Part shown: positions 1 through 64,000 of the stretch, one piece after another | How the letters are laid out: each line of letters begins with the position of its first letter | Numbering within the stretch: position 1 is the stretch's first letter | DNA from: Candidatus Tectimicrobiota bacterium | GTDB lineage: Bacteria > Tectomicrobia > Entotheonellia > Entotheonellales > Entotheonellaceae | DNA: 64,000 nucleotides | Reading direction: 5' to 3' | Assembly: GCA_026005175.1 (NCBI GenBank) | Contig: BPKO01000002.1 | Location: 32,501 to 96,500 of the forward strand | Position numbers and translations under genes: made by a program | Notes under the pieces: model-generated | The model's database searches: none | Told to the model about the DNA's origin: nothing | Seen by the model: the letters and a program-made list of their open reading frames with translations, nothing else

Positions 1-96
1 GAAACGCTGGGCTGCGTCTTGAAGTATAAGGAAGATATCGATAAGGCCAATGGCGATGTCCTTGCAACGATCCTGGCCACCATCCGCGGTGCTTGA
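1..96 (+). CDS. C-terminal end of a MoxR/CoxD-type AAA+ ATPase (partial)
   Basis: An open frame enters at base 1 and stops with TGA at 94-96, giving 31 residues that include LKYKEDIDKANGD. This resembles the extreme C-terminus of MoxR-family AAA+ ATPases of the CoxD type. The TGA lies inside the start region of the following CoxE-like gene, as expected for translationally coupled moxR/coxD-vwa pairs. MoxR ATPases act with VWA partners in maturation of metalloenzymes such as aerobic CO dehydrogenase. No catalytic motif is visible because the gene starts outside the window, so the call rests on the tail and on the neighbour. Confidence 0.5.
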   Translation, partial: ETLGCVLKYKEDIDKANGDVLATILATIRGA

Positions 97-1247
97 GGCG
101 GAACTGGATGCCGCCGTAGGGCGCGCCCTCGGCCAGAAGGTGCTGGCGTTTTGCCACCTCCTGCGCGACCAGGGCCTGGAAGTGACCTCCGGGCGCATCT
201 TGGATGCCTTTCGTGCCCTCCAGTACGTCGACTGCTTTCGCCGCGACGACTTCTACACCGCCCTGCAGGCGACCTTGGTTTCCCGCACCGAGGACCGCGC
301 GCGCTTCCAGCAGCTTTTTGAGCAGTTCTGGCGCGGTCCCGTGTGGGCCATGCCCCCTGACCCCTGCCTCCCCGAGGGGGAAGCGGCGGCGCCGGTGCCG
401 CGCGTGCTCTCCGCCGCCTTGTCGCCGGCTGAAGCAGAGACGGCAACCGAGGAGGCCGAGCGGCGGGTGGTGGGGCTTTACAGCCCGGATGAGGTCCTGT
501 CCCACAAGGACTTCGGCCACATGGACGAGGGGGAGCTGCGGCGGGTGCAGCGCTTGATCGCCACTCTGGCGCGCCAGATGGCTACCCGGCTTAGCCGGCG
601 CAAGAAAGTCAAGCGCAGAGCCCACCTCATCGACGGCGGCCGCACCCTGCGCCAGAGCCTGCGCTACGGCGGAGAGGTGATGAAGCTGGTGCGGCGCGGC
701 CCGCGGGTGGGAAAAAACGAAGATGGTCGTCCTGTGCGACGTCAGCGGCTCGATGGACGTTTACACGCGCTTTCTCTTGCAGTTCCTCTACGGCCTGCAA
801 AACGGCCTGCGCGGCATCGAGACCTTTGTCTTCAGCACGCGCCTCACGCGCATTACCCCCTTGCTGCGCCGCCGCAACGTGCAGGCGGTGCTGGCTCGCC
901 TTGCCGACACGGTGCAGGACTGGTCCGGGGGCACGCAGATTGGGGCCTGCCTCAAGACGTTCAACGACACCCTGGCGGCCTCGCTGGTGACCGCAAAGAC
1001 CCTGGTGGTGCTCATCAGCGACGGCTGGGATACGGGTGACACCGCGGTGCTGGGCGCGGAGATGGCCAAGCTGCGCGCCCGCGCCCTGCGCGTCATCTGG
1101 CTCAACCCCCTGCTGGGCAGCCCGCACTACCAGCCCTTGTGCAAGGGAATGCAGGCGGCCCTCCCCTATATCCACGACTTTCTGCCCGTACACAGCGTCG
1201 ACAGCCTGCGCCGCTTTGGCCAGTTGGTGGCGCGCCTGCTGGCCTAA
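89..1247 (+). CDS. CoxE-like VWA domain protein, one frameshift
   Basis: The first part (to about 712) reads as the alpha-helical N-terminal half of CoxE-like proteins, with a typical stretch LVSRTEDRARF. The second part, in another frame from about 717, begins MVVLCDVSGSM, the MIDAS metal-binding motif (DxSxS) of a von Willebrand A domain, and ends with TAA at 1245-1247. The frames join if one A is removed from the six-A run at 712-717, so I treat this as one gene of about 385 residues with an indel. The start is taken as GTG at 89, which overlaps the upstream stop; ATGs at 50 and 56 are alternatives. CoxE-like proteins pair with MoxR ATPases in metallocofactor insertion or complex assembly. 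Its target here is unknown. Confidence 0.8.
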
Positions 1248-1786
1248 CTCCCGCCGCCTGGCTGCCGCAGGCGCTGCCGGTACCGCTCGCGCAGCCGGTG
1301 AAAAAACGCCAGGGTGACCGGCAGGCGGTAGTCGGGATAGGTCCACGGCCAGGGCCGGTAGCGGCGCTGCCGGTAAGAGAGGGTGACCTCGGCGTAGATG
1401 CCGGCGCCAAGGTAGAGGCGGTGGGCGTGGTCTTTGGTGGATGCCAGCACCACTTTGGCCAGGCTCAGGTAGCCCGGGTCGAGGTTGGCGCGGCGCTGCC
1501 CGCCGGCGCCGGCCCAGCAGGCTTCGAGGCGGTTCGTGCGGTGCTTGTACCAGACCAAGTCGCTCATGGCAATGAGGGGTGCAAAGGCGACGAAAAAGCG
1601 CTGCAAGTCAGGCCCCATCTCGCGCGTATAGTACGCGGTATGGGTAAAGGGAAAGGCGGGGCTGCGCAGGAGAAGAGGGCCAAAGAGGTCGCACAGCGCG
1701 GCTTCCACCTCGCTGGCCGGCAGCGACGGGGCAAGCAGCACGGCGCAGAAGGGCTGCACCAGGGCGGGCAGTCTTGGGGTTCCCAT
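1244..1786 (-). CDS. DUF4416 family protein
   Basis: This 180-residue protein begins MGTPRLPALVQPFCAVLLAP and carries features I associate with DUF4416: FTHTAYYTREMG near residue 50, a central WYKHRTNRLE segment, an NLDPGYLSL segment and an aromatic C-terminal part (YRPWPWTYPDYR). The family has no established function and is common in Deltaproteobacteria and related phyla. The ATG at 1786 was chosen because family similarity starts there, although the frame is open well upstream. Its stop overlaps the CoxE-like stop by two bases in convergent orientation. No signal peptide or membrane segment is seen. Confidence 0.75.
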   Translation of the reverse strand: MGTPRLPALVQPFCAVLLAPSLPASEVEAALCDLFGPLLLRSPAFPFTHTAYYTREMGPDLQRFFVAFAPLIAMSDLVWYKHRTNRLEACWAGAGGQRRANLDPGYLSLAKVVLASTKDHAHRLYLGAGIYAEVTLSYRQRRYRPWPWTYPDYRLPVTLAFFHRLRERYRQRLRQPGGGS

Positions 1787-1807
1787 AGGCGCCTTCCTTG
1801 CAGGTGC

Positions 1808-1836
1808 GGTATAGTATAGAGCACAGGCAGCGGCAA
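1808..1836 (-). promoter_or_regulatory. Putative sigma-70 promoter for the DUF4416 gene
   Basis: On the minus strand TTGCCG (1836-1831) and TATACC (1813-1808) are separated by exactly 17 bases and lie just upstream of the DUF4416 start. It is a pattern match only. Confidence 0.35.
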
Positions 1837-1846
1837 GGGAGGGGCG

Positions 1847-2293
1847 ATGCACACCGAAAATGCCATCACCATTGCCAGCCCCCTGGCGCGCGTCTTTGCC
1901 GTGGCCGCTGCCGTGGAGGGCTGGCCGCGCTTTCTCCCGCACTACCGCTGGGTGCGGGTGCTGGCGGGCGATGGCTTTGAGCGGCTCGTCGAGATGGCCG
2001 CGCACCGCGACGGCATCCCGGTGCGCTGGACGGCGCGCCAGCGTCTTGATCCGGTGCGGCACCGCATTTTCTTCACCCACGTGCGCGGCCCCAGCCGCGG
2101 CATGGAAGTCTGCTGGTTCCTCGAGGCGCAAGGCGCCGCGGTGCAGGTGCGCATCGTCCACGACCTCACCCTCGCCTGGCCGCTGGTGGGCCCCTGGGTG
2201 GCCAAGTACGTGATCGGCGCCTTTTTCGTCAGCAACATCGCCACCAAGACCTTGCGCGGCCTCAAGGCTTACCTGGAGCAGCTTGCGCCTTGA
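1847..2293 (+). CDS. SRPBCC (START-like) polyketide cyclase/aromatase-type protein
   Basis: This 148-residue protein shows the SRPBCC pattern: an N-terminal strand (ITIASPLARVFAVAAAVEGW), a central basic strand region, and a long C-terminal helix (SNIATKTLRGLKAYLEQL). Such proteins bind hydrophobic ligands, and in type II polyketide pathways related members act as cyclases or aromatases. A purine-rich GGGAGGGG stretch precedes the ATG. It sits directly before a ketosynthase, a methyltransferase and a FAD reductase on the same strand, which supports a role in a small polyketide or lipid pathway. RatA-type or coenzyme Q-binding relatives share the fold, so the exact role is inference. Confidence 0.7.
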   Translation: MHTENAITIASPLARVFAVAAAVEGWPRFLPHYRWVRVLAGDGFERLVEMAAHRDGIPVRWTARQRLDPVRHRIFFTHVRGPSRGMEVCWFLEAQGAAVQVRIVHDLTLAWPLVGPWVAKYVIGAFFVSNIATKTLRGLKAYLEQLAP

Positions 2294-2316
2294 GACGAGG
2301 AACCGCCGCAGCAGCC

Positions 2317-3554
2317 ATGCGACGCGTGGTGATCACCGGAATTGGCGCGGTAACCGCCGCTGGGCTCGGCCGGCGGGGGCTGTGGCAGGGCGTGCAGCGC
2401 GGCCAGTCGCCGGTGCGCCGCCTGTCGCGGTTTGACCCTGCCCCGTACCGCTCGCAAGTGGCGGCCGAGGTGGACCTCTGCGTGGAAGACTTTCTCGAGC
2501 GGCGCCAGTGCAAGCGGCTCGACCGCTTTGCCCAGCTGGCGCTGATTGCGGCCCAGCAGGCCCTAGACGATGCCGGATTGCGGGGCGCCAGGCTGCCGCC
2601 GCAGAGGACCGGCATTGCCATGGGCAGCGCCCTGGGCGGCATCACCATGGCAGAAACGCAGCACCAGACGTTCTTGCAGCAGGGGTTGCGGGCAGTCAAT
2701 CCCGCCCTGGCGCTGGCCGTGTTTGGCGCCTCCAGCGCCTGCACGCTGGCCATCGAGCTTGGCCTGCAGGGGCCGGTGACCGCCAATTCGAACAGCTGCT
2801 CGGCGGGGACGGTGGCCATTGGCGATGCCTTCCGCCTTATCCGCCAGGGCCACGCCGACGTGATGCTGGCCGGCGGGGGCCCGAGGCCCCCCTGACGCCG
2901 CTGTGCTTTGGCGCCTTCGACCTCATCCGCGCCATGACCACCGCCAATGCAGAGCCGGCGCGCGCCTACCGGCCCTTTGACCGCCAACGCGACGGCTTTG
3001 TTATGGGGGAGGGGGCCGCGGTGCTGGTGCTGGAGGAGCTCCGCCACGCCCTTAGGCGCAATGCGCCCATCCTGGCCGAGCTGCGCGGCTTTGGCCTCAC
3101 CAACGACGCCCACCACATGACGGCGCCGCACCCGCAAGGCGAACCGGCGGCGCGGGCCATGCGCCTGGCCCTGCGCGAGGCAGGGGTGGCACCGGAGGCC
3201 ATCGGCTACATCCATGCCCACGGCAGCGCCACGCCACTCAACGACAAAATCGAGACCCTGGCCATCAAGCGCGTTTTCGGCAAGCGGGCTTACGCCATTC
3301 CGGTGAGCTCGACCAAGCCCCTGTATGGCCACCCCTTTGGCGCCACCGGGGCCATCGAGGTGGCGATTTGCTGCCTGGCCCTGCACCACGGCTACCTGCC
3401 GCCGACGCTGAACTACACCACCCCCGACCCGGATTGCGACCTCAACTACTTGCCCCATGGCGGCCTGGCGACGCACGTGACGTATATTTTAAAAAACTCG
3501 TTTGGGTTTGGAGGAATCAATGCCGCCCTGGTGCTGCGGCGCTACGAGGGGTGA
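2317..3554 (+). CDS. Beta-ketoacyl-ACP synthase (FabF/KAS II-like), one frameshift
   Basis: The thiolase-fold condensing enzyme opens with MRRVVITGIGAV. The nucleophilic Cys is in NSNSCSAGTVAIG, followed by HADVMLAGG. After a frame change near 2875-2890 it continues EAPLTPLCFGAFD, then gives the two catalytic His motifs HAHGSATPLND and YGHPFGATGA and ends GFGGINAALVLRRY. The break lies in a G5C3 run; removing two bases or adding one restores a FabF-like GG.EAPLTPL. The total of about 412 residues is normal for FabF. ATG 2317 is preferred over TTG 2290. The gene almost abuts the SRPBCC gene. Whether it serves primary fatty-acid synthesis or a dedicated polyketide route is open; the neighbours favour the latter. 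Confidence 0.85.
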
Positions 3555-4278
3555 GGGGCAGCGGCAGCGCTTCTGGCAGCCACTGCCGCGCTCGCCCCGC
3601 CGCGAGATCCTCGATGCAGAGGGGGTGGCCACCGCCGAGCTCGGCACCAATCTGGATGACCTGCAGCGCATCAACACCCTGCTGGGGCACACCTGGCTGG
3701 TGGTGGCCGCGGTGCAGCGGCTGTGGCGCCGGGCTGGCCGGCCGGCCCGCCTGCGGGTGCTCGACGTGGGCACCGGCGCCGCCGATATCCCGCGCGCCCT
3801 GGGGCGCTGGGGGCGGCGCCGCGGGGTGGCCGTGTGCGTGGTGGCCGTGGATCGCAGCCAAGACGTGCTCCGCCACGCCCGCCGGCGCAGCCGCCCCTCA
3901 GAATCCCTCATGTTCGTGCAGGCCGACGCCCTCGCCCTGCCGTTTCGGGAGGGGGCGTTTGACGTCGTGCTCAGCTCGGCGCTGCTCCACCACCTCTCCT
4001 GGGAAGAGGGGGTGGTGCTGCTGCGGGCCATGGCCGCCGCCGGCTCGGCCGTGGTGGTAAGCGACCTCGTGCGCAGCCGCTGGTGCTACGTGCTCGCCCG
4101 CTTGCTGCTGGCGCTTTTGTCGCGAAACGCCATCACGCGCCACGACGGGCCGCTGTCGGTGCTGCGGGCTTACCGCGTCGGCGAGGTGCGAGCGATGGCC
4201 AAAGCAGCGGGCCTGGCGCGAGGGCGGGTCTGGCGTGCCCTCCCGCACCGCCTGCTGCTCGTTGCCGAGAAAGGCTAA
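3520..4278 (+). CDS. Class I SAM-dependent methyltransferase
   Basis: The Rossmann-fold methyltransferase motif I is VLDVGTGAADIPRAL, with VVAVDRSQDVL as motif II, FVQADALALPF before motif IV (FDVVLSSALLHHL) and a later VVVSDLVRSRW strand. The total is 252 residues. The start at 3520 overlaps the end of the ketosynthase gene and is set by the strong GGAGG six bases upstream of the ATG. Proteins with the motif RRE.LDA near the N-terminus often sit beside polyketide synthases and FAD oxidoreductases and methylate small molecules, as the neighbours suggest here. The substrate is unknown. Confidence 0.8.
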   Translation: MPPWCCGATRGEGQRQRFWQPLPRSPRREILDAEGVATAELGTNLDDLQRINTLLGHTWLVVAAVQRLWRRAGRPARLRVLDVGTGAADIPRALGRWGRRRGVAVCVVAVDRSQDVLRHARRRSRPSESLMFVQADALALPFREGAFDVVLSSALLHHLSWEEGVVLLRAMAAAGSAVVVSDLVRSRWCYVLARLLLALLSRNAITRHDGPLSVLRAYRVGEVRAMAKAAGLARGRVWRALPHRLLLVAEKG

Positions 4279-4281
4279 CAG

Positions 4282-5529
4282 GTGGCCGCCGACGTGGTGG
4301 TGGTGGGGGCCGGGCCGGCCGGTGCCGCCACCAGCATCCTCCTGGCCCAGCAGGGCTACCGCGTGGTGCTTGTCGACCGCGCCGGGTTCCCGCGCGACAA
4401 GGCCTGTGCCGAGTACTTGAGCCCGGCCTGCACGCCGATTCTGGAACGCCTGGGAGCCCTGGCGGCGGTGCGGGCAGCGGCGCCGCAGCAGCTCGAAGGC
4501 ATGCGGGTGACCGATTACCGCGGCCGTGCGTGCCTGGGGCGCTTCGTCTTGCACGGCCACCCCGCATACGGACTGGCACTGCCACGCCGCACCTTCGATC
4601 ACCTCCTGGTAGAGCACGCCTGCCGCGTGGGCGTGGAAGTGCGCCTGGGCTTCTGGGTTCGCCAGCCGCTGCTGCGCGACCGCCAGGTCTGCGGGGTGGT
4701 GGGCGAGGTTGGCCGGCGGCGCGAGGCGCTCCGGGCGCCGCTGGTGATTGCCGCCGACGGGCTGCACTCCACCCTGGCCCGGCGCCTGCGCCTCATCCGC
4801 CGGGTGCGGTGGCCAGACCATCTGGCCATGGTCATGCACTGGCAGGAGGTGGCGCCGCTTTTTCCCTGGGGAGAGATGTTCCTCTTTCCCGGTGGCTACC
4901 TAGGGCTCGCGCCCGTCGGGAAGAAGCTGGTAAACGTCAGCCTGGTGCTGCGCCGTGCGCAGCTTGCGGCTTGCCGCCTGGCGCCTGCCCAGTGGGTGGC
5001 CGCGGCGCTGCAGGCCCATCCCGAGCTGCGGCGCCGCTTTGCCCGGGCCAAGCCGGTGCGCGGACCGCTGGTCGTCGGGCCGCTGGCGCAGCAAACAGCC
5101 TGGCCCCGCCACGGCGGCATCCTGCTGGTAGGCGATGCCGCCGGCTTCTTCGACCCCTTTACCGGGGAGGGTATTTTCCTGGCCCTGCACGGGGCCGAGC
5201 TGGCTGCCGCCGCCGCCCACCGGGCGCTACAGCGCGGGGACGTGTCGGCTGCCGGCCTGCGCCCTTACTTTGTCGCCCATCGCCGCGCTTTTGCGGCACG
5301 CTACCGCCTGAGTGCCCTCATCCAGCTCGGCCTCTACCTTCCCTGGCTGGCCAACGCGGTGATTGGCCGCCTGGCCGCCTGTCCCGGCGCTGCCGATACC
5401 CTGGTGAGCGTCACCGGCGACCTGCTGCCGCCAGGAGAAGTGCTGTCGTGGCGCTTCCTCTGGCGCCTGGCCTTTCCGGGCGTGCCCTGGCCTACGCGTC
5501 GGGCTCGAGCGGAATCGCCTCGTCAATGA
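4282..5529 (+). CDS. FAD-dependent oxidoreductase (geranylgeranyl-reductase/halogenase superfamily)
   Basis: This 415-residue flavoprotein of the p-hydroxybenzoate hydroxylase fold starts with GTG three bases after the methyltransferase stop. It has the N-terminal dinucleotide-binding motif VVVGAGPAGAATSILLAQ, an adenosine-ribose acidic end (VVLVDRAGFPRDK), and the second FAD motif GDAAGFFDPFTGEGIFLAL near residue 280. FPRDKACAEYLSP resembles the PRDKPCGE motif of geranylgeranyl reductases. It probably oxidises or reduces the product of the adjacent ketosynthase and methyltransferase. The real substrate cannot be read from sequence. Confidence 0.8.
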   Translation: MAADVVVVGAGPAGAATSILLAQQGYRVVLVDRAGFPRDKACAEYLSPACTPILERLGALAAVRAAAPQQLEGMRVTDYRGRACLGRFVLHGHPAYGLALPRRTFDHLLVEHACRVGVEVRLGFWVRQPLLRDRQVCGVVGEVGRRREALRAPLVIAADGLHSTLARRLRLIRRVRWPDHLAMVMHWQEVAPLFPWGEMFLFPGGYLGLAPVGKKLVNVSLVLRRAQLAACRLAPAQWVAAALQAHPELRRRFARAKPVRGPLVVGPLAQQTAWPRHGGILLVGDAAGFFDPFTGEGIFLALHGAELAAAAAHRALQRGDVSAAGLRPYFVAHRRAFAARYRLSALIQLGLYLPWLANAVIGRLAACPGAADTLVSVTGDLLPPGEVLSWRFLWRLAFPGVPWPTRRARAESPRQ

Positions 5530-5752
5530 GCATGATGGGGATGTCGTCGCGAATGGGGTAAAGGTAGCGGCCGTCCTGGCGCACCAGCCCGCCGTCGATG
5601 GGCTCGGTGACCGGGGTCCCGGCGCGGTTGGTGACCTGTCCCTGGCGGATGCGCTCGTTGAGGCGTGCCACCAGGGCCTCGTCGGCAAGGGTGAGCGGCT
5701 GCTTGGTTTCCGGACAGGCAAGAATGTCGAGCAGTTCCTTGCTGATTGCCAT
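5492..5752 (-). CDS. Trm112/YcaR (UPF0434) family small protein
   Basis: This 86-residue protein begins MAISKELLDILACPETKQPL and ends YPIRDDIPIMLIDEAIPLEP, matching both ends of the Trm112/YcaR family. Only the first Cys (ACP) of the usual zinc motif remains; the second is replaced in PETKQ. The start at 5752 follows a GAGGGG box; a longer frame to 5773 is less likely. Trm112 proteins partner methyltransferases, and bacterial YcaR-like members are poorly understood. The 3' end overlaps the FAD-reductase gene by 38 bases in convergent orientation. Confidence 0.8.
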   Translation of the reverse strand: MAISKELLDILACPETKQPLTLADEALVARLNERIRQGQVTNRAGTPVTEPIDGGLVRQDGRYLYPIRDDIPIMLIDEAIPLEPDA

Positions 5753-5794
5753 GCGGTTTCCCCTCTTGCGCAAGCCGGACCGGCACGGCTGGCG

Positions 5795-6250
5795 TTATCT
5801 CTGGCCCATCCCCGGCGTGCGGTACACCCAGGGTCGGCCAGACCACCACCAGTCGTTGGCCGCGACCGGATCGTAAATGCGCCACACGCCGTATTTTTTG
5901 ATGCGCGGAGCGACCATGGCCTCGTTGCCTTCGTGCATGAGGCGCTCGGCAGTGAGCAGGATGCCCAGGAGCAAGCCGTGCTTGGCCAGCGCCTGGCGCG
6001 CGTAGTCAGAGCCGGTCGGGTACATGTTGGAGCGCGCCCCGTCAACCGGAGAGATGACGCGCTGGAAAAAGCGCAGGTAAGCGTCAAAGACAAGGGCAGG
6101 AAAGCCGGGGCGCTCCGGGGTCGGCTGTGGTCGCTGGCGGACCACCGCCGGGGCGCGCATGGGATTGGCAAGGGAAATCTGCGCCAGGGCGGGGATGACA
6201 CTGCCAAAGACGAGCGCGCTCCCAAGCAGGATACCGCAGACGGCCTTCAT
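5795..6250 (-). CDS. YidD-like protein with signal peptide
   Basis: This 151-residue protein has a clear signal peptide (MKAVCGILLGSALVFGSVIPALA, cleavage expected near AQ). Residues 45-105 contain FFQRVISPVDGARSNMYPT, followed by YARQALAKHGLLLGI, which aligns with the YidD pattern (YQRFISP...C..YPTCS.YA..A...HG...G). The Cys residues of classical YidD are replaced by Ser and Gly. YidD is a small factor associated with membrane protein insertion; this exported Cys-less form may do something else. The start at 6250 is fixed by the signal peptide. Confidence 0.65.
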   Translation of the reverse strand: MKAVCGILLGSALVFGSVIPALAQISLANPMRAPAVVRQRPQPTPERPGFPALVFDAYLRFFQRVISPVDGARSNMYPTGSDYARQALAKHGLLLGILLTAERLMHEGNEAMVAPRIKKYGVWRIYDPVAANDWWWSGRPWVYRTPGMGQR

Positions 6251-6301
6251 GGCCCCTCTCTTGGCGCTGGCGTGCAAAGCGTGTACCATGAAAGTAGCAC
6301 A

Positions 6302-6330
6302 ATTATGGACGATGGCGTGCGGTCCTGCAA
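6302..6330 (-). promoter_or_regulatory. Putative sigma-70 promoter for the YidD-like gene
   Basis: On the minus strand TTGCAG (6330-6325) and CATAAT (6307-6302) are spaced by 17 bases and point at the gene starting at 6250, giving a leader of about 45 bases. Confidence 0.45.
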
Positions 6331-6362
6331 TGGTCCAGCCCGCTGTCCTGGGGAGCCGCACC

Positions 6363-6805
6363 ATGCTCTCGACCACCGACAAAATCCTGTTCTTGAAGCG
6401 GGTGCCGCTGTTTCACAGCCTGAGCTTCGAGCAGCTGCAGGTCCTCTCGGCCCACCTGAGCGAGGAGCACTTTTTGGCCGGCGAGGTGATTTTTTACGAG
6501 GGCGATGTGGGCCAGGAGCTGTACGTGGTCGTCCGCGGGCCCGCGTCGAGATCATCAAGGATTACGGCAAAGCGGCAGCCCGCACGCTGGCGACCCTGGG
6601 CGCAGGGGCATTTTTCGGGGAGATGGCCATTTTCGAGAACGCTCCGCGCTCGGCAACGGCGGTGGCGGCGGTGGAAACCGAGGTGCTGGTGCTGGCGGCC
6701 GAGAAGTTCCGGCAGACCATTTACCAGAAGCCCGACATGGCGTTTGCCATTTTTCGCGAGCTCAGCGCGCGGCTGCGCCGCCGCGAGGCAGAAGTCCTGG
6801 GCTGA
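6363..6805 (+). CDS. Cyclic-nucleotide-binding domain protein, one frameshift
   Basis: The protein opens MLSTTDKILFLKRVPLFHSL and continues LSEEHFLAGEVIFYEGDVGQ and ELYVVVRG, the first half of a cNMP-binding beta-roll. After a break at about 6538-6545 (CGGGCCCG) it resumes in another frame with VEIIKDYG, LGAGAFFGEMAIFENAPRSA and the C-terminal helix IFRELSARLRRREAEVLG. The phosphate-binding cassette is GEMAIFENAPRSATAVA. At about 147 residues it is a lone CNB domain with no DNA-binding domain. A one-base loss or two-base gain explains the break. The ligand (cAMP or other) and partner are unknown. Confidence 0.8.
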
Positions 6806-6812
6806 CTGCCTT

Positions 6813-7076
6813 TTAGCGGCGGCGAGGCTTCTTGCGCTCCTTGTCGCGCTGCAAGCGGGTGACTTGCTGCTGGCGGTTGAGCGCCGCCAGGCGCTCCTGC
6901 ACCTCGGCCAGCAGGCGTTCGGCAAGCGACACGCGGCGGTGGAGGCGCCACAGCCACAGCGGGGTGCCGCCCCAGCTCAGCACCAGGAGGAACGCGAGGA
7001 CGAGAACGACGACCGCCCCCACAGGACCGAACGTCTGGTGCACCCACGCCCAGAGCGAAAAAGACGGCTGTTCCAT
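6813..7076 (-). CDS. Small membrane protein with C-terminal coiled coil
   Basis: This protein of 87 residues begins MEQPSFSLWAWVHQTFGPVG, has one hydrophobic segment (AVVVLVLAFLLVLSW, residues about 21-36), then a predicted coiled coil (RRVSLAERLLAEVQERLAAL) and a very basic tail ending KKPRRR. I do not recognise a family. It converges with the CNB gene, leaving seven bases between them. An AAGGA lies upstream of ATG 7076; a TTG start at 7100 is possible. Confidence 0.55.
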   Translation of the reverse strand: MEQPSFSLWAWVHQTFGPVGAVVVLVLAFLLVLSWGGTPLWLWRLHRRVSLAERLLAEVQERLAALNRQQQVTRLQRDKERKKPRRR

Positions 7077-7178
7077 GGCCGGCGGGTTCCTTGTCGGCAA
7101 GGGGTGGCTGCCCTCATGCTACCTTAAGGCAGGGTAGGGCGCAAGGCGAGGCGACGGGGCGCCCAAAGGAGGGAAAAA

Positions 7179-8471
7179 ATGCGCCATGTCTACATTTGCG
7201 ACATCGCCCACTATGTGGGGCAGGAGGTAACGCTCAAGGGCTGGCTGACCAACCGGCGCTCGAGCGGCAAGATCCACTTTTTGCTCGTGCGCGACGGCAC
7301 CGGGGTCATCCAGGCCACGGTGGTGAAGGGGGAAGCCTCGGAAACCGCCTTTGTCGAAGGCGACCACCTGCCGCAGGAGTCGGCGCTTATCGTGCACGGC
7401 ACAGTGCGTGCCGACCGCCGGGCACCCGGGGGGTACGAGCTGGCGGTGCGCGACTTGGAGGTGGTGCACCGGGCCGAACCTTACCCCATTACTCCCAAAG
7501 AACACGGCGTGGCCTTTTTGATGCAGCACCGCCACCTGTGGCTGCGCTCGCCGCGCCAGCGCGCCTGCATGGTGGTGCGGGCCGAAGTCATCCGCGCCTG
7601 CCGTGACTTTTTCGACTCCCGCGGCTTTTTGCTCCTCGACGCCCCCATTCTTACCCCCACGGCGTGCGAGGGAACGACGACCCTCTTTGCCACCGATTAC
7701 TTTGGCCAGCAGGCTTACCTGACGCAGAGCGGGCAGCTCTACATGGAAGCCGGCGCCATGGCCTACGGCAAAGTCTACTGCTTTGGCCCCACTTTTCGCG
7801 CCGAGAAGTCCAAGACCCGGCGCCATCTCATGGAGTTCTGGATGGTGGAGCCGGAAGTCGCCTTTGCCGAATTGCCCGAGATCATGGAGCTGGCCGAAGA
7901 CCTGGTGCTGGCGGTGCTTGAGCGCGTGCTCGCGCGGTGCCGGGAGGAATTGCGCCTCCTGGAGCGCGACACCGCGCCCCTTGAGGCCATCCGCAAGCCT
8001 TTCCCCCGCCTGTCCTACGACGAGGCGCTGGCCCTCCTGCAGCAGCACGGCGAGCCGCTGCCGTGGGGCGAGGATTTTGGAGGCGGCCACGAGACGGTGC
8101 TCTCCTCGGCGTTTACGGCGCCGGTGATGGTGCACCGCTATCCCACCCGCTGCAAGGCCTTTTACATGCAGCCGGATCCGGAGCGCCCAGAAGTGGCGCT
8201 GTGCGTCGACGTGCTGGCGCCCGAGGGCTACGGCGAAATTATCGGTGGCGGGCAGCGCATCCACGACCTGGCGCTGCTGCAGGCGCGGCTCAAGGAGCAC
8301 GGGCTGCCGGAAGAGCCCTTTCAGTGGTATCTCGACTTGCGGCGCTACGGCTCGGTGCCCCACGCCGGCTTTGGCATGGGCATCGAGCGCGTGGTGGCCT
8401 GGTTGTGCGGCCTCAAACACGTGCGGGAGTCGATCCCCTTCCCGCGCCTGCTCTATCACCTGGCCCCTTAG
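7179..8471 (+). CDS. asnS: Asparagine--tRNA ligase
   Basis: This 430-residue class IIb aminoacyl-tRNA synthetase charges tRNA-Asn in the cytoplasm. It has an N-terminal OB-fold anticodon-binding domain ([30 protein letters not shown]), class II motif 2 ([21 protein letters not shown] is the diagnostic region) and motif 3 ([15 protein letters not shown]). The GxxxRH-type lid and short length fit AsnRS rather than AspRS, which is longer with an inserted domain. An AAAGGAGGG box precedes the ATG. The stop overlaps the convergent RNA methyltransferase gene by four bases. Confidence 0.93.
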
Positions 8472-9867
8472 TCGTCGCTTTCAAAGCGCAGCGGCGCCAC
8501 GTGCCGCTGCGGCAGCTGCGAGTGCAGGCGTCCGGGCGTGTAGAGCCCGCACCCGACAAGGTGCCCCTCGCAGGCCAGGATGACGTAGCCCGGTTCGAGC
8601 GTCAGGGACAGCGGCAGCGTCTTGGCGCGCAGCAGCGCTTCGAGCTGCGCGGCGGTGAGCTCGACGCGGTTGCGGGTGGCCAGGTGGCCAAAGGTCTGCA
8701 GCGCTGCGGTGGTGGGCTTCAGGAACTTGCCCACTTGCCGCAGCACGGGCAGGCCCCACGGTGTGTACTTTGAGGCTGGCCACCGCGGCCAGATGGGAAC
8801 TGTGGGCCAGCAGGGAGTACGTCTTCGGTCGCCGGCAGAGCACAAAAGGGGTAAAGGCGGCAAGTGGGATGCCAAAGCGGTGCGTAAAGTAGCCGAGCAC
8901 GGCACTGCGCTCAGGCTCGGCGACGAAGGCGGGCCACGAAGAATCCCACGGAGTTGAGCTGGTGGGGATAGAGGCGCCAGCAGAGTTCCAGGCTTGCGTC
9001 ATAACGCTCCTCGTGCCACTGGCGTACCCCGGGACTGTGGGGCACGGGCAGGGAAATGGGTTCGAGCTGCGCCGGCCGCTGCTCAAGCAGGCTCTGCACC
9101 ACCGCCTCGTTTTCGGCCGGGTTGTACGTGCAGGTGGCGTAGACCAGCGTGCCGCCCGGGCGCAGCAAGTCAAAGCCCCGCAGCAGCAGCTGCCGCTGCA
9201 AGCGGGGCAAGTCGGCAGGGGTGGGCTTGTAGCCGCGCAGCCGGCCGCGGGCATCCCAGCGGTAGTTGCCCTCTCCTGAGCAGGGCGCGTCGACGAGCAC
9301 GCGGTCGAACGTACAGCGCAGGGGAAAGTTTTGCCCGCTGTAGCGCGTGGTGATGACGTTGCACACGCCGAGCCGTTTGACGTTGTTTTGCAGCAGAGAA
9401 AGGCGCTTGTCAAAGGGGTCGTTGGCCACAATCAGGCCCTGGTTGCGCATCAGCTGCGCCAGGTGGGTGGTTTTGCTCCCCGGGGCGGCACACAAGTCGC
9501 AGACGCGCTCGCCGGGCTGCGGGGCAAGGACGTGGGCGATAAGGGCAGAAGAGAGGGCCTGGGGGTGGTAATAGCCAAGCAGAGCCGCCGGCAGCGTGCC
9601 GGGACGCTCCAGGTCCTCGACCAGCAGCAGCTCGGGGGCAAAGGGGACCTGGGTGGCGCGGTAGCCGTAGCGGGCCAGCAGGGTGCAGACGACGTCCGGG
9701 GTGGTACGCAGGGTGTTGACGCGCAGGCAGCGCACGGGCGGCGTGCGCAGCGCGGCGCAGAAGGCAGCAAAGTCGGGAATCAGCGTGCGGTAAGCGGCAA
9801 AGCGCTCTTCGCAGGAGAGCACGAGCGGTTCCTTCTCGCAGCCAATCCTTCCGTATAAGCGTAGCAC
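8468..9867 (-). CDS. RsmB/NOP (NSUN) family RNA m5C methyltransferase, two frameshifts
   Basis: The N-terminal 300 residues read cleanly: motif I region [18 protein letters not shown], motif [14 protein letters not shown] with one catalytic Cys, and motif [13 protein letters not shown] with the second. The gene then breaks twice. Near 8931-8935 (GGGCC) removal of one base joins GFFVA to [14 protein letters not shown], and near 8753-8757 (GGCCCC) removal of one base joins KVHTVG to [13 protein letters not shown], leading to a PUA-like C-terminal domain. The restored length is about 465 residues. It probably methylates rRNA or tRNA cytosine. The start is uncertain: I use GTG at 9867 because ATG 9909 overlaps the divergent ROK start. 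Confidence 0.8.
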
Positions 9868-9907
9868 GTCTGGCAACGGCGGTTGTCGGGAAAAAGGAGA
9901 CCGGCGC

Positions 9908-10855
9908 ATGGCAGCATTTTACATCGGGATGGACCTCGGCGGCACGACGTTCAAGGCCCTGGCGGTGACGCCGGAGGGGACCATCCTGGATCGCGTGCAA
10001 GCCCCTACCGAGGCGAGCCAGGGCCCCGAGGCAGTGGTGCAGCGGATGGTGGAAGCGATCCGTGGCCTGGCGGCCCGCGTGACCACGGCAGAACGGCGCC
10101 TGCGGGCGGTGGGCTTTGGCGTGCCGGGGATTCTCGAGCTGCCACAGGGGATCGTGCGCCGCTCACCCAACCTGCCGGGATGGCACGACGTGGAGCTTGC
10201 CGCGCTGCTGCGCCGCGCCCTCGACGTGCCCTTTACCCTTGACAACGACGCCAACGCCGCGACCCTGGGTGAGCTGTGGCGCGGGGCGGCGCGGGGCAAG
10301 CGCGACTTTTTCATGCTCACCCTGGGGACGGGCGTTGGCGGCGGGGTGGTGGTGGCGGGTACAATTCTGCACGGAGCCAACGGCTATGCGGGAGAGCTGG
10401 GGCACACGGTGGTCGATCCGCACGGGCCACCCTGCGGCTGTGGCAGCCGCGGCTGCCTGGAGCAGTACGCTTCGGGCACGGCCATTGCCCGTATGGCTGA
10501 GCCCTTTTACGGCAAGACCACGGCCCGCGAGGTGGCCTTGGCGGCGCGGCGCGGAGAAATCCCGGCGCAGCAGCTCTACCGCCAGGTAGGCTACTATCTC
10601 GGTATTGCCTGTGCCAGCCTGGCCAACGTCTTCAATCCCGAGTGCCTGGTCCTCGGCGGGGCGGTGGCGCAGGCCTTCGACCTCTTTGCCGGCAGCCTGC
10701 GGCAGACGCTGCGGGCGCGCAGCTTTGGCCCGATCGTTGACCGTTTAGAGCTGGTGGTCGCCCAGTGCGGCACCGATGCGGGTGGGCTCGGCGCGGCCTA
10801 CCAGGCCATGCAGGCGTACCCGCCGGCAGCGTCATCACCACGGAGTCAGCCATGA
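9908..10855 (+). CDS. ROK family sugar kinase (glucokinase-like)
   Basis: This 315-residue ROK protein has the N-terminal ATP-binding loop IGMDLGGTTFKALAV, the catalytic Asp in LDNDANAATLGE, the glycine-rich LTLGTGVGGGVVV, and the zinc motif CGCGSRGCLEQYASG. These fit glucokinases that make glucose-6-phosphate. The stop overlaps the ATG of the downstream glucose-6-phosphate dehydrogenase gene (ATGA), so the two consecutive steps are translationally coupled, which strongly supports glucose as substrate. No N-terminal DNA-binding domain is present, excluding a NagC/XylR-type repressor. Confidence 0.88.
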   Translation: MAAFYIGMDLGGTTFKALAVTPEGTILDRVQAPTEASQGPEAVVQRMVEAIRGLAARVTTAERRLRAVGFGVPGILELPQGIVRRSPNLPGWHDVELAALLRRALDVPFTLDNDANAATLGELWRGAARGKRDFFMLTLGTGVGGGVVVAGTILHGANGYAGELGHTVVDPHGPPCGCGSRGCLEQYASGTAIARMAEPFYGKTTAREVALAARRGEIPAQQLYRQVGYYLGIACASLANVFNPECLVLGGAVAQAFDLFAGSLRQTLRARSFGPIVDRLELVVAQCGTDAGGLGAAYQAMQAYPPAASSPRSQP

Positions 10856-12357
10856 CTGCAGAACGTGAGCCACGCGCGTGCACGATGGTCATTTTTGGCG
10901 CCACGGGAGACCTGACACGCCGCAAGCTCATTCCTGGCCTCTACAGCCTGGCCAAGCAGCAGCTGCTGCCCAGCCAGCTCGTCGTCATCGGCTTTGCCCG
11001 CCGTCCCAAGACGCACGAGCAGTTCCGCCAGGAAATGCGGCAGGCGGTGTGCGAGTTTGCCCGGTTTCCGCTTGACGAAGCCCTGTGGGAGCGCTTTGCC
11101 AGCCGCTTTTACTACCACCAGTCCACCTTTGACGACGCCGAAGGCTACCGGCGCCTGGGCGCCCTCTTGCGCCAGGTGGAGGCAGAGTGTGGCACGCAGG
11201 GGCGAACCATTTACTATCTGGCCACGCCGCCCGAGGCCTACTACGACATCGTGCACCACCTGCACGCGGCCGGGCTGACGCAGCGGCCGGAGATGGCCCA
11301 GACCTGGCCGCGCATCGTGGTAGAGAAGCCCTTTGGCCGCGATCTGGCCACGGCCCGCGAGCTCAACCGGCACTTTCGCAGCGCCTTTGGCGAAGAGCAG
11401 ATCTACCGCATCGACCACTACCTGGGCAAGGAAACGGTCCAGAACATCATGGTGCTGCGCTTTGCCAACGGCATCTTCGAGCCGCTCTGGAACCAGAAGT
11501 ACATCGACCACGTGCAGATCACGGTGAGCGAGACGGTGGGCGTTGAGGACCGCGGGGGCTACTACGACACCACCGGCGCGCTGCGCGACATGGTGCAGAA
11601 CCACCTGCTGCAGCTCCTCACTCTGACGGCCATGGAGCCGCCGGGGTCGCTGCGCGCCGATGCCGTCCGCAACGAGAAAATGAAGGTGCTGGAAACGATC
11701 CGCCCCCTGGATGGCGAAGCCATCCGCCAGGGCGTGGTGCGCGGCCAGTACACCGCCGGCTCCCTCGACGGCCAGCCGGTTCCTGCCTACTGCCAGGAGC
11801 CGCGGGTCAAGCCCGATTCGCGCACCGAGACCTTTGTCGCCCTCAAGCTGTGGATCGACAACTGGCGGTGGGCAGGGGTGCCGTTTTACCTGCGCACCGG
11901 CAAGCGCTTGCCCCGGCGGCTTTCGGAAATCGCCATCCAGTTCAAGCCCATCCCGCAAATTCTCTTTCGTGCCGGCCGCCAGGCGGAAGTGACGCCCAAC
12001 GTCCTCGTCCTCCACATTCAGCCCGACGAGGGGGCGTCGCTGACCATCGTCGCCAAAGCGCCGGGCCTGCAGGTGCGCTTGCAGTCGGTGGAAATGGAGT
12101 TCCAGTACGGCACCAGCTTTGAAGCCCCCTCGCCCGAAGCCTACGAGCGCCTGCTGCGCGACGTGATGATCGGCGACCAGACGCTTTTCATGCGCGGTGA
12201 CGAGGTGGAAGCGGCCTGGAGCCTGGTGACGCCGATTCTCGAGTACTGGGACACCCACAAGGACACGCCCCTGCACTTCTATCCTGCCGGCACCTGGGGG
12301 CCGGCGGCGGCCGAAGCGCTGCTGGCCAACGACGGCCGGCGCTGGCGCCACTTGTAA
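10852..12357 (+). CDS. zwf: Glucose-6-phosphate 1-dehydrogenase
   Basis: This 501-residue enzyme oxidises glucose-6-phosphate with NAD(P)+, entering the pentose phosphate or Entner-Doudoroff route. The coenzyme site is MVIFGATGDLTRRKLIPGLY, the substrate-binding active site is RIDHYLGKETVQN, and the C-terminal half contains LRTGKRLPRRLSEIAIQFK. The start at 10852 overlaps the ROK kinase stop and lies before the conserved domain. The length is normal. No gnd, pgl or edd/eda is in the window. Confidence 0.94.
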   Translation: MTAEREPRACTMVIFGATGDLTRRKLIPGLYSLAKQQLLPSQLVVIGFARRPKTHEQFRQEMRQAVCEFARFPLDEALWERFASRFYYHQSTFDDAEGYRRLGALLRQVEAECGTQGRTIYYLATPPEAYYDIVHHLHAAGLTQRPEMAQTWPRIVVEKPFGRDLATARELNRHFRSAFGEEQIYRIDHYLGKETVQNIMVLRFANGIFEPLWNQKYIDHVQITVSETVGVEDRGGYYDTTGALRDMVQNHLLQLLTLTAMEPPGSLRADAVRNEKMKVLETIRPLDGEAIRQGVVRGQYTAGSLDGQPVPAYCQEPRVKPDSRTETFVALKLWIDNWRWAGVPFYLRTGKRLPRRLSEIAIQFKPIPQILFRAGRQAEVTPNVLVLHIQPDEGASLTIVAKAPGLQVRLQSVEMEFQYGTSFEAPSPEAYERLLRDVMIGDQTLFMRGDEVEAAWSLVTPILEYWDTHKDTPLHFYPAGTWGPAAAEALLANDGRRWRHL

Positions 12358-12423
12358 GCCGGGGTTGCCAGAGCTGCCGCCAGCAGCTACAGTAACATAC
12401 CGGTCAAGGAAGGAGAGACGAGC

Positions 12424-13764
12424 GTGGAGCGCGAAGCGGGGCGCAGACCCCCCCGGGTGGCACTGGTCAGCTTGGGCTGCCCCAAGAACCTGGTGGACAC
12501 CGAGGTGATGCTGGGCAAGCTCTGCCAGCAGGGCTACGAGCTGACCCTCGATCCGCACGAAGCCGACTATCTCGTCGTCAACACCTGCGGCTTCATCCAG
12601 AGCGCCAAGGAGGAGTCGATTGCCCACATTCTGGAGCTGGCGCAGCTCAAGGCCCAGGACCCCTCCAAAAAGCTCGTCGTTACCGGCTGCCTGGCGCAGC
12701 GCTACGGCGAGGAGCTGCTCGCCGCCATGCCGGAAATCGACCTTCTGCTTGGCACCGGGACCTTCCAGGAACTGCCGCAGCTGCTGCCGCAGCCCTTGCC
12801 GCCGCGCGCTTACCTGCGCGACAACGTCTACCTCTACCAGGACGACGACGCGCGGCTGCTGACCACCCCGGCGCACTACGCCTACCTTAAAATCGCCGAA
12901 GGGTGCAACCACCAGTGCACGTTCTGTATCATTCCCCGCTTGCGGGGCCGCTTGCAGAGCCGGCCGCCGGAATCGATCCTCGCCGAGGCCAGGCGCCTGG
13001 CAAGCCAGGGCGTGCGGGAACTCATTCTTGTTGCCCAGGACAGCACCGAGTACGGTGCCGACCTCGGATTGCAGCAGGGGTTGGCCCGGTTGCTGACGCG
13101 CCTGTGCGAGGAGGTCCCCGGCTACGACTGGCTTCGCGTGCTGTACCTCTATCCCTCGATGGTGCGTCCTGCCTTGCTCGAGGTCTACGCGCAGCAGGAG
13201 CGGCTGTGCAAGTACTTTGACCTGCCCATGCAGCACGCTTCGGACCGCGTGCTGCGGCGTATGAAGCGCGGCTACACGCAGCGCTCGCTCTATCGCCTCC
13301 TCGATGCCATCCGCAGCCGCATGCCCGAGGCGGTGATCCGCAGCACTTTCATCGTCGGCTTTCCGGGGGAAACGCCGGCCGATGTGGACGAGCTGTTGCG
13401 CTTCTTGGAGCGGGCGCGCCTGGACCGCGTGGGCGTGTTTACTTACTCCCGGGAAGAAGGCACGCCGTCGTACGCCATGCCCGAGCAGGTGCCGGCGCGC
13501 GAGGCAGCGCGCCGCCGCCGCCAGGTGATGGCGCTGCAGCAAGAGATCTCATGGCAGAAGCACCGCCAGCTGGTGGGCACGCGCGCCCGCGTCCTCATCG
13601 ACCAGGATGCCTTTGCCGGACGGGCGGCGGTGGGGCGGCTGCCGGGACAGGCCCCGGAAATCGACGGCGTCGTGTACGTGGAAGGCCCGGCGGTGAGCGG
13701 AGAGCTGGTGGAAGTCGAAATCACCGCTGCCAAAGCCTACGACCTCTACGCCCGCGTGGTGTGA
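12424..13764 (+). CDS. rimO: Ribosomal protein S12 methylthiotransferase RimO
   Basis: This 446-residue radical-SAM methylthiotransferase carries three N-terminal Cys ligands of the auxiliary cluster (SLGCPKN, NTCGFI, VTGCLAQR), the radical-SAM CxxxCxxC motif in EGCNHQCTFCIIPRLRG, and a C-terminal TRAM-like domain ending VEVEITAAKAYDLYARVV. The VSLGCPKNLVDTE N-terminus and IPRLRG.L.SR region distinguish RimO from MiaB. It adds a methylthio group to an Asp of ribosomal protein S12. The start is GTG preceded by AAGGAGAG. Downstream DUF4301 begins 11 bases after the stop. Confidence 0.94.
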   Translation: MEREAGRRPPRVALVSLGCPKNLVDTEVMLGKLCQQGYELTLDPHEADYLVVNTCGFIQSAKEESIAHILELAQLKAQDPSKKLVVTGCLAQRYGEELLAAMPEIDLLLGTGTFQELPQLLPQPLPPRAYLRDNVYLYQDDDARLLTTPAHYAYLKIAEGCNHQCTFCIIPRLRGRLQSRPPESILAEARRLASQGVRELILVAQDSTEYGADLGLQQGLARLLTRLCEEVPGYDWLRVLYLYPSMVRPALLEVYAQQERLCKYFDLPMQHASDRVLRRMKRGYTQRSLYRLLDAIRSRMPEAVIRSTFIVGFPGETPADVDELLRFLERARLDRVGVFTYSREEGTPSYAMPEQVPAREAARRRRQVMALQQEISWQKHRQLVGTRARVLIDQDAFAGRAAVGRLPGQAPEIDGVVYVEGPAVSGELVEVEITAAKAYDLYARVV

Positions 13765-13774
13765 GGCCCAGCCG

Positions 13775-15343
13775 ATGGGGCAGTGGCGCTTCAGTGCGGA
13801 AGACCTGGCCGAGCTTCGTGCCCGCGGGCTGAGCGAGGAGGCCGTTTTGGCCCAGATCGCCCGCTTTGAGCGCGGAATTCCTCCCGTGCGCCTGCGACGG
13901 GCCTGTACCCTGGGTGACGGCATCACTGCCCTGGCGCCGGAAGAGCTACCGCGCCTGGCGGCGGCGTACGAAGCGGCTGCGGCGGCAGGCAGGGCGATGA
14001 AGTTCGTGCCGGCGTCGGGGGCGGCAAGCCGCATGTTCCAGCTGCTGCTCACCTTTTACCACCAGGGTCCGGCGCTGGCAGACGTCGAGCGCCAGGCCGC
14101 CGTCGGCGAGCGAGCGGCCCAGGACTTCCTGCGCTTTTGGAGGAATCTCGAGCGCTTTGCCTTCTACGACGATTTGCGTGCGGTTCTGGCGCGAGACGGC
14201 TACGACCTCGAGCGGCTGCGGGCGCAAGGGCAGTACCGCGAGGTCCTGGCCTACCTGCTGTTTCCGCAGGGCCTCGACTACGCCCACCTGCCCAAGGCCC
14301 TGCTCAAGTTTCATCGCTATGCGGACCACTGCCGCACCCCGCTCGAAGAGCACCTGGTGGAAGCCGCCGCCTATGCCTGCGACCGCCAGGGCCTGGCACG
14401 GCTTCACTTTACCGTGTCGCCGGCCCATCGCCGTGCCGTGGAAGCGTACCTGGCGCGCGTGCGGCCCCGCTACGAGCGCGACGGCAGGCGCTACGAAGTC
14501 ACCCTTTCTGAACAGCAGCCGGCCACCGATACGCTGGCCGTCGACCTTGAGAACCGGCCGTTTCGCGACGCACAAGGGCGCCTGCTGTTTCGCCCGGCTG
14601 GTCACGGGGCGCTGCTCGACAACCTCAACGCCTTGCAAGGTGACTTGGTGTTCATCAAGAACATCGACAACGTGGTGCCCGACCACCTCAAGGCGGAGAC
14701 TTACATCTACAAAAAGGCGCTGGCCGGCTACCTCGTCACGCTCCAGGAGAGGGTGTTTGCCTATCTGCGGCGCCTGGCACGCGGCGACGTCGACGCGGTC
14801 CTGCTGGCCGAAATGGCCGCCTTTGCCCGCGAGCGGCTCTGGCTCGCGCTGCCCCCAGACTTGGCGCAGCGGCCGCAGCCGGCCCAGCAGGAGTTGCTGT
14901 GGCGCAAGCTAAACCGGCCCCTACGGGTCTGCGGCATGGTGCCCAACACCGGCGAGCCGGGCGGGGGGCCCTTCTGGGTGGAGCTGGCCGACGGCACCCT
15001 CTCGCTTCAAATCGTGGAGCTGTCGCAAGTCGATATGGCCTCTGCCGAGCAGCGGGCCATTGTCGAAGCCTCGACCCACTTCAATCCCGTGGACATGGTG
15101 TGTGGCGTGCGCGACTACTTGGGGCGCCCGTTTGACCTCCGGCAGTTTGCCGACCCGGAAGCCGGCATCATCACGGTGCGCTCGCACGAAGGGCGGCCCC
15201 TCAAAGCCCTCGAGCTCCCCGGCCTGTGGAACGGCGGCATGGCCTACTGGAACACCGTCTTTGTCGAAGTGCCCTTGCACACATTCACCCCGGTCAAAAC
15301 GGTGCTCGACTTGCTGCGGCCAGAGCACCAGCCCCCGGCCTGA
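13775..15343 (+). CDS. DUF4301 family protein
   Basis: This 522-residue protein reads MGQWRFSAEDLAELRARGLS at its start and contains KFVPASGAASRMFQLLL, QGLDYAHLPKALLKFHRY, FIKNIDNVVPDHLKAETY and a C-terminal HTFTPVKTVLDLLRPEH. These match DUF4301, a cytoplasmic family without an established function. PASGAASRMF and the KNIDN stretch look like nucleotide-sugar transferase-type phosphate-handling motifs, which is only a suggestion. It follows rimO closely and is probably co-transcribed. No signal peptide or membrane segment is present. Confidence 0.8.
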   Translation: MGQWRFSAEDLAELRARGLSEEAVLAQIARFERGIPPVRLRRACTLGDGITALAPEELPRLAAAYEAAAAAGRAMKFVPASGAASRMFQLLLTFYHQGPALADVERQAAVGERAAQDFLRFWRNLERFAFYDDLRAVLARDGYDLERLRAQGQYREVLAYLLFPQGLDYAHLPKALLKFHRYADHCRTPLEEHLVEAAAYACDRQGLARLHFTVSPAHRRAVEAYLARVRPRYERDGRRYEVTLSEQQPATDTLAVDLENRPFRDAQGRLLFRPAGHGALLDNLNALQGDLVFIKNIDNVVPDHLKAETYIYKKALAGYLVTLQERVFAYLRRLARGDVDAVLLAEMAAFARERLWLALPPDLAQRPQPAQQELLWRKLNRPLRVCGMVPNTGEPGGGPFWVELADGTLSLQIVELSQVDMASAEQRAIVEASTHFNPVDMVCGVRDYLGRPFDLRQFADPEAGIITVRSHEGRPLKALELPGLWNGGMAYWNTVFVEVPLHTFTPVKTVLDLLRPEHQPPA

Positions 15344-15349
15344 GGCCGC

Positions 15350-15790
15350 TTACGCTTCCTGCACCAGGGGGACGACGAGCACCGGGCAGGGGGCGGTGGC
15401 AATCACCGCATTGCAGATGCGGCCGGTCATCAGCCGCTTGCCGCCGGTCAAATGCCGGGTGCCCATGACGATGAGGTCGCAGCCGTGCGCGGCGGCCAGG
15501 CGGACGATCTGCTCGGGAATCCTTCCCCAAGCCGACAGGGTCTGGTAAGGCACGCCCGCCTGGGCGGCTTGGCGGGCGGCCTGCGCCAGGATATCTCGTC
15601 CGGTGGCTTCGATTTCCTGGCGCAGCTGCGGGTCGGCGCTGGCGGCCAGGGGTTGGTACTGGGGGTCGTCTTCCAGAATGTGGGCGACAAAGAGCTCACC
15701 GCCTGTCGCGGCCACCAGGCGGATGGCGGTGGCCACGGCGTTTCTCGACCAGGGCGAGCCGCCCGTGGCGGCCAGAACCTTTCGAAACAT
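15350..15790 (-). CDS. Universal stress protein (UspA family)
   Basis: This 146-residue single-domain Usp has the N-terminal strand KVLAATGGSPWSRNAV and the C-terminal nucleotide-binding loop VMGTRHLTGGKRLMTGR followed by CPVLVVPL. The loop fits the G-2X-G-9X-G pattern only loosely, so ATP binding is plausible but not certain. Usp proteins bind ATP or AMP and help cells in stress and growth arrest. ATG 15790 lies at the start of the domain. It converges with DUF4301. Confidence 0.88.
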   Translation of the reverse strand: MFRKVLAATGGSPWSRNAVATAIRLVAATGGELFVAHILEDDPQYQPLAASADPQLRQEIEATGRDILAQAARQAAQAGVPYQTLSAWGRIPEQIVRLAAAHGCDLIVMGTRHLTGGKRLMTGRICNAVIATAPCPVLVVPLVQEA

Positions 15791-15874
15791 GGGATGCTCC
15801 TGCCTGCGTCTTGCTGCCAGCGTCGCCTGCAGGAGTATAGCAGGCCGGACGCGATGCCCCACGCAAATTTGCCG

Positions 15875-15903
15875 TTGCGTTTGGCCAAGAGATGCCGTAT
15901 GGT
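15875..15903 (+). promoter_or_regulatory. Putative sigma-70 promoter for the TPP-enzyme operon
   Basis: TTGCGT (15875-15880), a 17-base spacer and TATGGT (15898-15903) precede the ATG at 15952. The same loose form (TTGCNN-17-TATGGT) occurs before the RaiA/sigma fusion gene. Confidence 0.4.
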
Positions 15904-15951
15904 GCAGAAGCCAACCGCCGTGCGCCCTCTAGACAGCGAGGCAAGTGTCTG

Positions 15952-17692
15952 ATGTCCACGCCTGCTCCGGTGCCACGCGTTCGAGATCGGGGGGCCGACC
16001 TGCTGGTGGCCCTGCTGCGCGCCCATGGGGTGGCGCAGGTGATGGGGGTCACCGGCGGTGCGATCATGGAAACGATGGACGCCCTGCAGGCCGAAGCGTC
16101 GCTGCAGCTACGGATCCTGCAGACCGAGATGGGGGCGGCTTGGGCGGCCATGGGCTATGCGCGGACGACGGGCAAGGTGGGCGTGTGTGTTGTGACCTCT
16201 GGTCCGGCGGCAACAAACGTGGTGACGCCGCTGGCCGATGCCCAGCGCGATCACGTTCCCCTGCTGGTCATCACCGGCCAGGTGCCGACGTTCGCCCGCC
16301 ACACCGACGCGTTCCAGGAGACAAACATCACGGAGATTGCTGCCCCGGTGGTGAAAAAGGCCTTTTACCTCTACCGGGTGGAGGACATCGCCGAGGCGGT
16401 GTGCGAGGCTTTTCGCCTGGCGCAGGGCCGGGCGGCCGGGGCCGGTCCTCATCGACTTTACCAAGGATGCCCAGCAGGCGCCGGCCTCCTGGCCGGCGCC
16501 TGCGCTGCCGTGCCCATTGCACGGTGAGGCCGGCAAGCCGGAAGGGTCCTCGCTGGCACCGGTGCTCGACGAGGTCATTGCCCAGCTGCAGCAAGCCAAG
16601 CGGCCGGTGGTGCTGGCCGGCTACGGGGTGGTGTTGGCTGGGGCGCAGCCCCTCCTTGAGCAATTTCTCCGCTTGGTTCCCTGCCCGCTGGTGCACACCT
16701 TGCCGGGCAAGGCGGCCGTGCCCACCGCCCACCCGTGCAACTACGGCATGCTTGGCATGCACGGGTTTTACGTGGCCAACTGGCTGGTGCACCATGCCGA
16801 TCTCATTCTTTCTTTTGGTGCCCGCTTTGACGACCGCATCACCGGCGATCCCAAGCAGTTTGCGCCGCACGCCCGGCAGCTCATCCACTTTGACATCGAC
16901 CCGGCGCAGATCCGCAAGGTCTTGCCGGAGCGCAAGCTCGCCGTGGTTGGCCACCTGCGTCATACCCTGGCCGCCCTGTGCCAGCGCTTGCAGGGGAGCA
17001 AGCTGGACTTTGCCGCTTGGCACGCGGAGGCCGCTGCCGTGGCGCAGGCCCATCCCTCCACGTACGTGCGCCGGCCGGGGCAGCTGCAGGTGCAACACGT
17101 GCTGGAAGTCCTCAATACCGTGGTGGAGCAGCACACGGCACAAAGCGGCCAACCCGTGGTGTACACCACCGAGGTGGGGGACCACCAAATGTGGGCAGCC
17201 CAGTACCTCAGACTGGCTCCGGGGTGGCAGTTTCTCACCTCCAGCGGCCAGGGCGCCATGGGCTCGGGCTTGCCGATGGCCATCGGTGCCCAGCTGGCCT
17301 GTCCCGAGGCGCTGGTCATCTGCCTGGCCGGCGATGGCAGCCTGCGCTTTTCGGAAGCCGAGCTGGAGACCATCAGCGAATATGGCCTGCCGGTCAAGGT
17401 CCTGGCCGTCAACAACGAGGGCTACGGCATCGTGCGCATGTGGAACCACCGCTTCTACCAGGGGCGGGAAACGGGGGTGATCAAGCGGCGCAAGGACTGG
17501 ACGCTGCTGGCGCGCAGCAGCGGCTTTGCCCACGTCGACCGCCTCACTGCGCCCGGAGCCGTACCGGCCGTCCTGACCCGCATGGTGGCCCACCGCGAGC
17601 CGCACTTTGTGGAGCTCGTCACCCCCTACGAAGAGTGCCTGCCGCTGATGCCGCCAGGAAAGACGTTCCATGACATCATCGAAGCCCCCTGA
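15952..17692 (+). CDS. Thiamine-pyrophosphate enzyme (acetolactate synthase large-subunit-like), one frameshift
   Basis: The three TPP-enzyme domains are visible. The N-terminal pyrimidine domain has the catalytic Glu in LQTEMGAAWAAMGYA and SGPAATN. The central domain reads AKRPVVLAGYGVV and LSFGARFDDRITGDP. The C-terminal PP domain has GDGSLRFSEAELETI...NNEGYG, which binds Mg-diphosphate. The frame breaks near 16425; removing one G from CAGGGCC restores AGRPGPVLIDFTKD. Intact length is about 580 residues. No regulatory subunit or ilvC follows; an amidohydrolase starts 15 bases later, so a catabolic 2-keto-acid role (for example a sulfopyruvate- or oxalyl-type reaction) is as likely as valine synthesis. 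Confidence 0.82.
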
Positions 17693-17706
17693 AGGCGAGG
17701 TTCCCC

Positions 17707-19083
17707 ATGGCCACTCTCAAAATCGACAACGCCCGCTATCTCATCACCCTTGACCCGCAGCGCCGCATCCTTCGCGACGCCACCGTGGTCATCGACGGCC
17801 AGTACATCACCCACGTCGACAAAGCCGAGGCGCTGCGCCACGTGGCGGCCGAGGAGGTCATCGACGCACGGGAAATGGTGGTGACCCCCGGGTTCTGCAA
17901 CAATCACATGCACATCAGCTACGCCCATGCCACCCGCGGCATTTTCCCCGACGACCTCGATCCCATGGTCTACCTGGCCCACGTCTTTACCCTGCAAGGG
18001 GCGATGAACGAGGAGGACGAGTACTACACGTCGCTGCTTGGCATTACCGAGCTGCTCAAGTACGGTACCACCTGTTTCCTCGACCCCGGCAGCACGAAGT
18101 ACCTCGATGCCTGCTTGCAGGCCTACGCCGAAAGCGGGTGCCGCATCGTGGTTGGGCAGCAGGTGGTGGATCGGCCCAACCCCTTTCACCTCCCCGTCTA
18201 CACCACCGAAGCGGCCATCCGGCGCATGGAGGAGACCCTGCAGCGCTACCACGGGCAGCTCGACGGGCGCGTGCGCGCCTGGACCATGCCTTTTGACGCT
18301 GCCTTTTGCTCCGACGAGTTGCTTACGGCGGCCAAGGCTCTGGCCGACCGCTACGGCACCGGCATGACGCTGCACCAGGCCAACCGGCCGGCCACCGTGC
18401 AGCGCTACCTGGCCGACTACGGTAAGCGCCCGGTTCAGTACCTGGACGACCTCGGGGTGCTGGGCCCCAACGTGCTGCTGGCCCACGTTATTGACCTCGA
18501 CGAGGCGGAAATCGAGGCCATCGCCCGCAGCGGCACCAAAACCGTGATGTGCCCTACGGCGGCGTTGAAGATGGGCTCAGGAATGACGGCCACCGCCAAG
18601 CTGCCCGAGATGGTGGCGCGCGGGATCTGCGTCAGCCTGGGCACGGACGCCGGCAACAACTCCAACTTGCTGGAAACCCTGCGGGCCATGTACCTGGTGG
18701 CGGTGGTGTACAAAGACGCCCGCCGCACCACGGCGGTGGTGCCGGCAGAGCTGGCCCTGGAGCTGGCTACCCTCGAGGGTGCCCGCGCCCTGGGGCTAGA
18801 GCGGGAAATCGGTTCCATCGAGGTGGGCAAAAAGGCCGATTTGGTGCTTTTTGACACCCGCCGCCCCGAGTGGCGGACGCTCTTTAACCCGGTCAACTCG
18901 CTGGTGTACAACGCCGACGGGCGCAGCGTGCACACGGTGATCGTCGACGGCCGCGTGGTGGTGCGCGAAGCCCGTCCGTGCTATATCGATGAGTGGGAAC
19001 TCATCTGTAAGGTGCAAACCCTTGGCGAGCGGCTCTTGCAGCGCACGGGCATCCACTTTGCCCCGCGCTGGCCCGTGATGTAG
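17707..19083 (+). CDS. Amidohydrolase (ATZ/TRZ, cytosine/SAH deaminase-like)
   Basis: This 458-residue metal-dependent hydrolase has the HxH metal pair in TPGFCNNHMHIS, further likely ligands His in MTLHQANRP and AHVIDLD, the metal Asp in LGTDAGNNSN, and the C-terminal composite beta-barrel strand IGSIEVGKKADLVLFDTR. This is the ATZ/TRZ subgroup, which includes atrazine chlorohydrolase, guanine/SAH/methylthioadenosine deaminases. The N of NNHMH and the GNNSN variant differ from standard deaminases, so the substrate is uncertain. It lies between a TPP enzyme and an LLM flavoprotein, suggesting a shared degradation pathway. Confidence 0.8.
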   Translation: MATLKIDNARYLITLDPQRRILRDATVVIDGQYITHVDKAEALRHVAAEEVIDAREMVVTPGFCNNHMHISYAHATRGIFPDDLDPMVYLAHVFTLQGAMNEEDEYYTSLLGITELLKYGTTCFLDPGSTKYLDACLQAYAESGCRIVVGQQVVDRPNPFHLPVYTTEAAIRRMEETLQRYHGQLDGRVRAWTMPFDAAFCSDELLTAAKALADRYGTGMTLHQANRPATVQRYLADYGKRPVQYLDDLGVLGPNVLLAHVIDLDEAEIEAIARSGTKTVMCPTAALKMGSGMTATAKLPEMVARGICVSLGTDAGNNSNLLETLRAMYLVAVVYKDARRTTAVVPAELALELATLEGARALGLEREIGSIEVGKKADLVLFDTRRPEWRTLFNPVNSLVYNADGRSVHTVIVDGRVVVREARPCYIDEWELICKVQTLGERLLQRTGIHFAPRWPVM

Positions 19084-19120
19084 TCGGCCTCGCTTGCCAG
19101 CCACAGGAGCGACTGCGCGT

Positions 19121-20299
19121 ATGACGTTGCCCGAGAGACTGAAGTTCGGAATTTTTATGGCGCCGTTTCACCCGCTGGGTGAGGACCCCACCCTTGCCCT
19201 GGCCCGCGACCTCGAGCTGATCGAGTGGCTCGACGAGCTGGGCTTTGACGAGGCCTGGATCGGCGAGCACCACAGCGCCGGCTGGGAGATCATTTCCTCG
19301 CCCGAGGTGTTCATCGCCGCGGCGGCCGAACGCACCAAGCACATCAAGCTAGGCACTGGGGTGATCAGCTTGCCCTACCACCACCCCCTCATGGTGGTCA
19401 ACCGCATGGTGCTGCTTGACCACCTGACCCGCGGGCGGGTGATGCTCGGGGTGGGGCCGGGCGCCCTGGGCTCGGATGCCTACATGCTGGGCATTGATCC
19501 GCTGTGCCAGCGGCGGCGCATGGAAGAAGCCCTGGACATCATCATGCGCCTGCTGACCACCACCGAGCCCATTACTTACGAGTCCGACTGGTTCGTGCTG
19601 CGCGAGGCGCTGCCGCACCTGCGGCCTTACACCCGCCCGCACATGCCGGTAGCGGTGGCGGCGGCGCAGTCGCCGGTGGGCATGGAGCTGGCCGGCAAGC
19701 ACGGCATCGGGGTGCTCTCGGTGAGCGTCATTCGCGATCCCGGCACCGCGCCCAACCTGCGGCGGTTCTGGGAGATCGCCGAAGAGACGGCCGCACGCCA
19801 CGGCAAGACCGTCCGCCGCGAGGAGTGGCGGCTGGTGGTGCACGTGCACCTGGCCGAAAGCCGCAAGGAGGCCATGGCGCAGGCCCGCCACGGCGCCGGC
19901 CGCTACCACCGCGAGTACTTCGAGCAGACGCTGGGGCTGTTTACTTCCGAAGGCCCCATGGACAAAATCATCGACAAGATGGTCGAGCGCGGGGCCTGGT
20001 GCGTGGGCACCCCCGACGACCTCATCGCCCACATCAAGCGACTTGACGAAGAAAGCGGCGGCTTTGGCGGCTTTTTGGTCCAGGCCACCGAGTGGGCAAC
20101 GCGGGAACAGGTGTTGCGCAGCTACGAGCTCATTGCCCGCTACGTCAAGCCGTACTTTCAGGGCTCGCTGGTCAACCTGCAGACCTCGGCGGCATGGGCG
20201 GCACAGAAAAAAGACGAAATCGTTGCCCTGCGCCGCCAGGCCATCGAGAAAGCCAAGCAGGATTACCTGGCGCGCAGCGGCCGTGAGAGCGCCTCGTAA
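19121..20299 (+). CDS. LLM-class flavin-dependent oxidoreductase (luciferase-like)
   Basis: This 392-residue TIM-barrel monooxygenase-like protein begins MTLPERLKFGIFMAPFHPLG and contains DEAWIGEHHSAGWEIISSPE, KLGTGVISLPYHHPLMVVNR, GRVMLGVGPGALGSDAYMLG and PVAVAAAQSP, typical of the bacterial luciferase superfamily using FMN or F420. The C-terminus resembles the alkanal/limonene monooxygenase subgroup. ATG 19121 is preceded by CAGGAG. It closes a three-gene set with the TPP enzyme and amidohydrolase, consistent with oxidative degradation of a cyclic or heteroaromatic compound, which is inference. Confidence 0.86.
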   Translation: MTLPERLKFGIFMAPFHPLGEDPTLALARDLELIEWLDELGFDEAWIGEHHSAGWEIISSPEVFIAAAAERTKHIKLGTGVISLPYHHPLMVVNRMVLLDHLTRGRVMLGVGPGALGSDAYMLGIDPLCQRRRMEEALDIIMRLLTTTEPITYESDWFVLREALPHLRPYTRPHMPVAVAAAQSPVGMELAGKHGIGVLSVSVIRDPGTAPNLRRFWEIAEETAARHGKTVRREEWRLVVHVHLAESRKEAMAQARHGAGRYHREYFEQTLGLFTSEGPMDKIIDKMVERGAWCVGTPDDLIAHIKRLDEESGGFGGFLVQATEWATREQVLRSYELIARYVKPYFQGSLVNLQTSAAWAAQKKDEIVALRRQAIEKAKQDYLARSGRESAS

Positions 20300-20312
20300 G
20301 GAGCGGCTTGCC

Positions 20313-20723
20313 TCAGCGGCACGGGCGAAACATGGGCAGGGTGACTTCGGGGGTCACGTCGACAAAAACCACTTCCACCGGCAGGCCCAGACGCAGTTCT
20401 TGCGGAGGCAGGTCGAGCACCCGCGAGACGAGGCGCACCCCTTCTGCCAGCTCTACGATTACCACCGCGTAGGGGACGTCCTCGGCAAAGGCGGGATGGA
20501 GAGCCCGCTGCACCACCGTCCAACTATAGACCTGGCCCTTGCCGCTGACTTGCTCCCAGCGCCAGGCAAAAGCGCCGCAGTGCGGGCAGCACTCGCGGGG
20601 CGGGTGGCGCCACGCCTGGCAGTCGGCACAGCGCTGGAAGCGCAGCTCGTGCTGCTTGCAGAACCGGTAGAAGTCCCCGTGGTAGCCCTCGCCACGCGGC
20701 AGCGGCTTGCCGTACTCGCCCAT
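20313..20723 (-). CDS. DUF35 (Zn-ribbon/OB-fold) acyl-CoA-binding partner protein
   Basis: This 136-residue protein has an N-terminal helix (YHGDFYRFCKQHELRFQRC), a rubredoxin-like zinc ribbon with CADC and CPHC, and a C-terminal OB fold (GQVYSWTVVQR, PYAVVIVELAEGVRLVSRV). DUF35 proteins form complexes with thiolase-like enzymes and position acyl-CoA substrates. The gene follows the thiolase-like gene by three bases on the same strand, which is the usual pairing (HMG-CoA synthase complexes in archaea, Ltp/ChsH aldolases in steroid degradation). Confidence 0.88.
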   Translation of the reverse strand: MGEYGKPLPRGEGYHGDFYRFCKQHELRFQRCADCQAWRHPPRECCPHCGAFAWRWEQVSGKGQVYSWTVVQRALHPAFAEDVPYAVVIVELAEGVRLVSRVLDLPPQELRLGLPVEVVFVDVTPEVTLPMFRPCR

Positions 20724-20726
20724 CGC

Positions 20727-21905
20727 TTACCTCCGCAGAATCACCAGGCTGCCGTCGCCGAAGTCTCCCCAGCCGGTGACCAGGCCCAGCTCGCAGTCGC
20801 GCACTTGTAGCGGTGCTTCATGCCGCAGCTGCCGGGTGGCTTCCACCACGTGGTTGAGACCCCACACGTGGGCTTCGGACAGCAGCCCGCCGTGCGTGTT
20901 GCAGGGCAGGTCGCCGTCGATGCGCAGGCGCCCCTCGGCGGCAAAGGGGCCTGCCTCGCCGCGCCGGCAGAAGCCCAGGGCTTCGAGCTGCAGCAGCACC
21001 ACGTAAGTGAAGCAGTCGTAAATCTCGACGAAGTCGATGTCCCGGGGCGAAACGCCGGCCATGGCAAACGCCTTGGGGGCGGCGTAGCTGAGGCCAATGG
21101 CGAAGGGGTCGGCGCGGTTGGCAAGGTCGTCGGCCGGAAGGGGATGGCCTTCGGCAATGCCCATGATGTAGACGGGATCGTGGGGCAAGTCGCGCGCCCG
21201 CTCGGCGCTGGTCACCACCACGGCGCAGGCGCCGTCGGTTTCCAGACAGCAGTCGAGGACGCGAAAGGGGGTAGCCAGTATGGGCGAGTTGAGGTAGTCT
21301 TCCAGGGTCAAGGGGCGGCCGTACATGTAGGCTTTGGGATTGTGCTGGGCGTGCTCGCGGCAGGCCAGGGCCACGGCAGCCATCTGCTCGTCGGTGGTGC
21401 CGTAGAGCTGGCGGTGGCGGGTGGCCAGCCAGGCGTAGTAGTGCATTGGCGCCACGGCGCCGTAAGGCGCGTAGTAGTTGCGCACCGAAGCCGTCATGGC
21501 GTTTTCCGGCGGGCGCAGGCTGTAAGTCTTGCCGCCGCTGCTGCGCCGCTTCACCGGCGTTTCCGAAAAGCCGTTCCAGCCAAAAGGAATAAGCACGTGG
21601 GTGGCCAGCCCGCAGGCCACCGCCATGGCCGCGCTCTGCAAAGCCGCCACCGGGCTGGCGCCTCCCATCTGCACCGTGGTGGCGTAGCGCAGGTCCGGGA
21701 TGCCCAGGTTGGCAGCCAGCTGTTCCTGATTTACGTAGTGGGCGCTCAGCACCAGGCCGTCGATGTCGTGCGGCTGCAAGCCGGCGTCGGCAATGGCGTA
21801 GCGTGCCGCTTCCAGCACCAGGCGCAGCACGGACTTTCCCGAGCCGCGCGTGTAGGCGGTTTCTCCCACGCCGACGATACACGCCCGATCTTTTAGCGTC
21901 TGCAT
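20727..21905 (-). CDS. Thiolase-family protein (SCP-x/Ltp-like, no nucleophilic Cys)
   Basis: This 392-residue thiolase-fold protein begins MQTLKDRACIVGVGETAYTR. Where thiolases carry the acyl-accepting Cys it reads VQMGGASPVAALQSAAMAVA, with no Cys. The C-terminal domain retains YDCFTYVVLLQLEALGFC and the His motif NTHGGLLSEAHVWGLNH. This is typical of SCP-x/Ltp thiolase-like proteins, several of which act with DUF35 partners as aldolases rather than thiolases; the DUF35 gene follows directly. ATG 21905 has GAGGAG upstream. The likely reaction is carbon-carbon cleavage of a hydroxyacyl-CoA, with unknown substrate. Confidence 0.82.
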   Translation of the reverse strand: MQTLKDRACIVGVGETAYTRGSGKSVLRLVLEAARYAIADAGLQPHDIDGLVLSAHYVNQEQLAANLGIPDLRYATTVQMGGASPVAALQSAAMAVACGLATHVLIPFGWNGFSETPVKRRSSGGKTYSLRPPENAMTASVRNYYAPYGAVAPMHYYAWLATRHRQLYGTTDEQMAAVALACREHAQHNPKAYMYGRPLTLEDYLNSPILATPFRVLDCCLETDGACAVVVTSAERARDLPHDPVYIMGIAEGHPLPADDLANRADPFAIGLSYAAPKAFAMAGVSPRDIDFVEIYDCFTYVVLLQLEALGFCRRGEAGPFAAEGRLRIDGDLPCNTHGGLLSEAHVWGLNHVVEATRQLRHEAPLQVRDCELGLVTGWGDFGDGSLVILRR

Positions 21906-21963
21906 AAGGCGGCTCCTCTTGCCTTGCCGGCATGCTACCACAGCGGCGGCAGCCGGACAACCC

Positions 21964-21992
21964 TTTACAACGCCGCGGCGGTAGAGGACAAT
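21964..21992 (+). promoter_or_regulatory. Putative sigma-70 promoter of trpBA
   Basis: TTTACA (21964-21969), 17 bases and GACAAT (21987-21992) lie upstream of trpB. A small hairpin, CCGCG-TAAA-CGCGG (about 21996-22009), follows at the expected transcript start. No Trp-rich leader peptide is seen. Confidence 0.5.
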
Positions 21993-22026
21993 TGCCCGCG
22001 TAAACGCGGCTTTGGGGGAGGAAACG

Positions 22027-23292
22027 ATGTACGCGGAGCTGTTTCAGTTTGCTCCTGGACGGGAAGGCTACTACGGCGCTTACGGCGGGGCCTTCATTCC
22101 GGAAGTGCTCCACGAGACCATCGCCGAGCTGCGGGCCGCCTTTGCCGAGGCGCAGGCCGATCCTGCCTTCTGGGAGGCGTACGTGGCGCTTCTTGCCACG
22201 TACGCCGGGCGCCCGACGCCGCTTACCCCCCTGGAGAACCTGAGCCGCGAGCTGGGCGGGGCGCGGATCTACGTCAAGCGCGAGGACCTCAACCACACCG
22301 GTGCCCACAAAATCAACAACGTCTTGGGGCAGGGCCTGCTGGCGCGGCGCATGGGCAAGCGCCGCGTCATTGCCGAAACCGGGGCCGGACAGCACGGGGT
22401 GGCCACTGCCACCATGGCGGCGCGCCTGGGCTTGGCCTGCACCATTTACATGGGCGCCGTCGACGTGGCGCGGCAGCGGCCCAACGTCTTTTGGATGCAG
22501 CAGCTGGGGGCCGAGGTGGTGGTGGTCGAAGAGGGCACGCAGACGCTCAAAGACGCCATCAACGCCTGCCTGCGCGACTGGGCCGAATCGATGGACACCA
22601 CCCACTACGTGATGGGCACGGTGTGCGGGCCGCACCCTTTTCCGCAGATGGTCACGTACTTCCAGTCGATCATCGGCCGCGAGGCGCGCGAGCAGGTGCT
22701 GGCCAGCACCGGGCGCCTGCCCCGGCGCGTGTACGCGTGCGTGGGTGGCGGCTCAAACGCCTCGGGCATCTTTGCCGGATTTCTCGACGACCCCGAAGTC
22801 GAGCTGGTGGGGGTGGAGGCCGGCGGCCACGGCCGCGACAGCGGCCGCCACGCCGCCCGCTTGGCTTACGGCCAGGGCCGGCCCGGCGTGGCGCAGGGCT
22901 ACAAGACGTACTTTTTGCAAGATGCCGAAGGCCAGATGCGGCCGACCCATTCGGTGGCCGCGGGGCTGGACTACATCGGCGTGGGGCCTATTCTGGCCTA
23001 CCTGCACGAGTGCGGGCGGGTGCGCTTTGAGGCGGCGACCGACGCCGAGGTGCTAGCGGCCTTGCAGCGGGTGATGCGCGCTGAGGGCATCGTGCCGGCG
23101 CTGGAAAGCGCGCACGCCTTTGCCGTGGCGCTGCACGAAGTACCGGCGTTGGCGCGCGACGAGGTGGTGCTCATCAACCTCTCGGGCCGCGGCGACAAGG
23201 ACATTTTCACCATTGCCGAAGCCCTGGGCGACCGCGCCTGGCGTGACTTTCTGCGCCAGCGTGTGCGCCGCTACGATGAGGAGGGCGACTGA
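22027..23292 (+). CDS. trpB: Tryptophan synthase beta chain
   Basis: This 421-residue PLP enzyme condenses indole and serine to tryptophan. The PLP lysine is in EDLNHTGAHKINNVLGQ, the activating Glu region in AETGAGQHGVATAT, and the phosphate-binding loop in CVGGGSNASGIFAGF; the C-terminal INLSGRGDKD is conserved. It is the TrpB1 type that works in the alpha2-beta2 complex. ATG 22027 follows GAGGAAACG. trpA starts four bases after the stop. No other trp gene is in the window. Confidence 0.96.
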   Translation: MYAELFQFAPGREGYYGAYGGAFIPEVLHETIAELRAAFAEAQADPAFWEAYVALLATYAGRPTPLTPLENLSRELGGARIYVKREDLNHTGAHKINNVLGQGLLARRMGKRRVIAETGAGQHGVATATMAARLGLACTIYMGAVDVARQRPNVFWMQQLGAEVVVVEEGTQTLKDAINACLRDWAESMDTTHYVMGTVCGPHPFPQMVTYFQSIIGREAREQVLASTGRLPRRVYACVGGGSNASGIFAGFLDDPEVELVGVEAGGHGRDSGRHAARLAYGQGRPGVAQGYKTYFLQDAEGQMRPTHSVAAGLDYIGVGPILAYLHECGRVRFEAATDAEVLAALQRVMRAEGIVPALESAHAFAVALHEVPALARDEVVLINLSGRGDKDIFTIAEALGDRAWRDFLRQRVRRYDEEGD

Positions 23293-23296
23293 GGGC

Positions 23297-24085
23297 ATGG
23301 CATCTTTAGAAGCTTACATTCGCCAGCGCCAGCGCCACAAGGCGCTGCTGCTCATGGGGCACGCGGTGGTCGGGTACCCCTCGCTGGAAGCCAACTGGCA
23401 GATGCTCGAAGCCATGCAGCAGGCCCAAGTGGACCTGGTGGAGCTGCAGCTGCCCTTTAGCGAGCCGATTGCCGACGGGCCGGTGTTTGTGCGTGCCAAC
23501 CAGCAGGCGCTGGCCGGGGGAATGACCCGGGAGCAGTACTTTGCCTTTATGCAGCGCGCGGCCCGCGCCTTTGACTTTCCCCTGCTGATGATGGGCTATT
23601 ACAACAGCATCTTCCAGATGGGCCACGAGCGCTTCTGCGCCTGCCTGGCCGAGCACGGCGGCCGCGGCTTTATCATCGCTGACTTGCCGCCTGAAGAAGC
23701 GGGCGACTTGTGGCCGTGCGCCGAGGCGTACGGGCTGGCCCCCATTGTCCTGATGACCCCGCTCACCCCGGTGGCGCGGCTGCACCACCTGGCGCGCTTT
23801 GCCCGCGGTTTTGTCTACTGCGTGGCCCGCAAAGGGGTGACCGGCAAGCAGACTGCGGTGGACCGCCAAGTGCAGGAATTCCTCCACCGCTGCCGCCAGG
23901 CAACGCCGCTGCCCCTGGCGCTGGGCTTTGGCCTGCGCCGCGGCGCCGACCTCGAGTGCATTAGAGGCTGGGCAGACATCGCGGTGGTAGGCACGGCACT
24001 CCTTCAAGCCTGGGAGGAAGGGGGGCCTGCCGCCTACCGGTCTTTCCTTGCAGCACTGGCCCGGGCAGCCGCAGGGCCTACCTGA
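23297..24085 (+). CDS. trpA: Tryptophan synthase alpha chain
   Basis: This 262-residue TIM barrel splits indole-3-glycerol phosphate. The catalytic Glu lies in LVELQLPFSEPIADGPV and the second acid in IIADLPPEEAGD; LGFGLRRGADLE precedes the phosphate-binding end. YCVARKGVTGKQT replaces the usual SR.GVTG loop. It is the partner of the adjacent trpB product. The 3' end overlaps the convergent glucoamylase gene by eight bases. Confidence 0.94.
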   Translation: MASLEAYIRQRQRHKALLLMGHAVVGYPSLEANWQMLEAMQQAQVDLVELQLPFSEPIADGPVFVRANQQALAGGMTREQYFAFMQRAARAFDFPLLMMGYYNSIFQMGHERFCACLAEHGGRGFIIADLPPEEAGDLWPCAEAYGLAPIVLMTPLTPVARLHHLARFARGFVYCVARKGVTGKQTAVDRQVQEFLHRCRQATPLPLALGFGLRRGADLECIRGWADIAVVGTALLQAWEEGGPAAYRSFLAALARAAAGPT

Positions 24086-25919
24086 GCGGTTCGCCGCCGT
24101 TGCACGAGGCGTCCTTGTCCAGCCAGTTGTACGCCGTTTCCAGAACGAAGGCCGACTGGATAAGGGCCAGGTGCGAGTACGCCTGGGGGAAGTTGCCTGT
24201 GAGGCGGCCCGAGTACACCTCGATGTCTTCGGAGAGCAGCCCCACGTGGTTGCGGTACTTGAGCATGTGCTCGAAGAGCTCGCGCGCTTTGGCTTTCTCC
24301 CCAATTAGGTAGAGGGCGTTGACCAGCCAGAAGGTGCAGACGATAAAGGCGTTTTCCGGCTCTCCAAAGTCGTCGGCCACCCGGTAGCGAAACATGAAGC
24401 CGTTTTTGACAAGGTGCCGGTAGCACTGCTGCACCGTGCTGACGAGGCGGGGATCGTCCGGGGGCAGGAAATTATAGTGAAGCATCAGCAGGCTTGCGGC
24501 GTCGAGGGCGTCTGAGCCGTAATACATGGTAAACGCCTGTACCTGATCGTTCCAGCCGTGGCGCAAGATGTCGGCTTTGATCTCCTCGGCCAAGGCCCGC
24601 CAGCTGTCGATGTAGCGCGTGCGTCTCCAGAAAGCGGCGATTTTGGCGGCGCGGTCCATGCCCACCCAGCTCATCAGCTTGGAATGGGTAAAGTGGCGCT
24701 CGGCGCCCCGGAACTCCCAGATGCCGCTGTCGGGCTGGCGCCACACCTGGCGGATGTGGTTTACCAGCGAGCGCACCAGGGTCCAGATCTCCTCGTTCAC
24801 CTGCACCCGCTCGCGGCTTTTGATGGTGTGGTTAAACCGCAAAAACGTATAGATCGCTTCGATAAGGTTGCCGTAGAGGTCGTTCTGGCGCTGGCGGTGG
24901 GCGTTGTTGCCAATGCGCACCGGCCGCGAGTGGGCATACCCTGCCAGGTGGTCCAAGAGCTGCTCGTCGGCGACTTGGTGGCCGTCGATGCTGTACATGA
25001 GGTGGATGGGGTCGTTCTTGAGGGGAAGCCGCTGGATGATGTAGTGCATGAACTGGGCAGACGTTTCAAAATCGCCCACCCGCGCGTAGACGTCGATGGT
25101 CATGCCGCCATCGCGCATCCAGCAGTAGCGGTAATCCCAGTTGCGCTGCTGCCCGATGACTTCGGGCAGCGAGGTGGTCGGCGCCGCCAGAACGGCCCCG
25201 GTGCGCTGGTAAGAGAGGAGCTTGAGGGTGATCACCGAGCGCACCACGGCCTCGCGGTAGCGGTACGGGTAGTGGATCTGGTCGACGTAGTCGAGCCAGT
25301 AGGCTTTGGTCTTCTCCAGCTCGTGGTAAATGCGGTCAGGGGTGAAAGACGCGAGTTTTTCGTGGTAAGACAGCACGATGAACGCGTAAGGCGGCGGCGT
25401 GACGACTTCGCCCCGCACGAGGGCCTCCAGGTCGAGGTTGCTATAGAGGTAGTAGCTCATGTAGCCACCGCGGGTGGAAATCAGCTTGACGTATTCCTCG
25501 TAGAACTCGTACACCACGCCGCCCAAGGCGTAGTTGGGCCGGGGCTCAAGGTCGACGCGCAGCCGGGGTTGGCCGCTCAGCACGCGGATGGCGCGGTGGA
25601 CTTCCGAGGGGCAATAGTAATTGCCTGGCCCCAGGCTGTACCTGGGCATGTAGTCGTGGATCTCGAAGCAGCCCTCGGCCGTTTCGACAATGGTCTTGAG
25701 AATGGCCGTGTCCTGGATGTAGCGCTGGGTAATGGCTTTGGTGTTGACTCCCTGGATCTGAAAGTGCCCGCCTTTTTCGTCATCCAGAATCCTGGCAAAC
25801 AGCGAAGGAGAGTCGAAAAACGGCAAGCAGAGCCAGTCGATGCTGGCCTCGGCGGAGACCAGGGCCGCACTGGTGCAGTTGCCGATAAGGCCGTAGTGGT
25901 AGTTGTCGTGAGAGGCCAT
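24078..25919 (-). CDS. Glycoside hydrolase family 15 (glucoamylase/trehalase-like)
   Basis: This 613-residue cytosolic protein begins MASHDNYHYGLIGNCTSAAL, followed by a GH15 N-terminal beta-domain (SIDWLCLPFFDSPSLFARIL). The (alpha/alpha)6 barrel has RNWDYRYCWMRDGGMTIDVY, EFRGAERHFTHSKLMSWV with a likely catalytic Glu, and LLSEDIEVYSGRLTGNFPQA with the second acid. No signal peptide is seen, so it acts on intracellular glucans or trehalose. The glucose released could feed the ROK kinase and zwf pair elsewhere in the window. ATG 25919 is chosen at the conserved N-terminus. Confidence 0.92.
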   Translation of the reverse strand: MASHDNYHYGLIGNCTSAALVSAEASIDWLCLPFFDSPSLFARILDDEKGGHFQIQGVNTKAITQRYIQDTAILKTIVETAEGCFEIHDYMPRYSLGPGNYYCPSEVHRAIRVLSGQPRLRVDLEPRPNYALGGVVYEFYEEYVKLISTRGGYMSYYLYSNLDLEALVRGEVVTPPPYAFIVLSYHEKLASFTPDRIYHELEKTKAYWLDYVDQIHYPYRYREAVVRSVITLKLLSYQRTGAVLAAPTTSLPEVIGQQRNWDYRYCWMRDGGMTIDVYARVGDFETSAQFMHYIIQRLPLKNDPIHLMYSIDGHQVADEQLLDHLAGYAHSRPVRIGNNAHRQRQNDLYGNLIEAIYTFLRFNHTIKSRERVQVNEEIWTLVRSLVNHIRQVWRQPDSGIWEFRGAERHFTHSKLMSWVGMDRAAKIAAFWRRTRYIDSWRALAEEIKADILRHGWNDQVQAFTMYYGSDALDAASLLMLHYNFLPPDDPRLVSTVQQCYRHLVKNGFMFRYRVADDFGEPENAFIVCTFWLVNALYLIGEKAKARELFEHMLKYRNHVGLLSEDIEVYSGRLTGNFPQAYSHLALIQSAFVLETAYNWLDKDASCNGGEPLR

Positions 25920-26022
25920 GGCCGCGTGGCTCGCCCGTGCAAACGTCGTCCGGCACCTGCTCTCTGTTATCGGCACGGAGAGTGGCGAACTTTACGGCGA
26001 TGGCCCCGTGGTGCGGGCGAGG

Positions 26023-27862
26023 TCAGGGGCTGGCGGCGGGCTCTGGCGGGGGCAGGGTACAGGCGTCGCGCAGCCAGGCCTGGGTTGGGGGATCGAGCAA
26101 GGGGCTGATAACTTCCAGGACCTGGCGGTGGTACTGGGCCAGCCAGGCGTACTCGGCGGCGCTGAGCTGCGGCCAGTCGATGAGGCGCTTGTCAAAAGGA
26201 ATCAGGGTCAGGGGGTCAAAGCGCAGCCACCGCTTGCCGCCAGGATGCGGGGGCAGGGTGTCGTCGTAGGTGACGAGGTAGAGGTTTTCCAAGCGAATGC
26301 CGCCCCAGCCTTCTTCGTAGTAGCCGGGTTCGTTGGAGACGATCATCCCGGCCTGCAGGGGTTCTTCGCTGCCGCGCGTGGCCAGGCGCTGCGGCCCTTC
26401 GTGTACATTCAAAAACGCCCCCACGCCATGGCCGGTGCCGTGTCCGTAGTCGAGCCCGGCGTTCCACAGCAGCGTCCGGGCCACCCCATCGAGCACGTGC
26501 CCGCTGGTGCCTTCGGGAAAGCGCTGGCTGGCCAGGCGAATGTGGCTGCGCAGGACCAGGGTGTACAGTTCTCGTTGCCGGGGCGTGGGGGTGCCGAGGC
26601 TGACGGTGCGCGTGTCGTCGGTGGTGGCGCCGCCAAGTTGGATGCCCGAATCGACGAGCAACAGCTCGCCGGGGCGCAGTTCCACCTCGGGACTGGCCTC
26701 GCTGTAGTGCACGATGGCGCCGTTGGCACCGGCAGCGGCGATGATGGGAAAGCTGAGGTCGCAGAACCCCGCTTCGCGGGCGTACTCTGCATGGAGCAGC
26801 TCGGCGTAAGCCCGCTCGGTGACCCGCTCGCCGGCAGCAAGGCGGCGCTCGAGCTCGGCCAGACTACGGATCTTGGCAGCCGCCGCGCGCTTGTGGGCTT
26901 CGCGGCTGCAGGCGATTTCCACCGCGTTTTTGATCGCTTTTTGCAGCACCACGGGGCTGCGCGCCAGGTGCAGGCGCTGCGCTTCGGGCAGCAGCAGGCG
27001 CGTGCCCATCGTCGTGCCGGCCGGATCGAGCCACACGGTGCGCTGCAGGTCGCTGCCGAGCTGGCGCACGGCGTCGCCGTAAGCGTCGTAGGGAAGGAAG
27101 CGGATCAGTCCGTGCAGGGCGTGCTGCACCTCGGAAGGCGGAGAGACGCGCGTGAAGCAGGTGGCGGTCTCGAGCTCGACGATCAGGTAGGCTTCGAAGA
27201 CCGGGTTGTAGGCGATGTCGCTGCCGCGCAGATTGGTGAGCCAGGCGATTTCGTCGAGCTTGGTCAGGATGAGCGCCTGGGCGCCGGCCTCATGCAGCTG
27301 CTCGCGCACCGCAGCCAGCTTGTCGGCCACGGAGCGCCCCGTCAGTGTGTCGGGCAGGGCGTAAATCGGTTGCGCCGGGGGGGCTGGCCGCTCCTCCCAG
27401 ACTTCGTCAACGAGGTTAGGGGTGAGCGGCACGAGGGCAGAAGCGGGGGCGCGCAGGGGCCTGGCGATAGCTGGTGTGGGCTTCCAGGGAGAGAGTGAAA
27501 GGATCAAAGCCCACCCGCAGGCTGCCACGCTGCTGCTCGAGCACCCGGAGCCACTCGGCCAGGGTGGCTTCGCCGGCCATGCCGAGTTTGTGCACGCGAA
27601 AGAGCGAGGGATCGACTTGTTTTTCCGCCTGCAAGTAATACCGGGAGTCGACAAACAGGTGGCTCTGGCCGGGGCAGAGAAGGGCATCGCCGGCCGAGCC
27701 CGTAAAGCCGGTGATCGCCGCACGGCGCTGCTGGTAAGCGGGCACGTACTCATTGAGGTGGGCGTCAGCCGAGGGCACCAGATAGGCGTCGACGCCGTGC
27801 TCGGCAAGCCGCTGGCACAAGCGTGCCAGCCGCTGGGCAACGCGGTGGCGTGGTGTGGTCAT
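26023..27862 (-). CDS. pepP: Xaa-Pro aminopeptidase (peptidase M24B), one frameshift
   Basis: The protein begins MTTPRHRVAQRLARLCQRLA, then a creatinase N-terminal domain with ITGFTGSAGDALLCPGQSHL and DSRYYLQAE. The frame breaks at about 27457-27460; removing one base of AGGGGCC joins SYRQAL to the next frame (APASALVPLTPNLVDEVWEE). The M24 metal ligands follow: Asp in LLLVDSGIQLGGATTDDTRT (two Asp), His in HGTGHGVGAFLNVHEGP, Glu in SNEPGYYEEGWGGIRLEN (two Glu). The intact length of about 612 residues fits the long three-domain aminopeptidase P type rather than the roughly 440-residue E. coli PepP. It removes N-terminal residues before proline. Confidence 0.88.
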
Positions 27863-27953
27863 CGCCGGTACAGGCCTCCTGCGCGTGTGGGTGAGCAGCC
27901 CCGCACCTGCCTTGGCGGGCAGGGAACGCCGCGCAACGTCTTTCCCCTGCTGT

Positions 27954-27980
27954 CCTCATGGCCTCGCCGTGGCCATGAGG
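27954..27980. other. Perfect 10-bp stem-loop
   Basis: CCTCATGGCC (27954-27963) and GGCCATGAGG (27971-27980) are exact reverse complements around a seven-base loop. There is no T-run, so it may be a structural or regulatory hairpin in the pepP leader region rather than an intrinsic terminator. Confidence 0.5.
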
Positions 27981-28096
27981 CAGGGCATCTAGACGCTTCT
28001 CGGGGCGTGGTTAAAGATAACACGGTTTTCCGCCCGCGTGCAGCTCAGGGCTGAGGGCACACGTGCGGCGGCAGCACCGGCATGCAGGTCCACGCC

Positions 28097-28140
28097 GCTG
28101 CCCGCCACGGGTAGACACCGCCCGGCGTGTGGCGGGCAGC
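28097..28140 (-). terminator. Possible terminator stem-loop after the cytochrome gene
   Basis: GCTGCCCGCCAC (28097-28108) and GTGGCGGGCAGC (28129-28140) form a perfect 12-bp stem with a 20-base loop, 45 bases downstream of the cytochrome stop on the minus strand. No U-tract follows, so termination is inferred from position only. Confidence 0.4.
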
Positions 28141-28184
28141 GGCGAGACTATAGACGGTTCTTCTGGCTCCTCGAAAGGCCTCCC

Positions 28185-29027
28185 TTACCACTTCTTCCCG
28201 CCGCAGGGGTTTTTGGCGGCGCAGGGGTTGCAGGGGTTTTTGGCGGCGCAAGGATTTGTCTTGGCCGCACAGGGGTTGCAAGGATTCATCTTGGCGGCGC
28301 AGGGGTTCATCTTGGCCGCACAGGGGTTACAAGGATTCATCTTGGCGGCGCAGGGGTTGCAGGGGTTTTTGGCGGCGCAGGGATTCATCTTCGCCGCCGC
28401 CTGCGTTCCCTTCCCCGCTTTGTAGTCGGCTACAAGCTGCTGGTAGTAAGCAGCCAAAGCCGTCATCGCCAAGCCGTTGGGGTCGAGGGGCTTGGCCTTC
28501 ATCGGGTTGATCATGCAGAAGTTGATCATCTGGTCGAGGGTGACGATGTCGTCGACCATCTTCACGTAGTGCGGGAAAGGCCCGACTTTGTCGAGGTTCA
28601 GCAGGGCATAGTTGACGTGGCAGCTATTACAAGAAAGTCCGGAGTTGCCCAGTTTTGGATCGTTCCAGAGCTTCCGGCCCCACTCGACCAGCGCCGCGTG
28701 GTCTTTGATGCGCGTGTTGCGAATCGGCTTAACCGCCGGTGTCCCTGCCGCGCAGGGGTTTTTGGCCGCGCAGGGATTACAGGGGTTCATCTTGGCGGCG
28801 CAAGGATTCGTCTTGGCCGCGCATGGGTTGCAGGGATTCATCTTGGCGGCGCAAGGGTTGCAGGGGTTTTTGGCCGCGCAGGGGTTCATCTTGGCCGCAC
28901 AGGGATTTTTGGCGGCGCAGGGATTACAGGGGTTGCGCTGCGCCGCGTCACTGGACGCAGGCAGGGCAACCGCCGCAATGAGCAGCACGGCCAGCAGGAT
29001 TCCCACACGTGTGGCGAGACATCGCAT
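28185..29027 (-). CDS. Exported c-type cytochrome flanked by two Asn-Pro-Cys repeat arrays
   Basis: The 280-residue protein has a signal peptide (residues 1 to about 28, LLAVLLIAAVALPASSDA). Residues 32-94 are an array with twelve NPC tripeptides in units NPCAAK and NPCNPCAAKM. Residues 95-210 form a globular domain with one haem c site, SCNSCH (Cys133, Cys136, His137), plus INFCMINPM, where Met172 or Met176 may be the distal ligand. Residues 213-276 are a second array, again with twelve NPC tripeptides, ending GGKKW. The mature protein has 27 Cys, 24 of them in the arrays. The core resembles monohaem cytochromes of the SoxA-like type. The arrays suggest metal binding, cross-linking or attachment; none is proven. 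A GGAG precedes ATG 29027, and hemQ is divergent. Confidence 0.85.
   Translation of the reverse strand: MRCLATRVGILLAVLLIAAVALPASSDAAQRNPCNPCAAKNPCAAKMNPCAAKNPCNPCAAKMNPCNPCAAKTNPCAAKMNPCNPCAAKNPCAAGTPAVKPIRNTRIKDHAALVEWGRKLWNDPKLGNSGLSCNSCHVNYALLNLDKVGPFPHYVKMVDDIVTLDQMINFCMINPMKAKPLDPNGLAMTALAAYYQQLVADYKAGKGTQAAAKMNPCAAKNPCNPCAAKMNPCNPCAAKMNPCAAKMNPCNPCAAKTNPCAAKNPCNPCAAKNPCGGKKW
28200..28397 (-). repeat. Coding tandem repeat array encoding 12 NPC motifs (C-terminal)
   Basis: Imperfect 18- and 27-base units encode NPCAAK and NPCNPCAAK(M/T) in tandem. Nearly identical codons are used throughout, which points to recent duplication or gene conversion between units. It lies inside the cytochrome gene. 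Confidence 0.85.
28746..28937 (-). repeat. Coding tandem repeat array encoding 12 NPC motifs (N-terminal)
   Basis: This is the counterpart of the array at 28200-28397, with the same unit types and the same count of twelve NPC, placed just after the signal peptide. The two arrays are separated by the haem domain. Confidence 0.85.
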
Positions 29028-29167
29028 CGCTTTCTCCTTCTTACAGGGTGTTCAGGGCAGAGTCCTGTCCTAGACGAGGAAGAACGACCTGGCACGGGAA
29101 CTATTCCCCATCTGCGAAAACATCTTCGGCTGGCCACCGCCGTGCCTGGGGGCCTGAGGCAGCGGCC

Positions 29168-29198
29168 TTGGCAGGGCAGGGGAGGGTCTTGCTATACT
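29168..29198 (+). promoter_or_regulatory. Putative promoter of hemQ with extended -10
   Basis: TATACT (29193-29198) is preceded by TGC, forming an extended -10; TTGGCA (29168-29173) lies 19 bases upstream. The predicted transcript start is about 30 bases before the hemQ ATG. Confidence 0.5.
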
Positions 29199-29232
29199 GG
29201 TGCAAACCCTTTGCCAAGAGGGAGAGCGGCCT

Positions 29233-30162
29233 ATGCGGACGTCGGAAGTTCCGGAAACCTTGGAAGGGTGGTACGTGCAGCACGATCTCTATACTGTCGA
29301 CTGGGCGCGCTGGCAGGCGGTGCCCGCGGCGGAGCGCCAGGCTCTTGCCGCTGAAGCGAGTGCCTGGCTCAGGACCCAAGAGGCGCCCGAAGCCGGCAGC
29401 AGTGCCTGCTACAGCGTGTTGGGACAGAAAGGGGACTTGCTCTTCGTCCACTTCCGCCCCAGCCTCGAAGCCCTTCAGGCCGTCAAGCTGTCCCTGTGCC
29501 ACAGCGGCTTTTACCGCTTCTTGCAGCCGACCTACGGCTACCTCTCGGTCATCGAGCTGGCTCTCTACGAAGTCACTGGCCCGATTCAGCGCAAGCTCGC
29601 CGCCGCCGGCTTGCAACCGGGAACGGCGGAGTACGAGAGCGCCTACCAGCAAGAGCTCGAGTATCAGAAAGAAGCCATGCAGGCGCGCCTTTACCCTCTC
29701 ATTCCGCCAAGCCGTTACATCTGCTTTTACCCGATGAGCAAAAAGCGCGGCGAAACGCGCAACTGGTATGCCCTGTCCATGGAAGAGCGGCGCGAGCTGA
29801 TGCGCAGCCACGGCATGATCGGCCGCAAGTACGCCGGCAAAGTAACGCAAATCATCAGCGGCTCAACGGGCCTCGACGACTGGGAGTGGGGCGTGAGCCT
29901 GTTTGCCGACGATCCGCTGGTCTTCAAGAAGCTGGTTTACGAAATGCGCTTTGACGAGGCAAGTGCCTATTACGCTTTGTTTGGCGCGTTTTACGTGGGT
30001 ATTCGCTGCCAGCCCGAGGCGCTGGCGGCGCTCCTGACGGGCCAGCCCGCGGCCCCCGAGCGGTCGCTAAAGACGCCTGCCAGCGCGGAAAAACCCGCCT
30101 GCTCCCTTACCCGAGGGATGCTTTGGAGGCGTTTATCTCCTGTCTTTCCTGCCAAGAACTAG
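29233..30162 (+). CDS. hemQ: HemQ, coproheme decarboxylase (chlorite dismutase family)
   Basis: This 309-residue protein begins with the family signature ETLEGWYVQHDLYTVDW. It contains RYICFYPMSKKR with the reactive Tyr region, and the haem-ligand region SHGMIGRKYAGKVTQIISGS followed by GLDDWEWGVSLFADDP and LVYEMRFDEASAYYALFG, all typical of HemQ rather than true chlorite dismutases. HemQ decarboxylates coproheme to protoheme in the coproporphyrin-dependent pathway. A tail of roughly 35 residues extends past the family core. ATG 29233 follows GAGGGAGAG. It is divergent to the haem-binding cytochrome gene, a fitting functional pairing. Confidence 0.9.
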   Translation: MRTSEVPETLEGWYVQHDLYTVDWARWQAVPAAERQALAAEASAWLRTQEAPEAGSSACYSVLGQKGDLLFVHFRPSLEALQAVKLSLCHSGFYRFLQPTYGYLSVIELALYEVTGPIQRKLAAAGLQPGTAEYESAYQQELEYQKEAMQARLYPLIPPSRYICFYPMSKKRGETRNWYALSMEERRELMRSHGMIGRKYAGKVTQIISGSTGLDDWEWGVSLFADDPLVFKKLVYEMRFDEASAYYALFGAFYVGIRCQPEALAALLTGQPAAPERSLKTPASAEKPACSLTRGMLWRRLSPVFPAKN

Positions 30163-30208
30163 CGATGAACAAGTATGTGAAAGCCATGTAACGATGGCGC
30201 CATAAGTT

Positions 30209-30469
30209 ATGAAAGTTCGTTATACTCGCCATGCTGAGCAGAAATTCGAGGTGCTCAGGCGCCACGGGTTCGAGGTGAAGAAGGAACCAGTGGAGGAAAC
30301 ACTGCGTCAGCCGCAAGCTGTCATTCCTCAGGAAAGAGGGCGGTTCATCGCCCAAAGAACTGTCAGCGATCGCCATTTGCTCCGCGTTGTCTATCGGGAA
30401 GAGGGCGAAACCAAGGTGGTGATTACGTTTTATCCCGTACGGAGGGAGCGTTATGAAGGTCGTATATGA
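30209..30469 (+). CDS. DUF4258-like small protein
   Basis: This 86-residue basic protein reads MKVRYTRHAEQKFEVLRRHG at its start, then VSDRHLLRVVYREEGETKVV and ITFYPVRRERY, matching the DUF4258 pattern (H..R...R......V...I.....V.........L.VVY.......VIT.Y). The fold is thought to be RelE-like. Its 3' end overlaps the next gene by 17 bases, and DUF4258-DUF2283 pairs are common, probably as toxin-antitoxin-like or regulatory modules. The local base composition is visibly less G+C-rich than in the neighbours, suggesting acquisition. Confidence 0.7.
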   Translation: MKVRYTRHAEQKFEVLRRHGFEVKKEPVEETLRQPQAVIPQERGRFIAQRTVSDRHLLRVVYREEGETKVVITFYPVRRERYEGRI

Positions 30470-30679
30470 CCGTGAAGAGGATATTTTGACAATCGAGGTC
30501 TTGCCCGAGGCGCCCATTGCTCACGCGGAGCACCTTGGGCCCCCTTCATTGTCCATTTTGATCCTCAGGATCGGCTGGTGTTGCTAGAGATTCTAGATGC
30601 CAGTGTGTTCATCGGGACGATCGTACAGGCCAGCCTGAAAGGAGAGGCCGAAATCGTAGCGAGCTCTCCGATGGAGTAG
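30453..30679 (+). CDS. DUF2283 family small protein, one frameshift
   Basis: ATG 30453 follows GGAGGGAGCG. The frame reads MKVVYDREEDILTIEVLPEA and PIAHAEHLGP, then breaks in the run GGGCCCCC (30538-30545); the other frame continues FIVHFDPQDRLVLLEILDAS, the conserved DUF2283 core, to TAG at 30677-30679. As written the first frame stops early near 30584. Intact length would be about 75 residues. It pairs with the DUF4258 gene. Confidence 0.65.
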
Positions 30680-30745
30680 CCTTATAAAGATCGCCATGGA
30701 GCAGCGCAACCACACGGTCGGCAACGATTTAGCTGTGACACGATC

Positions 30746-32521
<1,776 letters not shown>

Positions 32522-32533
32522 GGCCGTTTTCCT

Positions 32534-33712
<1,179 letters not shown>

Positions 33713-33724
33713 CACGTTTCTCCT

Positions 33725-36132
33725 TTAGTTGCGCAAGGGTTTGCCGGTTTCCAGCATGTGGCGCATGCGTTCTTGCGACTTGGCTTCCCCGCACAGGCTG
33801 AGAAAGGCCTCCCGCTCGAGGTCAAGCAGGTGCTGTTCGGAGACCAGGCTGCCTTCGGGCACGTCCCCGCCGCTCAGCACGTAGGCCAGCTTGCGGCCAA
33901 TGTGGCGGTCGTAGGGGGTGATGGCCCGGGCTATTTCCATATTGTAGAGCGCCACCAGGAGGTTGGCGTAGCCGGTGCGGCCAAGCACGCGGATCTTTGC
34001 CGGGCGCGGCGGCGTGTAGCCCTCGGCGAGCATGTCCAGCACCACCTGGCGGGCGTCGTAGAGGAGCTCGTCGCGGTTGAGGGTGATGCCATCGCTAGGG
34101 CGCAGGAAGCCCAGCTGCCTGGCTTCGGCGGCGCTGCCCGACACCTTGGCCTGGCCGATGGTGAGAAAAACGCGCTGCACCAGCGGAAACAGGTCGAGGT
34201 GGACGTCGGACGGGAGGCCTTCTTGCTGCCGCAGGAGGAGCTCCTTGCAGCCGCCGCCGGCCGGAATCAACCCTACCCCCACTTCCACCAGCCCCATGTA
34301 CGTCTCGGCCGCCGCCCGCACGCGGTGGGCGGCCAGACACACCTCGCACCCTCCGGCCAGGGTCATGCCAAACGGCGCCGCCACCACCGGCTTGCCCAAG
34401 TACTTGAGCGCCAGCAGGGTTTCCTGGAACGTGCGCACCATCGCTTCGAGCACGTCCCAGTTCTCGTTTTGCGCCTCGAGCAGGATAAGGGCCAGGTTGG
34501 CCCCGGCCGAAAAGTGTTCCCCTTCGTTGCCGATCACCAGCCCTTCGAAACGCCGGTCCACTTCTTCGGCGGCGCGCTGCAGCATGGCCACGATGTCGGC
34601 ACCGATGGTGTTCATTTTGGTATGGAACTCAAGACAGGCCACCCCCTCGCCGAGGTCGATCAGGCTGGCGCCAGGATTGCGGCACACCACCCGCTGCTGC
34701 GCTTTGAGCGGTGCCAGGCGCAGGCAGCGCGGTGCTACCGGCTCGGCCACGTACGCCCGCTGCGCCAGGTCAAAGTAGCGCCGCGTGCCCTGCACCTCTT
34801 GATAAAAGGCGGTGTGGCCGCTGTCGAGCAGCGCCTGCACCAGCGGCGGCAGGGTGTGCCCCTCCTGTGCCAGCCGCGCTGCCACCCGCGGCACTTCCAG
34901 GGCGTCCCAGGTCTCAAACGGCCCCAGGCCCCAGTTAAAACCCCACCGCATGGCCCGATCCACGCGGACGATGTCGTCGGCAATTTCGGGGATCAGGCGA
35001 GCGGCGTACAGAAGGGTGGCGCTGGTCACTTTCCACAGGAAGCGGCCGGCGCGGTCATCGGCATAGACCAGGAGCCGCAAGCGCTGCTGCAAGTCTTCGA
35101 CGGCGCGCGCTTGCGCCAGCGACGGGGCTTGCAGGCGTGTCGGGGGATGGTAGGTCAGGGTATGGAGGTCGAGTTCGTGAAATTCCCGCCCCCGGTCGGT
35201 GTCAACGGCTTTGTAAAACCCCTGCCCGCTTTTGGTGCCCAGCCAGCCGCGCTCTACCATAAGCTGCACCACGTTGGGCTCCGGAATCACTTGCCGCAGG
35301 GGGTCATCGGGCAGCGCCTGGAGGGTATTCTGGGTCACGTGCAGCAGGACGTCGAGCCCCACCAAGTCGGCGGTGCGAAACGTGGCGCTGGCCGGACGGC
35401 CAATCAGCGGGCCCGGTGAGGGCATCGACTTCTCCCACGCGGTAGCCCTCGTCCAGCATCACTTTCATGGCACAGAGCAGGGCGTAAATGCCGATGCGGT
35501 TGGCAATAAAATTCGGCGTGTCCTTGGCCCGCACCACGCCCTTGCCAAGCACACGCCGCGCAAACGCTTCCACGAAATCCACCACGGCTGCCTCGGTGTG
35601 CGGGCCTGGAATTACCTCGAGAAGCTTGATGTAGCGCGGCGGGTTGAAGAAGTGAGTGCCAAGAAAGCGCCGCTGAAGGTCGGCGGGCAAGGCAGCGCTG
35701 AGGGCAGCGATAGAGAGCCCCGAGGTGTTCGAGCTCAGAATGGCCGTGGGGGCCAGGTGCGGGGCAATCGCCTGGTAGACCTGCGTCTTGACCGCGAGCT
35801 GTTCGGTCACCGCCTCAATGACCCAGTCGGCCTCGGCCAGGCGGGGAAGGTGGTCTTCCATGTTGCCAGGGGTGATGAGTTCGGCCGCCTGCGGGGTGTA
35901 AAAGGCTGCCGGCCGGGCCTGTAGGGCGCGCTGGATGCCCTGGCGGGCGAGGCGGTTGCGCACCGCCGGGCTGTCCAGGGTTAAGCCCTGCTGCTGTTCC
36001 TGAGGGGTGAGGGTGGTGGGCACGACGTCGAGCAGCAGCGAGGGAATGCCGACGTTGGCCAGGTGGGCGGCAATTTGGCTGCCCATTACCCCCGGCGCCG
36101 AGGACGGCGGCTTTGCGGATGCGATACGCCAT
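33725..36132 (-). CDS. fadN: 3-hydroxyacyl-CoA dehydrogenase / enoyl-CoA hydratase (FadN-like), two frameshifts
   Basis: The protein starts MAYRIRKAAVLGAG, breaks near 36090 (one extra G in GCCGGGGGTAATG), and continues VMGSQIAAHLANVGIPSLLL, an NAD-binding fold, with ILSSNTSGLSI and GTHFFNPPRYIKLLEVI. It breaks again near 35418 (GGGCCC, one extra C) and resumes LIGRPASATFRTADLVGLD. The C-terminal third is a crotonase domain (GEHFSAGANLALILLEAQ, APFGMTLAGGCEVCLAAHR). This dehydrogenase-first order is that of B. subtilis FadN, not E. coli FadB. Restored length is about 800 residues. It performs hydration and oxidation in beta-oxidation. Confidence 0.9.
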
Positions 36133-36351
36133 CTCCTCAGGTCTCCTTCTGTGTCATCGGGAAGCGCCACGGCAGTGCGGTGCCGCTTGCGGCCACGAGA
36201 AACAGCTACGGGTGGGCAGGAACACGAAGCCTACCGGGATCCTATCAGGCGGGCTGCAAGTCTGCAATGGGCGTGTTGCGCCCGTGTCCAGGGTCTGTCA
36301 CAATGGGCGGCATCGCGCCGCGTGAACCAAAATCGCCTGCGCCAGTTTGCT

Positions 36352-37705
36352 ATGCGAGGGTTTCGTCCGCGCCTGCTTCCCCACATGCACTGGTTTTACG
36401 CCCTGGCGCCATACAAAGCCAGCGAAGCCATTTTTTCGCTGCTGTTTCCGCTTTACTTGCTCAACGTCTTCCACCTGCAGGCGGGGCCGGTGGGCCTTCT
36501 CACCGCGCTCATTTCCCTCACCTCGGTGCCGGGCTCGGTGCTGTGGGGCCACTGGAGTGATCGGTTGCAGGTGCGCCGGCCGTTTCTCATCGTGGGGTGC
36601 GTGGGCAGCAGTCTGTGCCTGCTTGGGATGGGCCTTGTCACTGCTGTGTTGCCCCTGGTGCCGCTATGCTTGCTGTACGGCGCCTTCAGCATCGCCCTCT
36701 CTCCGGTTGCTTCGGTGCTGATCATGGAGACGGTGCCGCAGGAGCGCTGGGAAGAGGCCTTTGGCACTTTCAACAAAATCAGCGGCTGGGGGTGGATCGT
36801 CGGCTTGGCAACGGGCACCTGGCTGCTTCCCCTGCTGCAGCAGGGGTTGTCTGTGGCGGGCAGTATGCGGCTGCTGTTTGCGCTGCTGGCCGGCGCCAAG
36901 CTTGCGGCGGCTTGGTGGGTCTACGCCAGCGTTCCCGAGCCCTTGCCGCGCGTGCCGCGCCACCACTACGTGACGGTGACGCGGCGGCTGCCGCCCCTCA
37001 CGCTGATCGAGCGGGCGCTCTACTTGCCGCGCCAGCTGCTCTTTACCCTGTCGCCGGCCCACTTGCGCCAGCTACGCGCGCTGGTGCCTGCGCCGCTGCG
37101 CCTCTACCTGGGCGCGACGCTGCTGATTTTTTTTAGCTCCACCATGGTCTTTACGCCGCTGCCGCTGTTTTTGCAGCAGGAAGTGCAACTTGGCGCAGCG
37201 GCCATTTTTTGCCCTCTCCTTGCTGCGCATGCTGGTGGCCACGCTGGCCTACGAGCCGGTAGGGCGCTGGGCACACCGCCGCGGCCCGCAGGCTGCCCAC
37301 GGGTGGGCGATTCTGGGGCGTAGCCTGGCCTTTGTGAGCCTCTGGGGGCTCGGGCTCCTGCCGATCCGGACGCTCAGCCTGGGCCTCTTGGTGCTGGCCA
37401 ACGTGCTGGCTGGGCTCTCTTGGAGTGTGCTGGCCGTAGTGGGACCGGTGCTGGTGGGGCGGCTGGCGCTTCAGGGGCAAAACGGCGAGGCGATGGGCAT
37501 TTACAACGCGGTGCAGGGGGTATCGCGCATTGCCGGTGCCCTCATTGGCGGCTACATGGCGCAGGGGGTGGGCTATCGGAGCGCGTTCCTGATGGCCGGA
37601 CTGCTGGTGCTGCTGGCTGCGGGGCTGGTGGGCCGGTTGCGACTGCCGCCGGTGCCGTCGGCCGGAGCCAGAAACCCCAAGGCGCCGGGGGAGACGGCAC
37701 CGTGA
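36352..37705 (+). CDS. MFS transporter, one frameshift
   Basis: About ten to twelve hydrophobic segments are visible across about 450 residues, with the MFS loop 2-3 motif in VLWGHWSDRLQVRRPFLIVG. The frame breaks near 37206-37211; removing one T from the six-T run joins GAAAIF to ALSLLRMLVATLAYEPVGRW. The second half ends with IYNAVQGVSRIAGALIGGYM, resembling the conserved motif of TM11. Substrate unknown. The start is uncertain (GTG 36322 or ATG 36352); neither has a clear ribosome binding site. It is divergent to the fad operon. Confidence 0.82.
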
Positions 37706-37707
37706 GT

Positions 37708-37736
37708 TTGCTCTGCCTGCCGCCTCCTGGTATGGT
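37708..37736 (+). promoter_or_regulatory. Putative promoter of the RaiA/sigma fusion gene
   Basis: TTGCTC (37708-37713), 17 bases and TATGGT (37731-37736) lie 33 bases before the ATG at 37769, directly after the MFS stop. Confidence 0.4.
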
Positions 37737-37768
37737 CTTCAGGAAAGGCCTCTAGACGAGGGACGAGT

Positions 37769-38893
37769 ATGCAGCACAACGTGGAATGGAAAGAGATCCC
37801 ACCGCAACGCTTGCCGCAGCTACAGGAGGTCTTCTCCCGCCACGTGCAGGCGCTGGCCGAGCAGGTGGCCGATTTTCCTCCGGATGCCGTGTACCTGCAC
37901 GCCGTGGTTGCCCAGCACCCGCAGCGGCCGCTCGCCCGTGTAGGACTGACCCTGCACCTGCCCAAGCGCGTGCTGTCGGCCCGCGAAGAGCGCGACGACG
38001 TAGAGACCGCCTTGCATGAGGCCTTTGCCGAACTCGAGCGCCAGCTGGCAAAACACAAGGCCTTCCTGCGCCAGGAGCACCTCTGGCGGCGGCCGGCCCG
38101 GCGGCAGGCGCTGCGGGAGCGGCTCAAGCTGGAGTCAGTGCCGCTTGCCGAGCGCGAGCGCGCCTTGCTCAACGTCCTCATTCAGCAGCACCTGCACAAG
38201 CTTTACAACTTTGCCCGCCGCGAAATTGCCGTGCTGCAAGCCACGGGCGACTTGCTTCCGGGCGACCTCACCCCCGAGGAGGTGGTAGACGCGGTGGTGC
38301 TGCGCGCCGCGCGCGAGCTGCACACGCGGCCGCCGCGCCTGGAGGGAGACCGCTGGCTGCTGCGCCTTGCCGTCGAGGTACTGCGCAGCGAAGTGCGGCG
38401 GCGCCGGGCAGAACGGGCGGCGGCGCTGCACCTCGAGCAGCCAGCGCCGCCCGATAGCCAGACCTCTGACGACGAAATCTACGCATTTTACCAACCCGAC
38501 GAAAAGCTGCGGCTGGAAGACCTGGTTCCCGACCCCTATATGCCCACCCCGGAGGAAGTGGTGGCCAGTCGTGACTTGCAGCGCTACCTCAACCAGACGC
38601 TGGCCATGCTGCCCGCCACCTGGCGGCAGGCGTTTGTGTTGCACGACATCGAGGGGTGCACGGTGGCCGAAACGGCCCACATCCTGGACGTGTCCGAGGA
38701 AGAAGTGCGGCAGGCCTTAGACCACGCCCACGCCTTCCTGCGCCAGAAGCTGGCCGAAGCGGAGCTCCAGCCGGCCCCGGGGAGGACCATCACCGCCGAG
38801 CAGTTTTTTGCCAGCACCGCCCAAGTCGAGGTGCCAGAGGCCTACCGTACTGCCCTCGAAGACCGGCTGCGCCCTTCGTCAGAGGCGGGGTAG
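37769..38893 (+). CDS. RaiA/HPF-like domain fused to sigma-70-like regions
   Basis: This 374-residue protein joins two normally separate modules. Residues 1 to about 102 resemble the ribosome-hibernation factor RaiA/HPF, especially ARVGLTLHLPKRVLSAREER and ALHEAFAELERQLAKHKAFL. Residues about 130-205 look like sigma region 2 (LHKLYNFARREIAVLQATGD, LTPEEVVDAVVLRAAREL). Residues about 278-340 are a clear sigma region 4 helix-turn-helix (LPATWRQAFVLHDIEGCTVA, ETAHILDVSEEEVRQALDHA). It may couple ribosome state to transcription, or the sigma part may be a protein-interaction or RNA-binding module; both are inference. It converges with the proteostasis island. Confidence 0.75.
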   Translation: MQHNVEWKEIPPQRLPQLQEVFSRHVQALAEQVADFPPDAVYLHAVVAQHPQRPLARVGLTLHLPKRVLSAREERDDVETALHEAFAELERQLAKHKAFLRQEHLWRRPARRQALRERLKLESVPLAERERALLNVLIQQHLHKLYNFARREIAVLQATGDLLPGDLTPEEVVDAVVLRAARELHTRPPRLEGDRWLLRLAVEVLRSEVRRRRAERAAALHLEQPAPPDSQTSDDEIYAFYQPDEKLRLEDLVPDPYMPTPEEVVASRDLQRYLNQTLAMLPATWRQAFVLHDIEGCTVAETAHILDVSEEEVRQALDHAHAFLRQKLAEAELQPAPGRTITAEQFFASTAQVEVPEAYRTALEDRLRPSSEAG

Positions 38894-39174
38894 GGGGTGG
38901 CCGCCACAGATGGCGCGGCCTCGTGGTTGCTCACCAGCGGCGGTGGGGTCTCTGGAAGGCGAAAGTAAGGACAGGCGGTGTACTCGCCAAAGCAGTAGCG
39001 CGCCTGGTGCGCTTTCTCGATGGCGACGGGGGAAAGCGCCCCGCGCAGCAGGCGCCAGCTCCAGCGCCAGCGCAGGCGGGCATAGCAGGCGTTGCGCCGG
39101 TGGGGCATGGGATAAAAAGTGCGGTCGTTGTTGCGTTCGCCAAGAAAGGGACAGACGTGCTCGGGCGCGCTCAT
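38842..39174 (-). CDS. Small four-Cys protein, function unknown
   Basis: This 110-residue protein begins MSAPEHVCPFLGERNNDRTF and has the spaced pattern CPFLG...P..RRNACYAR...QARYCFGEYTACPYF, a four-Cys arrangement seen in small proteins of several phyla and likely to bind a metal. The start overlaps the stop of the zinc-ribbon gene (ATGA at 39174-39171), so the two are coupled. The 3' end overlaps the RaiA/sigma gene by 52 bases in convergent orientation; the last 40 residues look low-complexity. Confidence 0.6.
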   Translation of the reverse strand: MSAPEHVCPFLGERNNDRTFYPMPHRRNACYARLRWRWSWRLLRGALSPVAIEKAHQARYCFGEYTACPYFRLPETPPPLVSNHEAAPSVAATPYPASDEGRSRSSRAVR

Positions 39175-39374
39175 CGTCCCGCTCCTTCTCGATGGTGCCC
39201 GCCAGCTTCCGCCGCGGCCGGCCGCGGGGCCTGGCGGTCCGCAGCCGTTGCCGCCGTTTCCAAGGGGGCTCCGGGATCGTAGGGCCTTTGGCAAATGTGG
39301 CAGACGCGGGGGCGGCCGGGATGGGCCGGCGCGGGAAGGGTGAAGAGCTTACAGTAGCGGCACCAGCGTTTCAT
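39171..39374 (-). CDS. Small zinc-ribbon protein
   Basis: This 67-residue protein begins MKRWCRYCKLFTLPAPAHPG and has two CxxC knuckles (CRYC and CHIC, in RPRVCHICQRPYDPG), typical of a zinc ribbon. The rest is a low-complexity Ala/Arg-rich tail. It overlaps the stop of the protease gene upstream (ATGA at 39374-39371) and the start of the four-Cys gene downstream, forming a tightly coupled trio at the end of the proteostasis island. Confidence 0.6.
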   Translation of the reverse strand: MKRWCRYCKLFTLPAPAHPGRPRVCHICQRPYDPGAPLETAATAADRQAPRPAAAEAGGHHREGAGR

Positions 39375-40228
39375 GGCGCTTCCCCCAGCACGTCGTGCAT
39401 CCGGCGCCCCGAGTTGCCCGAGCGCCGCGGAATAGGCAAGTACTCCACGGAAGGCGAGCGCCGCACCGGCTGGGGAAACAGGCGCATGAGCTGGAGCACT
39501 TCCTTGGGCATGTCGGCGCTCACCGGCAGGCCAAGCTGCTGGGCCATGGTAAAGGTGATGGGGTAGTCGTGCGTCCAGGTGCCTTCGGAAAGCAAGCGCG
39601 CCAGCTGCTCGGCCTTCTCTTCCGGGTAGCGGTCGCCAAGGAGCTCGCGCACGCTCTCGCGCACTTGGGCAATCGCCTTTTCGGCCTGATCGGCGAGAAT
39701 CAGCGTCTGGTCGTCCAGCTCGGCCACCGGCTTGCGGGCCACGGCTTTGAGGATCGAAGCGGCCGGAAACTGCCCCAGCTGCGGATCGACGGGTCCGAGC
39801 ACCGAGTGGCGGCACATGACGATTTCGTCTGCAGCCAGGGCGATCAGCGTGCCGCCCGACATGGCGTAGTGCGGCACGAACACCGTCACTTTGGCCGGAT
39901 GGTCTTTGATGGCGCGGGCGATCTGCAGCGAAGCCAGCACCAGCCCCCCAGGGGTATGCAAGATCAGGTCGATGGGCACGTCCTTGTCGGTCATCTGCAC
40001 GGCACGCAGGACTTCTTCGGAGTCGTTGACATCGATGAAGCGAAAGACGGGAAAGCCCAGCAGGCTCATCGTTTCCTGCCGGTGCACGAGAAGGATCACC
40101 CGCGAGTTGCGCTGCCGCTCGAGGCGTGCCAGCATCCGCTGCCGTGCCGCTTCCAGCATTTTCTGGCGCAGAATCGGCTGCAGGGCGGAGATCATGAAGA
40201 ACAGCCAGAAAACGTCCAAAGGTCCCAT
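39371..40228 (-). CDS. Membrane-anchored ClpP/SppA-fold serine protease (SDH proteinase family)
   Basis: This 285-residue protein starts with a hydrophobic anchor (MGPLDVFWLFFMISALQPIL) and a helical linker. Its crotonase-like core has LILHTPGGLVLASLQIARAI and the putative nucleophile Ser in VPHYAMSGGTLIALAADEIV, followed by GPVDPQLGQFPAASI and THDYPITFTMAQQLGLPV. This matches the serine dehydrogenase proteinase (PF01972-type) group related to ClpP and SppA. The anchor suggests degradation at the membrane. It follows the rhomboid protease gene by 21 bases. Confidence 0.85.
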   Translation of the reverse strand: MGPLDVFWLFFMISALQPILRQKMLEAARQRMLARLERQRNSRVILLVHRQETMSLLGFPVFRFIDVNDSEEVLRAVQMTDKDVPIDLILHTPGGLVLASLQIARAIKDHPAKVTVFVPHYAMSGGTLIALAADEIVMCRHSVLGPVDPQLGQFPAASILKAVARKPVAELDDQTLILADQAEKAIAQVRESVRELLGDRYPEEKAEQLARLLSEGTWTHDYPITFTMAQQLGLPVSADMPKEVLQLMRLFPQPVRRSPSVEYLPIPRRSGNSGRRMHDVLGEAP

Positions 40229-40249
40229 GGGTGTCTCCCTTTGTCGCGC

Positions 40250-40978
40250 TTACCACCGCATGAAGGCCCGCTCGATGTCGTACTCGTCGTCCTGAAAGGG
40301 ACGCCGAGGGGGTACGAAGAACGGGCGCAGGGCGATGCCGGCGGCAAAGCCGCCGATGTGGGCCCACCAGGCAATCCCGCCCACTTGCCCGGCGGCGGCC
40401 AGCGACAGCACGCCGCTAAAGAGCTGACTCACAAACCACATCCCTAGATAGAACACGGCCGGAATTTCGACAAAGAACGGCCAGAAAAAGACCGGCACCA
40501 GGGCAATGATACGTGAGTGGGGGAAGAGCAGAAAGTATGCTCCCATAACGCCGGAAATGGCTCCGGAGGCGCCCACGGTGGGCAGCGTGGAGTGGGGGTT
40601 GGTTAGCCAGTGCACCAGGCCGGCGGCCAGGCCGCAGAGAAGGTAAAAGAGCAAAAAGCGCAAAGGGCCCATGCGGTCTTCGACGTTGTCGCCGAAGATC
40701 CACAGCGTCCACATGTTGCTCAGGAAGTGCAGCCAGCCACCGTGCAGAAACATGCTGGTCAGAAACGGCCAGTAGTCGTCCAGGGGAAGTCCAAAGACCA
40801 CCGCCCACTCGGGATGCGTGTAGCGCGCCGGCACCAAGCCGAAGCGGTAGAAAAAGGCTTCCAGCTCTGCTTCGGACAGCCCCAGCTCGTAGAGAAAGAC
40901 CAGGGTGTTGGCGGCAATCAGCAGCCAGACCATAAGCGGCGGCTGGCGGCTGGGAATGGTGTCTTTGACCGGAAACAC
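40250..40978 (-). CDS. Rhomboid family intramembrane serine protease
   Basis: This 242-residue protein has six or more hydrophobic segments. The catalytic Ser is in TVGASGAISGVMGAYFLLFP and the catalytic His in WWAHIGGFAAGIALRP; upstream are TSMFLHGGWLHFLSNMWTLW and the WR-like loop region. Rhomboids cleave transmembrane substrates. GTG 40978 is chosen because AGGAGAAGGGG lies directly upstream; the frame is open further. It is followed by the SDH-type protease, giving two membrane proteases in a row. Confidence 0.9.
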   Translation of the reverse strand: MFPVKDTIPSRQPPLMVWLLIAANTLVFLYELGLSEAELEAFFYRFGLVPARYTHPEWAVVFGLPLDDYWPFLTSMFLHGGWLHFLSNMWTLWIFGDNVEDRMGPLRFLLFYLLCGLAAGLVHWLTNPHSTLPTVGASGAISGVMGAYFLLFPHSRIIALVPVFFWPFFVEIPAVFYLGMWFVSQLFSGVLSLAAAGQVGGIAWWAHIGGFAAGIALRPFFVPPRRPFQDDEYDIERAFMRW

Positions 40979-41011
40979 CCCCCCTTCTCCTGGAAAGGCT
41001 CCTTGCAACGA

Positions 41012-41039
41012 GGCGGGGCACACCGCGGTGTGCCCCGCC
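41012..41039. other. Perfect 28-bp palindrome between clpB and the rhomboid gene
   Basis: The 28 bases are identical to their own reverse complement, centred on CCGCGG; each arm is GGCGGGGCACACCG. It lies 41 bases past the clpB stop and about 34 bases before the rhomboid start on the minus strand. It lacks a T-run. It could stabilise or attenuate the transcript or bind a dimeric protein. Confidence 0.7.
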
Positions 41040-41080
41040 GCGGGTTGCCAGGGCAAGCGGATGCAGAACCGCCTGCGCCC

Positions 41081-43756
<2,676 letters not shown>

Positions 43757-43761
43757 GGTTC

Positions 43762-44095
43762 TCACCTCCGCTGTTCTTCACGTGGCTGCATGGCGTAGGC
43801 TTGCAGCTGTTGCACGCGAGCTTCGAGTTCTTCGATGCGCTCGAGCAGATCCAAAATCAGCCCGGCAGCGCTGTAGTTAATGCCCAGGTCCCGCCCGCAG
43901 GCGCAGCACGCGGCGGATTTTGAGTGTGACCTCGGGCGGAAACAACTCGGCATAGCCCTCGGCCGGGTCGATCACCCCCAAAGCCACCAGACGCTGCACC
44001 AGCAGCGGGTGGAGGCCGCAGCGTGCTGCCACTTCCTCCAGGGTCAGAAGGTTCCACGGCCGCTGCCGGGGCACCAGACAGGCGATCCGCGTCAT
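43762..44095 (-). CDS. cbpM: CbpM-like chaperone modulator (MerR-type HTH), one frameshift
   Basis: It starts [20 protein letters not shown], with [20 protein letters not shown] forming a MerR-type helix-turn-helix, then [13 protein letters not shown]. One extra G near 43900 breaks the frame; the other frame continues [20 protein letters not shown] and a coiled coil [13 protein letters not shown]. This is the layout of CbpM, a specific inhibitor of CbpA-type DnaJ proteins, and it directly follows the dnaJ/cbpA-like gene, as in the classic cbpA-cbpM pair. Restored length is about 110 residues. Confidence 0.82.
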
Positions 44096-44110
44096 CGTCT
44101 CTCCCTCCCC

Positions 44111-45059
44111 TCAGCGCGGGCGTGGCTTGAAGTGCGACACCCGGGGCCAGCTCGGCAAAGAGCCGCGCTTCTTCGGGCGTGAGCTGCTCGGGCACGACGA
44201 TTTTGAGCTCAGCGTAAAGGTCCCCCGGCCCCGTGCGCGGATCGGGAAAGCCCTTGCCGCGCAGGCGGATCTTGCGTCCAGAGGAAGAGCCGGGCGGGAT
44301 CTTCACGCTCACCGCCCCTTCCAGGGTGGGCAAGGTAATCTCCGCGCCCAGGGCCGCCTCCCACGGGGTAATGGGCACTGTGGTGTAGAGATCCTTGCCT
44401 TCGAGGCGGAACGTGGGATGCGGCAGCAGCTCGACCACGAGGTAGAGGTCGCCCGGCGGTGCCCCGCCCGTTCCCGGTCCGCCTTGCCCGGCCAGGCGGA
44501 TGCGCTGGCCAGGCCGCACCCCTTTGGGGATGGTAACCATGAGCGTCTTGCTCTGGCCGGTGACGGGATCGGTGAGCGAGATCTCTCGCTGGCCGCCGCG
44601 CGCGGCTTCTTCCAGGGTAAGCGCCAGGCGGGCTTCTCGGTCCTCGCCCCGCGCCCACCCACTCCCACTGCCAGCCGCGGGGTCCGGCACCGCGGCCGGC
44701 CCGGCGCCCGCCGGTACCAAAGAGCTGCTCGAAGAGCGAGCCAAACCCGGAGAAGAGGTCTTCGGCGCCGGCGCCGCGGCCCCACATCGAACCACACCTC
44801 TTCGTAGCCCGGTGGTGGGGTGCCGCCTTCCTGCGCTGCTTTCCAGGCTGCCCCGTAGCGGTCGTACTTGGCGCGCTTTTTCGGGATCCTTGAGCACCTC
44901 GTAGGCTTCGCCGATTTCTTTAAACTTTTCCTCGGCGCCCGGATCCTTGTTCACGTCCGGGTGGTACTTGCGCGCCAGCTTGCGGTATGCCCGGTGGATC
45001 TCTTCCTGGGTGGCGTTCCTTGGCACCCCCAAGATGGCGTAGTAGTCCTTGAAAGCCAT
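44111..45059 (-). CDS. dnaJ: DnaJ/CbpA-type co-chaperone, several frameshifts
   Basis: The J domain is intact ([20 protein letters not shown], with HPD in [20 protein letters not shown]). The Gly/Phe linker (about 44,700-44,880) is broken by at least two indels. The C-terminal peptide-binding domains read [40 protein letters not shown] and [20 protein letters not shown]. No CxxCxGxG zinc fingers are present, so it is CbpA-type. A last indel near 44,143 hides the natural end VSHFKPRPR and TGA at 44,113-44,111. It lies between dnaK and cbpM. Confidence 0.87.
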
Positions 45060-45113
45060 GCCTGCTCTCCTCGGGAGCCGCGCTTTGCAGCGTCACCGTG
45101 CGCTCGGGGGCCA

Positions 45114-45144
45114 GACCCCCACCCCGGGCGAAGGGGCGGGGGTC
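45114..45144 (-). other. G+C-rich stem-loop between dnaK and dnaJ
   Basis: Two 12-base arms (GACCCCCGCCCC and GGGGTGGGGGTC on the minus strand) pair with one G-U around a seven-base loop, in the 93-base dnaK-dnaJ spacer. It may set the dnaK:dnaJ transcript ratio by attenuation or mRNA protection. No T-run follows. Confidence 0.45.
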
Positions 45145-45152
45145 GCCAGGCG

Positions 45153-47027
45153 TCACTTCTTCTCGGTAAAGTCGGCATCCACCACGTCTTCGCCGCCCGC
45201 GCTGCGGCTGCCGGCGGCCGCACCCGCCCGCCGGTAAGCAGAAGCACTGAGCATGTGCAGCATCTGCTCCAAGTCGCTGGCCAACTCGCGGATACGGGAG
45301 ACCGGCGCGTTCTCTTTTAGTGCCGTGCGCACGTCGGCCACCAGCTGTTCGGCACGCGCCTTTTCGTGCAGCGGCACCTGCTCGCCCATCTCGCGCAGGG
45401 TGCGCTCTACCTGGTAAGCCAGGGAGTCGGCGTGGTTGCGCAGCTCGATCTCCTCGCGCCGCGCCTTGTCTTCGGCCGCATGCGCCTCGGCTTCGCGGAT
45501 CATGCGTTCGATCTCGCTCTTGTCGAGGTTGGTGCTCCCCGAGATGGTGATTTTCTGCTCCTTGCCCGTGTCCTTATCGCGGGCGGTGACGTTGAGGATG
45601 CCGTTGGCATCGATGTCGAACGTCACCTCGATTTGCGGCACGCCGCGCGGTGCCGGCCGGATGCCTTCGAGCCGGAAGCGGCCAAGCATGCGGTTGTCTT
45701 TGGCCAGCTCGCGCTCGCCTTGCAGCACCACGATGTCTACCGCCGTCTGGTTGTCCTCGGCGGTGGTGAAGATTTCGGTGCGGCGTGCCGGAATGGTGGT
45801 GTTGCGCTCGATGATCTTGGTCATCACCCCACCAAGCGTCTCCACTCCCAGCGACAGCGGTGTCACGTCCAGCAGCAAGACGTCGGAGACCTCGCCCTTG
45901 ATGATCGCCGCCTGCACTGCGGCGCCCAGCGCCACCACCTCGTCGGGGTTGACGCTCATGTTGGGTTCCTTGCCGCCGGTGAGGCGCTTTACCAGCGCCT
46001 GCACGGCCGGCATGCGCGTGGCGCCGCCCACCAGGATCACCTCGTCGATGTCCTTCTCGGTGAGCTTGGCATCGGCCAGCGCTTGCTTCACCGGCCCCAG
46101 GCAGCGCTCGACCAGGTCATGGGTGAGGGCTTCGAACTTGGCCCGCGTCAGGGTCATGTTGAGGTGCTTGGGCCCGGTGGCATCGGCGGTGATAAATGGC
46201 AGGCTGATCTGCGTCTGCGCCGCGCTCGAAAGCTCGCACTTGGCCCGCTCTGCCGCCTCCACCAGCCGCTGCAAGGCCTGCGGGTCCTTGCGCAGCTCGA
46301 TGCCGTGTTCTTTCTTGAACTCCTCGGCCAGCCAGTCGACGATGCGCTTGTCGAAGTCGTCGCCACCCAGGTGGGTGTCGCCACTGGTGGCACGCACCTC
46401 GCACACCCCCTCGCCGACGTCGAGGATGGAGACGTCAAAGGTACCGCCGCCCAAGTCAAAGACCATCACCGTTTGGTGCTGCTTTTTGTCCATGCCGTAA
46501 GCCAAGGCCGCGGCAGTGGGCTCGTTGATAATGCGCAGCACGTTGAGGCCGGCGATGGTGCCGGCATCCCGCGTGGCTTGCCGCTGCGCGTCGTTGAAGT
46601 AAGCCGGCACGGTGATCACCGCCTCGGTCACCTTTTCGCCCAGGAACTTGGAGGCGTCCTCCACCAGCTTGCGCAGCACCATGGCCGACACCTCTTCCGG
46701 GGCGATGAGCTTGCCGTGCACTTCGAAGCGTACGGCGTCGTTGGGGCCGCGCACCACTTTGTAAGGCACGTTCTTGATCTCGTCCTGCACTTCGTCCCAC
46801 TTGCGGCCGATGAAGCGCTTGGCCGAGAAAATCGTGGCTTTGGGGTTAAGCACCGCCTGGCGCTTGGCGATTTGCCCCACCAGGCGCTCGCCGTCTTCTT
46901 TGAAGGCCACCACCGAGGGCGTCACCCGCCCCCCTTCGGCGTTGGGGATAATGGTCGGGCGGTCGCCCTCCATGTAAGCAATGGCCGAGTTGGTGGTTCC
47001 CAGATCGATTCCTACGGCTTTAGCCAT
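45153..47027 (-). CDS. dnaK: Chaperone protein DnaK (Hsp70)
   Basis: This 624-residue Hsp70 reads [20 protein letters not shown], with [20 protein letters not shown], the phosphate loop [16 protein letters not shown] and adenosine motif [13 protein letters not shown]. The interdomain linker [19 protein letters not shown] leads to the substrate-binding domain and lid. The C-terminus ends [12 protein letters not shown], as in normal DnaK. ATG 47027 follows GAGGAGGAAG. It is intact, unlike its neighbours, and sits between degP and dnaJ in the island. grpE is not in the window, which suggests that this may be a second, dedicated dnaK. Confidence 0.95.
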
Positions 47028-47065
47028 ATGACTTCCTCCTCTCTGGCATCCTCGCTGTCCGTCAC

Positions 47066-48500
47066 TCAAGGCGAATGACGATGAAGTGAGTGGCCCCCGC
47101 GGTACTCGACCAGCAAGAGCACCCGCTCTTTTGACTTGGCCAGGGCTTGCAGGAACGCTTCCGTGTTGCGCACCGGGGTGCGGTTGACCTCACGGATGAG
47201 CATCCCGGGGCGCAGACCAGCCATGGCGGCGGGGCTGCCAGGCTCGACCTCGGAGACGATGACGCCCTCCGCCTCCTCGTAGCCGAAGCGCTCCGCCATC
47301 TCCGGGGTCAAGTCCTGGACAGCAAACCCGAGCCGCTCAAGGAGCTCTTCCTCAGCAGGCGCTGCCGCCATCTCTTCGGGCAGTTCGCCAATCGTCACGG
47401 TAAGCTCTAGCTGCCGGCCGTTGCGCACCACGGTCACCGTCGCTTTCGTGCCCGGCGGGGTGAGCGACACCGTGTTGCGCAGGTGGGCGGCGTCTTTGAC
47501 CAGCGTGCCGTCAAAGGCCACGATGACGTCGCCGCGTTTCAGCCCGGCCTTGTCCGCTGGCGAGTCCTTGATAACGTCGGCCACCAGCACCCCTTCGCTG
47601 CGCTCTAGCCCGAACGACTTGGCTAGGTCTTCGGTCAAGTCCTGAATGTGAACCCCCAGATAGCCGCGCACCACCTTGCCCCGGGTGATCAGCTGCTGCT
47701 GGATCACCTTGGCCATATTGATGGGAATGGCAAAGCCGATGCCCATGTAGCCACCGCTGCGGGAGAAAATGGCGGTGTTGATGCCGATGACTTCACCGCG
47801 CAGGTTGAGCAGGGGGGCCGCCCGAATTGCCGGGGTTAATGGCGGCATCGGTCTGGATGAAATCTTCGTAATCGACGATGCCCACGCGGCTGCGTCCCTT
47901 GGCGCTTACCACCCCCACGGTGACGGTGTGGACAAGGCCAAAGGGGTTACCCACCGCCACCACCCACTCGCCCACTTCCAGGGCATCGGAGTCGCCCAGG
48001 GGCAGGGTGGGCAAGTTGTCGTCTTTAATTTTGATCACCGCCACGTCCGACTTGGGGTCGGTGCCGATCAGCTTGGCTTCATACTCGCGGCCGTCGGCCA
48101 GCTTGACGGTGATGCGGTCTGCTTCCCCCACCACGTGGTGGTTGGTAAGGATGTAGCCATCTTGCGAGACAATGAAGCCCGAGCCCTGCCCCATCTGCCG
48201 GAAGCGCCGCGGCTGCTGCGGGAAGCGCCAGCGGAAGAAGCGGCGGAAGAACTCCTCGTTAAACAGATCAAACGGGTCCTCAAAAGGGCCGCGGCGCTCG
48301 ACGGTCCTCTCTACCTGGATGTAGACCACGGCCGGGATGGCCTGCTTGGCCACTTGCGTAAAAGCCTGCGACAGCTGCTGCACGGCCTCGGACTGGGCCG
48401 GCAGGGCCGCTGCCGGCCGGCCAAGGCCGGCAGCGGCCAGAACTGCCGCGGCCAGGGCCAAACAGACACGTGCCTGATGCGCGAGCCGGATCCGTTTCAT
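47066..48500 (-). CDS. degP: Periplasmic serine protease DegP/HtrA, one frameshift
   Basis: A signal peptide ([20 protein letters not shown], cleavage near ALPAQS) is followed by a trypsin-like domain with His in [15 protein letters not shown], Asp in [16 protein letters not shown] and Ser in INPGNSGGP. The frame breaks right after this motif near 47,815 (one extra base in GGGGGGCC); it resumes [20 protein letters not shown]. Two PDZ domains follow ([20 protein letters not shown] and a second starting [18 protein letters not shown]). Restored length is about 477 residues. It degrades or chaperones misfolded envelope proteins. Confidence 0.9.
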
Positions 48501-48528
48501 AGCGAGCCTTTCCTTGTTGCCTTTTGTT

Positions 48529-48999
48529 TCAGCCGCGGATTTTCACCTTGATGCGCCGTGCCTTGGCCTGCTCGGTCTTGGGCAAGGTGACGCGCAGGAC
48601 GCCGTTTTTGTACCGGGCAGTAGCGCGGTCGGCGTCTACCTCGCAGGGCAAGGGCACGGTGCGCACAAAAGCGCCGTAGCTGCGCTCGGCGTAGTAGTAG
48701 TGCCGGCCTTTTTCTTCGGCGCTGCGGCGCTTTTCGCCGCGCAGCACCAAGTAGTCGCCGGTCACTTCCACGGTGAAGTCGTCTTTGTCCAGGCCGGGAA
48801 GCTCGGCCACCACGATGACCTCGTCGTCGGTTTCCTCGAGATCAATCAGGGGTCCACCGCCGATGATCAGCGACGGCGCCCAGAATTCCTCATCCTCCGG
48901 CGCACGGCGCCGCGGCAGCCAGCGGTCCAGCACGCGGTGAATGTCGTCCCGCAGGCGCGAAAGCGCCTGTCGCCATGGAACAGGAAGCCACTGTGCCAT
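48529..48999 (-). CDS. Small heat-shock protein Hsp20 (third of three)
   Basis: This 156-residue sHSP has an alpha-crystallin domain ([20 protein letters not shown] to [12 protein letters not shown]) and a C-terminal I-K-V motif (RRIKVKIRG). The N-terminal arm is Arg/Trp-rich. sHSPs hold unfolding proteins for refolding by DnaK and ClpB, encoded downstream. It differs clearly from the other two Hsp20 copies here, so it is not a recent duplicate. Confidence 0.92.
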
Positions 49000-49056
49000 C
49001 CTCTTTCCTCCTCTGCGTGCGGCCTGGGCAGGACAGTGCCTGCCCAGGCCGAGTTG

Positions 49057-49455
49057 TTACGCCACTTTTACTTCGATCTTGCGCGGCTTGGCCTCCTCTG
49101 CCTTGGGCAGGTGGAGGGTCAAGACGCCGTGCTTGAGTTCTGCCGTAATGCGGGATTCGTCGATTTTTTCCGTGAGCTCGAACTGCCGGAAGAAGTTAAC
49201 CAGCTCGTATTCGCGGTAAATGGGGTCGGCCTGCACCGCGGGCCGCGCCCGACCGCGAATGGTCAGCACGTGGTTGTCAACGCGCACTTCCAAGTCGTCT
49301 TTGCTCACCCCTGGCAAATCGGCCATCACCACCAGTCCCTCAGGGGTCTCGTAGATGTCCACCGGCGGCGCCACGTAGCGCTCCCGCTCCCGGGTGCCTT
49401 CTGCCGTGGGCGCCACCTGCTGCGTCTGCTGGGTTGCCACCGTCCGTTCTACCAT
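49057..49455 (-). CDS. Small heat-shock protein Hsp20 (second of three)
   Basis: This 132-residue sHSP has a Gln/Thr-rich N-terminal arm (MVERTVATQQTQQVAPTAEG), an alpha-crystallin domain with VDIYETPEGLVVMADLPGVS and LKHGVLTLHLPK, and a C-terminal I-E-V motif (RKIEVKVA). ATG 49455 follows AGGAGGAAC; a longer frame adds seven residues. It lies between the other two Hsp20 genes. Confidence 0.92.
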   Translation of the reverse strand: MVERTVATQQTQQVAPTAEGTRERERYVAPPVDIYETPEGLVVMADLPGVSKDDLEVRVDNHVLTIRGRARPAVQADPIYREYELVNFFRQFELTEKIDESRITAELKHGVLTLHLPKAEEAKPRKIEVKVA

Positions 49456-49481
49456 CGCCGTTCCTCCTGTGCACAATGCGG

Positions 49482-49934
49482 TTAGGAGACCTGCACGTTA
49501 ATTTGCTTGGGTTTGACACGTTCGGCCTTGGGCAGGGTGACCACCAGCAGGCCGTTTTTGTAGTCGGCCCTCACGTTGTTCTCGTCCACCTCGAGCGGCA
49601 GCTCGATGGTGCGCACGAAGCGGCCCGTGGCGCGCTCGCTGCGGTGGAAGGCCTCAGGCCTGACATCCTCCGGCACCCGCCGCTTTTCCCCGGCCAAGGT
49701 GAGGGTGTTGCGCAGCACCGAGATATCCAGCGAGGCCGGATCCACACCTGGCGCCAGCGCCTCCACATAGAGGGCGTCGCGGTCGGCGTAAATGTTGACC
49801 AGCGGGTAGCGCCGTGCGGCACGCCCGGGCAAAAACGCAGTGCGGAAAAAGGGCTCGGTACGGAAGCCAAAGTCTTCAAAGGCGCGGTCGATTTCGCGCC
49901 GCAGCGCCTCCATGGTTTCCCACAAGTCAGCCAT
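49482..49934 (-). CDS. Small heat-shock protein Hsp20 (first of three)
   Basis: This 150-residue sHSP begins MADLWETMEALRREIDRAFE, then FFRTAFLPGRAARRYPLVNI, an alpha-crystallin domain ending YKNGLLVVTLPKAERVKPKQ and the C-terminal I-N-V motif. A strong GAAGGAGGTGAG precedes the ATG. It is the first gene behind the sigma-54 promoter at 50006-50023, with a leader of about 60 bases. Confidence 0.93.
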   Translation of the reverse strand: MADLWETMEALRREIDRAFEDFGFRTEPFFRTAFLPGRAARRYPLVNIYADRDALYVEALAPGVDPASLDISVLRNTLTLAGEKRRVPEDVRPEAFHRSERATGRFVRTIELPLEVDENNVRADYKNGLLVVTLPKAERVKPKQINVQVS

Positions 49935-50005
49935 CGTTGCTCACCTCCTTCTGCTGGCGTTGTCGCTTGCCGCCCCGCGCGGGGAGGGCTTCCGCCACCA
50001 AGTGT

Positions 50006-50023
50006 AAGCAAGAGGCGTGCCAA
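50006..50023 (-). promoter_or_regulatory. Sigma-54 (-24/-12) promoter of the hsp20-degP-dnaK operon
   Basis: On the minus strand the sequence is TTGGCACGCCTCTTGCTT. It matches the sigma-54 consensus TGGCACG-N4-TTGCW at every fixed position, with GG and GC at the required ten-base spacing. Transcription would start near 49,995, about 60 bases before the first Hsp20 ATG. The gene for a GAFTGA-type sigma-54 activator lies just upstream, at 50432-51995. Confidence 0.88.
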
Positions 50024-50082
50024 CTCTGTAAGTCGTTGATAATTCGAGTTTTTTCAATTCTCCCGATTGCAATCCGGGGCAG

Positions 50083-50135
50083 TGCGACGTCGCGTGCGAC
50101 GTCGCAGCGTTGCGTGCGACGGGTTGCCTGCGACG
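50083..50135. promoter_or_regulatory. Repeated TGCGAC boxes, putative enhancer (UAS) for the sigma-54 activator
   Basis: Two copies of the palindrome GCGACGTCGC (50084-50093 and 50096-50105) are followed by two direct repeats, TTGCGTGCGAC (50110-50120) and TTGCCTGCGAC (50125-50135), 15 bases apart. They lie about 90-140 bases upstream of the predicted sigma-54 start, the usual distance for enhancer sites. The binding protein is inferred to be the adjacent regulator. Confidence 0.6.
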
Positions 50136-50139
50136 GGCG

Positions 50140-50439
50140 TCAGAGGCCGCAGTCGCGCAGGCGCTGGAGCAACTCGGCCGGGGTGGCACGCCCGATGAGG
50201 CGAAAGAGGGGGCGGCTGCGGTAGTAGACGACCAAGGCGGGCGAGCCGTAAATGCCGTGAGCTTGCGCCCAGTCGCGGCAGTCGGCCAGGGCAAGGCGAA
50301 AGACCGGCACGCGTCCGAAGCGTTCGATGTCGCGCAGGAGACGGTCCATCTCGGTGCCCGGCGCGTGATCGTCTTCCCAGACAACGACCACTGCCAGACC
50401 CGCATAGCGGCGGAGAAACGCCTCCAGCTCGTCAAGCAT
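50140..50439 (-). CDS. Thioredoxin-fold protein without CxxC
   Basis: This 99-residue protein has a thioredoxin-like pattern: [20 protein letters not shown] in place of the W.xxCGPC loop, [20 protein letters not shown], and the cis-Pro segment [20 protein letters not shown]. The active-site Cys pair is missing, so it cannot be a standard disulfide reductase. It overlaps the end of the sigma-54 regulator gene by eight bases and so is co-expressed with it. A chaperone-like or sensor role in the stress regulon is inference. Confidence 0.7.
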
Positions 50440-51995
50440 GGCCTGACTCCGAGGGCACCGTGCCGGCTTGAGCCATGGCTTCGAGGTCGGTACGGGTCAT
50501 GCCCAGGGCTTTCAGGTGCCGGTAAAGCGTGGCCTTGTGCACGCCCAGCCGGCGCGCGGCCGCCGTCAGGTTTCCGCCTGTCTGACAAAATGCCGCGGCA
50601 ATCCGCTCGCGGGTGAGCGGCGCCTGCCGCACGGCCAGCGGGCGGCGGTCGACGCGCGTGGCCGGCTCGGCTGCGGCCGCTTCCGACAGCGCCGAGAGGG
50701 CAGGCAGCGCGGCCCGCGCCGGCGGCGGCGGCACCAGGGGGGACGAGGCCACCCGTCGCGTGGCGACGTTCCAGGCGCCGGGGAAGAAACGCCAGCGCTC
50801 TTCTACCCATTCCTCAAAGGCGCGGCGCCCGATGACCTCTCCCGTGGCTTCCACGTAGACGCGCTCGAGCACGTTGCGCAGTTCGCGCACGTTGCCGGGC
50901 CAGCTGTAGCTCTGCAGCAACGCAATCGCCTCGGGGGTCAGGCCGCGCACGGGCCGCCCGTATTTTTGCTGCAGCTGCTTCAGGAAGTAGGCCACCAGCA
51001 GCGGAAGGTCTTCCAGGCGCTCGTGCAGCGGCGGCATGTGCAGGCGCAAGACGGCCAGGCGGTGGTAGAGGTCGGCACGAAACGTGCCGCGCTCTACCGC
51101 CAGCTCCAGCGGCACGTTGGTGGCGGCAATGAGGCGGACGTCAACGGGCAAGGGCTGCTCGGCGCCCACGCGTTCGATCACCCCCTCTTCGAGCACCCGC
51201 AGGAGCTTGGCCTGCGTCGTCACGGGCAGCTCGCCGATCTCGTCGAGAAAGAGGGTACCGCGGTGTGCCCGCTCGAAGCGTCCCTTATGGGTGCGGATGG
51301 CACCGGTAAAAGCGCCGCGCTCGTGGCCGAACAGTTCCGATTCCAGCAGTTCGCTCGACAGGGCGGCGCAATTGACTGCCACAAAGGGCTCTTCGCGGCG
51401 GGGACTGCAGGCGTGGAGGGCACGGGCTGCCAGCTCCTTGCCCGTTCCGGTCTCGCCGGTAATCAGCACCGGCGCTCCCGTGGGACCGTACACCTCGATT
51501 TTACGGATGACGGCGCGCAGCGCGGCCGAGCGTCCCACCAGCCCGTAGAAGTCGCGCACCGCCGGCGACTCGACGGTGACGGCCGGGGGCCGCGACTTCT
51601 TCCAAGCGCAGGGCCACCACGGCTTGCAGCGCCGCCGCTCGCCGCAGCCTGAGTCCAGCCTGCACCAGCACGGTGCGCGGGGTGCCGGTGGCGTCGCGGA
51701 AGCTCAGGCGGTAATCGCGCACCGGGAACCCTGAGGCCAGCACTTCTTCAACCACCACGCCGAGCCCGGGAATGATCGGTTCCACCGTCTCGGCCAGCGG
51801 ACGCCCGCGCAGTGCCTCGACCGGGCGGCCGGTCCACGCCGCCACGTGTGGCGCCACCTCTTCCACCACCGGCGTGCCGTCGTCAAGAAAGGCGACGATG
51901 AGCTCCGGCGTAATGGGCGCCAGCGGCGCCGCCTCCTGCGCGCGCCTGATGGGTGCCAGGCGCCCTGCTGGCTTCTCTGTCGGCATGGGTTCCAT
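50432..51995 (-). CDS. Sigma-54-dependent transcriptional activator (PAS-AAA-Fis HTH), one frameshift
   Basis: The N-terminal 130 residues form a PAS-like sensor ([40 protein letters not shown]). One extra C near 51,590 (GGCCCCCGGCC) breaks the frame; it resumes [20 protein letters not shown]. The AAA+ domain has Walker A GETGTGKE, the sigma-54-contacting GAFTGA loop, Walker [11 protein letters not shown] and [17 protein letters not shown] Fis-type HTH ([20 protein letters not shown]) ends the protein. No receiver domain is present, so the signal is probably a ligand or redox state sensed by PAS. It most likely drives the sigma-54 promoter at 50006-50023. Confidence 0.9.
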
Positions 51996-52057
51996 CTCGC
52001 AGCGGATAGTCCGAGGCGTTGCGGTGCGTGGTGGGGCGGCGAGGGAGCGCGCCGGCA

Positions 52058-52384
52058 CTACGGCTCGTCCACCTCGTCCAGCGGCACCACCTGAAAGGTC
52101 TCCAGACGGGGAGGGGCCACCACCATGCCCCTGGGCAAGGGCTCGCCGCGGTGGGCCTGGACAAAGCGCTCCGAGCGCGTCCAAGCTTCAAAGGCCTCGC
52201 GGGATTCCCAAGTGGAATGGGAAATGTAATGCACTTGACCGTCACGGGTCTCTCCCCGCAGCAGCTGGAAGTGGAGAAACCCCGGCACGCCTTTGAGGTA
52301 GCTGCGCCGCCGCTGCCACCGCGCCTCAAACGCGGCAGCATGCTCAGCCGCCACCTGGAAGTTATTCATGGCAATAAAGGCCAT
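52058..52384 (-). CDS. Antibiotic biosynthesis monooxygenase / IsdG-like protein
   Basis: This 108-residue ABM-fold protein starts MAFIAMNNFQVAAEHAAAFE and has RWQRRRSYLKGVPGFLHFQL, ISHSTWESREAFEAWTRSER and a following FVQAH. The Asn (MNNF), Trp (STWES) and His (VQAH) positions match the catalytic triad of IsdG/IsdI haem-degrading monooxygenases. It may degrade haem or simply be a quinol/ABM monooxygenase. It follows the VOC gene by 16 bases. The window also encodes HemQ and a cytochrome, but not next to it. Confidence 0.75.
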   Translation of the reverse strand: MAFIAMNNFQVAAEHAAAFEARWQRRRSYLKGVPGFLHFQLLRGETRDGQVHYISHSTWESREAFEAWTRSERFVQAHRGEPLPRGMVVAPPRLETFQVVPLDEVDEP

Positions 52385-52400
52385 GGTCGCCGCTTGCTCC

Positions 52401-52802
52401 TTACGCTTCGCTGCCGCCAGGGGCGCGCAGTTCCAGGAGCACCCCGTGGGTGTCCTCAGGACGCAGGCGCGCCAGCCGTCGCCCTGCAGCGTCGGTGTCC
52501 AGCTGCACCTCGATGCCCCTGGCGCGCAGTTCGGCCACCGCCGCGTCGAGGTCGTCGACTTCCAGGGACAACAAGTACAGGCCACTGCCGCGCGCGGCTA
52601 AAAACTGGGCCACCGCGCCTTGCGCGTCCGTGGGAGATAAAAACTCCAGCCGGGCATCGCCGATTTGCAGCGCCGCACGGTGCAGACCCGGGGCTTCTCC
52701 CTGGCCCGCCAGCGGCAGGCCAAAGTTTTCCCGATAGGTGGCCAGCGCCGCTTCCAGGTCCGGCACGGCAATGGCAACGTGATCGAGGCGTTTTGCTTTC
52801 AT
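52401..52802 (-). CDS. VOC family protein, methylmalonyl-CoA epimerase-like
   Basis: This 133-residue protein has two VOC modules. The first, KRLDHVAIAVPDLEAALATY and ARLEFLSP, matches methylmalonyl-CoA epimerases, including the first metal His and Glu. In the second module the usual HHI metal motif is replaced by GSGLYLLSLEVDDLDAAVAE, so one metal ligand seems to be lost. It ends GVLLELRAPGGSEA with the last Glu retained. Epimerase activity is therefore doubtful. ATG 52802 sits just downstream of a good promoter. Confidence 0.75.
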   Translation of the reverse strand: MKAKRLDHVAIAVPDLEAALATYRENFGLPLAGQGEAPGLHRAALQIGDARLEFLSPTDAQGAVAQFLAARGSGLYLLSLEVDDLDAAVAELRARGIEVQLDTDAAGRRLARLRPEDTHGVLLELRAPGGSEA

Positions 52803-52834
52803 GAGATTCCAGCGCTCCGTGTCTCTCTTGGAGG

Positions 52835-52863
52835 TTATACCAGAAGTGGCACTGCCGGTGCAA
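52835..52863 (-). promoter_or_regulatory. Putative sigma-70 promoter for the VOC-ABM genes
   Basis: TTGCAC (52863-52858) and GTATAA (52840-52835) on the minus strand are separated by 17 bases. The predicted start is about 25 bases before the VOC ATG. Confidence 0.5.
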
Positions 52864-52882
52864 ACGCCACGGCCGCCGACCA

Positions 52883-52910
52883 TTGACAAATCCGCGCAGC
52901 ACGGTAAACT
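52883..52910 (+). promoter_or_regulatory. Putative sigma-70 promoter of tex
   Basis: TTGACA (52883-52888), a 16-base spacer and TAAACT (52905-52910) lie about 80 bases upstream of tex and divergent to the VOC promoter. Confidence 0.55.
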
Positions 52911-52989
52911 GCTGCCCATGCGGCAAGAGGCAACGGTCTTCTGTCACCTGGGTCACACAAGGCGGTGACAGCAGGGGAGGCGTGAAGCG

Positions 52990-55308
52990 GTGGAGCAGGG
53001 TCGGGGTGGGATGAGCACAGCGGTTGCCGAAATGGAACAGGAAGCGATTGTGGCCAGGATTGCGGCCGAGCTCTCGCTTGCGCCGCCGCAGGTGGCCCGC
53101 GTTTTGGAGCTGATGCGCGGCGGGGCCACCGTGCCGTTTTTGGCCCGCTATCGCAAGGAAGCAACCGGAAATCTGGACGAAGACCAGCTCTTTCGCTTGC
53201 TCGAGCGCTACCGCGCCTACCAGGACTTCCTGCGGCGCCGTCGTGCCCTGCTGGCGACGCTGGCCAAAGCGGGCCAGCTCACCAACGCCTTGCAAGCGCA
53301 GCTGCTGGCGTGCTACGACCGCGCAGAACTCGAGGATCTCGCCCTGCCTTACCGTCCCAAGCGCCACACCAAAGCCAGCGAGGCGGCGGCCCGCGGCCTC
53401 GAGCCCCTGGCGCGCCGCCTCTGGGAGGAGCAAGCGGGCGCCACCCACCCTGAAGCGCTGGCCGAGCCGTTTGTGGCCCCGGAGCGTGGCGTCTCGAACG
53501 TGGCCGAGGCCCTGGCCGGCGCGGGGCATCTCATTGCCGAGTGGATTGCCGAGCGTGCCGACGTGCGCCAGGCCCTGCGCGCGCTGCTGTTTGCCGAGGG
53601 GGTGGTGCGGGCGCGGGTGATTCCCGCCAAGCAGGGGCAAAAGACCAAGTTTCAGGACTACTACGACTTCCACGAGCCGGTGGCCACCATTCCTTCGCAC
53701 CGCTTCCTGGCCATTACCCGCGGGGTGCGCCAGGGGGTGCTGGCGATGAGCATCGAGGTGGACGCGGCCAAGGCGCTGCGCCTGGTTGAGGAGCGGGTCT
53801 TGCAGCAGCCTGCCCCGGCGCTGGTGCCTTACTTGCACCGGTGGTGTGCCGATGCCTACCACCGCTTGCTGCTGCCGGCGTTACAAACAGAGGTACAGCG
53901 GGCCCTCAAGGAGCGTGCCGACAGCGAAGCGATTGCCGTGTTCCAGCACAACTTGCGCGGCTTGCTGTTGGCCCCGCCGCTGGGACCACATCCGGTGATC
54001 GGCCTGGCACCGGCGCGGCGAGGCGGTTACCACCTCGCCGTGGTTGACGCTGCCGGCCGCTTGCTCACGCACGCCACCGTGTTTCCGCAGCAGGAGGAAG
54101 CGGCGGCGGTGCAGGCGCTGGGCGAGCTGGTGCGGCGCCATGCGGTCACCGCGGTGGCCGTCGGCAACAGCCCAGGGGCGCGGGAGGCCGAGGCGTTCGT
54201 GCGCCAGGCCCTGCAGCAGGAGGGATTGCAGCAAGTGGTGTGCGCCGTGGTCAACGACGCCGGGGTGGCCGCTTATGCCGCTTCCAAGCTGGCGCGGGAG
54301 GAGTTGCCGGCGCTGGAGGTCCCCGTGCGCCGTGCCGTCTCTATCGCGCGCCGCCTGCAGGATCCCCTGGCCGAGCTGGTTAAAGTCGAGCCCAGTGCCA
54401 TCGGTGTCGGGCAGTACCAGCACGACGTGGACCCCAAGCGGCTGCACCGCAAGCTGGTCGAGACGGTGGTCTCTTGCGTCAACCACGTGGGTGTGGACGT
54501 CAACACGGCGTCGCCGCAGCTCTTGCAGTACGTGGCTGGCCTCTCGCGCCGCCACGCGCGGGCCATTGTGGCCTATCGCCAGCAGCACGGGCGCTTGACC
54601 AACCGCACCCAGCTGCTGGCGATCGAGGGCTTCGATGCCCGCACGTTCCAGCAAGCAGCAGGATTCTTGCGCATTCGCGACGGTGACCAGCCCCTTGACA
54701 ATACCGGCATACACCCGGAGGCTTATCCCACGGTGGCACGGATGGCAGAGGCGCTGGGGGTGACGGTGCCGGCGCTCATGGGCAATGCGGCGCTGCTTTC
54801 GCGGCTCGACCTGCGGCAGTTTGTCGACGACGCGGTCGGCTTGCCGACGTTGCGCGACATTTGTGAAGAGCTGCGCCGGCCGGGGCGCGATCCGCGCCGG
54901 CCGTTTACTTCGACGCGCCGGCACCGGGGGGTGACGCCCGTGACAGAGCTGCAACCGGGGATGGTGCTTGAGGGCATCGTGAGCAACGTCACCAACTTTG
55001 GCGCCTTCGTCGACATCGGCCTCCCCCAAGACGGGCTGGTCCACATCTCTGAGCTGTCCCACCGCTTCGTGCGCGATCCCCGCCAAGTCGTCCAAGTCGG
55101 CCAGGTGGTCAGAGTGCAGGTGCTGGGCGTGGAGCCAGGGCTACAGCGCATTTCTCTGTCCATGAAAGCGCTGCAGCGCCCGGCCATGCGGCGCCGGCGC
55201 CGCCGGGCTCCTGCGCCAGCGCCCAAGCCGGCCGCGGCGCCTGAGACCTCCCTGGCCGAGAAGCTGCGTGCGTTGCAGGCGCGCTTTCAGAGCGCCGATT
55301 CCGCCTGA
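52990..55308 (+). CDS. tex: Tex family RNA-binding transcription accessory protein
   Basis: This 772-residue Tex protein has the N-terminal helical domain (GGATVPFLARYRKEATGNLD), a YqgF/RNase-H-like domain (VIGLAPARRGGYHLAVVDAA), helix-hairpin-helix motifs (VDVNTASPQLLQYVAGLSRR, LTNRTQLLAIEGFDARTFQQ) and a C-terminal S1 RNA-binding domain (GMVLEGIVSNVTNFGAFVDI), then a basic Pro/Ala-rich tail. It binds nucleic acids and influences transcription and stress tolerance. GTG 52990 has GGGGAGG nine bases upstream; ATG 53011 is an alternative. Confidence 0.94.
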   Translation: MEQGRGGMSTAVAEMEQEAIVARIAAELSLAPPQVARVLELMRGGATVPFLARYRKEATGNLDEDQLFRLLERYRAYQDFLRRRRALLATLAKAGQLTNALQAQLLACYDRAELEDLALPYRPKRHTKASEAAARGLEPLARRLWEEQAGATHPEALAEPFVAPERGVSNVAEALAGAGHLIAEWIAERADVRQALRALLFAEGVVRARVIPAKQGQKTKFQDYYDFHEPVATIPSHRFLAITRGVRQGVLAMSIEVDAAKALRLVEERVLQQPAPALVPYLHRWCADAYHRLLLPALQTEVQRALKERADSEAIAVFQHNLRGLLLAPPLGPHPVIGLAPARRGGYHLAVVDAAGRLLTHATVFPQQEEAAAVQALGELVRRHAVTAVAVGNSPGAREAEAFVRQALQQEGLQQVVCAVVNDAGVAAYAASKLAREELPALEVPVRRAVSIARRLQDPLAELVKVEPSAIGVGQYQHDVDPKRLHRKLVETVVSCVNHVGVDVNTASPQLLQYVAGLSRRHARAIVAYRQQHGRLTNRTQLLAIEGFDARTFQQAAGFLRIRDGDQPLDNTGIHPEAYPTVARMAEALGVTVPALMGNAALLSRLDLRQFVDDAVGLPTLRDICEELRRPGRDPRRPFTSTRRHRGVTPVTELQPGMVLEGIVSNVTNFGAFVDIGLPQDGLVHISELSHRFVRDPRQVVQVGQVVRVQVLGVEPGLQRISLSMKALQRPAMRRRRRRAPAPAPKPAAAPETSLAEKLRALQARFQSADSA

Positions 55309-55326
55309 CACGGAAAGGGACCAGGG

Positions 55327-56559
55327 ATGAGCGAGAGCTACATTCAGGAGCTGTTTGCCGAGCGCATTGGCGGCCGCAACTACGGCAAAGGTGCCGAAGT
55401 CTACAAGTTCGAAAAGATCCGCCGCGCCCGCGATGCGGCAGTCAAGGCGCGGCCGGACTTGCCGTTGATCGACATGGGGGTGGGGGAGCCCGATGGCATG
55501 GCGCCGGCGGGGGTGGTGCAAGCCCTTTGCGAGGAAGCGGGCAAGCCCGAAAACCGCGGCTATGCCGACAACGGCCCTCCCGAGTTTAAAGAAGCGGTGG
55601 CGCGCTATATGGCGCGCGTCTTTGGCGTCGAGCTCGACCCGGCTACGGAAATCAACCACGCCGTGGGCGGCAAGAATGCCCTGGCTTTTTTGCCGGCCTG
55701 CTTTATCAACCCCGGCGATGCCGTCATCACCACGGTGCCCGGTTATCCGGTGCTGGGAACGCACGCCCGCTGGTACGGCGCCGAGGTTTACACCTTGCCG
55801 CTGCGGGAAGAAAACGACTACTTGCCGGACTTGCGCAGCCTGAGCGAGGAGCAACTGCGGCGCGCCAAGATCCTGCTCCTGAACTATCCCAACAACCCCA
55901 CCGGTGCCGTGGCCACCCCGGAGTTCTATGCCGACGTGGTGGCGCTGGCCAAGCGCTACCATTTCGTGGTGGTGCAGGATGCCGCCTATGCGGCGCTGGT
56001 CTTTGAGGGCAAGCCGCTGAGCTTTCTCTCGGTTCCCGGGGCCAAAGAGGTGGGCGTCGAAGTGCATAGCATGTCCAAGGCCTTCAACATGACCGGCTGG
56101 CGCCTGGCCTGGGTGTGCGGCAACCCGCTGGTGGTGCGCGCTTTTGCCGATATCAAGGACAACTTCGACTCGGGGCAGTTTCGCGCCATCCAGAAAGCGG
56201 CCATTTATGCCCTGGAGCACCCGGAGTTTACCGCTGCGGTGGCCGAGAAGTACAGCCGGCGCCTGGAAATGCTGGCGCAGGCGCTTACCAGCGTGGGCTT
56301 CCGCGCCAAGAAGCCGGCGGCTTCGTTTTACCTTTACGTGCGGGCGCCGCGGGGTATCGCGGGCGGGCCACGCTTTGCCAGCGGCGAGGACTTCTGCCAG
56401 TACCTGATTCGCGAAAAGCTTATTTGCACCGTGCCCTGGGACGACGCCGGGCCCTACGTCCGCTTTTCGGTTACCTTTCAGGCGGCCACGGTGGAAGAGG
56501 AGCGCCGCATCGTGGGTGAAATCGCCCGGCGGCTGTCGGACGTGCGCTTTGAGTTCTGA
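55327..56559 (+). CDS. dapL: LL-diaminopimelate aminotransferase
   Basis: This 410-residue class I PLP aminotransferase converts tetrahydrodipicolinate and glutamate to LL-diaminopimelate in one step. It begins with the DapL-like IQELFAERIGGRNYGKG and has LPLIDMGVGEPDGMAPAGVV, YADNGPPEFKEAVARYMARV, LLNYPNNPTGAVATPEFYAD and the PLP lysine in VHSMSKAFNMTGWRLAWVCG. It starts 18 bases after tex. Its presence implies that lysine and peptidoglycan diaminopimelate are made by the DAP route, which matters for reading the LysW operon nearby. Confidence 0.9.
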   Translation: MSESYIQELFAERIGGRNYGKGAEVYKFEKIRRARDAAVKARPDLPLIDMGVGEPDGMAPAGVVQALCEEAGKPENRGYADNGPPEFKEAVARYMARVFGVELDPATEINHAVGGKNALAFLPACFINPGDAVITTVPGYPVLGTHARWYGAEVYTLPLREENDYLPDLRSLSEEQLRRAKILLLNYPNNPTGAVATPEFYADVVALAKRYHFVVVQDAAYAALVFEGKPLSFLSVPGAKEVGVEVHSMSKAFNMTGWRLAWVCGNPLVVRAFADIKDNFDSGQFRAIQKAAIYALEHPEFTAAVAEKYSRRLEMLAQALTSVGFRAKKPAASFYLYVRAPRGIAGGPRFASGEDFCQYLIREKLICTVPWDDAGPYVRFSVTFQAATVEEERRIVGEIARRLSDVRFEF

Positions 56560-56571
56560 CGGGAAGAGACG

Positions 56572-56709
56572 ATGACCAAGCCGAACAAGTACGGGCGTTC
56601 CCTGAAAATGGCGCGCAAAATCGCGCGGCGCAAGCACAAGGCGCGCGAGAAGCGCCGCCGCGCGGCCAAGTACGCCCTGCGCACCGGCGGCAGCGTGCCC
56701 CAGGCCTGA
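56572..56709 (+). CDS. Small highly basic protein (45 residues)
   Basis: ATG 56572 lies 12 bases after the dapL stop, preceded by GGGAAGAG. The frame gives 45 residues, starting MTKPNKYGRSLKMARKIARR and ending ALRTGGSVPQA, with about two-fifths Lys or Arg. The composition suggests nucleic-acid or ribosome binding. I recognise no family. Its spacing after dapL and the Shine-Dalgarno-like box support a real gene. Confidence 0.5.
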   Translation: MTKPNKYGRSLKMARKIARRKHKAREKRRRAAKYALRTGGSVPQA

Positions 56710-56714
56710 GGCCT

Positions 56715-57317
56715 TCAGTCCCAGCGCTGGTAGTGGTGCCGCTGCAGGTAGCGGATGAGCGCCAAACGGGTGGCCAAGCGCGTCATTTCCGCGCGGTCGA
56801 TGAGCCCGCCGGCCAGAACGCCGACGATGCCGCTGCCCTGCTCGATGCCTTCGGCGGTGGTAATGTACTGCCGGGCTTGCTGAAAGGGACGGCGGTAAAG
56901 GAAGAGGTCGCGCACCAGGCGGCGCGGGTACTCAAAACCCGGCGAGATCCCCAAGTAGTAGGCCTCGCCGTCGAAAATGGCGCAGATGTCGAAGTTATAC
57001 AGAGTGAACGTCGCCAGCGCCACCTCGATGAAGCCGCTTTCCACCCCCAGCCCCAGGGCCACCGTTCCGGGGGCTGTCTTTCCCGCCGCGTGTAGCCGCT
57101 GGTAGGCCTGAAAAGCTCGGTTCTGCGCCCCCTCGAGGGTGGCCGGAAAGCCCAGCGGCGCCTCGCTCACCCCGCTGTCGACTTGGCAGGTCCAGGCAAC
57201 CGGCTCGGCAAGCGCCGGGGCGTCCAGGACGTGGCCGAGATCGGCAAAAGCGGCCTGCACGCCGCGGATCTTGGCGGCGTTGCGCGTGCCGAGCATAAGG
57301 TGGTGGATGTGCTCCAT
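56715..57317 (-). CDS. DUF84 / YjjX-like non-canonical purine NTP phosphatase
   Basis: This 200-residue protein has the N-terminal nucleotide-binding motif LMLGTRNAAKIRGVQAAFAD, DSGVSEAPLGFPATLEGAQN, RAFQAY, the acidic GLGVESGFIEV and C-terminal IEQGSGIVGVLAGGLIDRAE, fitting the YjjX/DUF84 inosine/xanthosine triphosphatase family. It hydrolyses damaged purine nucleotides such as ITP and XTP. The gene is 12 bases downstream of lysK on the same strand, so it may be read with the LysW operon. Confidence 0.85.
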   Translation of the reverse strand: MEHIHHLMLGTRNAAKIRGVQAAFADLGHVLDAPALAEPVAWTCQVDSGVSEAPLGFPATLEGAQNRAFQAYQRLHAAGKTAPGTVALGLGVESGFIEVALATFTLYNFDICAIFDGEAYYLGISPGFEYPRRLVRDLFLYRRPFQQARQYITTAEGIEQGSGIVGVLAGGLIDRAEMTRLATRLALIRYLQRHHYQRWD

Positions 57318-57329
57318 GGCCGGCAGGTC

Positions 57330-58385
57330 CTAGGCCGGGGCGGCGATAAGCAGCGCCAGAGCGCGAGAAAGCACGGCGATGGCGCGCAGGTACTCGCGCA
57401 AGTCGAGGTGCTCGTGCGGCGTGTGGTCGAGCGCCGAGTCTCCGGGCCCGTAAGCGACCGCCGGGCACTGCCAGTGGGGAGCCAGGACGTTCATGTCCGA
57501 GGTCCCCGTTTTGACTTTGAAGCGCGGCGTGCCGCCTTGCTCGCGGATGGCCTTGAGAAAGGCGCGCACCAGCGGCGTGCGCTTGTCGGCCCGATAGGCC
57601 ACTTCCTGCCCGTAAAACCGCAGCGCCGCGGCGCCTGCCTGTTGCTGCAGCCACTGCTTGAGCGCCGCGACGTCAAAGCCCAAGGGCACACGCATCCCAA
57701 TGCGCAAGGTGGCGGTTTCGTGCAGGCCGTCGCTCTCGGAGTGCATGGCGCGCAGCGAGGCGTCGAGGGTGTCGAAGGTGCCGCGCTCGCGGTTGTAAGC
57801 CTGGGCGTAGCCCTGCAGGGCATTCCAGAAAGCCACGGCCACTTCTGGAGCCGAGGGTTGCGGGCCGGCGCTGTGGGCCATGGGCTGGCGCAGGGTATAG
57901 TCGAGCAGCAGGCGTCCCTTGTAGCCCAGGGTGATGCTGTCCCACTGGCTCGGCTCGCCGATGATCAGGGCGCAGGGCCGGTAGCGGTCGCGCAGGAAGC
58001 GAGCGCCTTTTGAGGTGGCCGCTTCTTCCTCCACCGCGCCCACCACCACCAGGCGCCAGGCGTGGGGTTTCTCCAGGCGCGACACGGCAGCGACAAAGCA
58101 GGCCAGGGGGCCCTTGGCGTCGACGCTGCCTCGGCCATAGAGAAGATCACCCTCGCGGCGCACCGGGATCTGCCCCGGCACGGTATCGAGGTGGCCGACC
58201 AGGAGAAGGTCGCGCGTGCCGTGGCCCCAGACGCCCACCGCGTTGCCGGCCTCATCGACAAAGGCCTGGTCAAAACCCCGCTGCCGCATGGCCGCCACCA
58301 GGTACTCGCTCGCCGCGCTTTCTTGCTGCGAGGGGCTGTAGATGGCCACCAGCTCCTCGAGCAGGACGATGTCAGGGTGCGTCAT
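57330..58385 (-). CDS. lysK: [LysW]-lysine/ornithine hydrolase LysK
   Basis: This 351-residue M20-type metallohydrolase releases the amino acid from LysW. Metal-binding motifs are LLLVGHLDTVPGQIPVRREG, GRGSVDAKGPLACFVAA and VVGAVEEEAATSKGARFL; the C-terminal part has KVKTGTSDMNVLAPHWQCPA and DHTPHEHLDLREYL. These match LysK/ArgK rather than ArgE or DapE. The start ATG at 58385 overlaps the stop of lysJ (ATGA). It is the last step of the LysW pathway. Confidence 0.9.
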   Translation of the reverse strand: MTHPDIVLLEELVAIYSPSQQESAASEYLVAAMRQRGFDQAFVDEAGNAVGVWGHGTRDLLLVGHLDTVPGQIPVRREGDLLYGRGSVDAKGPLACFVAAVSRLEKPHAWRLVVVGAVEEEAATSKGARFLRDRYRPCALIIGEPSQWDSITLGYKGRLLLDYTLRQPMAHSAGPQPSAPEVAVAFWNALQGYAQAYNRERGTFDTLDASLRAMHSESDGLHETATLRIGMRVPLGFDVAALKQWLQQQAGAAALRFYGQEVAYRADKRTPLVRAFLKAIREQGGTPRFKVKTGTSDMNVLAPHWQCPAVAYGPGDSALDHTPHEHLDLREYLRAIAVLSRALALLIAAPA

Positions 58386-59539
58386 TGCAGCACCTCGGCC
58401 AGGCAAGCCACCACGGTATCGACTTCCTCGCGGGTGATGATCAGCGGCGGCAAGAAGCGCAGCACCGTGGGGCCGGCAGCCAGGACGAGGACGCCGCGCT
58501 CCATGAGGGCGCGAATGTACGGCGCCACTTTTTCGCGCAGCTCCACCCCCAGCATCAACCCCAGACCGCGCACCTCGCGGATCTTGGGCGAGGCGAGGGC
58601 CTGCAGGCGGGCAAGGAAATAAGCCCCTACCTCGGCAGCGCGCTCGGGCAGCCGCTGCTGCTCCATGAGGTCGAGCACCGCCAGGGCAGCGGCACAGGCC
58701 AGGGGATTGCCGCCAAACGTCGAGCTGTGCGTGCCTTTTTGCGGGGCACGCACGCGCGGCCCCAGCGCGATGGCCCCCATGGGGACGCCGCCCGCCATGG
58801 CCTTGGCCATGGTGAGGAGGTCGGGCACCACACCGTAGTGCTCGCAGGCAAAGAACTTGCCGGTGCGGCCAAACCCGGTCTGCACCTCGTCGAGGATCAG
58901 TAGCACGCCGCGCTGCTGGCACAGTGCCTGCACGCCTTGTAAGTAAGCGGGGCTTGCCGGCCGCACCCCGCCTTCCCCTTGCACCACTTCGAGCAGCACC
59001 GCCGCCGTGTCGTCGTCGATGGCGGCTTCCAAGGCATCGAGCCGGTCGTACGGCACGTGACGGAAGCCCTCGGGCAGAGGACGGAAGTGGTCGCGGTACT
59101 GCGGGTCCCAGGTGGCGGCCAGTGCGCCCAGGGTACGGCCGTGGAAGCCGCGCATGGCAGCGATGATGCCGGGTTTGCCGGTGCTCAGGCGGGCAAACTT
59201 GATGGCCCCCTCGACAGCCTCGGTACCGGAGTTGCACAGGAAGATGCGCTCGAGGCCGGGAGGGGTGACGGCGGCCAGACGCGCCAGCAGCCGGGCGCGC
59301 GTGTCGTTGTAAAAGATCTCGGGGCAGGTGATCAGCGTGCGCGCCTGCGCGGCAATCGCCTCGGCCACCGCCGGGTGGGCGTGTCCGACGCTGGCCACCC
59401 CCATGCCAGCAGCGCAGTCAAGGTACTCCTTGCCGTGTTCGTCCCACAAACGCGTACCGGCGCCGCGCACAATGGTGACGCCGCGCTTGTGGTAAACCCC
59501 TGTGGAATAGCGGTCTTCGGTGGCTTGCACCTCGGACAT
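58382..59539 (-). CDS. lysJ: [LysW]-aminoadipate/glutamate semialdehyde aminotransferase LysJ
   Basis: This 385-residue class III PLP aminotransferase has DEHGKEYLDCAAGMGVASVG, CNSGTEAVEGAIKFARLSTG, AMRGFHGRTLGALAATWDP, LILDEVQTGFGRTGKFFACE and the PLP lysine in LLTMAKAMAGGVPMGAI. It is of the ArgD/LysJ type, and its place between lysZ and lysK assigns it to LysW-bound semialdehyde transamination. It lies 20 bases after lysZ. Confidence 0.91.
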   Translation of the reverse strand: MSEVQATEDRYSTGVYHKRGVTIVRGAGTRLWDEHGKEYLDCAAGMGVASVGHAHPAVAEAIAAQARTLITCPEIFYNDTRARLLARLAAVTPPGLERIFLCNSGTEAVEGAIKFARLSTGKPGIIAAMRGFHGRTLGALAATWDPQYRDHFRPLPEGFRHVPYDRLDALEAAIDDDTAAVLLEVVQGEGGVRPASPAYLQGVQALCQQRGVLLILDEVQTGFGRTGKFFACEHYGVVPDLLTMAKAMAGGVPMGAIALGPRVRAPQKGTHSSTFGGNPLACAAALAVLDLMEQQRLPERAAEVGAYFLARLQALASPKIREVRGLGLMLGVELREKVAPYIRALMERGVLVLAAGPTVLRFLPPLIITREEVDTVVACLAEVLQ

Positions 59540-59559
59540 GGCCTTTTCCTCGCTGGCGC

Positions 59560-60363
59560 TCAGTCGATGCGCGTTCCCTGCCCGCTTAGGGCCTGGCGGA
59601 TGGGGTGGGGCAGGCGGGCGTCACCCAGCACCACGCGCTTCACCCCCTGCGCCAGTGCTTCGGCTGCCCCCATGATTTTCTTTTTCATCCGTCCCTGGGC
59701 CAGGGCCAGGGCGGCCTCCAGCTCGGCGCGCGGCACGTGGGGGATGAGCGAACGCTCGTCGTGGACGTTGCGCAGCAGGCCGGGGACGTTAGAGAGAATG
59801 AGCAAGGTATGGGCGCGCAGGGCGCCGGCAAGCACGGCGGCGGCGCGGTCGCCATCGACGTTGATGAGCTCACCGGCATAGCTGATGGCAGGAGGGCACA
59901 GCACCGGCGTGTAGCCGTGGTCGAGCAGCAGCGTAAGCAGCGCGGTGTTGACCCGCTCCACCCGCCCGGTGTAGTCGTCGCGCAGCACTTTGCGCTTGCC
60001 GTTTTCCACCACTTTGATCACCGCCTTGCGCTCGCCTTCAAAAATGCGGCCGTCGGCGCCACACAGCCCCACCGCCTGTACCCCCAGCTGCTGCAAGCGC
60101 TCGACGAAAAGCTTGTTCATTTTTCCCACGTAGGCCATGCAGAAAATTTCCAGCGTCTCGCGGTCGGTGTAGCGGCTCTCCACCCCGGAGAGGGACGTCA
60201 CGAAGCGAGGCGGTTTGCCCAGCGCCGCCGACAGCCAGTTGGTCAAGGCGCTGGCGCCGTGCACGAGCAGCAGGCGCTCGCCTTGGCGCACCAAGTCGCG
60301 CACGTCTTCGCACACGCCGTCGAGGGGGATGCCCTGGCTGCCGCCAACTTTTACGACCAGCAT
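59560..60363 (-). CDS. lysZ: [LysW]-aminoadipate/glutamate kinase LysZ
   Basis: This 267-residue amino-acid kinase reads MLVVKVGGSQGIPLDGVCED, VRQGERLLLVHGASALTNWL, PRFVTSLSGVESRYTDRETL and EIFCMAYVGKMNKLFVERLQ, a very typical LysZ pattern distinct from ArgB, which has KYGG and N-acetylglutamate motifs. The DYTGRVERVN and INVDGDRAAAVLAGAL segments follow. It phosphorylates the side-chain carboxylate of LysW-bound substrate. It lies nine bases after lysY. Confidence 0.93.
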   Translation of the reverse strand: MLVVKVGGSQGIPLDGVCEDVRDLVRQGERLLLVHGASALTNWLSAALGKPPRFVTSLSGVESRYTDRETLEIFCMAYVGKMNKLFVERLQQLGVQAVGLCGADGRIFEGERKAVIKVVENGKRKVLRDDYTGRVERVNTALLTLLLDHGYTPVLCPPAISYAGELINVDGDRAAAVLAGALRAHTLLILSNVPGLLRNVHDERSLIPHVPRAELEAALALAQGRMKKKIMGAAEALAQGVKRVVLGDARLPHPIRQALSGQGTRID

Positions 60364-60372
60364 ACCGTACGC

Positions 60373-61422
60373 TCAGATGGGGTGGAGCCCCGGAAACGTC
60401 AACCCGGTGGTTTCGTCGAGGCCCAGCATGCAGTTCATCGCCTGCACGCCGTTTCCTGCCCCGCCTTTGACCAAGTTGTCAAGGGCGCTGAGGACCACCA
60501 GGCGGTTGCTGTGGCGGTCGAGCTCAAAGCCCACGTCGCAGAGGTTGGTGCCGCTGAGGATCTTGGGTTCGGGGTAGCGGTAAACCCCTTGGCGTTCCTT
60601 GACGAGGCGAATAAAAGGCTCGTCGCGGTAAGCCTGGCGGTAAAGGCCCCAGACGTCCTTTTCGCTAAGGGGCTGGGGCAAAAAGACGTGGGCAGTGACC
60701 AGCACGCCGCGCACCAGCTCCACCGCGGTGGCCGAAAAGTGCACGCGCAAGGGGGTGCCGGCACTGAGCTCCTGCACGATTTCCGCCGTGTGGCGGTGCC
60801 CGGTGGGCTCGAACGAGCGCACCACCCCGTGGCGCTCCGGGTGGTGCGAAGCCAGGCTCGGGGTATTGCCGGCGGCCGAGGACCCCACCTTGGCTTCGAT
60901 AACCAGAGGCTGTTCGGGAGAAAGGAGGCCAGCGCGCGCCAGGGGATACAGCCCGAGAATGGCCGCCGTGGCCAGACAGCCGGCACCGCTTACCAGCGCG
61001 GCGCTGGCAATCGCCTCGCGGTGCAGCTCGGGAATGCCGTAAACGAACGCACCCAGCAGCTCCGGGCAAGCGTGGTCGTGGCCGTACCACGTCTTGTAGA
61101 GCTGCGGGTCGCGCAGGCGAAAGTCGCTGCTTAAGTCGATCAGGCGGGGGCTCAGCGACCGCAACGCGCCCAGCCGCGTCTGCGCCATGCCGTGCGGCAA
61201 GGCCAGAAAAAGCACGTCACAGGGCGCAAGTTCCTCCATGCTGACGAACTTGAGCCGCGTGAGGTGGCGCAGGTTGGGGTGCACGGCGGCCAGGGGTTTG
61301 CCGCGGTAGGTCTCCGAGGTCACCTGCGCCAGCTCCACCGCCGGATGCTGCAGCAGCAGGCGCACCAGCTCGCCGCCGATGTACCCGGAGCCTCCCACCA
61401 CCGCGGCGCGGATACGGCTCAC
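60373..61422 (-). CDS. lysY: [LysW]-aminoadipyl/glutamyl phosphate reductase LysY
   Basis: This 349-residue NADPH-dependent reductase has the nucleotide-binding start [20 protein letters not shown], the catalytic Cys in [20 protein letters not shown], and the substrate motif [20 protein letters not shown] that is typical of LysY; ArgC proteins usually have a different loop there. It overlaps the lysX stop by four bases (ATGA). Confidence 0.92.
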
Positions 61423-62264
61423 GCGGCAGCCTCCTTGAGCACGTAGTCGACGAGCCGCCCCGGGATGTCGACGCCGGTGGGCGCGATGCTGTTGCGAAAC
61501 TCCATGGTGTAGTTCACCTCGTTGACCAGCAAGCCGTCGGGCGACTCGAGCAAGTCAATAGCCAGCGCTCCGCCGCCGACGGCCTGCGCGGCCCGCTGGC
61601 AGAGGGCGTGCAGCTCCGGGGTCACCGGGCAGTTAGAAGCCTTGCCGCCGCGTGCCGTATTGGTGATCCAGTGGTCCGAGGTGCGGTAAATGGCAGCGAC
61701 GGTTTCATCCCCGATCACAAAAGCCCGGATGTCGCGGCCAGGCTTGTCGATGTACTTCTGGATGTAGTAAATCGAGTGGTGGTAAGAGCCCAGGATCTGC
61801 TTGTGCTCGAGCACCGCTTCGGCCGCCTCGCGGTCGTTGATTTTGGCCACCAGGCGGCCCCACGAGCCAATACAGGGCTTGAGGACTACAGGATAGCCCA
61901 GCTGCTCGATGGCCACCAGCGCCGACTCCGGGGTAAAGGCCACCAGGTTTGGGGGAACGGGCACCTGGTGCTGACGCAGGGCCAGCGTGGTCAGGAGCTT
62001 GTCCCCGCAGATGCGGGCCACCTCGGCAGAGTTGACGGTCTTGATGCCCCAGTCGTTGAGGATCTTGAGGGCATAGAGGGCCCGCGAGTGGTTGATGCAG
62101 CGCTCCAGGATGAGGTCATAACGCCGAAAGGGGCCCGCATCGTGCAGGTTAAAGATGACCTCCCGGTCGTCGAGCTTTTCGTAAGCCACGCCCCGCTGCC
62201 GAAGCGCCTGGAAGATGAGCTTTTCTTCAACGCGCACCAGCGAACACAGCACGCCAATCAGCAT
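61419..62264 (-). CDS. lysX: LysW-ligase LysX/ArgX (ATP-grasp)
   Basis: This 281-residue ATP-grasp enzyme joins the amino group of alpha-aminoadipate or glutamate to the C-terminal Glu of LysW. It has the RimK-like ATP-binding segments [40 protein letters not shown] and the metal-binding [20 protein letters not shown]. The last segment contains residues that separate glutamate-using from aminoadipate-using ligases, but I cannot assign the substrate with confidence. lysW is nine bases upstream. Confidence 0.92.
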
Positions 62265-62273
62265 ATACCGGTC

Positions 62274-62438
62274 CTACTCGCCCCAGTCTTCTTCTTCTTC
62301 CGGCGCCAGGGCGAGCTCCAGGGGGTCGTCGTTGATCACCTCCAGATCGGCGCCGCAGTCGGTGCAGCTGATGATTTCGCCTTCCTCCAGTTCCTCGTCC
62401 ACCTCGATGATCGCCCCGCATTCTGGACACTCTGCCAT
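62274..62438 (-). CDS. lysW: Amino-group carrier protein LysW
   Basis: This 54-residue acidic carrier has a zinc ribbon (CPECGA and [10 protein letters not shown]) and the diagnostic C-terminal EDWGE whose last Glu receives the substrate amino group. ATG 62438 is clear, though the frame is open upstream. It heads the complete operon lysW-X-Y-Z-J-K. Confidence 0.95.
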
Positions 62439-62484
62439 CGTGCTCCCTCCTCCGCTAAGCCACGCCACCCATAGTGGCCCTTCA

Positions 62485-62513
62485 ATCCTATGGCAAGCCC
62501 GGGCAAGATGCAA
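62485..62513 (-). promoter_or_regulatory. Putative sigma-70 promoter of the lysW operon
   Basis: TTGCAT (62513-62508) and TAGGAT (62490-62485) on the minus strand are spaced by 17 bases, about 45 bases before lysW. The AGGAGGGAGC stretch just upstream of the ATG is a strong ribosome-binding site. Confidence 0.45.
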
Positions 62514-62533
62514 GCCCCGGGAAGCGGGCACGA

Positions 62534-62562
62534 TTGACACCTGCGGGGGGAAGCGGTAAGCT
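62534..62562 (+). promoter_or_regulatory. Putative sigma-70 promoter for the FAD-linked oxidase
   Basis: TTGACA (62534-62539), 17 bases and TAAGCT (62557-62562) precede the ATG at 62608. It is divergent to the lysW promoter. Confidence 0.45.
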
Positions 62563-62607
62563 TGCGCGGAGTGTGAGGATTAAACGGCCAGCCGTGGGAA
62601 CTTGCCT

Positions 62608-64000
62608 ATGGACGCTCTGGTGCGCGACTTGCAAAAGCACATTGCGGGAGAAGTGCGTTTTGACGCCTTCAGCCGCATGCTTTACAGTACCGATGCCAGC
62701 ATTTATCAAATTGAGCCCCTGGGGGTGGTCATCCCCGCCCACGCCGACGACATCGTGGCCACGGTGCAGGTGGCGGCGGCGCACGGCGTGCCGGTGTTGC
62801 CGCGTGGCGGTGGCACCAGCCTGGCCGGGCAGACGGTGGGGCGGGCAGTGATCATCGATGTCTCGCCGCGGCTCAACCAGGTGCTGGAGCTGAACCCCGA
62901 AGAACAGTGGGCCTGGGTGCAGCCAGGGCTGGTGCAGGACCAGTTCAACGCCTACTTGCGTCCCCACGGCTTTCTCTTTGGCCCCGACACCGCCACCAGC
63001 AACCGTGCCACTCTGGGTGGGATGATCGGCAACAACTCGGCCGGCGCCCGCTCGGTGATTTACGGCAAGACGGTAGACCACGTCTTGGAGCTGCAAGTGG
63101 TGCTTGCCGACGGCAGTACGGCGCGCTTGCAGCCTCTTGACAAGGCACAGCTCGAGCAGAAGCAGCGCGCCGCCGGGCTAGAAGGCCACATTTACCGCGA
63201 GGTGGTGCGCCTCGTCGAAGCCCACCGCGACGAGATCGCCGAGCGCTATCCCCGCCTCATGCGGCGCGTCAGCGGCTACAACCTGGACGAGCTTGTCAAA
63301 GACGGCCCCTTTAATCTGGCCAAGCTGGTGGTGGGCTCTGAAGGCACGCTGGCGGTGGTGACGGCGGCAAAAGTGCGCATCATGCCGCGGCCTCGCGCCA
63401 CCGCGGTGCTCGTGGTGCACTTTGACGACATGATCCGGGCCGTCGAGGCGGCCAACACCATTTTGCCCTTTCACCCGTCGGCCATCGAGCTGGTGGACCA
63501 CCAGATTCTCAACGCGGCGCGTGCGGCACGGGAGTTTGCCGGGCAGCTGCCGTTTTTGCAGGGCGAGCCGGAAGCCATTCTCATCGTCGAGTTTTATGGC
63601 GAGACGGCGGCCGAGGCGGCGGACAAAGTGGCGCAGCTGACCGCCTGCCTGCGCCGCGAGCGCCTGGGCTATGCCTATGCGCCGGCCCTCAGCGCCCAGG
63701 AGCAGGCAGCGGTGTGGAAAATGCGCAAGGCCGGCTTGGGCCTGCTCATGGGAACGCGTGACGAGCGCAAGCCCATCGCCTTTGTCGAGGACACGGCGGT
63801 GGCGCCAGAAAAGCTTCCGGAGTTCCTGCGCCGCTTTCGCGACATCATCGCCGCTTACGAGACGCACGCCGGCTACTACGGCCACGCCAGCGTCGGCTGC
63901 CTGCACATCCGCCCCTGCATCAACCTCAAGAAGCAGGAAGAAATCGACAAAATGTACGCCATGATGCAGGACATCAGCGCCCTGGTGGCGGAGTTCGGCG
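62608..64000 (+). CDS. FAD-linked oxidase (GlcD/D-lactate dehydrogenase-like), partial
   Basis: The frame runs off the window after 464 residues. The FAD-binding PCMH domain has VPVLPRGGGTSLAGQTVGRA, WAWVQPGLVQDQFNAYLRPH, GPDTATSNRATLGGMIGNNS and KLVVGSEGTLAVVTAAKVRI. The C-terminal FAD-oxidase part includes AIELVDHQILNAAR and YYGHASVGCLHIRPCINLKK, the conserved His-rich tail. Such proteins oxidise 2-hydroxy acids (glycolate, D-lactate); longer members carry Fe-S domains at the C-terminus, which cannot be seen here. Confidence 0.9.
   Translation, partial: MDALVRDLQKHIAGEVRFDAFSRMLYSTDASIYQIEPLGVVIPAHADDIVATVQVAAAHGVPVLPRGGGTSLAGQTVGRAVIIDVSPRLNQVLELNPEEQWAWVQPGLVQDQFNAYLRPHGFLFGPDTATSNRATLGGMIGNNSAGARSVIYGKTVDHVLELQVVLADGSTARLQPLDKAQLEQKQRAAGLEGHIYREVVRLVEAHRDEIAERYPRLMRRVSGYNLDELVKDGPFNLAKLVVGSEGTLAVVTAAKVRIMPRPRATAVLVVHFDDMIRAVEAANTILPFHPSAIELVDHQILNAARAAREFAGQLPFLQGEPEAILIVEFYGETAAEAADKVAQLTACLRRERLGYAYAPALSAQEQAAVWKMRKAGLGLLMGTRDERKPIAFVEDTAVAPEKLPEFLRRFRDIIAAYETHAGYYGHASVGCLHIRPCINLKKQEEIDKMYAMMQDISALVAEFG

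Follow-up and report, generated by a model that had tools for sequence, protein, structure and literature searches.

The window analysed here, a 64,000-nucleotide stretch of a Candidatus Tectimicrobiota genome (GenBank GCA_026005175.1, contig BPKO01000002.1), encodes a monohaem cytochrome c whose haem domain is flanked on both sides by regular arrays of Asn-Pro-Cys (NPC) motifs. We find that these arrays are old and maintained by selection, that they recur with other haem domains and on peptides that have none, and that they are linked to genes for two partner families, DUF6969 and FGE-like proteins. We tentatively propose that the arrays buffer metal in the periplasm through their thiolates, most likely copper(I), in a manner that would resemble bufferins while dispensing with the MNIO enzyme.

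Architecture of the array-cytochrome

The coding sequence (Table 1) begins with ATG and has no internal stop. Its product carries 24 NPC triplets, 12 on the N-terminal and 12 on the C-terminal side of a single CxxCH domain, the count given in the initial annotation of this DNA. Asn-Pro precedes every one of the 24 array cysteines. These are followed by AAK in 14 cases, directly by a further NPC in eight, and once each by AAG and GGK; the AAK/AAKM spacers had been recognized before, and the eight NPCNPC doublets had gone unmentioned. The protein has 28 cysteines in all: the 24 of the arrays, two of the CxxCH motif, Cys171 and one in the predicted signal peptide. A strong N-terminal hydrophobic stretch, together with the CxxCH motif, suggests that the protein is exported. 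On its two sides the gene has a HemQ gene and one resembling a peptidase, and no metal gene adjoins it; the HemQ-type neighbour probably lies outside the array system. PADLOC found no match to anti-phage defence systems, and a defence reading of the locus was rejected on this ground.

Table 1 Features of the array-cytochrome gene and its divergent neighbour, in window positions
Feature	Position	Strand	Evidence
Array-cytochrome CDS, 280 aa	28185..29027	-	Open frame, translation, NPC count; same architecture in homologues of related genomes
Probable Sec signal peptide, about residues 1-28	28944..29027	-	Hydrophobic stretch, mean 3.3 over 12 residues; A-x-A-like end
Left array, residues 32-92, 12 NPC	28752..28934	-	Sequence count; tandem repeats by TRF
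SoxA/TsdA-like monohaem cytochrome c core, residues 97-205	28413..28739	-	PF21342; AlphaFold2 model match to 1h31_A
Haem-binding motif CNSCH, residues 133-137	28617..28631	-	Sequence; C..CH invariant in homologue alignment
Cys171 (QMINFC), candidate distal haem ligand	28515..28517	-	Invariant in 20/20 homologues
Right array, residues 215-275, 12 NPC	28203..28385	-	Sequence count; TRF
HemQ-type peroxide-dependent haem synthase, divergent neighbour	29200..30162	+	NF008913, 327.6 bits (cut-off 253)

The arrays are selected at the protein level

Over the NPC codons of the window gene, pairwise pS was 0.77 and pN was 0, with eight codon spellings in use. Because the repeats show many synonymous and no non-synonymous differences, we conclude that the arrays are old and under protein-level selection, rather than recent or assembly-derived copies. 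The same architecture recurs in independently assembled genomes of the family (L013 with 32 NPC and L014 with 18) and elsewhere in the class (G004). Together, the codon test and these homologues exclude chance or assembly expansion, a concern that the initial annotation had raised, and the selection seen on the NPC codons bears out its view that genuine cysteine arrays sit beside a haem domain. The matched 12-and-12 symmetry that it stressed fails as a rule. SoxA-type relatives carry 12 to 43 NPC and P460-type relatives 8 to 43, and arrays are one-sided in several of them; the match in the window protein is incidental.

The array is the constant part of a widespread family

A single pattern scan of genome contigs with one motif returned at least 118 array-bearing stretches, mostly in Alphaproteobacteria, with others in Gammaproteobacteria, SAR324, Nitrospinota, Tectomicrobia and Acidobacteria; because the loci were found with one motif, their counts are biased towards NPCAAKNPCNPC-like arrays. 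Array-cytochromes are apparently part of a widespread family that has so far gone undescribed, and the search for arrays next to CxxCH domains that had been proposed for this DNA, together with a listing of gene neighbours, shows recurrent partner genes. Simple motif rules assigned the genes among the matches listed to array-only proteins (78, against about 67 array-cytochromes), SoxA-type (18) and P460-like (41) cytochromes, and a few others. The haem domain that accompanies an array can thus be of two or three kinds (SoxA-like, P460-like and a third type). The P460-like assignment is by resemblance: a neighbouring protein of this type that lacks an array reached 24.9 bits against PF16694 (cytochrome P460; cut-off 27), and the array-bearing proteins scanned gave no match. 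Since the haem domain is swappable and array-only peptides are frequent, the array is the constant part. Two P460-like cytochromes from DUF6969-bearing genomes carry CGAC-type cysteine arrays instead of NPC (L162:5848-7143 and L164:1615-2793). As these arrays sit on the same P460-type cytochrome, it is the cysteine density rather than the letters NPC that is conserved.

In the lineage of the window genome, the array-cytochrome was found in two of the three other genomes of its family and in one genome from another family of the class. The window genome also encodes an array-only peptide of 84 residues, as well as a membrane protein of the DUF6789 family in which NPC occurs five times. Across 70 array-only proteins, the composition was 20% Cys, 11% Lys, 0.4% acidic residues and 1% aromatic residues plus His, the cysteines were spaced by three (478 times) or six (250 times) residues, and 69 of the 70 had a hydrophobic leader.

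The haem core has a SoxA-like fold

The core matched PF21342 with 45 bits (cut-off 27, E 1.1e-11); the sole other Pfam match of the window protein, PF03150, was below cut-off, and the SoxA equivalog TIGR04484 scored 41 bits against a cut-off of 110. The core, modelled with AlphaFold2 (mean pLDDT 78, pTM 0.73), had as its best solved match the first haem domain of SoxA (1h31_A, residues 54-143; Z 9.5, rmsd 2.4, 86 aligned), followed by TsdA with Z about 8.3. Cys171 is invariant in all 20 homologues, including an array-less paralogue beside a SoxYZ-like gene, and aligns with a cysteine of the first SoxA haem domain. This placement, at the SoxA/TsdA position, makes it a candidate haem ligand. In the SoxA family the second cysteine ligates the haem and takes part in the conjugation of thiosulfate to thiols (PMC4423706). 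However, at the positions equivalent to the thiosulfate-binding residues Arg119 (Cys-4) and Ser127 (Cys+4) of TsdA, as defined in PMC4423706, all 20 homologues have Met or Ile and Pro, respectively. Thiosulfate chemistry is therefore unsupported by the residues, and we rejected identity as a SoxA-type thiosulfate enzyme.

The array-less SoxA-like monohaem protein of the window genome lies beside what reads as a SoxY-SoxZ fusion (L003:1267-1749 and 1760-2659), and the pair is upstream of an apparent cbb3 oxidase operon (L159).

Partner genes of the arrays

Among the loci listed, clustering of neighbouring genes brought out DUF6969 (49 loci), an FGE-domain protein (34), a histidine kinase family and an exported 166-residue family (19 each) and the PF04143 sulfur transporter (14). 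The 166-residue family (for example L021:6457-6945) has no Pfam match and conserved Cys-Gln-Phe and SCPLNTT motifs, and its gene always lies on the strand of the array gene. A heavy-metal sensor identity for the histidine kinase beside an array peptide was rejected, its score being well below cut-off. A Pfam tally of neighbours (n = 130) gave kinases, cytochromes c, Sel1 and pyridine-nucleotide disulfide reductases, and no excess of known metal genes. In both G001 and G002, the array-cytochrome has a Cox11-type copper-insertion protein as its neighbour; the copy in G002 was identified by reading its sequence.

We sampled 240 Alphaproteobacteria, of which 53 had DUF6969 and 26 had the pattern NPCAxxNPC. 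DUF6969 was present in 25 of the 26 pattern-positive and 28 of the 214 pattern-negative genomes (odds ratio 166, p 4e-18, shared ancestry ignored). The FGE-like subfamily occurred in 15 of the 240, 13 of them with DUF6969, again ignoring shared ancestry. Cultured Alphaproteobacteria with the array cluster include Sneathiella glossodoripedis and Pelagibius litoralis. Among DUF6969 genomes lacking the pattern, two had CGAC-type arrays, two had NPC arrays with other spacing and one had an NPC/His peptide; the remainder had no array within about 8 kb. DUF6969 was found in none of the five genomes of the window phylum in our collection (the window genome being 77% complete), and is therefore not essential in the window lineage. 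The DUF6969 model (pLDDT 90) had no confident match in the PDB (Foldseek best E 1.0; VIA-align best Z 4.1), a result that does not by itself establish a novel fold. Invariant residues of the family include His, Glu and Asp, of a kind that would suit a metal site.

Most of the FGE-domain neighbours have an N-terminal hydrophobic leader. On contig C9 of the window genome, a multihaem cytochrome gene separates an FGE-like gene from the nearby gene for the array-only peptide; in G004 the genes for the array-cytochrome, the FGE-like protein and a multihaem cytochrome adjoin one another. FGE-like proteins of the window phylum are 48-53% identical to the proteobacterial proteins compared, which suggests lateral spread of the FGE-like/array module. 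The canonical FGE cysteine pair is absent from the window-class proteins, the proteobacterial ones have a shifted CxxC, and only the acidobacterial L032 and L049 have the pair; against NCBIfam equivalogs, the FGE-like partner was far below every cut-off. In the acidobacterial case, found in two copies (L032:5010-6870 and L049:4917-6777), the gene for an NPC-bearing membrane protein overlaps the FGE gene with the canonical pair. In the window genome, a gene for EgtD (TIGR03438, above cut-off) is directly upstream of an FGE-like gene (L153:2613-3707); the two might together produce a hercynine derivative.

A metal-stress locus and the relation to bufferins

One alphaproteobacterial locus (L172:3760-14430) has an MNIO and DUF2282 bufferin pair, an ECF sigma/NrsF pair and an RND efflux pair, whose pump had CusA/CzcA as its best NCBIfam family, below that family's cut-off on the truncated sequence scanned. 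Within about 11 kb of these genes, the locus encodes an NPC/His-run peptide, DUF6969, DUF6789, thioredoxin and a DsbD-type protein. In Caulobacter, the sigma-F regulon includes DUF692/DUF2282 operons under heavy-metal stress and responds to chromate and cadmium (PMC3511200). Fusions of bufferin, cytochrome c and FGE are on record and have been read as copper-related (PMC12452194). The MNIO enzyme (PF05114) itself was found in none of the window genome (77% complete), G001, G002 and G004; it was absent from 37 of 47 genomes and present in 10. The Pfam matches of the window protein, PF21342 and the sub-cut-off PF03150, include neither DUF2282 nor another bufferin domain. With MNIO mostly absent among the 47 genomes, we rejected membership of the MNIO/bufferin system.

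What the arrays may do

We favour metal buffering, tentatively, because of the metallothionein-like composition of the arrays, the context of L172, the sigma-F regulon and the fusions of bufferin with cytochrome c and FGE. The cysteine density kept in the CGAC-type arrays, the Cox11-type neighbours in G001 and G002, the FGE-like partners and the co-occurrence with DUF6969 also speak for it. Once exported, flexible (Asn-Pro-Cys)n arrays would present dense, CxxC-spaced thiolates, with a cysteine at every third or sixth residue and lysine beside it. These thiolates would bind and buffer periplasmic metal ions, most likely Cu(I), as in bufferins and metallothioneins. The haem core, which would be of His/Cys type, could be a redox site of low potential, maintaining the proper redox state of the array thiols or of the copper they bind, or it may instead hand electrons to a partner cytochrome. 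Array-only peptides would add buffering capacity, and the exported FGE-like protein, joined in Proteobacteria by cytoplasmic DUF6969, may act on or with the arrays. Against metal buffering, an explicit metal-stress cluster was seen at one locus only, L172, which carries much of the case and may be atypical of array loci because its peptide also bears a His run; the sulfur transporters at the 14 loci noted above would also fit sulfur chemistry. Further points against it are the lack of an excess of metal genes among the 130 neighbours tallied, the histidine kinase that falls well short of the heavy-metal sensor cut-off, and the absence of a metal gene next to the array-cytochrome gene of the window. 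Of the roles suggested in the initial annotation, metal loading leads by gene context and composition, with zinc and Fe-S not told apart from copper.

The linkage of both DUF6969 and FGE-like proteins to the arrays would also suit a RiPP-like pathway, in which either or both convert array cysteines, to formylglycine, thiooxazole-like or S-linked products, and the modified array serves as a metallophore or adhesive. The array cysteines stand in CxP and CxA contexts reminiscent of FGE substrate motifs, which offers a lead. Conservation of the FGE-like protein between the window phylum and Proteobacteria points the same way, as do the invariant residues of DUF6969, a protein with no confident PDB fold match. 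Set against this are the missing or shifted canonical cysteine pair and the absence of DUF6969 from the window phylum, and we regard such modification as possible but rather improbable. We are similarly doubtful that the arrays form an MNIO-independent exported system in which DUF6969 and a divergent FGE-like oxidase mature them, with interchangeable haem domains governing how oxidized or reduced the metal or the modified thiols are. A disulfide-cross-linked extracellular or periplasmic material, with the haem domain as cargo or oxidant, finds a parallel in CdeC, which has a 6-NPC repeat and self-assembles; CdeA, CdeC and CdeM form oligomers that withstand denaturation (PMC7677010). Disulfide reductases adjoin five array loci, and array cysteine counts are even in 45 of the 70 array-only proteins, a small excess (p 0.02). 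However, the other 25 have odd counts, which permit intermolecular pairing but not complete internal pairing, so that the strictly paired all-disulfide form of this earlier suggestion is weakened; no cell-surface or sorting domain was seen, and the likeness to CdeC is a short motif from a spore former. We consider a disulfide material unlikely.

The resemblance of the core to SoxA and TsdA raises the prospect that the haem conjugates thiosulfate or other sulfur species to array thiols, which would carry them in the manner of the SoxYZ arm. Members of the SoxA family couple thiosulfate to thiols (PMC4423706), the array-less paralogue adjoins a SoxYZ-like gene in the window genome, and Sulf_transp (PF04143) recurs among the loci listed. 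Yet the residues equivalent to Arg119 and Ser127 are replaced in every homologue, the best fold match is the first SoxA haem domain and not the catalytic one, and P460-type cores bear the same arrays, all of which make sulfur carriage distinctly improbable. Least probable, and very much so in our view, is an electron-conducting or haem/NO-related tether, in which the arrays would tie the cytochrome to multihaem partners or connect it to them electrically. The evidence for this earlier suggestion is that array genes, or FGE-like ones, have a multihaem cytochrome as neighbour in the window genome and its phylum and in SAR324 and Nitrospinota. Nothing found points to conduction, no conductivity is known for such arrays, and haem-less array-only genes are as common as array-cytochromes among the matches listed.

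If the arrays do buffer copper or another soft metal, many marine and uncultured bacteria would possess a means of handling metals that current annotation leaves unnamed, and the chelator would carry its own haem redox centre. DUF6969, for which we found no paper in the literature searched, would gain a first functional setting, and repeat-tunable cysteine polymers would become available for metal capture.

Comparison with known systems

The initial annotation knew of no assigned function for such arrays, and a literature search on the array motifs (NPCAAK, PCAAKNPC) and on DUF6969 returned nothing relevant beyond CdeC. This exosporium protein of C. difficile has tandem Asn-Pro-Cys in a 6-NPC repeat (PMC7677010). 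CdeC is, however, a spore protein with no haem reported and no partners seen in common with the array proteins, and the short motif alone is shared. SoxA/TsdA cytochromes (PF21342) share the fold, the CxxCH motif and the invariant second cysteine with the window core, whereas the window protein has a single haem domain, bears arrays in addition and lacks the thiosulfate-binding Arg and Ser. The FGE superfamily (PF03781: FGE, PvdO, EgtB, SenA) supplies the domain found in the array partner, which differs in scoring below the equivalog cut-offs and in lacking the canonical cysteine pair except in the acidobacterium. Metallothioneins, to no family of which the window protein matched in Pfam or NCBIfam, are likewise rich in Cys and Lys and poor in acidic and aromatic residues, with CxxC spacing; the arrays differ in their predicted export and long regular repeats, and their metal binding is a prediction only. 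Bufferins (DUF2282 Buf1, Buf2; Buf_EGKCG/oxazolins) differ in that NPC arrays match no bufferin family and have FGE-like and DUF6969 partners rather than MNIO. Like the arrays, bufferins are small, exported, Cys-rich and partly repetitive with a variable number of repeats, fusions of Buf1 to cytochrome c and FGE-sulfatase are reported (PMC12452194), and at one locus the two systems stand side by side.

What the first reader, a model, noticed from the sequence alone, without database searches (positions are those of the whole stretch)
38842..51995. Sigma-54-controlled proteostasis island
One strand carries a PAS-AAA-Fis sigma-54 activator, a thioredoxin-like protein, three divergent Hsp20s, HtrA, DnaK, CbpA-type DnaJ, CbpM, ClpB, a rhomboid protease, a membrane ClpP/SppA-like protease and two small Cys proteins, mostly with short spacers or overlaps. 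Holding, disaggregation, refolding and envelope and membrane proteolysis are thus grouped in one locus. The grouping loosely recalls mobile heat-resistance loci of enterobacteria, but its content and sigma-54 control differ. Heat-shock genes are usually under sigma-32, CIRCE/HrcA or ECF factors; I see no CIRCE element here. A second, specialised DnaK system driven by an EBP would be notable.
Basis: partly seen in the sequence, partly recalled or inferred. Interest (0 to 1): 0.82.

Follow-up and report, generated by a model that had tools for sequence, protein, structure and literature searches.

The report
Sigma-54 chaperone and protease operon
An uncultured bacterium of the Entotheonella family (a group known from marine sponges) keeps a second set of protein-repair machines in one gene row with a textbook sigma-54 promoter and a private predicted activator site, and close relatives carry the same switch in front of their small heat-shock genes, which points to an unusual stress switch for chaperones.

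Summary
Twelve of the listed genes lie on one strand, tightly packed: PAS-AAA-Fis activator, thioredoxin-fold protein without CXXC, three Hsp20s, HtrA, DnaK, CbpA, CbpM-like, ClpB, rhomboid, SDH/ClpP-like protease. Of the 'two small Cys proteins' I resolved one doubtful ORF. The sigma-54 claim is now well supported. The only perfect -24/-12 site in the window lies between the activator/thioredoxin pair and hsp20-1. A 24-bp palindrome just upstream of it occurs once in the 4-Mb genome. The same site plus palindrome precedes hsp20 genes in three relatives (one with a single mismatch) and none of 56 other perfect sigma-54 sites tested. Activator orthologues with nearly the same DNA-reading helix occur in exactly those four genomes. 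The DnaK is a second-type DnaK; housekeeping dnaK-grpE, and groEL/hrcA under CIRCE, lie elsewhere. Sigma-54-type sites precede dnaK in 16 of 110 sampled loci. Limits: RpoN is missing from this 77%-complete assembly, ClpB carries about 24 indels (probably assembly error), nothing was measured. Sigma-54 control of chaperones was already predicted for Planctomycetota and Bacteroidota, so this is a new variant of a known kind.

The parts
50432..51995 (-). PAS-AAA+-Fis sigma-54 activator (bEBP) with GAFTGA loop; frameshifted near 51560-51592 in this assembly
   Evidence: PAS fold
50140..50439 (-). thioredoxin-fold protein without CXXC (WEDDH here; WQEGC in relatives), conserved neighbour of the activator in two relatives
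50083..50106 (.). predicted enhancer (UAS) TGCGACGTCGCACGCGACGTCGCA, the only copy in the genome
50007..50022 (-). -24/-12 sigma-54 promoter TGGCACGCCTCTTGCT, perfect consensus
49482..49934 (-). Hsp20-1
   Evidence: homologues behind sigma-54 sites in G001, G002, G003
49057..49476 (-). Hsp20-2
   Evidence: same loci
48529..48999 (-). Hsp20-3
47066..48500 (-). HtrA/Do-family serine protease with PDZ domains; one frameshift at 47816 (C6 run)
45153..47027 (-). second-type DnaK
44100..45059 (-). CbpA-type DnaJ (no zinc finger); frame runs on past its expected end, probable indel
43877..44095 (-). CbpM-like modulator (weak match)
   Evidence: position after CbpA
41081..43756 (-). ClpB disaggregase, about 24 indels in this assembly, 75% identical to G002 ClpB
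40250..40972 (-). rhomboid protease
39371..40228 (-). SDH-type ClpP-like membrane serine protease
38842..39177 (-). small Cys-containing ORF, no family match; doubtful

Best explanation
This is a sigma-54-dependent proteostasis operon. A PAS-containing enhancer-binding protein, encoded just upstream together with a thioredoxin-fold partner that lacks the CXXC cysteines, binds the palindrome 61-84 bp upstream of a perfect -24/-12 promoter, contacts sigma-54 holoenzyme through its GAFTGA loop and uses ATP to open the promoter. This switches on hsp20-1/2/3, and most likely the co-directional, tightly packed htrA, dnaK2, cbpA, cbpM-like, clpB, rhomboid and SDH-protease genes as one transcript, giving holding, disaggregation, refolding and envelope/membrane proteolysis together, apart from the HrcA/CIRCE circuit that serves groEL and hrcA. 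Shown: gene content, promoter sequence, unique palindrome, conservation in relatives, separate housekeeping dnaK-grpE. Inferred: binding of this activator to this palindrome, one transcript, the inducing signal (heat, oxidative or envelope stress), and a regulatory role for the thioredoxin-fold protein.
For: Perfect -24/-12 at 50007-50022, only one in 64 kb. Genome-wide 27 perfect sites vs 1 reversed control; G001 22 vs 3, G004 14 vs 0. Perfect sites in front of hsp20 in G001, G002, G003 and twice in G004, and in front of clpB in G002/G003. Palindrome TGCRACG-N6..10-CGTYGCA: one copy in G000, at this promoter; one in G003, at its hsp20 promoter; three in G002, one at its hsp20 promoter; G001 has a one-mismatch copy at -93. 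Of 60 perfect sigma-54 sites examined in five genomes only these four carry it with 0-1 mismatch, the next best has 3. Activator orthologues with nearly identical recognition helices (GVH-K/R-A/V-TLYR) in G000-G003, none recognised in G004, which also lacks the palindrome. Activator-thioredoxin pair conserved in G002/G003. RpoN present in G002, G003, G004. The other dnaK is followed by grpE; two groEL and hrcA carry perfect CIRCE. Housekeeping and island DnaKs fall in separate supported clades.
Against: RpoN was not found in this assembly or in G001; both assemblies are incomplete. The palindrome consensus was built from the same loci it is tested on. G002/G003 show no excess of perfect sigma-54 sites over control (6 vs 6, 6 vs 5) and their activators have GAFTSA, not GAFTGA. 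Their clpB promoters lack the palindrome, so this activator does not explain all sigma-54 chaperone promoters. Spacing in the palindrome differs by 2 bp between G000 and the others. ClpB as assembled could not be translated.
Confidence: 0.78

Rival explanations
1. Only the hsp20 genes (and perhaps htrA) are sigma-54 controlled; dnaK2-cbpA-cbpM-clpB and the proteases are an old chaperone cluster that happens to lie downstream with its own promoters.
For: In G002/G003 hsp20 and clpB are at separate loci with separate sigma-54 sites; dnaK2-cbpA-clpB(-SDH) clusters occur elsewhere without sigma-54 sites before dnaK; gaps of 93-120 bp before CbpA, ClpB and rhomboid could hold promoters.
Against: All gaps downstream of the promoter are under about 125 bp on one strand; the only sigma-70-like site found lies inside dnaK and equals chance; terminator-like hits do not exceed shuffles. 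In G004 the closest dnaK2 (88% identical) also sits behind a sigma-54 hsp20 promoter.
Confidence: 0.25
2. The activator works on sigma-70 promoters or as a repressor (TyrR-like) because this organism has lost RpoN.
For: RpoN not found in this assembly or in G001.
Against: Intact GAFTGA loop; perfect -24/-12 at a fitting distance; 27 perfect sites against 1 control genome-wide, hard to keep without sigma-54; RpoN found in three relatives; assembly 77% complete.
Confidence: 0.06
3. A mobile stress-tolerance island akin to tLST/LHR of enterobacteria.
For: Shares the idea of Hsp20 + Hsp100 disaggregase + thioredoxin + DegP in one locus; DnaK2 is 88% identical to that of a class-level relative while no family member was found to have it, which suggests transfer.
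Against: Best ClpB-family match is ClpB, not ClpG/ClpK; contains dnaK-cbpA, absent from the published tLST1 gene list, and I saw none of YfdX, HdeD, Kef (PMC8290217); G+C equals the surroundings.
Confidence: 0.05
4. The ClpB gene, and so the operon's disaggregase, is a decaying pseudogene.
For: About 24 indels in 2.7 kb.
Against: 75% amino-acid identity to an intact orthologue over 852 aa, with DnaK and Hsp20 frames intact; most indels are single extra bases, and HtrA breaks at a C6 run, as expected of uncorrected reads.
Confidence: 0.12

Closest known systems
Sigma-54 chaperone regulons predicted in Planctomycetota and Bacteroidota (PMC12316311, 2025)
   Same: -24/-12 promoters in front of GroEL, GroES, IbpA, GrpE, DnaJ, DnaK and Clp ATPases
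   Different: its text does not mention Tectomicrobia or Entotheonella; here there is a linked activator, a genome-unique enhancer palindrome and a combined chaperone-protease operon
[quoted passage not shown]
   Same: Hsp20, Hsp100 disaggregase, thioredoxin and DegP in one locus; works alike in idea
   Different: ClpB + DnaK + CbpA instead of ClpG; no YfdX/HdeD/Kef seen; sigma-54 promoter; not shown mobile
dnaK-cbpA-clpB clusters of other bacteria (here G023, G170, G080, G116; the Thermus dnaK-grpE-dnaJ-dafA-clpB operon is recalled from memory)
   Same: second-type DnaK, zinc-finger-less DnaJ, ClpB, often Hsp20 and SDH protease
   Different: those loci have no sigma-54 consensus before dnaK and no activator gene beside it
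CbpA-CbpM pair of E. coli
   Same: CbpA-type DnaJ followed by a small MerR-like protein
   Different: the CbpM-like protein is short (72 aa) and matches only weakly

Membership tests
Sigma-54-dependent operon with bEBP | -24/-12 promoter with GG and GC dinucleotides and correct spacing | tested here: met
Sigma-54-dependent operon with bEBP | activator with AAA+ sigma-54 interaction domain, GAFTGA loop and DNA-binding HTH | tested here: met
Sigma-54-dependent operon with bEBP | upstream enhancer for the activator | tested here: inconclusive
   a conserved, genome-unique palindrome sits where an enhancer should; binding not measured
Sigma-54-dependent operon with bEBP | rpoN in the genome | tested here: inconclusive
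   absent from this 77%-complete assembly, present in G002, G003, G004
Sigma-54-dependent operon with bEBP | transcription lost without rpoN or the activator | not testable with these tools
   needs an experiment
tLST/LHR | dna(orf1)-hsp20-clpG/K core | tested here: not met
   ClpB model (TIGR03346) matches best, ClpK and ClpG far lower
HrcA/CIRCE-controlled dnaK operon | CIRCE inverted repeat upstream | tested here: not met
   none in the window up to 3 mismatches; present at groEL and hrcA
Housekeeping dnaK locus | only or vertically inherited dnaK, with grpE | tested here: not met

The most novel reading that the evidence does not exclude
In the Entotheonella group a dedicated enhancer-binding protein plus sigma-54 is the proteotoxic-stress switch for small heat-shock proteins and a second DnaK-ClpB machine; and sigma-54 drives dnaK directly in a sizeable share of bacteria (about 15% of the loci sampled here), a third major mode of chaperone control beside sigma-32 and HrcA/CIRCE.
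Probability: 0.45. Interest if true: 0.8.

Novelty: new variant of a known kind. Interest (0 to 1): 0.66.

Why it matters
Sigma-54 promoters stay silent until an activator spends ATP, so such a chaperone set would be off without its signal, unlike the leakier sigma-32 and HrcA systems. A named activator, its predicted site and its target genes make this testable in a laboratory host although the organism is uncultured. The survey of dnaK 5' regions suggests that this mode of control reaches far beyond this locus.

Tried and rejected
CIRCE in the window: none. Sigma-70 promoters and terminators: no excess over shuffles. Activator-based scan of genome contigs: only the two Entotheonella genomes hold a full-length orthologue with the thioredoxin partner; the other 72 loci are generic activators (two have a dnaK and one a Clp-like hit in the same stretch, not pursued). 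RpoN by two Pfam domains and by the G002 protein: not in G000 or G001. My first -24/-12 script had an indexing error and reported no sites; corrected. Palindrome at the clpB and G004 promoters: absent. G004 groESL has an adjacent sigma-54 site and activator, but that activator has a different HTH, so it is not counted as the same circuit.

Full report
OBSERVATION. The window is G000:C2:32501-96500 of a 3.99-Mb, 77%-complete genome. The two nearest named genomes, of the same family, are titled uncultured Candidatus Entotheonella (their chromosome lengths equal those of G003 and G002). On the minus strand from 51995 to 39371 lie an activator, a thioredoxin-like protein, three Hsp20s, HtrA, DnaK, CbpA-type DnaJ, a CbpM-like protein, ClpB, rhomboid and an SDH-type ClpP-like protease. 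Apart from the promoter-bearing gap of about 205 bp before hsp20-1, gaps are below about 125 bp.

SEQUENCE QUALITY. Frameshift-aware alignment finds one indel in HtrA (C6 run, 47816), one or two in the activator and about 24 in ClpB, which is still 75% identical to an intact orthologue. I read this as assembly error, but decay of ClpB is not excluded.

PROMOTER. TGGCACGCCTCTTGCT at 50007-50022 is the only perfect -24/-12 match in the window. It ends 73 bp before the hsp20-1 start codon, which puts the expected transcript start near 49996. The genome has 27 perfect sites against 1 for the reversed pattern, so sigma-54 appears to be in use although rpoN is missing from the assembly. The missing gene is most simply a gap in an incomplete assembly; this remains the main hole in the case.

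ENHANCER. A search for inverted repeats in the 220 bp above each sigma-54 chaperone promoter gave related palindromes: TGCGACGTCGCACGCGACGTCGCA (G000), TGCAACGTCACACGGCGTTGCA (G002), TGCAACGTCGCACGCCGTTGCA (G003), and with one mismatch TGCAACGTTGCACACAGTCGCA (G001). The pattern TGCRACG-N6..10-CGTYGCA occurs once in all of G000 and once in G003, each time at this promoter, three times in G002 (one at its hsp20 promoter), once elsewhere in G001, and not in G004; reversed controls give 0-2. Among 60 perfect sigma-54 sites only the four hsp20 promoters carry it with 0-1 mismatch; the next best has 3. The consensus was drawn from these loci, so its strength lies in genome-wide rarity, agreement between genera and co-occurrence with the activator, not in a blind test.

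ACTIVATOR. Orthologues occur in G000, G001 (5' truncated at a contig end), G002 and G003, with recognition helices [33 protein letters not shown] and GVHKVTLYRHM. None was recognised in G004, which also lacks the palindrome. Next to it in G000, G002 and G003 is a thioredoxin-fold protein (fold) without CXXC: WQEGC in G002/G003, WEDDH here. The N-terminal domain has a PAS fold. G002/G003 carry GAFTSA in place of GAFTGA, which I cannot explain.

RELATIVES. G001: sigma-54 site, hsp20-1, hsp20-2, J-domain fragment, dnaK of the housekeeping type. G002/G003: sigma-54 site with hsp20-1 and hsp20-2 at one place, sigma-54 site with clpB at another, activator-thioredoxin at a third. G004: sigma-54 site, hsp20, a 238-aa protein, dnaK (88% identical to the island DnaK); a second sigma-54 hsp20; and another activator followed by a sigma-54 site and groESL. 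Chaperones behind sigma-54 sites are thus a trait of this lineage; G000 has them gathered into one row beside the activator.

DNAK. The tree puts the island DnaK and G004_C616 in a 100/100 clade with DnaKs of six other genomes, apart from the 100/99 clade of G000_C4, G001, G002 and G003. The bootstrap had not settled, so deeper forks are rough. Four of the six have dnaK-cbpA-clpB, two of them with the SDH protease, without sigma-54 sites before dnaK. The housekeeping dnaK on C4 is followed by grpE (named from its sequence) and has neither CIRCE nor a sigma-54 site; two groEL genes and hrcA have perfect CIRCE.

WIDER SURVEY. In 110 dnaK 5' regions, mostly one per family, a sigma-54 consensus with at most one mismatch lies on the coding strand in 16 (5 perfect), against 1 for the reversed pattern, 1 on the other strand and 0.1 in shuffles.

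MECHANISM. Activator bound at the palindrome, looping to sigma-54 polymerase at -24/-12, ATP-driven opening, then transcription of the chaperone-protease row. The signal is unknown; the PAS domain and the thioredoxin-fold neighbour suggest redox or a protein-damage cue, which is inference.

KNOWN. A 2025 sigma-54 regulon study (PMC12316311) reports chaperone enrichment in Planctomycetota and Bacteroidota. tLST content is taken from PMC8290217. Literature searches found no report for this lineage, within an open-access library only. Hence new variant of a known kind.

Noticed in passing
window 37769-38893 (+): Convergent neighbour: 374-aa protein with an N-terminal ribosome-hibernation (HPF/RaiA, PF02482) domain fused to an ECF-type sigma-70 factor (TIGR02937 above cut-off). 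An odd stress-linked fusion worth its own look.
   Followed up: partly
L013, L014, L030, L264, L296 and 11 others: Sigma-54 consensus 42-153 bp upstream of dnaK in 16 of 110 sampled loci from many families.
   Followed up: partly
L196 (G004:C252) 4268-7185: Another activator directly upstream of a perfect sigma-54 site and groES-groEL.
   Followed up: no
L072, L073: Activator orthologues with GAFTSA instead of GAFTGA in the sigma-54 contact loop.
   Followed up: no
L180, L182, L189, L192, L146: Other perfect sigma-54 sites of this genome precede short exported proteins and a pseudopilin, resembling a PEP-CTERM type regulon.
   Followed up: no
window 41684-43566: Unusual density of about 24 indels in ClpB while DnaK, Hsp20 and the downstream proteases have intact frames.
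   Followed up: partly

Follow-up and report, generated by a model that had tools for sequence, protein, structure and literature searches.

The passage of an idle-ribosome signal to transcription has mostly been explained via small molecules, such as ppGpp. Among the described systems closest to the gene reported here, PhyR has the proper ECF structure, its promoter and polymerase regions being degenerate, and titrates an anti-sigma factor (review, PMC8103513). The available part of a 2026 study on HPF/RaiA evolution describes long HPF, HPF/RaiA and HibA, an archaeal CBS-RaiA fusion, and that part contains no mention of a sigma fusion (PMC13324472). As described in the accessible portion of the Balon paper, Balon operons hold RaiA, Hsp20, HdeD, DnaK/J and 'alternative sigma70 factors', and no passage in that portion treats RaiA and sigma as one protein (PMC10901736). 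A full-text literature search gave no description of a RaiA-sigma fusion; most subscription papers lay outside its reach, so an earlier notice is possible.

The fusion gene and its two halves

The window, the whole stretch of 64,000 nucleotides analysed here, carried on its plus strand an open reading frame of 374 aa (37769-38893), identified by ORF and sequence reading and conserved as full-length homologues in other genomes. GAGGGA, a sequence resembling a ribosome-binding site (37758-37763, plus strand), was located 5 nt before the ATG, and a promoter/terminator scan of the fusion locus gave no signal above chance. The product consisted of a RaiA/HPF (S30AE) domain (residues 1-107, 37769-38089), a basic linker (WRRPARR...; residues 108-126, 38090-38146), a sigma2-like helical domain (residues 127-222, 38147-38434), an acidic sigma2-sigma4 linker assigned from the net charge of this region in the family (residues 223-267, 38435-38569), a sigma4-like domain with a degenerate recognition helix (residues 268-332, 38570-38764) and a C-terminal tail (residues 346-367, 38804-38869), all on the plus strand.

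In the N-terminal half, Pfam S30AE (PF02482) matched residues 25-98 with 33.5 bits against a cut-off of 23.7 (E 7e-8), and it was also detected in eight of nine family members, the ninth being without its N-terminus. The fusion scored below the cut-off of the NCBIfam HPF/YfiA equivalog TIGR00741 (33.2 vs 40.9 bits). A PDB search with a profile of nine homologues matched solved HPF chains over residues 1-127 (E 3e-11), and the AlphaFold model of the window protein had the beta-alpha-beta-beta-beta-alpha fold of RaiA at residues 2-107. Structural alignment of this model with HPF/RaiA chains gave Z of about 15 over 90-99 residues (rmsd 1.4-1.7), as seen for Vibrio HPF (4hei; Z 15.2 over 90 residues, rmsd 1.4) and the RaiA of the Balon-bound Psychrobacter ribosome (8rd8; Z 15.1). 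The basic residues R91, K97 and R101 at the end of the second RaiA helix were conserved across the family alignment. The RaiA half as a whole was basic in most members and had a net charge of 0 in the window protein. During stress, this half would occupy the decoding site of ribosomes that are idle.

In the C-terminal half, Pfam Sigma70_r4_2 matched residues 273-319 (37.8 bits, cut-off 25.7, E 1.5e-9), and the NCBIfam model TIGR02937 (sigma70-ECF) covered residues 134-328, region 2 included, with 57.6 bits against a cut-off of 42.9. The latter model matched all nine family members examined. The profile of nine homologues also matched solved ECF sigma chains over residues 259-331 (E 1e-14) in the PDB search. 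The AlphaFold model (mean pLDDT 79, with input alignments of four sequences only) contained three long helices at residues 128-222 and a sigma4 helix bundle, with low pLDDT in both the basic RaiA-sigma2 and the acidic sigma2-sigma4 linker. It aligned with the ECF sigma RpoE from the NepR complex (5uxx) at Z 15.8 over 156 residues across sigma2 and sigma4 (rmsd 3.1), with SigW bound to RsiW at Z 12.6 and with PhyR at Z 12.1, and a second predicted structure, that of the J050 homologue, gave the same picture. An ECF-type sigma2-sigma4 module is thus complete at residues 127-332. The sequence-only reading had proposed a hibernation-factor-like N-terminus of about 100 residues, a C-terminal sigma region 4 and a plausible region 2. 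The Pfam, PDB-profile and structural matches bore out the first two, and the third was confirmed by the extent of TIGR02937 and by the structural match spanning sigma2 and sigma4; the comparison with RaiA structures that it had suggested also turned out in its favour. As the fusion scores above the cut-off of the ECF model and below that of the HPF equivalog, automatic annotation would probably label it simply 'sigma-70 family RNA polymerase sigma factor'; this could be the reason that the fusion has been overlooked.

To tally the contact residues of the sigma half, 14 members of the family were aligned with plain ECF sigma factors from the same searches (16 sequences, a small set picked by similarity to the query). 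The Gln of region 2.2, the beta-prime clamp contact known from sigma70 Q406, was present in 16 of 16 plain ECFs, whereas 13 of 13 family members had Asp at this position (D174 in the window protein; 0/16 in the plain ECFs). The Asn of region 2.3 was kept in only one of 14 members versus 14 of 16 plain ECFs. The Ser and Arg of the -35-recognition helix in region 4.2 were lost in all 14 members, whereas the plain ECFs retained them in 12/16 and 13/16 cases, respectively. The mean net charge of this helix was +0.2 in the family and +4.4 in the plain ECFs (p 2e-5); the corresponding values were -3.4 and +1.7 for sigma4, and -11.8 and -3.6 for the linker region. The core-fold positions LP, R286, A303 and A320 were retained in the family. 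The strongest conservation was seen in an acidic motif of the sigma2-sigma4 linker, YQPDExLRLEDLVP (residues 241-254, 38489-38530, plus strand).

This alignment showed that the canonical polymerase- and promoter-contact residues were lost from the sigma half with the fold kept, and the pattern of loss, as judged from the aligned residues, is that of PhyR-type sigma mimics. The proposal that ribosome state and transcription initiation would be joined in one polypeptide accordingly stood in its architecture, a conserved union of RaiA, sigma2 and sigma4, but was weakened with regard to initiation by the fusion itself, the contact residues being replaced and the recognition helix near neutral. The structural comparison suggested for the sigma part had the same divided outcome, as the fold was present but the polymerase- and DNA-contact surfaces were degenerate.

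Family and genomic neighbourhood

A scan of genome contigs with the window sequence alone yielded no relatives; these were retrieved once the G004 homologue was aligned with it. Full-length or end-truncated homologues were found in metagenome-assembled genomes labelled as Acidobacteria (J050, 51% identity), Nitrospirae (J031) and Nitrospinota (J063, identical to G004), and genome searches added further fusions in G101, G367, G219, G348, G352, G387, G389, G410, G420, G427 and G048. The fusion was present in 15 genomes including that of the window, which belonged to at least five of the phylum-level groups used in the genome searches: those of the window, G367, G219 and G352, and that of G048 outside these four. 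Approximately 7 genomes (2%) of a 385-genome sample had a full-length fusion. Complete copies each consisted of one ORF of about 317-374 aa, and one of them was in a single-contig genome. The window genome does have frameshifts, in HtrA and ClpB, which could raise the suspicion of a weak domain match or of two genes joined by assembly error; this explanation was refuted by the recurrence of the fusion as one ORF in independent assemblies across these groups, and its probability is negligible. Similarity of G035 (L005/L055) and L042 was confined to the sigma part, and these candidates were rejected as fusions. Two species of one genus (G351 and G222; L073 and L075) had a version of about 226 aa with RaiA and a sigma2-like part and without sigma4.

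For the RaiA part, median pairwise identity between members was approximately 0.28, and for the sigma domains it was 0.26-0.37. The identity matrices of the two halves were strongly correlated (Mantel r 0.86, reached in 0 of 2000 permutations), and this divergence in step suggests that the halves were joined once, long ago, and have been passed on together. Of the 13 genomes tested, 12 had a further S30AE gene apart from the fusion, indicating that the fusion is an accessory paralogue. In the window genome, a whole-genome search found two S30AE genes, the fusion and an S30AE/cold-shock-like protein elsewhere. The latter (L001, G000:C2:300242-300526, minus strand), with S30AE and a cold-shock-like C-terminus, was adjoined by a gene for baeRF10 (G000:C2:300905-301321), which we take to be the domain family of Balon-like proteins, and the same pair occurred in G001 (C144).

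From the window alone, the gene had been described as ending against a proteostasis island. Indeed, it converged at a distance of 477 bp on a ClpP-like SDH-type serine protease (39371-40228, minus strand; PF01972, E 2e-118), next to which were a rhomboid protease (40250-41056, minus strand; Pfam, E 2e-39) and the rest of the island (41081-50439, minus strand), comprising ClpB, DnaJ, DnaK, HtrA, three Hsp20-like proteins and a thioredoxin-like protein. The HtrA gene (47066-48500, minus strand) occupied two frames, with the break near 47814-47839, and was intact in G004, and that of ClpB (41081-43765, minus strand) was split over several frames; these breaks are probably sequencing indels in the assembly, not real pseudogenes. 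Upstream of HtrA, the three Hsp20-like coding stretches lay in a row (48538-49934, minus strand). At the far end of the island, the small thioredoxin-like gene (50140-50439, minus strand) was overlapped by a sigma54-type activator with AAA+ and Fis domains and without a receiver (50432-51559, minus strand).

The proteostasis setting proved to be conserved, as Hsp20, FtsH, GroESL, SDH protease, rhomboid and baeRF10 genes often flanked the fusion at other loci. The SDH protease also neighboured the fusion in L039, L072 and L077, and a rhomboid gene was two genes away in L072. The gene order in J050 was Hsp20, SDH protease, a weakly DUF308/HdeD-like membrane protein, FtsH, RaiA-sigma, ZAS (zinc finger, see below) and baeRF10; that in G004 was RaiA-sigma, baeRF10, two Hsp20 and HtrA; and that in G367 and G101 was GroES, GroEL, RaiA-sigma, ZAS and baeRF10. 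In G048, baeRF10, rhomboid, SDH protease and RaiA-sigma were on one strand within about 4 kb. The baeRF10 gene was within about 3 kb of the fusion in all five of G004, J050, G101, G367 and G048. Neither proteostasis nor baeRF10 neighbours were present in the flanks examined in the G219/G348 group.

Anti-sigma genes and the C-terminal tail

A gene for a small HxxxCxxC protein was located directly behind the fusion in J050, J031, G367, G101 and G219, and behind a truncated copy in G078, giving six ZAS loci (L039, L040, L050, L051, L062 and L068; L039, L050 and L068 correspond to J050, G367 and G078, respectively). In J050, the ZAS start overlapped the stop of the fusion (ATGA). As zf-HC2 was matched in five of the six proteins (best 3.7e-8) and their profile matched RsiW at 4e-5, and RsrA and ChrR more weakly, the small proteins were read as soluble ZAS anti-sigma factors. 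These results demonstrated that a soluble ZAS-type anti-sigma factor is encoded directly behind the fusion in several lineages. In G078 (L068, 1238-1917, minus strand), the sigma part was absent, and the ZAS gene came immediately after an ORF that encoded RaiA alone; this copy looks like an internal deletion, and its ZAS had lost the first Cys. About half of the members had no ZAS gene nearby (e.g. L053, L064-L067 and L072). In the window, the first 900 bp downstream of the fusion contained no ZAS reading frame, and the G004 locus likewise yielded no ZAS gene.

The C-terminal tail of the window and G004 proteins resembled the C-terminal segment of ZAS (FFASTAQVEVPEAYRTALEDRL vs MFGTAARVEVPPSLRRRVRERV). 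The window tail aligned with the ZAS of J050 and G367 with scores above all 1000 shuffles, and so did the G004 tail. For the ZAS of L068, the shuffle test gave 805/1000 with the window tail (no match) and 6/1000 with that of G004 (a match), so that the case for homology of the tail depends on the remaining ZAS sequences. The tail was not attributed to a frameshift artefact, because the independent G004/J063 assembly has it too. We infer from these alignments that the tail may be a ZAS fused in cis, with the zinc finger lost.

Possible roles and relation to known systems

As a tentative but quite possible reading, the fusion would be a ribosome-docking sigma-mimic adaptor that arose from an accessory hibernation paralogue and binds an anti-sigma factor. 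The sigma-like half would serve as a protein-binding decoy holding the ZAS partner, and docking of the RaiA half would alter this grip so that the real stress sigma factor is freed or sequestered. Ribosome idling might thereby be relayed to proteostasis genes, such as those for Hsp20, FtsH, GroESL, the SDH protease and Balon. In the window lineage, where the zinc finger would be gone and a tail similar to the C-terminal helix of ZAS fused in cis, the module may either be locked or act through a different partner.

The adaptor was favoured over a promoter-reading sigma factor because the sigma contact residues are degenerate as in PhyR. The latter, in line with the sequence-only proposal of initiation by the fusion itself, would be a genuine ECF sigma factor that reads an unusual promoter, is held by ZAS and is tethered through RaiA to idle ribosomes, and it would transcribe the proteostasis island on stress. 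The score above the NCBIfam ECF cut-off, the full sigma2-sigma4 fold and the ZAS gene in the fusion's own operon, as for a real ECF sigma factor, all agree with it, the last of these counting against the adaptor, and 'alternative sigma70 factors' are reported in Balon operons in the accessible portion of that paper (PMC10901736). Nevertheless, the absence of the region 2.2 Gln from all members, together with the loss of the region 2.3 and 4.2 contacts and of the recognition-helix charge, and the version without any sigma4 in one genus (L073, L075) make a true sigma factor rather unlikely. Still less probable is a hibernation factor without a transcriptional role, whose sigma fold would be a structural module contacting the ribosome, Balon or another factor. 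The nearby Balon/baeRF10 genes in five genomes, the joint presence of RaiA and Balon on the ribosome in the solved structure 8rd8, and archaeal HibA, in which RaiA is fused to a CBS module contacting the large subunit according to the available part of its description (PMC13324472), are consistent with such a module, but the ZAS anti-sigma genes at six loci would then be pointless. The protein could also be a tether between RNA polymerase and the ribosome, with RaiA in the decoding site and the sigma-like half on the core polymerase without promoter opening, by which both machines would be parked under stress. The sigma-like half would occupy the core polymerase through the acidic linker YQPDExLRLEDLVP, which in ECF sigma factors would run into the polymerase cleft and RNA exit channel; we consider this tether improbable. 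The conserved acidic linker would likewise suit polymerase contact and to that extent counts against the adaptor, as do the members without a nearby ZAS gene, the window included, and the fact that a cognate free sigma factor was not identified near the fusion loci.

A polypeptide that combines a domain for ribosome idling with one resembling sigma, and is kept across deep lineages, would amount to a direct protein link to transcription, and the fusion, often located beside heat-shock genes and an anti-sigma gene, may convey the state of ribosomes to the control of stress genes. Compared with HPF/RaiA (S30AE) proteins, the fusion has the fold, an above-cut-off Pfam match and the basic C-terminal helix in common, but does not keep the classical Asp-Leu-Tyr motif of HPF. 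Where long HPF has a C-terminal dimerisation domain, the fusion has its sigma module, and the long-HPF dimerisation family was not among the Pfam matches of the fusion and family members up to E 1. Archaeal HibA, as far as described in the available part of the study, is similar in that RaiA is fused to a regulatory module, but this is a CBS module in archaea, in contrast to a sigma module in bacteria (PMC13324472). The fusion loci contain the same neighbourhood genes as the Balon/baeRF10 stress operons described in the accessible portion of the Balon paper (PMC10901736).

With ECF sigma factors of the SigR-RsrA and SigH-RshA type, the fusion shares the sigma2-sigma4 fold and, at six loci, the ZAS gene directly downstream. 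Fusion to a regulatory domain is common to ECF41 and other ECFs, whereas the canonical contact residues are lost in RaiA-sigma; the ECF reviews searched, one of which was PMC8103513, mentioned no ECF with a ribosome-binding domain. PhyR resembles the fusion in its ECF sigma fold with degenerate contacts and in its small soluble anti-sigma partner, and the best structural match of the fusion was the EcfG-type RpoE in complex with NepR. No receiver domain was found among the Pfam matches of the fusion and family members, and no EcfG-like gene was seen in the flanks examined around the fusion loci. The input of PhyR is a C-terminal receiver and that of the fusion an N-terminal RaiA; the partner of PhyR is NepR, whereas the candidate partner of the fusion is a ZAS zinc finger. 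The RaiA and sigma parts are each known, and what is new is their union, with a degenerate sigma.

Follow-up and report, generated by a model that had tools for sequence, protein, structure and literature searches.

A predicted sigma-54 promoter and candidate enhancer upstream of an hsp20-led chaperone operon in the Candidatus Entotheonella family

Promoters recognized by sigma-54 are silent without an activator. Among stress operons, the enterobacterial phage shock (psp) operon is driven by sigma-54 together with IHF under the control of PspF, an activator that has no N-terminal sensor domain, and what is switched on there are membrane-stress proteins of the PspA type. It is uncommon for an entire chaperone operon to be under sigma-54. 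Well-supported sigma-54 control of cytosolic chaperones is rare: the ibpB promoter of E. coli failed when tested by ChIP, and the further literature cases that we located are either predictions or tandem promoters. For ibpB, a gene of the Hsp20 family, a sigma-54 promoter had been proposed; ChIP detected only background sigma-54 signal there, and for this reason the authors consider the promoter to be misannotated (PMC4591121). In a survey from 2025, heat-shock COGs are predicted to be under sigma-54, with enrichment in Planctomycetota and Bacteroidota and with predicted targets that include IbpA-type Hsp20, DnaK, DnaJ, GrpE and GroEL (PMC12316311). The hrcA-grpE-dnaK operon of Chlamydia carries tandem sigma-66/sigma-54 promoters (PMC8762339). 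Neither hsp20 nor clpB turned up when the text of the paper on the sigma-54 regulome of Desulfovibrio vulgaris was searched (PMC4641369), and no earlier description of sigma-54 control of a chaperone operon was found in the open-licence literature for the lineage discussed here.

We analyzed a stretch of 64,000 nucleotides, referred to here as the window, which is assigned to the Candidatus Entotheonella family; its nearest named records are the uncultured Candidatus Entotheonella chromosomes OX639990 (G002) and OY282375 (G003). Judging from the sequence, it is probable that the spacer upstream of hsp20 (Table 1) is a sigma-54 promoter with an enhancer that drives a chaperone operon, that the likeliest activator is the neighbouring PAS-AAA+-Fis protein, and that the same control operates in the Entotheonella family.

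Table 1. Features of the chaperone locus and of the region upstream of it.
Feature	Coordinates	Strand	Basis or remarks
Sigma-54 promoter TTGGCACG-CCTC-TTGCT	50007..50023	minus	exact consensus match, unique in window
TATCAACGACTTA, IHF consensus separating promoter from array	50029..50041	minus	only exact WATCAANNNNTTR in window
Enhancer palindromes of 12 bp, TGCGACGTCGC(G/A), two side by side	50083..50106	no strand	read directly; motif kept before hsp20 in relatives
Two direct repeats TTGC(G/C)TGCGACGGG and further TGCGAC half-sites	50110..50137	no strand	read directly
Gene separating activator from array; product has a thioredoxin fold but no CxxC	50140..50439	minus	orthologues in G002/G003; model pLDDT 88.6
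Enhancer-binding activator: AAA+ with GAFTGA, Fis-type HTH	50432..51559	minus	PF00158 1.5e-68, PF02954; orthologues 64-65% identical
PAS-like N-terminal domain of this activator, other frame	51573..51983	minus	matches N-terminus of unbroken orthologue at 44% identity; PAS fold
hsp20, first operon gene	49482..49934	minus	PF00011 7.1e-19
hsp20, second copy	49057..49476	minus	PF00011
hsp20, third copy	48529..48999	minus	PF00011
htrA/degP-type protease, frame-broken	47066..48500	minus	trypsin and PDZ domains
dnaK	45153..47069	minus	named by reading the translation, not by family search
dnaJ, frame-broken	43857..45059	minus	named by reading the translation, not by family search
clpB, several frame breaks	41081..43765	minus	ORFs; 46% identity to G003 ClpB, residues 8-879

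The minus-strand sequence of the promoter, TTGGCACGCCTCTTGCT, constitutes a perfect -24/-12 element, in which the GG and GC doublets of TTGGCACG-N4-TTGC are present at the exact spacing and with zero mismatches. A scan of the 64-kb window for TTGGCACGN4TTGC returned TTGGCACGCCTCTTGC (50008-50023, minus strand) as the sole zero-mismatch match, in agreement with the original prediction that the promoter matches the consensus at all fixed positions. Because matches with up to two mismatches occur at the level of chance (10 found vs 10.9 expected in the window), only the exactness of this match is informative. Placing -12 at the C of the GC doublet (50008) puts the expected start of transcription at approximately 49996; the distance from the promoter to the hsp20 start is 72 nt. 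Across the 4 Mb of the assembly (G000) there are 4 exact matches to the sigma-54 pattern, and 55 sites have no more than one mismatch vs 9 for a reversed control pattern. Several of these sites precede pilin-like, UspA-like or periplasmic ORFs (identities assigned by eye), a pattern that fits a genome in which sigma-54 is in use. The 16-mer TTGGCACGCCTCTTGC recurs exactly at L066 6884-6900 (G000:C1:464883); this copy precedes a short secreted protein and is without an enhancer pair, and it was set aside. No match to the CIRCE operator TTAGCACTC-N9-GAGTGCTAA with three or fewer mismatches was found in the window.

Upstream of the promoter, the two palindromes and two TTGC(G/C)TGCGAC repeats that had been described are all present at 50083-50137. 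Exact occurrences of GCGACGTCGC are limited to two in the window, at 50084-50093 and 50096-50105, and the two copies of the direct repeat, read directly, are TTGCGTGCGAC at 50110-50120 and TTGCCTGCGAC at 50124-50134. Measured from the expected +1, the array lies ~88-141 nt upstream, which bears out the earlier figure of about 90-140 bases, and the promoter, the array and the activator gene, with its AAA+ ORF on the minus strand, do fall within 2 kb. The IHF consensus that separates the promoter from the array is an addition to what had been noted; exact matches to WATCAANNNNTTR number 1 in the 64-kb window vs 0.17 expected. IHF-like sites with one or two mismatches are found at a similar distance from the sigma-54 site of hsp20 in G002, in G003 and in two units of G001. 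The G001 assembly encodes one IHF-beta that scores over one cut-off, and G000 has two HU/IHF-family genes, neither of which is above the IHF cut-offs; an HU-like protein may therefore serve at 50029-50041.

The operon is longer than the earlier description allowed, since the three hsp20 genes are followed by htrA, dnaK, dnaJ and clpB at short gaps, all on the minus strand. From strand and spacing, we predict that hsp20 x3-htrA-dnaK-dnaJ-clpB form one transcript. Reading frames are broken at ~51585 (activator), 47800 (htrA), 44850 (dnaJ) and 41081-43765 (clpB), and at least one of these breaks is in a homopolymer run; they probably arose as indels during assembly and may be part of the reason why its completeness is only 77%. 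The break in the activator, near 51,585, is likely due to a single base gained or lost within a run of CCCCC, and assembly error is its simplest reading because htrA, dnaJ and clpB are broken similarly.

The N-terminal domain that this break splits from the activator had been overlooked. A model built from the G002 orthologue shows a PAS fold (pLDDT 71), with PAS and LOV domains as its PDB matches; likewise, the PDB matches of the thioredoxin-fold protein model are thioredoxins. G002 and G003 both retain the activator together with the thioredoxin-like gene. When genome_contigs were searched with the thioredoxin-like protein, only the two Entotheonella chromosomes, OX639990 and OY282375, were recovered, and a search of viral_contigs returned no match. 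Alignment of the activators revealed GAFTGA in the loop here vs GAFTSA in the G002 and G003 orthologues. An activator from G032 (45% identity) was rejected as an orthologue, as it is a response regulator and has neither thioredoxin-like nor hsp20 neighbours in the locus examined.

From these sequences it is plausible that the neighbouring activator binds the 50083-50137 array. Alternatively, the promoter and enhancer could be real but driven by another enhancer-binding protein, with the neighbouring activator and its thioredoxin-fold partner controlling something else: in both complete relatives, G002 and G003, the activator is unlinked to hsp20, yet the promoter and motif of hsp20 are retained, and about ten sigma-54 activators are encoded in G000 (G001 likewise carries about ten). 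We consider this unlikely, because the activator adjoins the array in the window, because only 3-4 activators in G002 and G003 pass a threshold of E<=1e-60 and the orthologue of the window activator is the closest match among them, and because its recognition helix is near-identical across the genera that carry the enhancer motif. These same points make the neighbouring activator the best candidate.

The motif itself recurs before hsp20 in relatives. The hexamer TGCGAC/GTCGCA, defined from the window alone, is present in 10 copies in five relative hsp20 promoters (200 bp each) vs 0.93 expected, a count reached in 0 of 3000 shuffles, and the layout TGCRRCGTYRCA-N4-GTYGCA ~90 bp upstream is common to four of the five. 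The combination of a sigma-54 core and GCRACGTYGC in the right arrangement occurs twice in five genomes (~22 Mb), both times before hsp20, and 0 times for the control; this count is no independent test, because the pattern was derived from these same sites. The expectation that the TGCGAC array would be found before hsp20 genes elsewhere held in two further genera but not at G001:C163 nor in the G004 units examined, where the enhancer motif was not found, so that some sigma-54 hsp20 promoters do not use this enhancer. In G002 and G003, an exact copy of the enhancer palindrome pair, in inverted-repeat form, lies between clpB and the next gene (L115 3923-3953 and L116 3686-3716), and no strong sigma-54 site was found beside it. 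Both the motif-free promoters and this pair after clpB would fit an array that is the site of some other regulator, such as a repressor, with the enhancer of the sigma-54 promoter situated elsewhere. However, in every motif-bearing hsp20 unit the motif is positioned ~70-96 bp upstream of the promoter, a typical enhancer distance, and we regard a role other than that of enhancer as distinctly improbable.

The sigma-54 element is also conserved. We scored sites by a hand-made consensus weighting, with no trained matrix, and took a score of >=0.94 as near-perfect. The five genomes contain 15 hsp20 units, window included, as grouped by position by the analyst, and a near-perfect site precedes the start in nine of them, with all five genomes represented: the window, G001:C163, G001:C183 (an hsp20-hsp20-clpB unit), G001:C233 (an hsp20-hsp20-dnaK unit), G002, G003, and G004:C616, C692 and C456. 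These nine are only partly independent of one another, given that G002 and G003 belong to a single genus and that there are paralogues among the units. The other six units are without a strong sigma-54 site, and a site by hsp20 at G000:C11:118096 was left out of the count because it precedes a different ORF. In the background set, 4 sites scored >=0.94 in 576 kb strand-bases, or 0.0014 per 200 bp (~0.14% of stretches), a rate that is slightly overestimated, and hence conservative, because the set takes in L094, which is the window itself. The clpB genes of G002 and G003 have their own sigma-54 site. This conservation in relatives is an addition to the original prediction, and, with nine of 15 units carrying the site and TGCGAC/GTCGCA recurring, it supports a sigma-54 promoter and upstream enhancer before hsp20. 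At G001:C30 (L117 4938-5243), a perfect sigma-54 site precedes a small protein (~62 aa, by eye) with no function assigned, and TGCGACGTCGCATGCGAC is located just past the stop codon.

The gene for sigma-54, rpoN, was found in G002-G004 and was not found in G001 or in G000, the 77% complete assembly of the window. In G003, rpoN is adjoined by der, for which there was no match in G000, G001 or G004. The missing der suggests that the absence of rpoN from G000 and G001 reflects an assembly gap rather than real loss, but the argument is not strong because G004 has rpoN and yet no der match. Neither gene is matched in G000 and G001 despite their approximately ten sigma-54 activators, and G000 is rich in -24/-12 sites. 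The least credible alternative, that the -24/-12 match arose by chance and hsp20 expression relies on a vegetative promoter, on one of the sigma-32 type or on transcription running through from the activator gene, could draw on the rpoN result, on the chance-level matches with two mismatches and on our finding no strong terminator between the upstream genes and hsp20, but it is very hard to reconcile with sites at nine of 15 hsp20 units vs 0.0014 expected for each, with the shared enhancer motif and spacing, and with a search between the activator gene and hsp20 that found no sigma-70-type promoter.

The elements described above, their order and their conservation are observed; for the sigma-54 promoter and enhancer that they point to, we propose the following mechanism, which we infer as a whole, including the identity of the activator and the action of IHF. 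Sigma-54 RNA polymerase would sit closed at TTGGCACG-N4-TTGC, oligomers of the enhancer-binding protein would occupy the TGCGAC/GTCGCA array ~90-140 bp upstream, and IHF, or an HU/IHF-like protein, would bend the AT-rich DNA between them. Hydrolysis of ATP by the activator, most likely the PAS-AAA+-Fis protein encoded directly upstream and perhaps tuned by its thioredoxin-fold partner, would open the promoter, and the three hsp20 genes, htrA, dnaK, dnaJ and clpB would then be transcribed. The inducing signal is probably protein-folding or redox stress, and, given the silence of sigma-54 promoters that lack their activator, the chaperone response would be tightly off and strongly inducible. Elsewhere in the Entotheonella family, hsp20 units would be subject to the same control, and clpB units to sigma-54. 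A broader proposal, which we advance only tentatively and hold to be somewhat doubtful, is that the main cytosolic heat-shock response of the Entotheonella lineage (Hsp20, ClpB, a DnaK-DnaJ pair and HtrA) might be governed by sigma-54 and a single dedicated enhancer-binding protein of the PAS type, together with a thioredoxin-fold partner, in place of sigma-32 or HrcA.

At this locus the promoter, the enhancer, an IHF-like site and a candidate for the activator are all legible in one place, with promoter and enhancer kept across genera. It offers an example, open to testing, of a chaperone regulon that would be ATP-dependent and driven by an enhancer in an uncultured sponge-symbiont lineage. 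The promoter logic is textbook, and what is unusual is that a chaperone operon is its target and that this is kept in the lineage. Promoters of the NtrC/NifA/PspF type likewise combine a -24/-12 element, paired palindromes ~100 bp upstream, an IHF consensus between the two and a linked AAA+ activator with GAFTGA and a Fis HTH; the predicted system differs from them in having a chaperone-protease operon as its target and an enhancer sequence of its own, GCRACGTYGC. With the psp operon it would have in common a stress operon driven by sigma-54 and IHF, whereas its targets are Hsp20, DnaK and ClpB rather than PspA-type proteins. The predictions of the 2025 survey are at the level of COGs and concern other phyla, and Entotheonella is unmentioned there (PMC12316311). 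The hrcA-grpE-dnaK operon of Chlamydia is similar in that a sigma-54 promoter serves a chaperone operon, but it differs in its tandem vegetative promoter and HrcA, and in an activator, AtoC, that is a member of a two-component system (PMC8762339).
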